From contig JAIMAL010000026.1 of the NCBI GenBank assembly GCA_023511995.1, positions 1 to 32,358 on the forward strand: 32,358 nucleotides of DNA. Direction: 5' to 3'. Source of the stretch: Burkholderiales bacterium (lineage in GTDB: Bacteria; Pseudomonadota; Gammaproteobacteria; Burkholderiales; Thiobacteraceae). Positions 1 to 32,358 of the stretch are shown one piece after another. Within the stretch, counting starts at the first letter, position 1. Each line of letters starts with the position of its first letter. The position numbers and the translations under genes are program-made. Under the pieces are notes generated by a model. The model did not search any database, was not told the origin of the DNA, and saw only the letters and a list, made by a program, of their open reading frames with translations.

Positions 1-1
1 T

Positions 2-76
2 GATGGGGCAAAATGCTCGCACATTCTGACCCACCTACCCGTTAATCAAAATTGCACTTCAAACTTGAATCCGCGA
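2..76 (+). repeat. Left copy of 75-bp terminal inverted repeat
   Basis: This stretch is the exact reverse complement of 32284-32358 over 75 bases, with identity stopping at 76/77 on this side and 32284/32283 on the other. It contains no readable transposase. The simplest reading is the outer end of a multicopy insertion element lying in opposite orientation at both window edges, with the rest of each copy outside the window. An assembly break at such a repeat would give the same picture. I could not place it in an IS family with confidence. Confidence 0.85.
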
Positions 77-114
77 TCTGCTTTTTTAGGCGGGGCAGAG
101 AGTTATCATTTAGA
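77..114 (+). promoter_or_regulatory. Truncated CRISPR leader remnant
   Basis: This AT-richer stretch lies directly before the first repeat and ends in TTATCATTTAGA. That resembles the leader-repeat junction of the E. coli type I-E array as I remember it (TTATGTTTAGA). Only 38 bp separate the terminal repeat from repeat 1. A full I-E leader with promoter and IHF site is longer, so the promoter-bearing part has probably been replaced by the element at the window edge. Confidence 0.5.
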
Positions 115-3100
115 GCCTTCCCCGCGCACGCGGGGATCGACCGTGCGCACGTCACCGGCGCACGGCGTCGCGCTGGCCTTCCCCGCGCACGCGGGGATCG
201 ACCCGCAAGGTGCCGGACATATACAGCCGCGTAGGCGCCTTCCCCGCGCACGCGGGGATCGACCGCTGGTGCCGCTTGGCATGCCCATACCGCAGCGGCC
301 TTCCCCGCGCACGCGGGGATCGACCTCCGCGTTGACCTCCAGCACGCGGGCGGCCAGAGCCTTCCCCGCGCACGCGGGGATCGACCCGGCGGCCATCCGG
401 CGCGTTCGTTGGCCGGGACGCCTTCCCCGCGCACGCGGGGATCGACCTGCAGGCGCCTACCCGGCGCTGGAGCATGAGACGCCTTCCCCGCGCACGCGGG
501 GATCGACCTCTCCCCCGGCCTGCGGGACTGGGCGCTGGCCTGCCTTCCCCGCGCACGCGGGGATCGACCTCTCAAGAAAACTGGCGGCCTGACCGCCAAC
601 GGGCCTTCCCCGCGCACGCGGGGATCGACCCATCCCTACAGGATCATCAGACGAGAAAGTGGCGCCTTCCCCGCGCACGCGGGGATCGACCCCACCCACA
701 AGCGCGGCGAGTTAAACAAGACACGCCTTCCCCGCGCACGCGGGGATCGACCTGCCCGGCCCTCGCAAGATGGCCGGGCTACAACGCCTTCCCCGCGCAC
801 GCGGGGATCGACCCCCGAAGATCGCAGGCGACGTGGCCGGGACGAAGCCTTCCCCGCGCACGCGGGGATCGACCTGGCTGGGGCTGCCGCTGCCGGGTGG
901 TGGGCGCGCCTTCCCCGCGCACGCGGGGATCGACCCCCGGCGCGATCGTCAACGCGAGCTACGTGAGCGCCTTCCCCGCGCACGCGGGGATCGACCCCAG
1001 GCATATAGCTGGTCGATGGCTCGCTGCTGGCCTTCCCCGCGCACGCGGGGATCGACCTCCGGCCCACATCGTGCGCGAGTGCCTCACCAAGCCTTCCCCG
1101 CGCACGCGGGGATCGACCCCAGCAGCGTGAGCGCTGGCACGGTCACCAACGGCCTTCCCCGCGCACGCGGGGATCGACCCACCACACGGCCTTGATGAGT
1201 CGGGCCGGTGATGCCTTCCCCGCGCACGCGGGGATCGACCCGCGTGCGGCTGTTGCCACGCGCCATCGTTGAAGCCTTCCCCGCGCACGCGGGGATCGAC
1301 CCGGGGATGTGGGCATCATCAAGGATATTGATGAGCCTTCCCCGCGCACGCGGGGATCGACCTGATGTGCTTTGCGCTTTTTAGCGCACGGTGTTGCCTT
1401 CCCCGCGCACGCGGGGATCGACCCCGGACGACCAGCTACGCGAACAGGATCAAGATGCCTTCCCCGCGCACGCGGGGATCGACCTGCCGAGAAGCCGAAG
1501 GCAGAGGCTAGCCCGGTGCCTTCCCCGCGCACGCGGGGATCGACCTGCGTGGCGGCCGATCCCAGGAGGCAGCCCGCCGCCTTCCCCGCGCACGCGGGGA
1601 TCGACCCGATGCCGCCGACTTGCCCAGCGGTGCGTGCTCGCCTTCCCCGCGCACGCGGGGATCGACCCCCTTACGGCGACGGCCTACGCATCCGGCTGAA
1701 GCCTTCCCCGCGCACGCGGGGATCGACCGGCGTCACCCAGCGCGCCCTGATGTGCGACAGCGCCTTCCCCGCGCACGCGGGGATCGACCCGTCGTCGGCA
1801 CCACGGGCGCCATCCCGGCGGCGCCTTCCCCGCGCACGCGGGGATCGACCTTTCTGAGCCGTGTCCGCGCTCTGGTTGAGCATGCCTTCCCCGCGCACGC
1901 GGGGATCGACCCCTGAGGCAGGGGAGCATCCGGCCGCTCGAAGAGCCTTCCCCGCGCACGCGGGGATCGACCCGGTGTTACTAGCACCGTTACCAGCCTC
2001 AACCCGCCTTCCCCGCGCACGCGGGGATCGACCCCAAGCGCCTGGTCTAGCATTCGACAGCCCCGTGCCTTCCCCGCGCACGCGGGGATCGACCTCTATC
2101 AAGCACCTCAGGCTTGAACTGCGCCACGCCTTCCCCGCGCACGCGGGGATCGACCCGCCCCCTGTTCGACTCCGAAAAGCGCAGCGAAGCCTTCCCCGCG
2201 CACGCGGGGATCGACCTGGTAAAAGCGCACCATGACCACGATCCATACTGCCTTCCCCGCGCACGCGGGGATCGACCCCCGCTGATTTCGCTGTTCGGGG
2301 CCGGGCCTGGGCCTTCCCCGCGCACGCGGGGATCGACCTTGTTCATGCTCGTGAGTGGAATCATCTTGCACGCCTTCCCCGCGCACGCGGGGATCGACCC
2401 GCCGTGTTGGCAGCCCGCGCAGAAAACATCGGGCCTTCCCCGCGCACGCGGGGATCGACCTCTGCTTGACGCGCAGCGGGGTGACGCTCAAGGGCCTTCC
2501 CCGCGCACGCGGGGATCGACCACCGCTGATGATTGCCAACAGCGATCAGTACGTGCCTTCCCCGCGCACGCGGGGATCGACCCCAGTCGCGCCCGGAGAA
2601 ACTCGACATCAGCCAGCCTTCCCCGCGCACGCGGGGATCGACCCCCCCGTGATTCTGGCCGCCGACGCCACCGACAGCCTTCCCCGCGCACGCGGGGATC
2701 GACCTCCGGCATCGACGAGGGCGGCGACCCACTCGTGGCCTTCCCCGCGCACGCGGGGATCGACCGTGAGGCTCACCGTGGACTTAGGCACCGTCTCCGC
2801 CTTCCCCGCGCACGCGGGGATCGACCCCAAATATTCCGCTTCGCTCATATCGCATCCCGGCCTTCCCCGCGCACGCGGGGATCGACCCAAACTCTACGAG
2901 GGCACGGTCGCGGTCAAGCGGCCTTCCCCGCGCACGCGGGGATCGACCCACGAACATCATCAGTGCGGCAGGGGGACACTTGCCTTCCCCGCGCACGCGG
3001 GGATCGACCCTTCCGTCTTCAGGCCGACGACATCAACCTTGAGCCTTCCCCGCGCACGCGGGGATCGACCCTCGCAGCGCGGCAAGTCCAGCACGCGACC

Positions 3101-3742
3101 TGTGCCTTCCCCGCGCACGCGGGGATCGACCCGCCATCACCATCTCCGCCATCACCAAGGCCAAGCCTTCCCCGCGCACGCGGGGATCGACCCCTCACCG
3201 CCCTGGTGTGGCTCAAGGATCAGCCGCCTTCCCCGCGCACGCGGGGATCGACCTCAGCCTTCATTTCCCAGAGCCCGATTCGCCACGCCTTCCCCGCGCA
3301 CGCGGGGTCGACCCTGCTCGATGCGGTCAGGCATGTCCACGCTCACACGCCTTCCCCGCGCACGCGGGGATCGACCCGACACCCTCTCGCTCCAGGAAAT
3401 CGCCCATGCGCCTTCCCCGCGCACGCGGGGATCGACCCGCGTAGGCGTTGCCAAGACAAAGCGAGGTCTCGCCTTCCCCGCGCACGCGGGGATCGACCCC
3501 AGCAGCCGGCGTCCTTCCGATCCAGTCGCAGGCCTTCCCCGCGCACGCGGGGATCGACCCGTCAGCACCAACACCTTCGAGCTGGAGGGGGTGCCTTCCC
3601 CGCGCACGCGGGGATCGACCCTTGACGCCACCACCAGGAGACTCCGCCATGACGCCTTCCCCGCGCACGCGGGGATCGACCTGCTCCTTGCGCGCTAGCG
3701 CATCGGCACGACTGGCCTTCCCCGCGCACGCGGGGATCGACC
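115..3742 (+). CRISPR. Type I-E-like CRISPR array, 60 repeats, 59 spacers
   Basis: The 28-nt repeat starts GCCTTCCCCGCG, ends GGGGATCGACC and holds an inner palindrome (CCCCGCG/CGCGGGG). It matches the type I-E family in sense orientation, so the crRNA would be read from the plus strand. Repeat starts run at exactly 61-nt steps from 115 to 3287 (52 intervals of 33-nt spacers). One 62-nt step follows, then 61-nt steps again to the last repeat at 3715. Nearly all repeats look identical by eye; repeat 53 lacks one base. No cas gene lies in the window, so it is either an orphan array or its cas genes lie beyond the left edge. All spacers looked unique, and none visibly matches DNA elsewhere in the window. 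Confidence 0.98.
3287..3313 (+). repeat. Degenerate CRISPR repeat 53 with 35-nt spacer
   Basis: This repeat reads GGGGTCGACC instead of GGGGATCGACC, so it is 27 nt long. The spacer after it (3314-3348) is 35 nt, the only spacer not 33 nt long in the main array. Both irregularities sit at the same repeat-spacer junction. Confidence 0.9.
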
Positions 3743-3752
3743 TGTGGTGGAG

Positions 3753-3896
3753 ATGGCCTGGACGGACGCGCGGAATTTTCTCACGGCGGCGCGGACGATG
3801 CGCCGTCAGCGCCTGCTGGACATGGCGGTGGCCGTACGAGTGGCGCAGGCCGAGAAAAAGGACTGGGAGCGGTGGGTGAAGGAGGTCAGCGGATGA
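3753..3896 (+). CDS. Small phage tail-region-like protein (47 aa)
   Basis: The ORF begins 10 bp after the last regular CRISPR repeat. It is highly charged and helical in appearance, with Arg/Lys-rich and Trp-containing stretches such as DARNFLTAARTMRRQ and a tail KDWERWVKEVSG. Two in-frame GTG codons at 3744 and 3747 are alternative starts. It is followed on the same strand by a tape-measure-like start at 4102, an order typical of phage tail modules where very short ORFs precede the tape measure gene. Part of it recurs in degenerate form near 6690, beside the second immunity-like copy. Its function is unknown. Phage origin is inferred from context and style, not from a named family. Confidence 0.5.
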   Translation: MAWTDARNFLTAARTMRRQRLLDMAVAVRVAQAEKKDWERWVKEVSG

Positions 3897-4092
3897 TGAT
3901 TTCGGTGTCGGGCGCGGCCAGCGCGTCGATCCACGCCACCAGCGCGCCGTATCCCGTCCAGCCGAGCAGCAGACCGACGGCGAAGACGCGCAGCTCGCCG
4001 CGCCAGTCATGGCCGCGCAGGCGCGCAACGAGCGACGGCAGGATGGCGCAGACGATGACGTATAGGGCGGCAATGCCAAGCACAGCGGTCAT
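3886..4092 (-). CDS. Superinfection-immunity-like small membrane protein (68 aa)
   Basis: This 68-residue protein has an N-terminal hydrophobic helix (about residues 4-24), a short basic loop (ARLRGHDWRGEL) and a second helix with the sequence LLLGWTGYGALVAWIDAL. The LLGW-T-x-x-G-x-x-x-A pattern is what I associate with the superinfection immunity (Imm-like) family of two-helix membrane proteins, which block DNA entry by related phages. It lies on the minus strand between the small tail ORF (overlapping its 3' end by 11 bp) and the tape-measure-like start. No strong ribosome binding site is visible. A diverged inverted copy lies at 6433-6678. The family call is moderate; a generic phage membrane protein is the alternative. 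Confidence 0.5.
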   Translation of the reverse strand: MTAVLGIAALYVIVCAILPSLVARLRGHDWRGELRVFAVGLLLGWTGYGALVAWIDALAAPDTEIIIR

Positions 4093-4101
4093 GTGAGCAT
4101 C

Positions 4102-4314
4102 ATGGCGGATAGCAAGCTCGAGATCAAGATCACCGCCGACAACCGCCAGGCAGTGGCGGCCCTGGGCGAGTCGGCGCGCGCCATGGGGGTGGTCGCGCAG
4201 AAGGTCGAAGTGGCGAAGGTCAAGATTGGCGACATGGCCAAGGCATTCGCGCTTGGTCAGGCGGCGTTCCGCCTTCCCCGCGCACGCGGGGATCGACCTG
4301 GCCAGATTCCTTGA
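4102..4314 (+). pseudogene. Tape-measure-like protein N-terminus, cut by a CRISPR repeat
   Basis: The first ~56 codons (MADSKLEIKITADNRQ, then a helix with GESARAMGVVAQKV) look like the N-terminus of a phage tail tape measure protein, which normally runs for hundreds of residues. The frame enters the CRISPR-type repeat at 4271 and stops at 4312-4314 after translating it as LPRARGDRP. The body of the gene is absent downstream. A GTG at 4093 is an alternative start. This is a truncated phage gene joined to a CRISPR repeat. The identity rests on N-terminal style only. Confidence 0.5.
4271..4298 (+). CRISPR. Isolated full-length CRISPR repeat
   Basis: This is a perfect 28-nt copy of the array repeat in the same orientation, 528 bp after the last array repeat. 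It has phage-like DNA on both sides rather than a spacer-repeat unit. Confidence 0.95.
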
Positions 4315-4374
4315 CATCTCCCGGTTGTCCAGAGCCAGCTTGATGCCGATCGTCAAATTGCCTACAGTGGCTAC

Positions 4375-4494
4375 ATGCGCACCCTTGCCATCATGTTCTT
4401 CGCCGCCGCCGCGCCCTTCGCCGCGCTGGGCGGATCATTCGCTGGCGCGGCGGCCTTCGTCGCCATCGCGCTCGCGCTCATTTTTGCTCGCTGA
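4375..4494 (+). CDS. Small hydrophobic protein (39 aa)
   Basis: The ORF encodes a 39-residue protein that is almost entirely hydrophobic: MRTLAIMFFAAAAPF, then a Gly-Ser-Gly hinge and a second Ala/Ile/Leu-rich helix ending in FAR. Such tiny one- or two-helix proteins are common in phage lysis or early regions, but no family is recognisable. A ribosome binding site is not obvious. It lies between a CRISPR repeat and a chimeric ORF, so it could be a fragment. Confidence 0.4.
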   Translation: MRTLAIMFFAAAAPFAALGGSFAGAAAFVAIALALIFAR

Positions 4495-4502
4495 CCTACT
4501 TC

Positions 4503-4769
4503 TTCCGCTATGCGATTGTCAGGCAGACCGAGGACGAGCTTGTCCGGGGGCCTGGGCGGGACATCCTGCTGTCGATCCGGCAAGGCAGGCTGTATGCGGC
4601 GCTTCACCGCGAGGCGGCGGGCGGCCGGCTGGTCGCGGCGGTTGATGTGGAGCGTCTGCGGCTGGCCACACTGCACGTCAAGGCGTTAGGCCGGGCGGCC
4701 AGCTTGCGCGATGAAGCCGTGGTGGAACAGGGACGCGAGGCGAGAGGAATTCGGCGATGGTTCGGTTGA
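4503..4769 (+). pseudogene. Chimeric open frame with duplicated segment
   Basis: The frame is open with no good start codon. It begins FRYAIVRQTEDEL, which repeats an internal segment of the 5494-5877 protein (FRYAIARQTEDEL). At DNA level about 41 of 42 bases match between 4503-4543 and 5755-5795. It then diverges into an unrelated charged sequence (LLSIRQGRLYAALHREA and onward to RRWFG) and stops at 4767-4769, overlapping the start of the next gene. The jump from shared to unique sequence indicates recombination between related cassettes. I do not recognise the downstream part. Confidence 0.45.
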
Positions 4770-5113
4770 AGATCGATGTGCGGCGCCCGCTGGCCTACGG
4801 GGCGCTTTCCTGTTTTGACGGGATCGTCGATGGCCGCGAGGCCTGGGAGTTCGACATGGATGAAACACTCGCGCTGCGATCGATGTTCGAGTTTGCGCGC
4901 GAGATGGGCTTGCTCGATGCCGCGGCCATCGGCGAGCTCGACCGGATCGATGCCTTCTGGCGCGCGCACCCGCAAGCCTTCGATGCGGCCTTTGCCCATG
5001 AGCACGCGGCCGACAAGGCGCGGGTGCTGGAGGGCTTGGTCGAAGACGAGAACGGCGATCCCGTGCCGCCGCCCGCTTCCCACTGGTGGTGGCGGCCATC
5101 GGGCCGGTGGTAG
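4757..5113 (+). CDS. Trp-tail protein A (118 aa), unknown function
   Basis: The ATG at 4757 has a GAGAGGA ribosome binding site 8 bp upstream. The protein is acidic and soluble, 118 aa, with a helix-rich middle (AIGELDRIDAFWRAHPQAFDAAF) and a C-terminus ending HWWWRPSGRW. The block WRAHPxAFDAxF and the tail HWWWRPS-x-RW are shared with the protein at 5494-5877, so the two are diverged paralogs. A 49-bp sequence covering the tail and 3' flank is nearly identical in both. No known domain is recognised. The setting between CRISPR repeats and beside phage-like genes suggests phage origin. Confidence 0.6.
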   Translation: MVRLKIDVRRPLAYGALSCFDGIVDGREAWEFDMDETLALRSMFEFAREMGLLDAAAIGELDRIDAFWRAHPQAFDAAFAHEHAADKARVLEGLVEDENGDPVPPPASHWWWRPSGRW

Positions 5114-5129
5114 TCAGTCCTGATGCGCT
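5081..5129 (+). repeat. Shared 3' boundary sequence, copy 1
   Basis: This 49-bp sequence spans the last codons of the first Trp-tail gene and its 3' flank. It has the core GTGGTAGTCAGTCCTGA and differs from 5845-5893 at only two positions. On the minus strand it also spells RIRTDYHR-P-DGRHHQ, matching the C-terminus of the zinc-finger gene that overlaps copy 3. Confidence 0.85.
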
Positions 5130-5159
5130 TGATTTGGAGCATTCAGTGAGGAGGTCATT

Positions 5160-5432
5160 ATGGCGCGCGATCTGGAAGCGGATCGGTTAGTGTTCTGGCA
5201 AACCCCGGAAGAGGAAGGGGTCGGCGGCGCAGAGATCGCCTCCTGGACGATCAATCTCAACCTGGATTATGAGGCCGGTGAGATTACGCCGGAAGAGCTG
5301 CAGGCGTTGCGCGAGATTTTGTCGAAAAGCCCGTGGAAGCATGAGCCGCTCCATGTCGAATGGTGTCGCGAGGTACGCAGAGAAGAGGGATATGGCCGCG
5401 AGCGCTTCTGGTGGTGGCCGGAGACGTGGTAG
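5160..5432 (+). CDS. Trp-tail protein B (90 aa), unknown function
   Basis: The start at 5160 is supported by a strong GAGGAGGT ribosome binding site. The 90-aa acidic protein has a short strand-like region (ASWTINLNLDYEAGEI), then a helix (TPEELQALREILSK), and ends with RFWWWPETW. Only the Trp-rich tail and the 3' flank (TGGTAGTCAGTCCTGA) are shared with the neighbouring A and C proteins; the rest is different. Sharing the 3' end while differing in the body is unusual for simple tandem duplication. No known family is recognised. Confidence 0.6.
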   Translation: MARDLEADRLVFWQTPEEEGVGGAEIASWTINLNLDYEAGEITPEELQALREILSKSPWKHEPLHVEWCREVRREEGYGRERFWWWPETW

Positions 5433-5448
5433 TCAGTCCTGAGGCGCT
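5409..5448 (+). repeat. Shared 3' boundary sequence, copy 2
   Basis: This copy at the end of the second Trp-tail gene is shorter and more diverged. It has TGGTGGTGGC near the stop, then GTGGTAGTCAGTCCTGA and GCGCT, with six bases missing relative to the other two copies. Confidence 0.8.
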
Positions 5449-5493
5449 TCCCATGCAGCCCGGTGGGCGCAAGATCAGCAAAGGGTGGCTGTC

Positions 5494-5877
5494 ATGGTGA
5501 AAACCGTCGGCGATTTCAATGAAGCGGTGGCATTCATGCTTGCGCGCCTTTCATGGTATGACATGGTGCGCGAGGAGGAGATCCCCTGGTGGGAGGAGGC
5601 TGGCTTTGCCGTGGTCGATGAGGAGGTGCTGCGCGCCCGCTCGGCGCTGGAGCTTCTCAAGGATGCAGGCTACACGCTGCCCGAGGATGCGCTGGCGATG
5701 ATGGCGGCGGCCGATGCGCAGTGGCGCGCCCACCCAGCGGCGTTCGACGCGATGTTCCGCTATGCGATTGCCAGGCAGACCGAGGACGAGCTCGCGGGCT
5801 GGGTCGTGCTGGAGGATGGTTCGACGCCGAGGATACCGCCCGCTCACTGGTGGTGGCGGCCATCGAGCCGGTGGTAG
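5494..5877 (+). CDS. Trp-tail protein C (127 aa), unknown function
   Basis: The ATG at 5494 sits 8 bp after an AAAGGG motif; a GTG at 5485 is the alternative start. The 127-aa acidic protein contains WYDMVREEEIPWWEEAGF, a helical region (SALELLKDAGYTLPEDAL), the WRAHPAAFDAMF block shared with protein A, FRYAIARQTEDEL shared with the chimera at 4503, and the tail HWWWRPSSRW. Its 3' end overlaps the 3' end of the zinc-finger gene on the opposite strand by 34 bp. No recognised domain. With A and B it forms a small paralogous cluster in one direction. Confidence 0.6.
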   Translation: MVKTVGDFNEAVAFMLARLSWYDMVREEEIPWWEEAGFAVVDEEVLRARSALELLKDAGYTLPEDALAMMAAADAQWRAHPAAFDAMFRYAIARQTEDELAGWVVLEDGSTPRIPPAHWWWRPSSRW

Positions 5878-6064
5878 TCAGTCCTGATTCGCTCCCAGTC
5901 GTCGCGGCACTCAGGCGAGCACCAGCGTCGGCTATCGGGAAGCGGTTCGCCGCACCAGAGACACACGCCCGCGGGAGAGGGCCCCACGGGCTTTTTTTTT
6001 GCGCCAGCGCGGCGCCGAGCAGCGGTTTCGCCAGATCGTTGGCGCGGTCGGCTTGATCGGCCAT
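5844..6064 (-). pseudogene. Phage C4 zinc-finger protein with a frameshift at a 9-A tract
   Basis: The start at 6064 gives MADQADRANDLAKPLLGAAL, a typical opening for small phage zinc-finger proteins of TraR/DksA-like style. The zinc motif CLWCGEPLPDSRRWCSPEC (C-x2-C, then C-x3-C) followed by RDDWER lies in the other frame. The two halves join across a run of nine A on the coding strand (T run at 5992-6000). One more A, or a -1 ribosomal slip on the A run, would give a continuous ~73-aa protein. It could be a true pseudogene, a homopolymer sequencing error or programmed frameshifting. It appears to be the second gene of a minus-strand pair with the fragment ending at 6108. Confidence 0.6.
5845..5893 (+). 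repeat. Shared 3' boundary sequence, copy 3
   Basis: This near-identical partner of 5081-5129 encodes the tail of protein C on the plus strand and the last residues of the zinc-finger protein on the minus strand. Here both readings end in real stop codons, so this may be the ancestral arrangement. Confidence 0.85.
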
Positions 6065-6107
6065 GGGTCACTTCGTCCCACTAGCGGAGAGCGTCGATGC
6101 GGGCGCG

Positions 6108-6326
6108 TCAGGCTTCGTAGAGGCTGGCGGCGTCGAGGATCCACCGGGCGATGTCGGCGTCGGTGGTGTCTCCCTCACCCCCGGCCCCTCTCCCCGAGGG
6201 AGAGGGGAAGATGGAGGCGGCCCCTCTCCCGGAGGGAGAGGGGAGGATGGGATCGGCGGCAGGGGCTGCAATAGCGCCGCCGGTGGTCGAGGCCAGCTTG
6301 ATGCCGCAAGCGGGGGCGTCGTGGAG
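6108..6326 (-). pseudogene. C-terminal fragment of an unknown phage-like protein, interrupted by REP sequence
   Basis: The minus-strand frame ends with TTDADIARWILDAASLYEA and a stop at 6108, 43 bp before the zinc-finger gene start. That fits an upstream partner in a phage operon. Its middle is translated REP-type palindrome (PSPSGRGA twice) and its upstream part (GIKLASTTGGAIAAPAADP) runs into the CRISPR repeat at 6330. It therefore lacks a natural N-terminus. The family is unknown. Confidence 0.35.
6172..6245. repeat. Doublet of REP-like palindromes
   Basis: Two tandem palindromic units of the kind CCCCTCTCCC...GGGAGAGGGG sit here, the first preceded by CCCTCACCCCCGG. This is the widespread GAGAGGGG-type dispersed palindrome of proteobacterial genomes. 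Further copies lie inside the mod and res genes and in degraded form near 13663. Confidence 0.85.
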
Positions 6327-6329
6327 CAG

Positions 6330-6415
6330 CCCTTCCCCGCGCACGCGGGGATCGACCCTCGCGCCACAAAACTAGGAAGCAAAGACGCCAGCCTTCCCCG
6401 CGCCGGGGATCGACC
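6330..6415 (+). CRISPR. Terminal two-repeat mini-array
   Basis: A repeat at 6330-6357 (first base C instead of G) is followed by a 33-nt spacer and then a 25-nt repeat at 6391-6415 that has lost three bases in its centre. The 61-nt period equals that of the main array. Degenerate repeats are typical of the old, leader-distal end of an array, so these look like the original tail of the array at 115-3742. Confidence 0.9.
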
Positions 6416-6432
6416 CCACGCCCAGTACCTAA

Positions 6433-6678
6433 AGGCGCGCCGGGAAATGCCTTTATAAGGCTCCCGCGGATGCGTTACTGAATATTGCCGCCGGATACGT
6501 CCTCTTCTGCGCCATCCTGCCGGCGGCCGTCGCGCGCCTGGGCGGCCATGACTGGCGTGGTGAGCTGCACGTCTTCGCTATCGGTCTGCTACTCGGCTGG
6601 ATGGAATACGGCGCGCTGTGGGCGTGGATCGACGCGCTCGCCAAAGCGGACGCCGACATTGGCGTCGTCATCCGCTGA
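6433..6678 (+). pseudogene. Truncated second copy of the immunity-like membrane protein
   Basis: The frame lacks an ATG or GTG start and opens just after the degenerate CRISPR repeat. From AAGYVLFCAILPAAVARLGG onward it parallels the 3886-4092 protein, including GHDWRGEL, GLLLGWMEYGALWAWIDALA and an -VIR end. Only the first residues are missing. The two copies face opposite directions, forming an imperfect inverted pair about 2.4 kb apart. The similarity continues past the stop codon into a remnant of the small tail ORF (GAGAAAAAG...CAGCGGATGA). Confidence 0.6.
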
Positions 6679-6717
6679 TCCTCTTCCCCACCGCTTTCGG
6701 TTCTTTTTCTCCGTCTG

Positions 6718-6835
6718 CCATGAAAATCGTCCCTGTCACAGCCAAGGGCCGCTGCCAGCCGCGCTAGCGAATCGGTCGCGGGTGCGGCCTTGCCACGCTC
6801 GATCATGGATAGCAGTGGTGCCCGGAGCGCCTGCC
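6718..6835 (-). pseudogene. XRE-type repressor helix-turn-helix fragment
   Basis: The minus-strand frame reads LSMIERGKAAPATDSLARLA followed by AALGCDRDDF. This is the second half of a typical XRE helix-turn-helix domain (recognition-helix end, then the S-L-x-R-L-A-x-A-L segment). There is no N-terminus: the fragment begins exactly at the stop codon of the permease gene at 6836. It has no stop of its own and runs on antisense through the immunity-like copy. It is a phage repressor relic marking the junction between phage-like and chromosomal DNA. Confidence 0.5.
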
Positions 6836-9301
6836 TCAGCCCCGCAGCACCGCCAGGGGCGGGGTGTCAAGCACGCGGCGGGTGGCGAGGCTGCCGGTGA
6901 TGATCATGCCCAGACTGCCGGCGACGATGCCCGCAAGCCAAAGGGCGGGCGATAGCTGCAGGGGCAGGTCGAAGAAGCGCGTGGCAAGGAGTGAGCCGAC
7001 CGCGGCCGCACCCCCTGCACCCAACAGGCCGGCCAGGGCGCCGATGACGGCGAATTCCATTGCCTGGGCGAGGAGGAGCTGACGCCGCCGCGCGCCCAGC
7101 GCGCGCATCACCGCCGCTTCATAGACCCTTTCATCCCGCGTGGCGAGCACGGCCGCATAGAGCACGACAAGCCCCGCGAGCAGGGTGAAAACAAACACGA
7201 ATTCCACCGTCTGCGCCACCCGCTCCATGATGGCGCGCACCTCCCGGAGGATTGCCGCAACATCGATCACGGTGATGTTGGGGTAGGCACGCACCAGGGC
7301 ATCGAGCACCGCCTCGCCTCCCACGGGCAGGTGAAAACTGGTGATATAGCTCGTCGGCTGATCGCGCAGCATCTGCGGCGTGCCGATGACGAAGAAATTG
7401 ACCCGCATGGAATCCCAGTCCACATGGCGCAGGCTGGTGACGGGTGCTTCAATGAGCTGGCCTGCGACATCGAAGCGCAGACGGTCGCCCAGGCGAATGC
7501 CCAGGCGCTGGGCGATGCCCTCTTCCACGGACCACTGGGGTGGAGCCGTTTCCCGCCCCCAGAAACGTCCCGCCACCAGCCGGTTGTCGGCACGCGGCGC
7601 GCGCGCCCAGGAGAGATTGAATTCCCGCTCCACGAGGCGGCGGCTGCGCTCATCTTCGTAATCCCGCGCGGAGACGGGGCGGTCATTGATGGCCATCAAC
7701 CGCCCGCGCACCATGGGGTGAAACTCGGGAGCGGCGAGACCGGCGCGCAGGAGGAAAGCGCGCACCGGCTCAACCTGGTCAGGCTGCACGTTGATGAGAA
7801 AGCGGTTGGGGGCATCGGGGGGCAGGCGTTTTTGCCAGCTCGCCAGCAGATCGCCGCGCACGAGGGTGAGCAGGAAGAGTGCCATGAGGCCCAGGGAATA
7901 GGCCATGATGGAAAGGCGGCTTGTCTGCTGGCGGCGCTGAATCTGGGTCAAGCCGTAGAAGACCACGCCCCGCGCCTTGCGACGCAGCGGCCCCAGTGAC
8001 CAGACCAGGGCCAGGGCCGCAAGCCACGCTGCAATCAGCACGCCGGCAAGACCTGCGGCTACGTGGAAGCCCAGGCGCAGTTCGCCGGCCTTACTCACAA
8101 AAAGCGCCGCCAGGACCGCCGCCCCCAGGAGGGACCCGGCAAGGCCAAGCCCCGTGGGCGGCGCGAGTTCCCGCCGGATCACGCGCAGGGTGGGCACCTG
8201 GCTTAACCGCGCGAGGGGAAGGGCGCCGAAGGCCAGGACCAACACCAGGCTGATGCCAATCCCCTCCAAGAGGGGCCAGCTGCCGGGCGGCGGCAGGTCC
8301 ATCTGGAGCTGGGCGATGGCAAGCCGTACCAAGGCTTCCTGGGCGATCACGCCGATGAGACCGCCGCCCACGCCCCCCAACACTCCCAGCAGGGCGAACT
8401 GGATCACGTAGAGGCCGAAGATGCGCCGCTGGCCCGCGCCCAGGCAGCGCATCACCGCGCAGCCATCGAGATGGCGCTCGACGAAGCGCCGCGTGGCGAG
8501 GGCCACGGCCACCCCGGCCAGCACCGCGGCCACCAGAGCGGAAAGCCCCAGGTAGCGCTGCGCCCGCTCCAGGGCGGTGCGGATTTCCGGACGCGCATCG
8601 GCCACGCCCTCCAGCCGCTGGCCGCGTTCCAGCAAGGCCGCCATGGCCCGCCGCCAGGCGTCCACCGCTTGCGGCGAGCCCGCCACCAGGAGCCGGTAGA
8701 TCACGCGACTGCCTTCCGTGACGAGGCCCGTGGCGGCAAGATCATCTTCATGGAGCATGAGTCGGGGGGCGATGCTGAAAAAATCCGCCGCCCGGTCGGG
8801 CTCCCGCTCCAGCACCGCCGCCACCACGAATTGCCGCGCCCCCACACCCACGCGCCCGCCCACCTGAAGATCCAGTTGACGCAACAGCCGGCCATCCACC
8901 CAGACGGTACCGGGCTTTGGGCCGTGCGCCACTTCGCCTTCCACGCCCGCGTTCAGCCTCAGCCTGCCCCGCAGCGGATAGCCGCTGCTCACCGCCTTGA
9001 TTTCGGCAAGCTGGATGCGATCGCCGGCCACCACCATGCTGGGGAAGGTGGCGGTCGTGGCCACCCGCAACCCCAGGGCAAGGGCGCGCCGGGCGGCCTC
9101 CGGCGAGGGCGGATGGTCGCTCACCAGTACGGCATCGGCGGCGATCAGCTCGTTGGCCTGACGGGCCAGCGCCCGTTGGACCCGGTCGGTGAAAAAACTC
9201 ACGGTCGTCACGGCGGCCACCGCCACCACCAGGGCGGCCAGCAGAACGCGGATTTCCCCCGCCCGCCATTCCCGCCACAACAGCCGCAGGGCAAGTCTCA
9301 T
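6836..9301 (-). CDS. ybbP: FtsX-family ABC permease, YbbP-like (821 aa)
   Basis: This large inner-membrane permease has a first membrane helix at residues ~17-37 and a long periplasmic domain. A first helix cluster follows at ~250-345, then middle helices at ~390-450, a second extracytoplasmic domain, and a C-terminal three-helix FtsX block ending VLDTPPLAVLRG. The RCLGAGQRRIF motif after the second helix is typical of FtsX proteins, which couple ATP hydrolysis to work on periplasmic or envelope substrates. The ATG at 9301 overlaps the ATPase stop as ATGA, which fixes the start. With the ATPase and divergent tesA the layout matches the E. coli tesA-ybbA-ybbP locus. The substrate is unknown. 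The stop codon directly abuts phage-derived DNA. Confidence 0.88.
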   Translation of the reverse strand: MRLALRLLWREWRAGEIRVLLAALVVAVAAVTTVSFFTDRVQRALARQANELIAADAVLVSDHPPSPEAARRALALGLRVATTATFPSMVVAGDRIQLAEIKAVSSGYPLRGRLRLNAGVEGEVAHGPKPGTVWVDGRLLRQLDLQVGGRVGVGARQFVVAAVLEREPDRAADFFSIAPRLMLHEDDLAATGLVTEGSRVIYRLLVAGSPQAVDAWRRAMAALLERGQRLEGVADARPEIRTALERAQRYLGLSALVAAVLAGVAVALATRRFVERHLDGCAVMRCLGAGQRRIFGLYVIQFALLGVLGGVGGGLIGVIAQEALVRLAIAQLQMDLPPPGSWPLLEGIGISLVLVLAFGALPLARLSQVPTLRVIRRELAPPTGLGLAGSLLGAAVLAALFVSKAGELRLGFHVAAGLAGVLIAAWLAALALVWSLGPLRRKARGVVFYGLTQIQRRQQTSRLSIMAYSLGLMALFLLTLVRGDLLASWQKRLPPDAPNRFLINVQPDQVEPVRAFLLRAGLAAPEFHPMVRGRLMAINDRPVSARDYEDERSRRLVEREFNLSWARAPRADNRLVAGRFWGRETAPPQWSVEEGIAQRLGIRLGDRLRFDVAGQLIEAPVTSLRHVDWDSMRVNFFVIGTPQMLRDQPTSYITSFHLPVGGEAVLDALVRAYPNITVIDVAAILREVRAIMERVAQTVEFVFVFTLLAGLVVLYAAVLATRDERVYEAAVMRALGARRRQLLLAQAMEFAVIGALAGLLGAGGAAAVGSLLATRFFDLPLQLSPALWLAGIVAGSLGMIITGSLATRRVLDTPPLAVLRG

Positions 9302-9975
9302 GGGTTCCCCCCCAGCCTTCCCCCCTGAAGCAGCAGGCGCCGCTGGCAACGTCCCGCCAAGGCGGGATCGTGGGTGACGAGGATCAGGGTCGTGCCCTGC
9401 TCCCGGTTGAGATCGAAGAGAAGATCGATCACCCGGGCGCCGGTGGTCTCATCCAGGTTGCCGGTGGGTTCATCGGCAAAGAGAATGGCCGGCCGGGTGA
9501 CGAAGGCGCGTGCCACGGCCACCCGCTGCTGCTCACCGCCGGAAAGCTGCCGGGGATAGTGATTGAGCCGCTCGCGGAGCCCCACCCGCTCCAGAATATC
9601 CCGGGCGCGCTGCCGGGCATCGGGCACCTTTGTGAGTTCGAGCGGCAGCATGACGTTCTCCCAGGCGGTGAGTGCCGGCAGAAGGTGAAACGACTGGAAG
9701 ACGAAGCCCGCCAGACGGCCCCGCAGGGCGGCGCGCGCATCCTCATCGAGGGCGAAGATCTCCTGCCCGTTCCAGTACACCTGGCCGCGGGTGGGAACAT
9801 CGAGGCCCGCAAGCAACCCCAACAGGGTGGACTTGCCCGAGCCCGAGGCGCCGAGAATGGCGAGGGACTCGCCGGCTTTGACTTCCAGAAAGACTTCGTT
9901 GAGGATGGCAAGCCGCCCGCTCTCCAGCGGGACCTCCTTGCCAAGGCCAATGGTGCGGATGATGGGATCTGTCAT
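9298..9975 (-). CDS. ybbA: ABC transporter ATP-binding protein, YbbA/LolD-like (225 aa)
   Basis: This cytoplasmic ATPase has a Walker A at residues 42-50 (GASGSGKST), a Q-loop (FVFQSFHLLP), a signature LSGGEQQ at 144-150, a Walker B ILFADEPTG ending near 172, and an H-loop (VTHD). It belongs to the MacB/LolD-type group that pairs with FtsX permeases. Its start codon at 9975-9973 shares two bases with the tesA start on the opposite strand, so the promoters of both genes must lie inside the other coding region. It is translationally coupled to the permease by an ATGA overlap. Confidence 0.92.
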   Translation of the reverse strand: MTDPIIRTIGLGKEVPLESGRLAILNEVFLEVKAGESLAILGASGSGKSTLLGLLAGLDVPTRGQVYWNGQEIFALDEDARAALRGRLAGFVFQSFHLLPALTAWENVMLPLELTKVPDARQRARDILERVGLRERLNHYPRQLSGGEQQRVAVARAFVTRPAILFADEPTGNLDETTGARVIDLLFDLNREQGTTLILVTHDPALAGRCQRRLLLQGGRLGGNP

Positions 9976-10606
9976 GAAAATGCTTCTTCGTGGGGGCGCA
10001 TGGGCGATTCTCGCCTTGGGCTTCCTTTTGGGCAACGCGGCGATCGCTGCCTCGTCCGCCCCGCGCATCCTGGTGCTGGGCGACAGTCTGGCCGCCGCCT
10101 ATGGCGTGCCGCGGGAAGCGGGCTGGGTCAGCCTTCTGCAGAGTCGTCTGCGGCAGGAAAAGTTTCCCCATGAGGTGGTGAATGCCAGCATAAGCGGGGA
10201 AACCACGGCGGGGGGACGCAACCGGCTGCCTGAGCTTTTGGCCCGCTACCGGCCGCAGCTCGTGATCCTGGAGCTGGGGGCGAACGATGGTCTGCGGGGG
10301 CTTGCGCTCACGCAGACGGAAGAGAACCTTTCGGCCATGATCACCCTGGCCAAGGATGCGGGTGCGCGGGTGCTGCTCCTCGGCATGCGGCTGCCGCCCA
10401 ACTACGGGCCCGCCTATACCGAACCCTTCCACGCCCTCTTCGGCAGGCTCGCGCGGCGCCACAAGGTGGCGTATGTGCCCTTCCTCCTGGAGAAAATCGC
10501 CGGTGAGCGGCGGTTCTTCCAGGCCGATGGACTCCACCCCACGGCCGAGGCGCAGCCGCTCATTCTGGAGACGGTCTGGCCCGCCCTTGCGCCGCTGCTG
10601 CGCTGA
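9974..10606 (+). CDS. tesA: Arylesterase / acyl-CoA thioesterase I-like GDSL hydrolase (210 aa)
   Basis: This is a periplasmic SGNH hydrolase. A signal peptide (MKMLLRGGAWAILALGF, cleavage near AIA-ASS) is followed by block I GDSL with nucleophile Ser38, block II around Gly75 (SISGETTAGG), block III GAND at 102-105 and block V DGLHP with Asp185 and His188. The length matches TesA. It would hydrolyse acyl-CoA, lysophospholipid or aryl ester substrates. The frame is open upstream, so the start is chosen because it gives the signal peptide; ATG at 9980 is an alternative. It is divergent from the ybbA-like gene with overlapping starts and convergent with the DUF2007-type gene, with 3 bp between stops. 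Confidence 0.9.
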   Translation: MKMLLRGGAWAILALGFLLGNAAIAASSAPRILVLGDSLAAAYGVPREAGWVSLLQSRLRQEKFPHEVVNASISGETTAGGRNRLPELLARYRPQLVILELGANDGLRGLALTQTEENLSAMITLAKDAGARVLLLGMRLPPNYGPAYTEPFHALFGRLARRHKVAYVPFLLEKIAGERRFFQADGLHPTAEAQPLILETVWPALAPLLR

Positions 10607-10609
10607 CCA

Positions 10610-10915
10610 TCACAGCGCCGCGCCGCAGTTCCAGCAGAAATCGAAGGTCGCCGGCGAGGCCTCGCCGCAAAAGGGGCAGAAAATGTCGGGCACCGCCCGC
10701 GGGGCACTCTCGTAAGCACGCACCACGGCAAGGGCACGCTCGAAGTCGACATCCTCGTCGATCCAGACTTCCGGAGCGGTTTCGCCCACCGGCAACTCAC
10801 CCATGCCTCCCCGCGCATGCTCCTTGAGTACCCGCGCCGCAATGCCGTGCCTTTGCAACAGGCCGAGGACGAGGTGGGCGTCCGGCAGGTCGGCGGCGGT
10901 GTAAACACGCCGCAT
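10610..10915 (-). CDS. DUF2007-type protein with C-terminal zinc ribbon (101 aa)
   Basis: The N-terminal ~70 residues (MRRVYTAADLPDAHLVLGLL, then HGIAARV and EVWIDEDVDFERALAVV) fit the DUF2007 family, sometimes called putative signal-transducing proteins. The C-terminus carries two CxxC pairs, CPFCGE and CWNCG, forming a zinc ribbon. The start overlaps the stop of the sensor kinase (TGATG); GTG at 10918 is also possible. Being last in an operon with a two-component system suggests a linked role, but its activity is not known. Confidence 0.8.
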   Translation of the reverse strand: MRRVYTAADLPDAHLVLGLLQRHGIAARVLKEHARGGMGELPVGETAPEVWIDEDVDFERALAVVRAYESAPRAVPDIFCPFCGEASPATFDFCWNCGAAL

Positions 10916-12297
10916 CACTGCACCGGCAGCACGATGGTGAACGCCGCCCCGCCCAGGCGGCTGGCGGCGAGGCTGATGGAGCCGCCGTGCAGCTCCACGA
11001 AGGCCTTCACCAGGGATAGCCCCAACCCGGTGCCGGGCAGGGTGCGGCTGGGATCCACCCGCACGAAGCGGTCGAAGACCTTTTCCCGCATCTCCACGGG
11101 GATGCCGGGCCCGCTGTCGGCGATGACGATCTCCACCCGCTCACCCCGCCGCGCCAGCGCGAGCTCGATCTGCCCCCCTGCCGGCACGTACTTGATGGCA
11201 TTGTCGAAGAGATTGGAGAACACCTGGGCGAGGAGCTGCCGGTCGCCGCTGATGGTGACCCCGGCGGGAATCCGCGTGGTGAGGTGCTGCTCCTTTTCCT
11301 CCATGAGGGGGGCGTAGAGTTCCACCACGTCTTCGAGGAGCGCGGATAGATCCAGAGGTTTCTTGCGGATCTGCAGGCTGCCGGCTTCCGCCTGGCCCAG
11401 GGAAAGCAGGGCCTGAAAAATCTCCTGCATCTTCTGCAGTTCCTCCAGTGCCCGTTCCAGGGTTTCCCGATAGGTTCTCTCATCCCCCTGCTGCAGGGCC
11501 ACCTCCACGTCGGCGCGCAGACGGGTGAGCGGGCTGCGCAGGTCGTGGGCGATGTTGTCGCTCACCTGCCGGATACCCTGGAACAGTTTCTCGATGCGGT
11601 CCAGCATGGCGTTCATATTGCTCGCCAACACCGCGAATTCGTCCTCCCCCTTGACCGGCAGCCGGTTGGAGAGGTTGGCGGAATTGACGATCTTCATCGC
11701 CATCTGGTTGAACGCCTCGATCTGTGACCAGAAGCGGCGCCCCAGCCAGTAGCCCAGTCCCACCCCCACCAGCAGGATGAGGATGAGCGCCTGGATGAGC
11801 GCCATCCAGAAACCCTGCATGGTGCGGTCGATGGACTGGGTGCTGTGGGCAAGATACACCGTGTAGCGGTCCCCGAGACGGAAACTCACCGCGCGGGCGT
11901 GGCCCCCCGGCTCGCCCCCCACCGGTGGAATCCGCATGTCCTGCACCCCTTTGAAGGGTTTGACTTCGGGAAGGGTGAGCTCGCCCGCCTCGAACACCAC
12001 CCGCCCGTTGCGGTCCAGGATGCGGTAGTTGCGCTCCCGTTTGCCCTTGGACAAAAGCTCGCTTTCGATGGCCCGGAACAACCCCGCGGTGCCACTGTCC
12101 CGGTACTGCACGGTGAGCAGACTCTGCTGGTCAAGGAGCGCCTTGTCGATCTGCGCGATGAGGGCAGCCTTGATCTGGAAGCTCAGGTAGGCGAACACCA
12201 GCAGGGTGCCCACCAGATAAAGGGAGACGAAGCCGAGCGTGAGCCGCGCAGGAGTGGAACGGAGAAAGCGGAAGAAGGAAGCGAGGGGCAGCGGCAC
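10915..12297 (-). CDS. Sensor histidine kinase (460 aa)
   Basis: This is a membrane-bound kinase. TM1 lies at ~20-40, a periplasmic sensor loop at ~41-163, TM2 at ~164-187 and a HAMP region at ~188-240. The HisKA domain has the phosphoacceptor His251 in DNIAHDLRSPLTR. The ATPase domain has an N box (SNLFDNAIKY, ~361-370), G1 DSGPGIP (~394-400) and G2 GTGLGLSLVKA (~422-432). The architecture resembles heavy-metal or envelope-stress sensors of the EnvZ/CusS type, but the sensor domain gives no ligand. It lies 6 bp after the response regulator on the same strand and overlaps the DUF2007-type gene. Confidence 0.93.
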   Translation of the reverse strand: MPLPLASFFRFLRSTPARLTLGFVSLYLVGTLLVFAYLSFQIKAALIAQIDKALLDQQSLLTVQYRDSGTAGLFRAIESELLSKGKRERNYRILDRNGRVVFEAGELTLPEVKPFKGVQDMRIPPVGGEPGGHARAVSFRLGDRYTVYLAHSTQSIDRTMQGFWMALIQALILILLVGVGLGYWLGRRFWSQIEAFNQMAMKIVNSANLSNRLPVKGEDEFAVLASNMNAMLDRIEKLFQGIRQVSDNIAHDLRSPLTRLRADVEVALQQGDERTYRETLERALEELQKMQEIFQALLSLGQAEAGSLQIRKKPLDLSALLEDVVELYAPLMEEKEQHLTTRIPAGVTISGDRQLLAQVFSNLFDNAIKYVPAGGQIELALARRGERVEIVIADSGPGIPVEMREKVFDRFVRVDPSRTLPGTGLGLSLVKAFVELHGGSISLAASRLGGAAFTIVLPVQ

Positions 12298-12303
12298 CGG
12301 CGG

Positions 12304-13023
12304 TTATTTTCCGCTTTTTTCCGCTTCCTGCGGGGGCGTGTCCTCCGCCGGCCGCAGCACATAGCCGGTACCGCGCACGGTATGCAGCATGGGTTTGGGG
12401 AAATACTTGTCGATCTTGTAGCGCAGCCGGCTGATGTGCACGTCCACCACGTTGGTCTGGGGGTCGAAGTAGTAATCCCAGACGTTCTCCAGCAGCATGG
12501 TGCGCGTCACCACCTGGCCGGCGTGGCGCATCAGGTATTCGAGCAGACGGAATTCCCGCGGCTTGAGGTAAATCTCCTGGCCGGCGCGGCTGACCTTGCG
12601 GGAAAGCAGGTCCATGTGCAGATCACCCACGGTGAGCTCGGTTTCCGGATGCTTGCCGTAGTTTTTCGCCCGGCGCAAAAGCGCCTCGATGCGCGCCTGC
12701 AACTCGTTGAGGGCGTAGGGTTTGACCACGTAATCGTCGCCGCCCGCCCGCAGGCCCTCGACCCGGTCATCCACCTGGCCGCGGGCGGAAAGGATGAGGG
12801 CCGGCACCTGCTTGCCCTCCTCGCGCAGGCATTTGAGCACCGACAATCCATCCCGCTTGGGCAGCATGACGTCGATGAGCCAGAGGTCGTAATCGGTCTT
12901 GCGGGCCATGTCGAGCCCCTCTTCGCCGTCGTGGGCCACATCCGCCTCGTAACCGAAATTGCCCAGACCCTTGCGCAGGAAATCCGCGGCGGAATGATCG
13001 TCCTCGATGATCAGGAACTTCAC
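12304..13023 (-). CDS. OmpR-family response regulator (239 aa)
   Basis: The receiver domain (1-120) has acidic residues Glu7-Asp9, phosphoacceptor Asp51 (LIDVMLPKRDG) and Lys101 (YVVKPYALNEL). A C-terminal winged helix (~135-230) carries the typical RLLEYLMRHAGQVVTR and VHISRLRYKID segments. It is the partner of the kinase encoded 6 bp downstream. The start is GTG at 13023 with an AGGGGG ribosome binding site. Phosphorylation by the kinase should control DNA binding; its targets are unknown, though the divergent upstream region is a natural candidate for autoregulation. Confidence 0.94.
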   Translation of the reverse strand: MKFLIIEDDHSAADFLRKGLGNFGYEADVAHDGEEGLDMARKTDYDLWLIDVMLPKRDGLSVLKCLREEGKQVPALILSARGQVDDRVEGLRAGGDDYVVKPYALNELQARIEALLRRAKNYGKHPETELTVGDLHMDLLSRKVSRAGQEIYLKPREFRLLEYLMRHAGQVVTRTMLLENVWDYYFDPQTNVVDVHISRLRYKIDKYFPKPMLHTVRGTGYVLRPAEDTPPQEAEKSGK

Positions 13024-13176
13024 GGCAATTCCCCCTGCCTAAGATGACATCCCGATTCTAATTCACCCCCTTTGCCCGGCGGAAATTACAAAGGGTTAAG
13101 GTGAAGCAGGTTTAATCCCCCTGTCACGGGTATGCGGCTATCCTTGATGGGGATGAACCCGGGAGACGATCCAGCC
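13024..13176. promoter_or_regulatory. Divergent promoter region of the two-component operon
   Basis: This 153-bp gap separates the regulator from a small divergent gene. It contains two similar words in one direction, GGTTAA near 13095 and GGTTTAA near 13110, about 15 bp apart. These could be half-sites for the OmpR-type regulator. No clear -35/-10 pair could be assigned. Confidence 0.3.
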
Positions 13177-13341
13177 ATGACCGGTACGCCCCTTCCCCTC
13201 TACGAGGTGGAATTCATCCCGGTGGAAAGGCGCTTGCGGGAACGCCGCCAGGCCAACCCCACCGCGCGGTGGAACGGCGTCGAGCGCCGCCGCGGCGAGC
13301 GCCGCCAGCCGGAGACCCCGCCCGTGCGGCCGGTTGCCTGA
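13177..13341 (+). CDS. Small basic hypothetical protein with ERR repeats (54 aa)
   Basis: The ORF encodes 54 residues with a short N-terminal strand (LPLYEVEFIPVERR) and two Arg-rich repeats, ERRLRERRQ and GVERRRGERRQ. Low complexity and positive charge suggest nucleic-acid or membrane contact, but no family is named with confidence. A weak purine-rich site precedes ATG 13177; ATG 13132 is an upstream alternative. Its stop codon falls inside the 57-bp direct repeat copied from the selD 3' end, so the original C-terminus may have been altered by the insertion that brought in the R-M genes. Confidence 0.5.
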   Translation: MTGTPLPLYEVEFIPVERRLRERRQANPTARWNGVERRRGERRQPETPPVRPVA

Positions 13342-13393
13342 TCACACCAGCTCGACCTTCGCCTCACCCGCTTCGAGGGTGCCGATTTCGGCG
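13337..13393. repeat. Duplicated selD 3' end (direct repeat, distal copy)
   Basis: These 57 bp match 19523-19579 with one mismatch (13350 G versus 19536 C). On the minus strand the copy reads EIGTLEAGEAKVELV plus stop, equal to the end of SelD except that the next-to-last residue is Leu rather than Val. It is in the same orientation as the intact selD end and lies on the other side of the mod-res cassette. Confidence 0.92.
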
Positions 13394-13727
13394 TGCAAGG
13401 GTTCCGCGCCAGGCGCGCTCCCAGACCACGGACACCGGAACTCGCCCCCGGGTCGGAACCGGGTTCCGTCACTTTCGCCTTTGTCCTTGGGCAAACGCTG
13501 ATTCATTCCCCTCTCCACCCCACAAGGAGCGCAAGGCAGGCTGATTGGCCAATGACATCAGCGAGTTACAGTCCAGCTCCTTGGAGAGGGCATCTTCAGC
13601 GTTTCCCAAAAAATCCGGTAACCCTTGGGGACAAGAGCGACCACGGCTTGCTTTGACGCCCCCTCACCCTGCCCTCTGACCGCGAAGGAGAAGGGCCTTA
13701 CCCGCCACCGCAGGCACGGTCCGGCGA
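13394..13727. other. Non-coding stretch between the selD-end copy and res
   Basis: No convincing gene is seen. The only structured part is a decayed GAGAGGG-type palindrome at about 13663-13697 (CCCTCACCCTGCCCTCT...GGAGAAGGGCC), related to the REP-like units elsewhere. The rest may be cassette border DNA. Confidence 0.5.
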
Positions 13728-16559
13728 TCAGGTAAGGTTTGCCGCCAGCACGTCCCTGATTTCACCGGGATGATGGGCGACGGCCCAATGCCACTGCCCA
13801 AATCCCCCCTGCGCCGTCACCGCTTGCGTCCATTCGTCAAGATAGCGATGCTTCACGGCATCTTCCTCGCTTTCCCTGCCCTTTGTTTCCAGTACGAGCA
13901 TGGTCCCGTTGGCAAGGCGCACCAGAAAATCCGGCCGATACTTGCGTATCACGCCGCGATAGACATACAGGATCTCGAACCCCAGGTGATCATTTTTCGC
14001 CCATGCGGCCACGGATTCGCTATTGTCGAGCACAAAGGCCGCCGATGCCTCCCAGGTGCTGTCGTAAACGCACACGTTAATGTGCGACTTCTTGGTACGC
14101 TCGCAGGGCTTGCCGGTATACCAGGTGCGCGTCTCGGCCGTGGATCGGATAGGGTGGTCGCGGTCGAAGACCGGTGTGAGTCTCTCCGTATTCTCCTGCC
14201 GTACGGCCTCCCAGACGTGCTGGACGACTCGCGACATGTTGAGGGTGATGAGTAGCCGCCGGCGCAGTTCGTCCTGGTAGAAGAGGGGCGGCGAGATGGC
14301 GATCCGGTCGGAGCGGATAAATTGCTCGACGATCCGCACCAATTGCGCCAGCAAGACTTCGCGGCTCCCTTGCCAGGTGTGTTTCATCTGGTCGAAGACA
14401 TCCCGCGCGGTCTCGAAAATGATGCGCTGGGTGCGGAATTCCCGCGCCAGCCGTTCCAGTTCGATGCGCTCGATCTTTGTCACATCCGGCTTACCCGCGA
14501 TGATCGGCGCGAGCTCCGCTACCTGAGGCGTTTGGGAGGCGTCCAGCACCAGCGGACGCACCGCCGCCCAATCCAGCGCCAGCCTGGGTTGAAACACGCG
14601 CTCAATGCGCACGACGTTTGGCCAGCGAATCTCGTACTGCGCTTTGGCTGGATCGGGCTCGACGGCAGTCTTCGGCTGCGGCGGCGGAGGCGGGCCGCCC
14701 TCCCCTTCTTCATGAGGCAGGAAGGTGAAAGGCACGCCGAAGATGTTGACGTACTCGGGCTCGAGCAGGCCCGTCTCCTGGTTTAGATCGTAGGACGTGC
14801 GCCGCAGGCCTCGGCCTACCACCTGCTCGCACAGAAGCTGCGACGTGAAGGCCCGCAGCCCCATGATGTGCGTGACCGTCTTGGCATCCCACCCTTCGGA
14901 GAGCATGCCGACCGAAATGACATTTTGAATCTTTTCGCCGGGCTGTCCGGCCTTGCCCACCGTGTCCACGGTCTGACGCAGCAGTTCCGCCTGCTCGGTC
15001 TTGGTCAATTGACGTTCGGGTGGGGCTGTCTGCTCTGCTTCTGCTTCGTCATCAGGCTCCCTCTCCCCTTGGGAGAGGGTTGGGGTGAGGGCTTCTTCCT
15101 GCGCTTCGGCCTGGTCCAGCACTTTGGAGTCGATGTGCAGGATGCGCTCCGGGTCGCACAGCTCGTCAATGTGGATGCGCCTAGTATCAAACGCGTGCTT
15201 GATCCGCGCCGCCGTTTCCGTCCGGTTGCATACCGTGATCATCACCGGTGGGGTGCGCAGCCCGGCGGCCTGCCACGCCCTCAACGTCTCGCGCCAGTCG
15301 TAGCCCAACAAGTAGTAGGCATTCAGCACCAGATCGGGCAGCGGCTCATCGGGGTTGGCCCGCCGGTTCAGGTCGTCCTTCACATCCGGGTCGTTATAGA
15401 TGTGGTACAGGCGTGACTTGTAGGTTTGGGCGTTTGGCACGGCGTCGTCGCGGACCACCACCCGCGGGGTCTTCACCAAACCCGATTCGATGGCATCGTT
15501 CAAGCCAAAGTCGCTGACGATCCAGCCGAAGAGCGCCTCCTCGCTGCTTCGCTTACCCGAAGGCGTGAAAGGCGTGGCGGTAAAGTCATAGCAGGTGAGG
15601 ATGCCCCGTGTCCGCTGTAGTCGGTCCAGGCCGCCGATCCACACCGTCGCCTCCTCGGCACTGTCCTTGAGGTCGCGCTGACGAAGGTACTTGCCCTCGG
15701 CCTCCCAGTTCACGCGCCAAGCATGATGCGCCTCATCGTTGATCACAAGGAGATTGCGCGCATTGGCCATCTCTCCCAGCACCTCGCGGGTATAGGCTTC
15801 GTCGCTCTTCGCGCCCCGCTTGTCCACGGTCTTGCGCTTTTTCAGTTGCGCCTCGGATTCCCAGGCCAGGGCATGCCAGTTGCGCACCAGCACCTTTCCC
15901 TGACGCAGTTTGTCGAGCAGGCCTGATGGAACAATGTCGAACGCTTCGTAGTAATTGCCTTCGGCCGCGGGTTCCAGCACGGCCAGCCGCTTCTTCACCG
16001 TCAGTCCTGGGGCGATCACCAGCACGTTCTTGGAAAAGCGGGCATCCTGGGGATTTGCCACCTTGTTGAGGATGTGCCAGGCGATGGTCATGGCCATGAC
16101 GATGGTCTTGCCCGTACCGGTCGCCATCTTGCAGCATCGGCGAAGAAAATCCCCACCGTCCCCCGGAATCTCGATGCCCACGCGCTCCGCCGCCGGCGCC
16201 TCAATAAGCCAGATGAGCGTTTCCACCGCCTCCAACTGGCAGAAGAAAAACCGCCGTCGGTCGAATTCCTCCGGATCACGCCAATGCGCCAGCAGCCGCT
16301 TGGTGATGCTGGTGACCCCCGGATACCCGGCCTCGCGCCAGGCCTTGACCCGCGGGCGGATCTGGTTGACCAAGGGGATTTCGATAAAAATGCCCGGGTC
16401 ATCAAACGATTTCGATCCCGGCGTTGCCACCACGTACCCCGCCGGACGGCGGCCTTCAACGAGGTCGAAGGTGCGCGTCTCCCGGTCGTAGCGCCAATAC
16501 CGCTGCGGTTCCTCGTAGGGCGAGTTGATGATGAGGCGGTCGATGGTGGTGCGCGCCAT
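13728..16559 (-). CDS. res: Type III-like restriction endonuclease subunit, DEAD/DEAH helicase-nuclease (943 aa)
   Basis: This is a superfamily 2 helicase with Walker A MATGTGKT (~146-152), Walker B VINDEAHHAW, motif III TATPF, motif V/VI region SVGMLSEGWD followed by QVVGRGLRR, and a C-terminal PD-(D/E)xK nuclease core YRPDFLV...VLETKGRE near residue 895. It would translocate along and cut foreign DNA lacking Mod methylation. The opening IDRLIINSPYEEPQRYW recalls the group annotated as BPTD_3080-type restriction enzymes (from memory). The ATG at 16559 overlaps the mod stop (TGATG) after a GGAG site, so the pair is translationally coupled. An in-frame palindrome at 15057-15092 adds ALTPTLSQGERE to a linker. 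Confidence 0.92.
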   Translation of the reverse strand: MARTTIDRLIINSPYEEPQRYWRYDRETRTFDLVEGRRPAGYVVATPGSKSFDDPGIFIEIPLVNQIRPRVKAWREAGYPGVTSITKRLLAHWRDPEEFDRRRFFFCQLEAVETLIWLIEAPAAERVGIEIPGDGGDFLRRCCKMATGTGKTIVMAMTIAWHILNKVANPQDARFSKNVLVIAPGLTVKKRLAVLEPAAEGNYYEAFDIVPSGLLDKLRQGKVLVRNWHALAWESEAQLKKRKTVDKRGAKSDEAYTREVLGEMANARNLLVINDEAHHAWRVNWEAEGKYLRQRDLKDSAEEATVWIGGLDRLQRTRGILTCYDFTATPFTPSGKRSSEEALFGWIVSDFGLNDAIESGLVKTPRVVVRDDAVPNAQTYKSRLYHIYNDPDVKDDLNRRANPDEPLPDLVLNAYYLLGYDWRETLRAWQAAGLRTPPVMITVCNRTETAARIKHAFDTRRIHIDELCDPERILHIDSKVLDQAEAQEEALTPTLSQGEREPDDEAEAEQTAPPERQLTKTEQAELLRQTVDTVGKAGQPGEKIQNVISVGMLSEGWDAKTVTHIMGLRAFTSQLLCEQVVGRGLRRTSYDLNQETGLLEPEYVNIFGVPFTFLPHEEGEGGPPPPPQPKTAVEPDPAKAQYEIRWPNVVRIERVFQPRLALDWAAVRPLVLDASQTPQVAELAPIIAGKPDVTKIERIELERLAREFRTQRIIFETARDVFDQMKHTWQGSREVLLAQLVRIVEQFIRSDRIAISPPLFYQDELRRRLLITLNMSRVVQHVWEAVRQENTERLTPVFDRDHPIRSTAETRTWYTGKPCERTKKSHINVCVYDSTWEASAAFVLDNSESVAAWAKNDHLGFEILYVYRGVIRKYRPDFLVRLANGTMLVLETKGRESEEDAVKHRYLDEWTQAVTAQGGFGQWHWAVAHHPGEIRDVLAANLT
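15057..15092. repeat. REP-like palindrome inside res
   Basis: The unit CCCTCTCCCC-TT-GGGAGAGGG followed by TTGGGGTGAGGG lies within the res coding sequence. It keeps the frame and encodes the insert ALTPTLSQGERE between the helicase lobes, next to an acidic linker. Confidence 0.85.
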
Positions 16560-19489
16560 CACTCCAGCTCCATGACCTTCAGGCTCTCGATCCCCCGGTC
16601 GTCCACGATCTTGACCGCAATGCGCTTGTGTTCCCCCGCCTCGAAGGGGAGCGACACCGTGCCCCGGTAGGCCTCAATCAGCTCCTCGTCGATCTCCGCT
16701 TTGAGGTTCTTTGCGAGTTTCGCCCAACCCTCGTTGTCTCCCGCCATCGGGAAAAACACCTGCCGCGGATAGAGGCTGCGGCCGTCGTAGTCGGTGTCGA
16801 GTAGCCAGACAGCAATTCTGTCGGCACCGCCCGACTCCACCTGGCCGGTCTTGGTGTTGTAGTAATCGAAACCGTGCACCGAGACGCGGTACTGAACGCC
16901 CTCACCCTTACTCCCTCTCCCAGTGGGAGAGGGTTGGGGTGAGGGTACGATGCGCTCCACCTGCACATCCGGCTGGCCGATGAGCCAGAAGGATTCGTTG
17001 CTAGCGCGCTTTTTCTTGAGGTCGTCGGTCAAAAGGTCGGCGTTCATCTGAACCTTGAGGAACTGCATGCCCGCGAGTTCAGGCTTCATCTCGTCGATGT
17101 CCTTGGCCGCTTCCGGGTCGAACTGGAACGCGGCGAAGACCAAGAGCTTGGGCTTGGGAACCAGCGTGCGCGCTTCTTCCCAGGCGTGCTCCACCTGCCG
17201 CTGCTCCAGCGGCGCGTGTTCGGGGCCGAAGGAGACCACCACGCGCACCGGGTTATAAGCGGGAACATCCTCACGGACGGAATCTGCCCCTTCATCGCTG
17301 GGCCGCGTCTCGCCTTCGGCGTGCAGCCAGCGGCAGCCGGGCAACGGCTCGAGGCGCGCAAAGCGGATGTACTGCCCGTTCTTCCCACGAATGCCGGTGC
17401 GCAGCAGCTCCTCGCGCCATTCTGCCTGGCGCAGCGTCTCGCCGGAGCGGGCGATGGAAAGGTCTGCGGGCTGCGGCTTGTGTTCCAGGATTTCATCAAC
17501 CGATTTGACTACCGGTGCCGGTACCGCCTCGACGGTAAACGGGCCGGTAACGCGCACCTTCTTGCGGTCCACGTAGGGCTGGTCGTAAAGGGTCTCCTGC
17601 GGCGCATGGCGGGCGATGGCAGCATCGATTTCCTTTTGCAGCGCGCGGCGGGCGGCGTGGAAGGCCTCGAAGGCGTCGCGGGCCTGCACCGGCCAGTCGG
17701 CAGGGAACTCAAAAGGCACTTCCCATTCGACCAGCTCATTGGCTGGGACGATCTGCCCGCTGGGCATGGTGAAGGTCTGACCGTCAGGGGCGGCAAAATC
17801 CACGAAATGTCCCGCGCGCCCGCCGGTGGTGACTTTGAAACGGGGATAGCCCTCACCCCCGGCCCCTCTCCCGGCGGGAGAGGGGTGTTTCAGCGCGGCG
17901 TTGAGCTCCGCCAGAGCCTTTTCCACCGCTGGGTGCATTCGGGCGTAGATGCCGTCGATCTCCGGGTTGTTGGCGATGGACTTAAGCGTGACGTGCGGCA
18001 CGGTTTTGTACTTGAAGCCGGAGCCGACACCCTCTTCGGGGTGCGCCAGCTCGTAATAGTCGAAGACCGCGGTCATCAGCCGCTGGCGGGCAAGCGTGAT
18101 GGCCACGCGCGAGGTATCGCAGGTGATCCAACGCCGGCCCCACTGCTCGGCCACGTAGGCGGTGGTGCCGCTGCCACAGGTGGGATCGAAGACCAAATCG
18201 CCCGGGTCGGTGGTCATGAGGAGGCAACGCTCACAAACAGTTGTGTTTGTTTGCACTACATAAACCATATTGCGTTCGCCCATCGTGTCCGACCATACAT
18301 CCTGTAGCTCACGAACAGGAAAGTCTTCAAAGAAGCGGACATACCGCAGTGTCTTGCCCTCGGCGCTCAGCCTGCCTGCCATGTCGAGTTTCCTGAGCCC
18401 GTTCTCGTTTGTTTTCCATCTCTGAACGAACTCCTTGCCACTAAATTCAAAAGGAAAGGTGGGGTTAGCCGATTCGAGGGATGTTGTTGAATAGAGTCTG
18501 CCTTCGGGCGTGTTCATCAAACTTTTTCGCTCATCGGGCGTCAAAGACCGCCGTTCGCCGTCTCGTAGCTCAATGTGCGTGTATTCGCTTGGATTCGATG
18601 AACGGGGCAAGTAAAGCGGCCGAAATTTTGCGAGAGCTCGGTCTTTCGCATACCAGATCAGAAAATCGCATGTCCGGGGAAGGAAACCTTGAACCAGGCC
18701 CCCCGTCTTCTGGAAGATTACCAAACGTACGAAATTCGCTTCCCCAAACACCTCATCCATCAGCTCCCGCACGTGGTGGACGTTCTCATCTGAGATCTGC
18801 ACGAAGATGCTGCCGGATTCATGCAGCAGTTCCCGCGCCAGCAGCAGCCGGTCGCGCAGGTAGGTGAGGTAGGAGTGGATGCCCAGCTCCCAGGTATCGC
18901 GGAAGGCGCGGATCTGCTCGGGTTCTGAAGTCAAATCCTCGTCCTTGCCGTCCTTCACGTCGCGCTTGTTAACGAAGGGCTGGAAGTTGGAGCCGTATTT
19001 GATGCCGTAGGGCGGGTCGATGTAGATCATCTGCACCTTGCCGGCCATGCCTTCTTTTTCGAGCAGCGAGTTCATCACCAAGAGCGAATCCCCGGCAATC
19101 AGCCGGTTCGTCCAGCCGTGCTTGTGCCGGTAGAACTCGATCGCGTTGCGCAGCGGCTCTTTACGTTCCTTTTCGAAGAGACCGAGCTGAAGCGCCTGGC
19201 CGTTGCCGTTTCGCTTACGCACTGCCTTGATGATCGTGCGCGGTTCGATGAGCTCGTGCACGTGCAGGGAGACCGTCGGCACTTCAAACGACGTGTGCTC
19301 CGCCTTGCCCGCCCAAATGAGCTGCGGATCGAGGTGGGGATCGTAGGCGTAGCGTTTTTTCTTCTGCCCCGCGTCGGGGTCGGTGTCGGGTGTCACCAGC
19401 CCTACGGGGGGATTATTGAGGCGCGCCTTGTCCTTGTGCTCGTAGGTTTCGATGGGGCGCTTGGATGGAGTTTCGCGTTTTTTTGCCAT
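16559..19489 (-). CDS. mod: Type III-like DNA adenine methyltransferase (976 aa)
   Basis: This is a beta-class N6-adenine methyltransferase: catalytic motif IV DPPYGIKYGS at ~158-167 precedes the AdoMet-binding motif I DPTCGSGTTAYVAE at ~435-448. A target-recognition region lies between them and a long C-terminal half follows. It methylates one strand of its recognition site and protects host DNA; with Res it forms a type III-like complex. The ATG at 19489 (MAKKRETPSKRP) has AGGA upstream; an in-frame ATG 42 bp earlier is less likely. Two REP-like palindromes at 16899 and 17850 are translated in frame as PSPQPSPTGRGS and HPSPAGRGAGGEG. It is longer than typical Mod proteins. A 7-A tract lies in codons 2-4. 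Confidence 0.93.
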   Translation of the reverse strand: MAKKRETPSKRPIETYEHKDKARLNNPPVGLVTPDTDPDAGQKKKRYAYDPHLDPQLIWAGKAEHTSFEVPTVSLHVHELIEPRTIIKAVRKRNGNGQALQLGLFEKERKEPLRNAIEFYRHKHGWTNRLIAGDSLLVMNSLLEKEGMAGKVQMIYIDPPYGIKYGSNFQPFVNKRDVKDGKDEDLTSEPEQIRAFRDTWELGIHSYLTYLRDRLLLARELLHESGSIFVQISDENVHHVRELMDEVFGEANFVRLVIFQKTGGLVQGFLPRTCDFLIWYAKDRALAKFRPLYLPRSSNPSEYTHIELRDGERRSLTPDERKSLMNTPEGRLYSTTSLESANPTFPFEFSGKEFVQRWKTNENGLRKLDMAGRLSAEGKTLRYVRFFEDFPVRELQDVWSDTMGERNMVYVVQTNTTVCERCLLMTTDPGDLVFDPTCGSGTTAYVAEQWGRRWITCDTSRVAITLARQRLMTAVFDYYELAHPEEGVGSGFKYKTVPHVTLKSIANNPEIDGIYARMHPAVEKALAELNAALKHPSPAGRGAGGEGYPRFKVTTGGRAGHFVDFAAPDGQTFTMPSGQIVPANELVEWEVPFEFPADWPVQARDAFEAFHAARRALQKEIDAAIARHAPQETLYDQPYVDRKKVRVTGPFTVEAVPAPVVKSVDEILEHKPQPADLSIARSGETLRQAEWREELLRTGIRGKNGQYIRFARLEPLPGCRWLHAEGETRPSDEGADSVREDVPAYNPVRVVVSFGPEHAPLEQRQVEHAWEEARTLVPKPKLLVFAAFQFDPEAAKDIDEMKPELAGMQFLKVQMNADLLTDDLKKKRASNESFWLIGQPDVQVERIVPSPQPSPTGRGSKGEGVQYRVSVHGFDYYNTKTGQVESGGADRIAVWLLDTDYDGRSLYPRQVFFPMAGDNEGWAKLAKNLKAEIDEELIEAYRGTVSLPFEAGEHKRIAVKIVDDRGIESLKVMELE
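16899..16946. repeat. REP-like palindrome inside mod, copy 1
   Basis: CCCTCACCCTTACTCCCTC is followed by the inverted arm GGGAGAGGGTTGGGGTGAGGG. It is inserted in frame and encodes PSPQPSPTGRGSKGEG in the C-terminal part of Mod. Confidence 0.85.
17850..17887. repeat. REP-like palindrome inside mod, copy 2
   Basis: CCCTCACCCCCGGCCCCTC is followed by CCCGGCGGGAGAGGGG, in frame, encoding HPSPAGRGAGGEG. The sequence is nearly the same as the doublet at 6172, about 11 kb away. Confidence 0.88.
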
Positions 19490-19522
19490 GGCGTCCTGTC
19501 CCACTTTGCTTGCCGGCACAGC

Positions 19523-19579
19523 CCTGATCACACCACCTCGACCTTCGCCTCACCCGCTTCGAGGGTGCCGATTTCGGCG
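19523..19579. repeat. selD 3' end (direct repeat, intact-gene copy)
   Basis: This is the functional copy of the 57-bp repeat, containing the last 17 codons and stop of selD. With 13337-13393 it brackets the mod-res cassette (about 6.1 kb). Confidence 0.92.
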
Positions 19580-20565
19580 GCGGTGAAGCCCTCGCGGGCG
19601 AAGGTGGCCAGCACGTCTGCCACCGCTTCCGCAGCGCAGGCCGCGAGCAACCCCCCGCTCGTTTGCGGATCACAGAGGATTTTGCGCTGCCACTCCGCAA
19701 AGCCGTGGGGCAGACGGACCTCGTGGCCGTAGCTTGCCCAGTTGCGATCCGCCGCACCGGGGGCAAAGCCCGCCATCACCAGCGCTGCCACGCCGGGCAG
19801 AATGGGCACGCGCGCCCACTCCACCCGCGCCGCCAGGCGGGAACCCCGGCAGATTTCCAGGAGGTGTCCGAGAAGGCCAAAGCCGGTGACATCGGTCATG
19901 GCGTGCACCCCCGGCATTTCCGCAAGCAACGTCCCCGGCGTGTTGAGCTGGGTGGTGGTGGCGACCATTTGCCCGTAGGCGTCAGGCGCAAGCCGTCCCT
20001 TCTTGAGGGCGGCACTCATGATGCCCACCCCCAGGGGCTTGCCCAGAATGAGATGGTCGCCGGCCTTCGCCTGATCGTTGCGCTTCACCTGCGCGGGGTG
20101 GATGACGCCCAGGGCAGCAAGGCCGTAGATGGGTTCCGGCGCGTCGATGGAGTGTCCGCCGGCGATGGGAATGCCCGCCGCGGCGCACACGCTGCTGCCA
20201 CCCTCGAGGATGCGCCGGATCACCTCCACCGGCAGTTTGTCCACCGGCATGCCCACCACGGCCAGGGCAAGGATAGGCCGCGCGCCCATGGCGTAGATGT
20301 CGGAAAGGGCGTTGGTGGCGGCGATGCGGCCGAAATCGTAGGGGTCATCGACGATGGGCATGAAAAAATCGGTGGTGGCAACGATGGCCTGGCTGTCGTT
20401 GAGGCGGTAGACCGCCGCATCGTCGCTGGTCTCGCTGCCGACGAGGAGGTCCGGAAAGGCAGCGGCCTTGGAAACCTCACCAAGGATCTGGGACAGCAGC
20501 GCCGGCGCGATCTTGCAGCCGCAGCCGCCCCCGTGGGAATACTGGGTCAGTTTGATTTCGCTCAT
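19528..20565 (-). CDS. selD: Selenide, water dikinase (345 aa)
   Basis: The enzyme makes selenophosphate from selenide and ATP, the selenium donor for 2-selenouridine in tRNA and for selenocysteine. The glycine-rich N-terminus HGGGCGCKI (residues 11-19) holds the catalytic Cys15/Cys17 and Lys18; it is the cysteine form, with no in-frame TGA. Further hallmarks are the DDAAVYRL segment, GGHSID and a C-terminal DPQTSGGLL. The length is normal for the family. ATG at 20565 has only a weak ribosome binding site. It is divergent from mnmH, its functional partner. No selA or selB is in the window. The 3' end is duplicated beyond the mod-res cassette. Confidence 0.96.
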   Translation of the reverse strand: MSEIKLTQYSHGGGCGCKIAPALLSQILGEVSKAAAFPDLLVGSETSDDAAVYRLNDSQAIVATTDFFMPIVDDPYDFGRIAATNALSDIYAMGARPILALAVVGMPVDKLPVEVIRRILEGGSSVCAAAGIPIAGGHSIDAPEPIYGLAALGVIHPAQVKRNDQAKAGDHLILGKPLGVGIMSAALKKGRLAPDAYGQMVATTTQLNTPGTLLAEMPGVHAMTDVTGFGLLGHLLEICRGSRLAARVEWARVPILPGVAALVMAGFAPGAADRNWASYGHEVRLPHGFAEWQRKILCDPQTSGGLLAACAAEAVADVLATFAREGFTAAEIGTLEAGEAKVEVV

Positions 20566-20656
20566 GGGTGGGTGAACAGGACGCTCAGGGAAAGGACCGG
20601 TCCCTGGCCGGCGGGGTACAATATTTATTTTCGCCGCGGCCGGACCAGAAGGGGCC
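20566..20656. promoter_or_regulatory. selD-mnmH divergent promoter region
   Basis: This 91-bp gap contains TACAAT at about 20617, a fair -10 for mnmH, within an AT-rich core TACAATATTTATTTT. A 12-bp palindrome GGGACCGGTCCC-like (AGGACCGGTCCCT near 20595) lies upstream and could be an operator. An AGAAGGGG ribosome binding site precedes mnmH. Confidence 0.4.
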
Positions 20657-21739
20657 ATGACAGGCATCGTTACCGTAGCACAGCTCACCACCTTTGACGA
20701 GATCATCGACGTGCGCACGCCGTCGGAATTCGCCGAGGACCACGTCCCCGGCGCGGTGAACCTGCCGGTCCTCTATGACGCGGAGCGCGCCCATGTGGGT
20801 ACCCTCTACAAACAGGCCTCGCCCTTCGTGGCGAAACGGGTAGGGGCGGCACTCGTCTCCCGCAACATCGCCGAGCATCTGGAAAAGCGTTTGATGGACA
20901 AGCCGCGGGAGTGGCGTCCCCTCGTCTACTGCTGGCGGGGCGGCAAGCGCAGCGGCGCCATGGCCCACATCCTGGGCGAGATCGGCTGGAAGGTGGCGCG
21001 CCTGGAAGGGGGTTACAAGGCCTACCGACGTCATGTGATCGAGGCCCTCGCCAGCCTGCCGCAGCGGTTTTCCTTCCATGTCATCTGCGGCCCCACCGGT
21101 TCGGGCAAAAGCCGTCTGCTGGCGGCCCTGGCGCGGCAGGGGGCGCAGGTGCTGGACCTGGAGGCACTCGCCGCCCATCGCGGCTCCGTTCTGGGTAGCC
21201 TCCCCGACCAGCCCCAGCCCGGCCAGAAATGGTTTGAAAGCCAGATCTGGGCGGCACTCAACCGCTTCGATGCGGCCGCGCCGGTGTTCGTCGAGGGGGA
21301 GAGCAAAAAGATTGGCAATCTGCGCGTGCCCGAGGCCATCATCCAGCGCATGTGGCAAGCGGGCCGCGTCATCCGCCTGGAGCCCCCCATCGCGCAACGG
21401 GTGGCGCTTTTGCAGGAGGAATACCGGCACTTCCTCGCCGAGCCCGAAATGCTGCTCGCACGCTTAGCCTGCCTGCGGGAGCTACACGGGGAAAAAAGAA
21501 TCGCAGCCTGGAAGGCCCTCGCCGGCGCCGGACGTTGGGACGAGCTGGTGCTCGACCTTCTGGAAAAACACTACGACCCGACTTACGCGCGTTCCATGGC
21601 CCGCCACTATCCAGCGCTCGATGAGGCCCCCCGTTTCGCGCCGGAGGACATTTCGCCGGCCGCCTTCGAGGCGCTCGCCCGCCAGATCCTGGCCGAAAAT
21701 GGATACGCTCATCTTGAATCGCGCGCTGGCGGCCGTTAG
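20657..21739 (+). CDS. mnmH: tRNA 2-selenouridine synthase (360 aa)
   Basis: MnmH (SelU, YbbB) replaces sulfur by selenium at the wobble 2-thiouridine of tRNAs for Lys, Glu and Gln, using selenophosphate from SelD, through a geranylated intermediate. The N-terminal rhodanese domain has the catalytic loop with Cys92 (VYCWRGGKRSG). The C-terminal half has a P-loop GPTGSGKS at 145-152 and the family's tail region. The length matches E. coli YbbB. The divergent pairing with selD makes functional linkage clear. The frame has a good ribosome binding site and natural ends. Confidence 0.96.
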   Translation: MTGIVTVAQLTTFDEIIDVRTPSEFAEDHVPGAVNLPVLYDAERAHVGTLYKQASPFVAKRVGAALVSRNIAEHLEKRLMDKPREWRPLVYCWRGGKRSGAMAHILGEIGWKVARLEGGYKAYRRHVIEALASLPQRFSFHVICGPTGSGKSRLLAALARQGAQVLDLEALAAHRGSVLGSLPDQPQPGQKWFESQIWAALNRFDAAAPVFVEGESKKIGNLRVPEAIIQRMWQAGRVIRLEPPIAQRVALLQEEYRHFLAEPEMLLARLACLRELHGEKRIAAWKALAGAGRWDELVLDLLEKHYDPTYARSMARHYPALDEAPRFAPEDISPAAFEALARQILAENGYAHLESRAGGR

Positions 21740-21777
21740 GCTATAGTCACGTTTGTCTTTCATTCAGGAGTCGAAAC

Positions 21778-22209
21778 ATGAGCATCACCTGGGTCGTCGT
21801 CGCCAACGCCAGCGTGGCCCGTATCTACGAGCGCAACAAGGGACTGCACCTCATCACCGAGCTCCAACATCCGGAAAGTCGCATGAAACGGGCCGACCTG
21901 GTGACCGACCGCCCCGGCTACATGCAAAGCGTGGGTAACGGCCATGGCTCGCGTCAGCCTGCCACCGATCCCAAGACCCACGAGGCCGAGGAATTTGCCC
22001 TGGAAGTCGCCAAGCTGCTGGACCACGAACGGGCGGCAGGCAAGTTCCAGCGGCTGGTGCTGGTCGCCTCCACCCCGTTCATGGGCATGCTCAAGCAGCG
22101 GCTCCATGCGCAGACGGCGGAGCTCGTCACCGACACCATCGAGAAGGACTACACCAAAACGCCGGAAAGGGAGATCTACGAGCGGCTGCGGGAGCAGATT
22201 GTCATCTGA
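21778..22209 (+). CDS. Host-attachment family protein (143 aa)
   Basis: The start MSITWVVVANASVARIYERN and the later LVLVASTPFMGMLKQRL fit the family described as proteins required for attachment to host cells (PF10116, named from a plant-associated bacterium). The fold is probably RNase H/eRF1-like, cytosolic, with no signal peptide. The biochemical role is unknown and the family occurs in many free-living Proteobacteria. CAGGAG lies 7 bp before ATG. It stands alone after mnmH with a short 38-bp gap. Confidence 0.85.
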   Translation: MSITWVVVANASVARIYERNKGLHLITELQHPESRMKRADLVTDRPGYMQSVGNGHGSRQPATDPKTHEAEEFALEVAKLLDHERAAGKFQRLVLVASTPFMGMLKQRLHAQTAELVTDTIEKDYTKTPEREIYERLREQIVI

Positions 22210-22232
22210 TCCACGACCCCACGCCTTGCCGC

Positions 22233-22257
22233 ACAAAAATACCCGCCCCAGGCGGGT
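22233..22257 (-). terminator. Rho-independent terminator of the ispD-ispF-thpR operon
   Basis: A 7-bp GC-rich stem ACCCGCC/GGCGGGT with a 3-base loop (22241-22257) starts at the thpR stop. Read on the minus strand it is followed by ATTTTTG. The host-attachment gene converges from the other side, where no T tract follows the stem. Confidence 0.75.
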
Positions 22258-22796
22258 CAATCGACGCCGGCCTTTGCCGCAAGGGGCCAGACGCCAAGCC
22301 TTTCGTAGCTCGCGCCGTGGCTTGACAGGGTGGAGGCGACCAGCACGAACTGCCGCACCGGCCAGGCGATATCCACCGCCGGCAGGCTCACCCCGTCGCA
22401 GCGGGCGCGGCGCAGCAGGGTGAGGTGGGGCACGTAGGGCCGCGTCTCCAGGCGGAAGCCCCGCGCGGCGAGCCGGCTGGCAAGCTCCCCCGCCAGGTCG
22501 AAGAGGGTGCGCGGCGGGTTGCCGGGGGCGATCCAGGCGATGCCCTTGGCGGGCCAGAAGCCCAGATCAGTAAGGCGCAGCTCGAAACCGGGAAGCTGCA
22601 CCTCCTCCGCCGCGCCGCGCACTTTTCCGATCTCTTCCTCCGCCACCTGGCCGAGGAAGACCAGGGTGAGGTGGAGGTTGTCGAAGGGGGTGGCCCTGCC
22701 GCCGCAGGATTGGCGCACCTTGAGGCTCAGTTCCGCAAGCTGCCGGCGCACCGGCTCCTCTGGCCAGAGGGCGAAGAAAAGCCGCATCCGCCTCAT
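22257..22796 (-). CDS. thpR: RNA 2',3'-cyclic phosphodiesterase / 2'-5' RNA ligase family (179 aa)
   Basis: This is a two-histidine phosphoesterase with both catalytic HxTL motifs, HLTL at ~42-45 ([12 protein letters not shown]) and HLTL at ~124-127 ([10 protein letters not shown]). The family opens 2',3'-cyclic phosphates and can ligate 2'-5' RNA in vitro; the cellular substrate is uncertain. ATG 22796 overlaps the ispF stop as ATGA; ATG 22787 (MRLFFALWP) is an equally family-like start. It is the last gene of the isoprenoid operon, followed by a terminator. Confidence 0.9.
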
Positions 22797-23269
22797 TCCC
22801 GACGGATGAGACAGACGGCCTGGGCAGCGATGCCCTGGCCGCGTCCAGTGAAGCCCAGTTTTTCCGTGGTGGTCGCCTTGACGTTGATACAACCCTCCTC
22901 CACCGCCAGATCGCTGGCAATGTGGCGCACCATCTGCGGAATGTACGGGGCAAGCCGGGGCGCCTGGGCGATGACGGTGGCATCGACATTGACCACCTGC
23001 CAGCCGGCTTCGCGCAGCGTGGCCGCCACCTGGCGCAGGAGTCGCCGGCTGTCTATGCCCCGGTAGCGGGGGTCGGTGTCCGGGAAATGCCTGCCGATAT
23101 CCCCCAAGGCGGCAGCTCCCAGCAGGGCATCGCAGATGGCGTGCAACAGCACGTCCGCATCCGAATGTCCCAAAAGTCCCAGGGGGAAGGGAATTTCCAC
23201 ACCGCCCAGGATGAGTTTGCGGCCTTCCACCAGGGCGTGCACGTCGAAACCCTGACCTACGCGCATCAT
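22793..23269 (-). CDS. ispF: 2-C-methyl-D-erythritol 2,4-cyclodiphosphate synthase (158 aa)
   Basis: IspF performs the fifth step of the MEP isoprenoid pathway, cyclising CDP-methylerythritol phosphate with loss of CMP. Zinc ligands Asp9, His11 (GFDVH) and His43 ([10 protein letters not shown]) are present, as is the C-terminal [19 protein letters not shown] region. The 158-residue length is typical. It overlaps ispD upstream and thpR downstream by 4 bp each, so the three genes are one translationally coupled unit. Confidence 0.97.
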
Positions 23270-23964
23270 GTCTGCGCCTCCGCATCGCGGAGGATGAGCT
23301 CGGCGAGTCTCAGGTCCCGCGGCCAGGTGACCTTGAGATTGAGCACATCCCCCTCCACCAGCCGGGGCCGCAGGCCCAGCGCCTCCACCGCGCCCGCCTC
23401 ATCGGTGGGCGCCTCCGTCGCCCGCTCGAGGGCGGAAAGCAGAAGCCCATGGCGGAACATCTGCGGGGTTTGCGCCTGCCACAGGCCTTCGCGGGGTTGT
23501 GTGGCCTCGATGCGTCCGCCGGAATCGGCGCGCTTCAGCGTGTCGGCCACGGGAATGGCGAGAATGCCGCCCACGCTGTCCGTCTCCACCTGCGCGATCA
23601 GGGCATCCACGTGATGGGGACGCAGACACGGACGCGCCGCATCGTGCACCAGCACCCAGTCCTCCGCGCCCACCTCCTCCGCCATCGCCCGCAGGCCGTT
23701 GCGCACGCTGGCAGCACGGGTCTGCCCGCCACAGCGCAGCACCCGCAGACGGGGCGCAAAGGCGCTGAAGTCGCTCTCGGCGAAATGGGGATCCTCCGCC
23801 GCGAGCACTACATACACGCGGCGGATTCTGGGATGCTGGGCCAAGGTGCGCACGGCGTGCCACAGCATGGGCCGGCCGGCCAGGGGCAGATATTGCTTGG
23901 GAAGTTCCCGCCCCATGCGGCTGCCGCTGCCGGCGGCGGGAATCAGGGCAAAACACTCGACCAT
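23266..23964 (-). CDS. ispD: 2-C-methyl-D-erythritol 4-phosphate cytidylyltransferase (232 aa)
   Basis: IspD performs the third step of the MEP pathway, forming CDP-methylerythritol from CTP and MEP. The CTP-binding loop [10 protein letters not shown] (9-18) with Lys23 in [10 protein letters not shown] and the VHDAARPC motif are intact. The length is normal. The start at 23964 faces the amrB gene across an 88-bp divergent gap. It is the first gene of the ispD-ispF-thpR operon. Confidence 0.97.
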
Positions 23965-24052
23965 GAGGGGGCGGGAGAGGTCTATAGTGGAAATTGAAAT
24001 TCACCGGCGCGGCCCCATTCCCACGCCAGAGGCCAACTTAAGGAGAGGCGCC
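23965..24052. promoter_or_regulatory. ispD-amrB divergent promoter region
   Basis: This 88-bp gap contains the AT-rich stretch CTATAGTGGAAATTGAAATT near 23982-24001. TATAGT on the plus strand and TATAGA on the minus strand could serve as -10 boxes. TAAGGAG before amrB is a strong ribosome binding site. Specific -35 boxes are not clear. Confidence 0.35.
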
Positions 24053-24859
24053 ATGTCTGCCGTTCGACCCGCCGCCGTGGCCGGCACTTTCTATCCCGGC
24101 AATGCGGCCAAGCTCGCCTACGATCTCGACCATCTCCTGGCTCAGGCGCGGCAAACGCCGGGGCCGGTGCCCAAGGCTGTGATTGTACCCCACGCCGGAT
24201 ACATCTACTCCGGCCCTATTGCCGCGACCGCCTACCAGCGCATCGCCGCCGGCCGCGACCGCATCCGGCGGGTGGTCCTGCTGGGGCCGGCGCACCGCGT
24301 GCCCGTGCGCGGGCTTGCCCTGCCCGGTGTGGAGGCCTTCGCCACGCCGCTGGGCCTCGTGCCCGTGGATGGGGCGGCAGTGGCCAGCCTGCGTGGCCTG
24401 CCCCAAGTGGTGGAAAGCGCGCCCGCCCACGCTTGGGAACATTCCCTCGAGGTGCAACTCCCTTTCCTACAGAAGGTGCTCGACGATTTCACCCTCGTTC
24501 CGCTGGTGGTGGGTGATGCGACGGCGGAGGAAGTGGCCGAGGTGCTGGAGCGCCTGTGGGGCGGACCGGAAACCCTGATCGTCATCAGCTCCGATCTTTC
24601 CCATTACCTGCCCTATGAGCTCGCGCAACGCATCGACACGGAAACGGCAAAACGCATCCTGGCCCTTTCCAGCGTGACCCACGAGCAGGCCTGCGGCGGC
24701 ACGCCGGTCAATGGGCTTCTGCTCGCCGCGCGCCGCCATGGGCTGCGGCCCGAATTGCTGGATTTGCGCAATTCCGGCGATACCGCGGGCGATCCCGACC
24801 ATGTGGTGGGTTACGCCGCCTTCGCCTTCCTTAACCCCGAGGAAGCCCATGTCCACTGA
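24053..24859 (+). CDS. amrB: AmmeMemoRadiSam system protein B, MEMO1 family (268 aa)
   Basis: This MEMO-family protein has a fold related to class III extradiol dioxygenases. Family marks include AVAGTFYPGNAAKLAYDL, VPHAGYIYSGPIAATAY, LLGPAHRVPVRG, HSLEVQLPFLQ and SSDLSHYLPYELA, which carry conserved His residues of a metal site. It is the first of three genes that co-occur widely and form the AmmeMemoRadiSam system, whose overall reaction is not established as far as I know. ATG 24053 follows a TAAGGAG site. It overlaps the next gene by 11 bp. Confidence 0.95.
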   Translation: MSAVRPAAVAGTFYPGNAAKLAYDLDHLLAQARQTPGPVPKAVIVPHAGYIYSGPIAATAYQRIAAGRDRIRRVVLLGPAHRVPVRGLALPGVEAFATPLGLVPVDGAAVASLRGLPQVVESAPAHAWEHSLEVQLPFLQKVLDDFTLVPLVVGDATAEEVAEVLERLWGGPETLIVISSDLSHYLPYELAQRIDTETAKRILALSSVTHEQACGGTPVNGLLLAARRHGLRPELLDLRNSGDTAGDPDHVVGYAAFAFLNPEEAHVH

Positions 24860-25445
24860 AGCGCTGTCCACCGCCCTCGATGAGGATCGGGGCCTCGTCC
24901 TGCTGCCGCTGGCGCGGGGGAGCATCGCCGAAGCCCTGGGCCTTCACTATCCCCTGCCCGAGTATCGCCAGGCGTGGCTTGATGTGCCCGCCGCCACCTT
25001 CGTCACCCTCACCCGCAATGGCGAGCTTCGGGGCTGCATCGGCAGCCTGGAAGCCCGCCGGCCCCTGCGCGAGGACGTCCGCGCCAATGCTTTGGCCGCG
25101 GCCCTCCGGGATCCGCGATTTCCGCCCTTGAGCCCGCGGGAATGGCACGACGTGCGGGTGGAGGTTTCCCTCCTTTCCCCGCCGCAACACCTCCCCGTGC
25201 GCTCGGAAGAGGAGGCCTGGCAGAAGCTTCGGCCCCATGTGGATGGGGTGATCCTGGAATATGGCCCCTATCGCAGCACCTTCCTGCCCCAGGTATGGGA
25301 GCAGTTGCCGGAACCGGACCGTTTCCTTGCCCACCTGAAGCGGAAGGCGGGCCTGCCCTGGGACTTCTGGGCCCCCCAGGTGCGGCTTTTCCGCTACACC
25401 GTGGACAAATGGAAAGAACCCGACGAGGAGATCATCGAACCATGA
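24849..25445 (+). CDS. amrA: AmmeMemoRadiSam system protein A, AMMECR1 family (198 aa)
   Basis: AMMECR1-domain marks are GCIGSLEARRPLREDVRANA (with a central LRGCIGS motif), then DPRFPPLSPREWHDVRVEVS and a late DGVILEYGPYRSTFLPQVWEQLP. The conserved Cys in LRGCIGS is thought important in this family. The protein is cytosolic and its role is unknown. The start ATG 24849 overlaps the end of amrB and its stop overlaps the start of amrS as ATGA, so the trio is translationally coupled. Confidence 0.94.
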   Translation: MSTEALSTALDEDRGLVLLPLARGSIAEALGLHYPLPEYRQAWLDVPAATFVTLTRNGELRGCIGSLEARRPLREDVRANALAAALRDPRFPPLSPREWHDVRVEVSLLSPPQHLPVRSEEEAWQKLRPHVDGVILEYGPYRSTFLPQVWEQLPEPDRFLAHLKRKAGLPWDFWAPQVRLFRYTVDKWKEPDEEIIEP

Positions 25446-26536
25446 GCCCTGTGCGTGAATCCCATCATCCCGCCCGCTGGTGGCATCGGCTGCCCGACGG
25501 ACGCATCCAGTGCGATCTGTGCCCGCGCGATTGCCGCCTCCACGAAGGACAACGGGGGGCCTGCTTCGTGCGCAAAATGGAAGGCGGGGAGATGATCCTC
25601 ACCACCTACGGCCGTTCCTCCGGATTTTGCATCGATCCCATCGAGAAGAAACCCCTCGCCCATTTCTACCCCGGCACCAGCGTTTTTTCCTTCGGCACCG
25701 CCGGCTGCAATCTGGCCTGCAAGTTCTGCCAGAACTGGGACATTTCCAAGTCGCGGGAAATGGACCGCCTGATGGATGCGGCAAGTCCCGCGGAAATCGC
25801 CCGCGCGGCCCAGCGCCACGGGTGCAAGAGTGTGGCCTTCACCTACAACGACCCGGTCATCTTTGCCGAATACGCCATCGACACCGCGATCGAGTGCCAC
25901 AAGCTGGGGCTGAAGACGGTGGCGGTGACGGCGGGCTACATCCACCCCGAGCCCCGGCGGGAATTCTTTGCCCACATGGATGCGGCGAATGTGGACCTCA
26001 AGGCCTTCACCGAGGATTTCTACTTCAAGATCACCGGCGGTCACCTGCAGCCGGTGCTGGATACCCTCATCTACCTGAAGAAGGAAACCCACGTCTGGCT
26101 GGAGATCACCACTCTCCTCATCCCGGGCAAGAATGATTCCGATGAGGAGATCACCGCCCTCTCCCAATGGATCGCCCGGGAGCTGGGCCCTGATGTGCCG
26201 CTGCACTTTTCTGCCTTCCATCCCGACTACAAAATGCTGGATGTGCCGCCCACCCCCCTTTCCACCCTGGTGCGTGCCCGGCAGCTGGCCATGCAACAGG
26301 GGCTCCATTACGTCTATACGGGCAACGTCCACTATCCGGAAGGGGATACCACCTACTGCCCGGGCTGCCACGCGCCGGTGATCCGCCGTGACTGGTACGC
26401 CATCGAGGATTACCGGCTGGATGATGCAGGCCATTGTCTTGCCTGTGGCACCCGCATCGCCGGGCATTTCCAGCATTTCGAACTCAAAAAGCAGTTCGGA
26501 CCGCGGCGCATCCCGGTGGCCATGCATCCCGCCTGA
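25442..26536 (+). CDS. amrS: AmmeMemoRadiSam system radical SAM enzyme (364 aa)
   Basis: This radical SAM protein is related in layout to pyruvate-formate-lyase activases. The [4Fe-4S] motif CNLACKFC uses Cys89, Cys93 and Cys96. A preceding cysteine-rich segment (Cys24, 27, 31, 41) and a C-terminal region with CPGCHAP and CLACGT could bind additional metal. The TYNDPVIFAEYAID motif is typical of this subfamily. It would use AdoMet cleavage to modify an unknown substrate, presumably with AmrA and AmrB. ATG 25442 overlaps the amrA stop. Confidence 0.95.
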   Translation: MSPVRESHHPARWWHRLPDGRIQCDLCPRDCRLHEGQRGACFVRKMEGGEMILTTYGRSSGFCIDPIEKKPLAHFYPGTSVFSFGTAGCNLACKFCQNWDISKSREMDRLMDAASPAEIARAAQRHGCKSVAFTYNDPVIFAEYAIDTAIECHKLGLKTVAVTAGYIHPEPRREFFAHMDAANVDLKAFTEDFYFKITGGHLQPVLDTLIYLKKETHVWLEITTLLIPGKNDSDEEITALSQWIARELGPDVPLHFSAFHPDYKMLDVPPTPLSTLVRARQLAMQQGLHYVYTGNVHYPEGDTTYCPGCHAPVIRRDWYAIEDYRLDDAGHCLACGTRIAGHFQHFELKKQFGPRRIPVAMHPA

Positions 26537-26569
26537 GTCTTTCGGCCTGCCTTGGTCTATAAACAGGGC

Positions 26570-27235
26570 ATGGCCAGTGAACTCGTCTTCATTCCGGATG
26601 GCCCGGCGCAGGTGGAGGGCATGCTGGAGCTGCCCGATTCCCCGTGCGGCCTGGTGCTCTTCGCCCACGGCAGCGGCTCGTCGCGCCATTCCCCGCGCAA
26701 CAACTACGTCGCTTCGGTCCTACGGAAAGCCGGCATCGGCACCCTGCTCATGGACCTCCTCACCGTGGAGGAGGATCGCGACTACCGGACCCGCTTCGAC
26801 ATCCCGCTGCTCACCCGCCGGCTGATGGTGGCCACCCGCTGGGTGGCCGGCCATGGGGCAGTGCAGGGGCTCAATGTGGGTTACTTCGGCGCCAGCACGG
26901 GGGCGGCGGCCGCGCTGCAAGCCGCGGCGCAACTCAAACACGGCGTGGCGGCCGTCGTCTCCCGCGGGGGACGGCCCGATCTCGCCGGCGGCGCCGCCCT
27001 GCGTCAGGTGGTCTCCCCCACCCTGCTCATCGTCGGCGGCCTCGACGACGTGGTGATCGAGCTCAACCGCGCCGCCTACGAAGTGATGGGCTGCGAAAAG
27101 GAACTCGTCATCGTCCCGGGCGCCGGCCACCTCTTCGAGGAGCCCGGCACCCTCGAGGAAGTGGCGCGGTTGGCCACCCAGTGGTTCCTGCGTTTCCTGC
27201 CCCGGGCCGGCGGGCTCAGCAAGCCCACGCCTTGA
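26570..27235 (+). CDS. Alpha/beta hydrolase, dienelactone-hydrolase-like (221 aa)
   Basis: The fold shows [15 protein letters not shown] (oxyanion loop), nucleophile elbow GASTG with Ser109, acid Asp159/160 (GGLDDVV) and His187 ([11 protein letters not shown]). The catalytic triad is therefore complete. It is the stand-alone form of a hydrolase often encoded with, or fused to, a phosphoribosyltransferase (from memory); such a gene lies at 31618-32265, separated here by an ABC exporter. The ATG at 26570 has only a weak site; a TTG at 26552 is in frame. The substrate is unknown. Confidence 0.85.
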
Positions 27236-27316
27236 GGAGCCGCGGACGGCGTTTGCCCCGCTTTCCGCCTTTCCCTTGCCCCACGGAGCAGGGTCACGCT
27301 GTGGCATCATGGCGCC

Positions 27317-28027
27317 ATGGATGCCCCGGCGATTTTCACAGCCCGCGGCCTCACCAAGACCTACCGCATGGGCGAGGTGGAGGTGCCGGCTCTGCGGGGG
27401 ATCGATCTCGATCTCTTTACGCGGGAGCTGGTGGTCCTGCTGGGTCCCTCGGGGAGCGGCAAATCCACCCTCCTCAATCTCTTGGGCGGGCTGGATACCC
27501 CCACGAGCGGCGAGCTCCTCTACCTCGGGCAACCTTTGACTGGCGCCAGCGAGGCGGCGCTCACCCGTTTCCGCCGCGAGCACGTGGGCTTCGTCTTCCA
27601 GTTCTACAATCTCATCCCCAGCCTCACCGCCCGGGAAAACGTGGCCGTGGTGACGGAAATCGCGAGACACCCCATGACGCCGGAGGAGGCGTTGGCCCTG
27701 GTGGGCCTCTCCCACCGGCTCGATCACTTCCCCGCCCAGCTTTCGGGCGGCGAGCAGCAGCGGGTGGCCATCGCGCGGGCGATTGCCAAGAATCCGGCGG
27801 TGCTGCTCTGTGACGAGCCCACCGGCGCCCTGGATTCCCAGACCGGGATCGTGGTCCTCGAAGCCCTGGAGAAAATCAACCGGGAACTGGGGACCCTGAC
27901 GGTGCTCATCACCCACAACGTGGGCATTGCGGCGATGGCCGACCGCGTGATCCGCCTGTCCGACGGCCGCATTGCGGAAACGCGTGTCAACCCGGCCCGC
28001 AAGCCGGCGCGGGAGCTCGGCTGGTGA
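27317..28027 (+). CDS. ABC exporter ATP-binding protein, MacB/LolD-type (236 aa)
   Basis: The ATPase has Walker [10 protein letters not shown] (43-51), Q-loop [10 protein letters not shown], signature LSGGEQQ (142-148), Walker [10 protein letters not shown] and H-loop ITHN, so His is present at the switch position. It energises the permease encoded by the next gene, with start and stop overlapping as GTGA. With the adaptor further on it forms a three-component exporter comparable in layout to MacAB or DevBCA. An 81-bp gap upstream, free of other genes, probably holds its promoter. Confidence 0.93.
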
Positions 28028-30396
28028 GGCTGTCCGCGCTCGACCGCAAGCTTCTGCGGGAGCTTTGGCAGATGAAAAGCCAGGTGCTCGCCATCGCCGC
28101 CGTGATCATGGGCGGCGTGGCGACCCTGGTCATGTCCCTCTCCACCTACGATTCCCTCGCCCGCACCCGCGACCGCTTCTATGCCGACTACCGCCTTGCC
28201 GACGTCTTCGTCTCCCTCAAGCGGGCGCCGGAGGCGGTGGCCGACAGGCTGCGGGAAATCCCCGGCATCTACCTGGTGGAGACCCGGGTAGTCACCGGCG
28301 TGAAGCTGGAAGTGGAAGGTTTTGCCGAGCCGGTAACCGGTCTTGTGCTCTCCCTGCCGGATGGGGCGCGGCCCCTGCTCAACGACCTCCATCTGCGGCG
28401 CGGGCGCCTGCCCGACGCCGGTCGCAGTGAGGAGGTGGTGATCTCCGATACGTTCGCCGATGCCCACCATTTCGAGCCCGGCGATCGGCTGTCGGCCGTC
28501 ATTCGGGGACGCCATCAGACCCTCACCATCGTCGGCATCGCCGTGTCGCCGGAATACGTCTACCAGATCGCTCCCGGCGCGATGTTTCCCGATTTCAAGC
28601 GCTATGGCGTGATGTGGATGAGTCGCAGCGCGCTTGCCGCGGCCACCGACATGGAGGGCGCCTTCAACCAGGTGAGTGCCCTGGTCCTGCCGGGCACACC
28701 CCTTGAGGCGGTGTTGGATGACCTTGACGCAGTCCTTGGGCGCTGGGGCGGCAAAGGCGCCTATGGCCGCAAGGATCAGTTCTCCAATCACTTCCTTTCC
28801 CAGGAGCTCAAGCAGCTCAAGACCACGGCGACGGTCTTCCCGGCGATCTTTCTCGGCGTGGCGGCCTTTCTCCTCAACGTGGTGCTCTCCCGCCTCATTG
28901 CCCTGCAACGCACCCAGATTGGCATCCTCAAGGCCTTCGGCCATTCCCACCACGCCATTGCCTGGCATTACGTGAAGTTCGTCCTGGTGGTGGTGACGCT
29001 GGGCGTGGCCATGGGGGTGGGCCTCGGCGCCTGGTTTGGCGAAAGCCTGTCGCGGGTCTACCAGGAAACCACTTTCCGCTTTCCGTACCTGGACTATGTG
29101 CTGCAGCCCCAGGTGGTGGCCATTGCTTTCCTCGTCGGGCTCCTCGCCGCGGTCGGCGGGACACTGCTGGGGCTGGCGCGGGTTGTGCGTCTGCCGCCCG
29201 CCCAGGCCCTGCTGCCCGAGGCGCCGCCCATCTACCGCACCACCCTGATGGAGCGGCTGGGGCTTTCCCGGCTCGGCACCGCCTCGCGCATGATTCTGCG
29301 CCACATCGCGCGCCGCCCGGTCAAATCCGCGCTCACGGTGTTGGGCATCGCCTGCGCCTGCGGCCTCATGATGGTGGGCAACTACCAGAAGGCGGCCATC
29401 GATTTCATCGTGGAGATCCAGTTCCATCGCGCGGCGCGGGAGGATTTGTCCCTCACCTTCATCGACCCCACCGCCAGCCGCGCCCTCTTCGAACTCGCCG
29501 CCCTGCCCGGTGTCACCCATGTGGAAGGCTTCCGCGACGTGCCCGCCATCCTGCGCTTCCGCAACCACCGTCACCGGGGGGCGGTGTTTGGCATCCAACC
29601 CGATGGCGTGCTGCACCGCGCCCTCGATGTGAAGCTCAACCCCGTCTCCGTGCCGGAGGGCGGCATCGTGCTCACCGACCACCTGGCCCGCAACATCCTC
29701 CACGTGCAGCCGGGGGACGTGTTGACGGTGGAAGTGCTGGAGGGTCGGCGGCGCACCCTGGAGGTGCCGGTGTTGGGCATCACCCGGCAGTTCCTGGGGC
29801 TTTCCGCCTACATGCAGCAGGCGTCCCTCAATGCGCTGCTGGGGGAGGGACCGGTGGTGACGGGGGCCTACCTCGCCCTCGAGCCGGGGCGGGAAGCAGA
29901 AGTCTATGCCGCCCTCAACGCGCGCCCCCGGGTGCTGGGCATGGTGGTGCACGCGGCGGCGATCCGCAGCTTCTACGCCACCATCGGCGAATTCGTGTTG
30001 TTCTACACCCTGGTGGCGACCCTGCTCGCCGGCGCCATCGGTTTCGGCGTCGTGTACAACAGCGCCCGCATCGCCCTGTCCGAACGGGAACGGGAGCTTG
30101 CCAGCCTGCGGGTGCTGGGCTTCACCCAGGGCGAGATCGGCTATATCCTGCTGGGCGAACTGGCCCTGCTCGCCCTGCTGGCAATTCCCGTGGGCATGGC
30201 GGTGGGGGTGGGGCTGGTGGGCATTCTCGTGCTGGCCCTGCAAAGCGACCTCTACCGCCTGCCCCTCATCCTGAGGCCGGACAATTACGCCATGGGTGCC
30301 CTGGTGGTGGTCGTCTCGGCAATGGTTTCCGGCCTCATTGTCTGGCGGCGGCTTGGCCGGCTCGACCTCCTGGCGGCACTGAAAACCCGCGAGTAA
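28024..30396 (+). CDS. ABC exporter permease with two FtsX domains (790 aa)
   Basis: TM1 lies at ~19-40 ([20 protein letters not shown]). A periplasmic domain is followed by a first FtsX helix block (~275-395), a second N-terminal-type helix at ~430-450, another periplasmic domain and a second FtsX block (~660-785) ending [11 protein letters not shown]. The gene is thus an internal duplication of a MacB-like half. The [20 protein letters not shown] segment is typical of FtsX coupling helices. GTG 28024 overlaps the ATPase stop. The substrate is unknown. A very long antisense frame here is a shadow of this gene. Confidence 0.92.
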
Positions 30397-30403
30397 ACCC
30401 CCG

Positions 30404-31603
30404 ATGACCCTGCGCAACCGCCTTGGTGTTTTCCTGCTCGCCCTCGCCGTGGCCGGGGGGCTTCTCTATGGGTTTCTGCCCCGTCCCATCCCGGTGGATG
30501 TGGCCGCCGTGGTGCGCGCGCCGCTAAAGGTGACAGTGGAGGAGGAAGGTAAGACGCGGGTTCGGGAACGCTACGTGGTCTTTGCACCGGTGGCAGGGCA
30601 GCTCGCGCGCATCCCCTTCAAGGTGGGGGATGCGGTGCGGCAGGGCGAAGTCCTTGCCCTCATCACCCCTGCCCCGGCCGCAGCCCTCGATCCCCGCAGC
30701 CGTGCCCAGGCATTGGGGCGTCTCCGCGCCGCTGAGGCCGCGCTTGCCTCCGCCGCCGACAATGCCCGCGCCGCCCGCGCCCAGGCGTCGCTTGCCCGGC
30801 AGAATCTCACCCGGCTCAAGAACCTGCGGGCGGCGGGGTTCGTCTCCGCCCAGGCCCTGGATCAGGCCTTGGCGGAGGTGGAGCGCAGCGAAGCGGCGCA
30901 GGCCGCGGCGGAGCACGCCGTCGAGGTGGCGCGCTATGACCGGGAGACGGCGCGCGCAGCCCTTGTGGAGGGGGAGGCGGGCGCCCGGGCGGCCTCCCGT
31001 TTCAGCGTTCGCGCGCCGGTGAGCGGCAAGGTGCTGCAGGTGATGCGGGAAAGCGAAGGACCGGTCAGCGCCGGCCAGCCGCTTTTGGAGCTGGGCGACC
31101 CCAGCGCTCTGGAAGTGGTGGCGGAAGTGCTCTCGAGCCAGGCGGTACGCATCGGCCCCGGCAGCCGCGTCACCTTCGAACGCTGGGGCGGCGAGATGGC
31201 CCTGGAAGGCCGGGTGCGGCGGGTGGAACCCACGGGGTTCACCAAGGTTTCCGCCCTCGGCGTGGAGGAGCAGCGGGTTCGCGTGATCGCCGATTTCACT
31301 TCACCCCGCGAGCTGTGGCAGAACCTGGGGGATGGCTTCCGCGTCGAGGCACGTTTCATCGTCTGGGAAGGGCGCGACGTGCTCCAGATTCCGGCAAGCA
31401 GCCTGTTCCGCCACAATGGCGGCTGGGCGGTCTTCCGCCTGCGCAATGGGCGGGCAGAACTCGTTCCGGTGACCCTGGGTCAGCGTGCGGGACTCATGGT
31501 GGAGGTGCGCGCCGGGCTCGAGGTGGGTGATCGGGTGATCACCCATCCCAACGACAAGGTCCAGGCGGGAAGCCGCGTCACACCCCGGCAGGCGGGAGGT
31601 TGA
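30404..31603 (+). CDS. HlyD/MacA-type periplasmic adaptor (399 aa)
   Basis: An N-terminal anchor helix (~8-26) is followed by a barrel-sandwich segment (VVFAPVAGQLARIPFKVGDAVRQGEVL). A long Ala/Arg-rich coiled-coil hairpin (~95-195, repeated A-E/A-A-L heptads) comes next, then the second lipoyl half (FSVRAPVSGKVLQV), a beta-barrel and a membrane-proximal domain (IPASSLFRHNGGWAVFRL). It would link the permease to an outer-membrane channel, which is not encoded in the window. It starts 7 bp after the permease stop and converges on the phosphoribosyltransferase gene with 14 bp between stops. Confidence 0.92.
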   Translation: MTLRNRLGVFLLALAVAGGLLYGFLPRPIPVDVAAVVRAPLKVTVEEEGKTRVRERYVVFAPVAGQLARIPFKVGDAVRQGEVLALITPAPAAALDPRSRAQALGRLRAAEAALASAADNARAARAQASLARQNLTRLKNLRAAGFVSAQALDQALAEVERSEAAQAAAEHAVEVARYDRETARAALVEGEAGARAASRFSVRAPVSGKVLQVMRESEGPVSAGQPLLELGDPSALEVVAEVLSSQAVRIGPGSRVTFERWGGEMALEGRVRRVEPTGFTKVSALGVEEQRVRVIADFTSPRELWQNLGDGFRVEARFIVWEGRDVLQIPASSLFRHNGGWAVFRLRNGRAELVPVTLGQRAGLMVEVRAGLEVGDRVITHPNDKVQAGSRVTPRQAGG

Positions 31604-31617
31604 GGCAGACGGTTGCC

Positions 31618-32265
31618 TCACGCCTGGGTTTCCCCGGAGGCGCTACTCTGGCGGAGGATGGCCATCACCTCCTCATCGCTCACCTGCGGGAATTCCAGAT
31701 AAAACTGCCCCACGGCGTAGAAATCGTATGGGGTTTCCAGGCAGACCATTTCGTCACACCAGGGCCGCACCTTTTCCACGGTTTCCGGCGGCGCCACGGG
31801 CACCGCACAGATGAGCTTCTGCGGTTGCTTCGCGCGCAGGGCGTGCAAGGCCGAGATCATGGTGGCGCCGGTGGCCAGCCCATCGTCCACCACGATGACG
31901 ATGCGCCCCCGGGGATCGATGGGCGGCCGCACCGGCGTGTACAGGGCGCGCCGCTCGCGCATGATGGCCATCTGGCGGGCCTTCTCCCTTTCGATGTACT
32001 CCGGGGTGGCGCCCACCGACGCCGCATAATCGGCGATGTAGGTCCAGCCCGTTTCGTCCACAGCGCCGATGGCGAATTCGGGATTCCCCGGTGCGCCCAG
32101 CTTTCTCACCAGCACCACGTCCACTTCACCCCCCAGGGTATCGGCGATGCGTTTGGCCATGGGCACGGCCCCGCGGGGAATGGCGAGCACCAGGGGATGG
32201 CGCCCCTCATAGGCGGAAAGCCTTTGCGCCAGGCGGTCGGCGGCCTCGATACGGTTGCGGAACAT
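31618..32265 (-). CDS. Type I phosphoribosyltransferase family protein (215 aa)
   Basis: The PRPP-binding motif VIVVDDGLATGATM lies at ~123-136 and the PPi loop (AIPRGAVPMA) at ~28-37; VRKLGAPGNPEFAIGAV is characteristic of the ComF-unlike group often joined to dienelactone-hydrolase domains. The substrate is unknown. ATG 32265 has an excellent AAGGAGGG site 6 bp upstream; an earlier in-frame ATG at 32295 is less likely. Its promoter region runs into the right terminal repeat after only 18 bp, so the native promoter may lie in, or have been replaced by, that element. Confidence 0.9.
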   Translation of the reverse strand: MFRNRIEAADRLAQRLSAYEGRHPLVLAIPRGAVPMAKRIADTLGGEVDVVLVRKLGAPGNPEFAIGAVDETGWTYIADYAASVGATPEYIEREKARQMAIMRERRALYTPVRPPIDPRGRIVIVVDDGLATGATMISALHALRAKQPQKLICAVPVAPPETVEKVRPWCDEMVCLETPYDFYAVGQFYLEFPQVSDEEVMAILRQSSASGETQA

Positions 32266-32283
32266 GGGCGCCCTCCTTTTCCC

Positions 32284-32358
32284 TCGCGGATTCAAGTTTG
32301 AAGTGCAATTTTGATTAACGGGTAGGTGGGTCAGAATGTGCGAGCATTTTGCCCCATC
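32284..32358 (-). repeat. Right copy of 75-bp terminal inverted repeat
   Basis: This is the exact reverse complement of positions 2-76. It begins 18 bp upstream of the phosphoribosyltransferase start and runs to the last base of the window. An element end here could supply an outward promoter for that gene; none was identified by eye. Confidence 0.85.

Follow-up and report, generated by a model that had tools for sequence, protein, structure and literature searches.

How did phage genes come to lie between the repeats of a CRISPR array? We examined this question in a window of 32,358 nt, the whole of contig JAIMAL010000026.1 of a Burkholderiales bacterium (Thiobacteraceae; assembly GCA_023511995.1). 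The array and its viral target have probably exchanged DNA, and the explanation that we favour, with moderate confidence, is that the end of the array fused through a repeat with an accessory locus, itself bearing repeats, of a phage that the array targets.

The array contains 63 repeats, of which 60 are identical 28-mers, and 62 intervals. Fifty-nine intervals are 33 nt long, and one (35 nt) adjoins a repeat shorter by 1 nt. The remaining two measure 528 nt and either 2030 or 2031 nt, the latter length hinging on the start position chosen for R62. The array and its immediate surroundings are composed as follows.

1..114, + strand: leader side of the array, at the contig start, assigned from sequence
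115..3742, + strand: regular type I-E CRISPR array, repeats 1-60, by repeat count and cas typing; R60 is 3715-3742
4271-4298, + strand: repeat 61 (R61), a perfect copy with neighbours 528 bp and 2031 bp away
6330-6357, + strand: repeat 62 (R62), 5' edge altered (G to C, or one extra C)
6358..6390, + strand: spacer 62, 33 nt
6391..6415, + strand: repeat 63 (R63), with a 3-nt deletion
6836..9349, - strand: host FtsX-type permease, the first host gene past the CRISPR island; similarity to a same-genus genome begins at 7004

The array is of type I-E, as seen from its 28-29-nt repeat, its spacers of about 33 nt and its AA-type PAM, and its cas operon lies on a contig that is adjacent by synteny. 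A cas3-cas8e-cas11e-cas7e-cas5e-cas6e-cas1e operon (locus L084) was identified with PADLOC models at the edge of contig G000:C6, and synteny with the same-genus genome G001 places this cas contig, C6, beside the array contig, C26. To judge by its look, an insertion sequence separating cas2 from the leader may mark the contig edge. The Pfam Cse1 model alone overlooked Cas8e, which the PADLOC models recovered. Genome G001 has no CRISPR island at the corresponding site, and the repeat is absent from it at up to 3 mismatches.

With an assembly of 44 contigs and a repeat of 28 bp, prophage and array contigs might have been misjoined at a repeat, which we regard as extremely improbable. The repeat core occurs in the source genome in 61 copies (up to 2 mismatches), all on the array contig, so no second context for a misjoin was seen. 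Elsewhere in the genome the insert matches only a near copy at 6484-6718 and two stretches of 28-36 bp, and the same type of junction is present in two independent metagenome contigs, L077 and L080, described below.

The sequence-only reading of this DNA had described both long intervals as phage-like, and alignments to viral contigs, Mu-like phages and prophage regions bore this out. The first of them, the 528-bp piece, is by sequence comparison a fragment of a Mu-like phage tail locus, with the 5' end of a tape-measure gene and a predicted membrane gene of superinfection-immunity type.

3743..3894, + strand: left part, fragment of a phage ORF overlapping the tail assembly chaperone gene; its start coincides with the repeat edge and, in four phage contigs, with a GA site
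3886..4092, - strand: small membrane protein of superinfection-immunity type (PF14373, phrog_1039, hydropathy)
4102..4270, + strand: right part, codons 1-56 of a tape-measure gene, truncated precisely at repeat 61

The membrane protein matched phrog_1039 with an E value of 3e-5 and PF14373 with 5e-5, the latter at 23.5 bits and under the family cut-off of 27.9. The tape-measure fragment is 95% identical in amino acids to L035, and its full homologue (L059:4831-7692) matches PF20155 and tape-measure PHROGs. The whole piece aligned from edge to edge, with internal gaps, with four viral contigs, the similarity to all four starting and stopping at the repeat edges.

The second piece is a mosaic of several loci, parts of which align with Mu-like phages and prophage regions, and it carries MuF, 'HWWW', zinc-finger and Rz/Rz1 sequence.

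4299..4356, - strand: tape-measure-like 5' end cut by repeat 61, recognised by eye from the translation only
4375..4494, + strand: small membrane protein of 39 aa, hydropathy 2.21, divergent from the preceding fragment
4557..4756, + strand: 3' end of a MuF head-morphogenesis gene, from a DNA match to L062, the last part by reading
4757..5113, + strand: 'HWWW' small protein 1, 97% aa identity in phage L077
5160..5432, + strand: 'HWWW' small protein 2, a paralogue by protein comparison
5485..5877, + strand: 'HWWW' small protein 3, a paralogue by protein comparison
5883..6065, - strand: small Cys4 zinc-finger-like phage protein, by sequence comparison
6063..6329, - strand: 3' part of an Rz/Rz1 spanin pseudogene with internal stops and an inserted palindromic repeat, cut by repeat 62; Rz1 by reading

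The MuF assignment follows from window 4557-4636, which is 78% identical in DNA to L062 9737-9816, overlapping the end of the L062 MuF match (8534-9784), and the L077 ORF homologous to 6063..6329 is an Rz-like spanin. Phage similarity extends 3 nt inside R62, and the end of the piece there is imprecise. At the other end, window 4299-4556 had no close homologue among the phages compared, and a profile search of the longer ORF gave no match in the 4299..4356 part. Two other fragments were read as tape-measure starts, one with a weak match to phrog_28 (E 0.004) and one without a PHROG match. When three tape-measure fragments (two of L077, one of the window) were searched as protein against the phage collection, 0/3 matched; the L077 fragment was found in 0/300 genomes of the order, an empty answer of such a search being no proof of absence. 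In the 300 genomes HWWW protein 3 had two good relatives (43%) and eight more weak ones, and in viral contigs no relative was confirmed. As DNA, the whole 2587-bp insert had no match in the phage collection, and its best places in the plasmid collection, in two plasmid records, were the common palindromic repeat at its right end.

Phage-type DNA continues beyond the last repeat.

6484..6718, + strand: second superinfection-immunity-type gene, 82% identical in DNA to the 528-bp piece in the opposite orientation; no clean start codon seen

The unit R62-spacer-R63 thus has phage-type DNA on both sides, Rz/Rz1 before and the immunity-type gene after, and therefore does not necessarily mark where the host array once ended. 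The degenerate last repeats had been taken to show that the array once continued to 6415, a conclusion that need not hold in this setting, which resembles that of a one-spacer mini-array in L077, also flanked by phage DNA. Spacer 62 had no target at up to 9 mismatches in the 13 loci compared. The suggestion that immunity-type genes came under array transcription holds, as far as predicted orientation goes, for the 2031-bp piece, whose membrane gene and HWWW genes (three) lie sense to the array; it fails for the immunity gene of the 528-bp piece, which lies antisense.

The spacers of the array point to the same phages. Phage loci were chosen by similarity to the insert, the repeat or HWWW, not by spacers, and 12/60 spacers matched this set at up to 7/32 mismatches, compared with 0/300 permuted, 0/60 reversed and 0/60 complemented decoys. 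The array of MAG L067, another organism with the same repeat, had 0/30 spacers matching the set at up to 8 mismatches. The flank of the 12 targets was AA in 10 and GA in 2, and spacer 34 matched phage contig L077 at 33/33 positions. By these matches the array targets the same Mu-like phage group whose DNA sits between its repeats; that the inserted DNA might come from the very phage under attack had been proposed, and at the level of the group it does.

Contig L077 (15.7 kb) encodes portal, terminase, endolysin, Rz, MuF and a transposition protein, its Mu-like markers being phrog_296 'DNA transposition protein' (E 1e-76) and MuF PF04233 (E 2e-7). It carries three I-E repeats and two I-C-like repeats among small ORFs and gene fragments. 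The I-E repeats are laid out as repeat, 536 bp, repeat, 33-nt spacer, repeat, and differ from the host repeat by 1, 0 and 2 bases. The last of them is followed by 6 bp and then by DNA 95% identical to window 4613-5130, beyond which stretches of 85-86% identity run up to window 6332. Window and L077 thus share the layout of repeat, membrane-gene cassette, repeat, HWWW, zinc finger and Rz/Rz1. On both sides of its repeats L077 is collinear with L079, in which no such repeat was present within the 15.5 kb examined. Repeat 9741-9768 of L077 is solitary, with no other repeat within 100 bp (neighbours 264 and 536 bp off), and so are the two I-C-like repeats; R61 is equally isolated by its spacing, yet lies inside a host array. 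At 9204-9116 L077 has a mini-array, of the kind defined by one or two spacers between repeats. Its single spacer had no target at up to 9 mismatches in the 13 loci compared, and the longest match of L077 to the leader side (window 1-114) was 10 nt, with none near the repeats. A membrane ORF (hydropathy at least 2.2) was present in 4/6 repeat-adjacent segments and in 28/1000 random phage windows. In L080, tail DNA of the same phage group (83% to L059) is joined to at least six I-C-like repeats. Among 2.9 million viral contigs the exact 27-mer of the repeat was found in one and a degenerate 26-mer in two, L077 being in both sets; the proof that such repeats reside in phages rests on one metagenome contig. 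The exact order of repeat, 528 bp, repeat and 2031 bp was not found in any phage. Searches against the phage collection gave partial I-E-like matches for the repeat, in Streptomyces and other phages, and weak matches for the array; L083 has one repeat, in unrelated DNA.

Since L077, of the same group, carries the repeat, the repeats that border the insert may in part have come from the phage. In the fusion that we favour, 3743 to about 6720 would be a piece of an accessory locus for superinfection immunity that belonged to a transposable Mu-like phage in the targeted group. Phages of this group can carry the host's CRISPR repeat there, as solitary repeats and a one-spacer mini-array; R61, and R62-R63 with it, would then be of phage origin. 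A crossover within the 28-bp repeat, at R60 or R61, would have linked the host array to the phage DNA, and imprecise trimming of the right side would have left its boundary at R62, within Rz/Rz1. R61 is identical to the host repeats, and its origin is therefore not readable from its sequence. Recombination of phage DNA into the array, as first proposed, stays the best reading; a phage that bears the repeat itself had not been foreseen. Repeats in a prophage unconnected to the array had been named as a finding that would undo the proposal, and L077 is such a phage; the repeats of the window are continuous with a host array of 60 repeats, and the finding therefore stands in changed form. Against the fusion, the repeat of L077 sits at a different point (by the counterpart of window 4613), and its cassette is a different one. 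The 528-bp piece is similar to the tail locus of L036 and L061, and the phage locus itself must therefore be mosaic. Furthermore, wherever homologues of a repeat-phage edge are known, the edge starts at a PAM-like site, GA for the 528-bp piece and TTC for an L077 fragment, which repeat-repeat recombination alone does not predict.

These edges count in favour of giant spacers, that is, long phage fragments inserted by Cas1-Cas2 or a half-site reaction while the positions were leader-proximal, with fragments bearing a working exclusion gene kept and the cassettes later taken up by phages. On its right, the 528-bp piece has an exact edge in 4/4 phage contigs. On the left, two contigs are similar from base 2 after R60 onward, and in the two others the local alignment enters the repeat by 7 bases over a shared TCGA. 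The PAM-like GA, also found at 2/12 spacer targets, stands at the leader-side edge only (4/4 contigs). TTC is the I-C PAM, and the I-C-like fragment of L077 starts at TTC in 2/2 relatives examined; the phage-repeat edge of L080 is exact to 1 nt. Both inserts begin with T, and 57/62 array intervals start with C or T. Against this, known type I-E adaptation adds about 33 bp (PMC9699676), the 2031-bp piece is mosaic and ends imprecisely, the same kind of cassette lies inside L077 where no host-like leader was found, and the leader-side edges that can be tested number two. We rank giant spacers, already named as an alternative, below the fusion and consider them unlikely. Rather unlikely, too, is a broader reading in which repeats form the edges of protein-coding immunity cassettes that hosts and phages hold in common, long phage fragments with a superinfection-exclusion gene having been captured from a leader-side PAM and become mobile between arrays and phages; if it were true, the array would store protein-based as well as RNA-guided immunity.

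A repeat-free phage could also have recombined with a matching normal spacer and so drawn its DNA into the array. Such recombination with phage targets is reported in a review (PMC8616872), many spacers of the array are directed at this phage group, and the 528-bp piece opens with 33 nt that look like a spacer (bases 2-33 differ from L036 at 2 positions, and the flank is GA). A PAM is then expected on both sides of the junction, on the right one spacer length upstream of the edge; the left has GA, but the right has GG in 4/4 phage contigs. Nor is there a TTC 33-38 nt before the L080 edge or at the same place in L059, and the L077 repeats by the same genes are left unexplained. We judge this course very unlikely.

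The arrangement is a variation on already known exchange between phages and arrays. In staphylococci, the exchange described by Varble in 2019 reportedly takes place at a spacer and its target, with CRISPR DNA moving out; in the present case the array took in phage DNA, and repeats account for the edges better than spacers do. Varble's 2021 work on Streptococcus pyogenes is said to describe whole prophages integrated into CRISPR loci; both cases have phage DNA in a CRISPR locus, but here it consists of internal phage gene fragments. That phage and array exchange DNA in staphylococci is also stated in a review (Varble 2019, via PMC8616872). RNA anti-CRISPRs (Racr), or solitary repeat units, whose small RNAs bind Cas proteins and block immunity, are similar in that host-type repeats of several subtypes stand alone in phage genomes (PMC10651486); here the repeats adjoin phage genes and are continuous with a host array, and L077 adds a one-spacer mini-array. 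Virus-borne mini-CRISPR arrays likewise hold one spacer between host-type repeats (PMC6858448), whereas L077 is a bacterial Mu-like phage with no host-like leader found and two CRISPR types in one locus. Literature searches found no paper on spacers of unusual length in connection with phages and CRISPR arrays, and no report of this array-phage arrangement among the matches listed.

By analogy, the phage-borne repeats may act as Racr-like decoys or as integration sites. Solitary phage repeats have been proposed to allow recombination into host arrays (PMC8616872 and PMC10651486), and this locus is a natural candidate for such a repeat-mediated event: both partners, a host array and a targeted repeat-bearing phage, are at hand, and the idea becomes testable. 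The membrane genes of the insert may serve to exclude related phages, and their retention probably matters. The locus suggests that phage exclusion genes can be kept in CRISPR arrays, and L077 that repeats of two CRISPR types can occur together in a single phage locus.

Repeat mapping of the window, which begins on the leader side of a CRISPR array, counted 63 repeats with a spacing of 61 bp; 60 of the repeats are identical 28-mers. Repeat 60 (R60) ends at 3742 and R61, a perfect copy, occupies 4271-4298; the R60-R61 interval measures 528 bp and the R61-R62 interval about 2031 bp. R62 has an altered 5' edge and is followed by a 33-nt spacer and by R63, which lacks 3 nt. The coordinates given for the array and insert in a sequence-only reading were correct. 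The window is one entire contig (C26, 32,358 bp) of a 2.51-Mb host genome. Misassembly of phage DNA and array is unlikely, because the insert has no other full place in that genome, where only a near copy at 6484-6718 and two short stretches were found, and the repeat was not found in the host genome outside C26.

Another host contig, C6, carries cas3, cas8e, cas11e, cas7e, cas5e, cas6e and cas1e at its edge. G001, a genome of the same genus, resembles C6 on the far side of cas3 (C6 position 8609 outward) and resembles the window from 7004 on, and in G001 these two matching regions are 228 bp apart. Given this short distance, it is very probable that C6 and C26 adjoin, and an island from cas3 to about window 7004 is missing at the G001 site. 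Where cas2 and the leader are parted (window 1-60 and positions 1-80 of L084, the cas-operon locus), the sequence resembles two ends of an insertion sequence, presumably IS30-like, so that cas2 may be split from the array by a mobile element. A restriction-modification-like pair, a ResIII helicase and an N6/N4 methylase, lies at 13728-19531.

The two pieces between the repeats contain the following features.

Features of the 528-bp piece (3743-4270) and the 2031-bp piece (4299-6329)
528-bp piece: partial ORF that overlaps the gene for the tail assembly chaperone; 82% to 91% DNA identity to phage contigs
528-bp piece, antisense: gene for a small membrane protein of superinfection-immunity type; PF14373 at E 5e-5, under the family cut-off
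528-bp piece: first 56 codons of a tape-measure gene; Pfam and PHROGs both identify a homologous full-length gene as a tape measure
2031-bp piece, 4375-4494: membrane gene
2031-bp piece: 3' end of the phage head-morphogenesis gene MuF
2031-bp piece, 4757-5877: three paralogous small proteins encoded in tandem (HWWW family); copies 1 and 3 terminate in HWWWRPS.RW
2031-bp piece: zinc-finger-like gene
2031-bp piece: Rz/Rz1 spanin pseudogene with internal stops

In one scan, the tape-measure fragment of the 528-bp piece matched nine loci in viral contigs, the top one at 95% amino-acid identity, and four of these (L035, L036, L037 and L038) also aligned with the piece at the DNA level. Phage DNA runs on beyond both edges in these four contigs. 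On the right, similarity stops at the final base before R61 in all four; on the left, it starts from the second base past R60 in two, and in the other two the local alignment extends 7 bases inside R60 via a shared TCGA, which we take for chance. The 2031-bp piece is a mosaic. Some stretches align with a Mu-like prophage region of G001 (85%, 79% and 78%) and with the phages G303 and G304, and no close homologue of 4299-4556 was found among the phages compared. Its right edge is imprecise, since phage similarity extends 3 nt inside R62. Past R63 lies a second immunity-type gene, inverted and 82% identical to the copy in the 528-bp piece, and then host DNA. Neither Pfam nor PHROGs assigned the HWWW proteins, whose C-terminus is Trp-rich, to a family at a usable E-value; their genes adjoin MuF and Rz in phages and prophages. 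A C-rich palindromic repeat with many copies in relatives lies inside the spanin pseudogene (6170-6250).

A search of the viral collection with an exact 27-mer of the repeat gave one contig, and one with a degenerate 26-mer gave two; both included L077 (whole record IMGVR_UViG_3300002925_000094). L077 is a phage, as it carries portal, terminase, endolysin, Rz, MuF and transposition protein genes. It has three I-E repeats with 1, 0 and 2 base differences from the host repeat, the first two 536 bp apart and the last two enclosing a 33-nt spacer, and additionally two I-C-like repeats. Beginning 6 bp past the last I-E repeat, its DNA is 95% identical to window 4613-5130, followed by stretches of 85% and 86% identity up to window 6332. 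The same order is seen in the window and in L077: repeat, small-membrane-gene cassette, repeat, MuF end, HWWW, zinc finger and Rz/Rz1. Another viral locus, L079, is collinear with L077 on both sides of the repeats, and such repeats were not found in the 15.5 kb compared of its 29.5 kb. The 3.9-kb L080 consists mostly of tail DNA from the same phage group, 83% identical to L059, and at 3800-3915 a Mu-like phage tail gene runs directly into an array of at least six I-C-like repeats. Together, L077 and L080 indicate that phage-array junctions recur in the phage group with two repeat kinds.

ORFs encoding a strong membrane segment (hydropathy >=2.2, a threshold fixed after the segments had been seen) occurred in four of six repeat-adjacent segments vs 28 of 1000 500-bp windows drawn at random from the phage set. 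The other two segments, which lack such an ORF, were the stretch past R63 (without a clean start codon) and the part of L077 between its I-C-like and I-E repeats. We read the fragments next to the membrane genes of L077, and the one at window 4299-4356, as putative tape-measure starts; one of these three matched phrog_28 weakly (E 0.004), and another had no PHROG support when scanned.

The sequence-only reading had raised the possibility that the inserted DNA came from the very phage that the array targeted, and the spacers show that this phage group is targeted. We compared the 60 normal-length spacers with eight loci (134 kb: L030, L036, L058-L061, L077 and L079) picked because they resemble the insert, the repeat or an HWWW protein, spacers playing no part in the choice. 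Results showed that 12 of the 60 matched at <=7 mismatches in 32 nt, compared with 0/300 permuted, 0/60 reversed and 0/60 complemented decoys; chance matches appear at 9 mismatches (13/300 permuted). The matching spacers (3, 4, 7, 13, 16, 17, 34, 43, 46, 48, 54 and 58) thus range over the whole array. Spacer 34 matched L077 and spacer 43 matched L036 perfectly, and the dinucleotide flanking the targets was AA in 10 cases and GA in 2. As a control, an array with the identical 28-nt repeat in a metagenome-assembled proteobacterium (MAG DBS1-1.bin103) had none of its 30 spacers matching the same loci at <=8 mismatches.

On the basis of a single host assembly and a small number of metagenome contigs, we consider a fusion of the array end with a phage locus through the repeat most likely. 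Recombination via the repeat would have joined the array end to an accessory, repeat-carrying locus in a phage targeted by the array, and later trimming of the phage part would have left the imprecise edge at R62. Such a fusion accounts for repeats inside phage DNA on both sides, and for the same genes beside them, in both the window and L077. By itself it leaves unexplained that the leader-side edges with known homologues begin at PAM-like sites: GA precedes the left edge of the 528-bp piece in all four phage contigs, and TTC lies at the I-C-like fragment of L077 in both relatives looked at. This pattern fits giant spacers, long phage fragments captured between repeats, as does the lack of a PAM-like site one spacer length ahead of both exact right edges. 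Recombination between a spacer and its protospacer predicts a PAM at precisely that position, which was not seen: GG stands there in 4/4 phage contigs for the 528-bp piece, and TTC was not found 33-38 nt ahead of the L080 edge. Giant-spacer capture could be the first origin of the cassettes.

Solitary repeats in phages are described as RNA anti-CRISPRs (PMC10651486), archaeal viruses as bearing arrays with one or two spacers (PMC6858448), and phage-array recombination as reported, with a route via solitary repeats envisaged (PMC8616872). The literature searches turned up no account of phage gene cassettes lodged between host-array repeats in combination with a phage bearing the same repeat beside the same genes.

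Separately, the Streptomyces phages Bogota, UNTPL, Crosby, Microdon, Intolerant and Stuff contain a 23-bp stretch 96% identical to the I-E repeat, a candidate repeat mimic.
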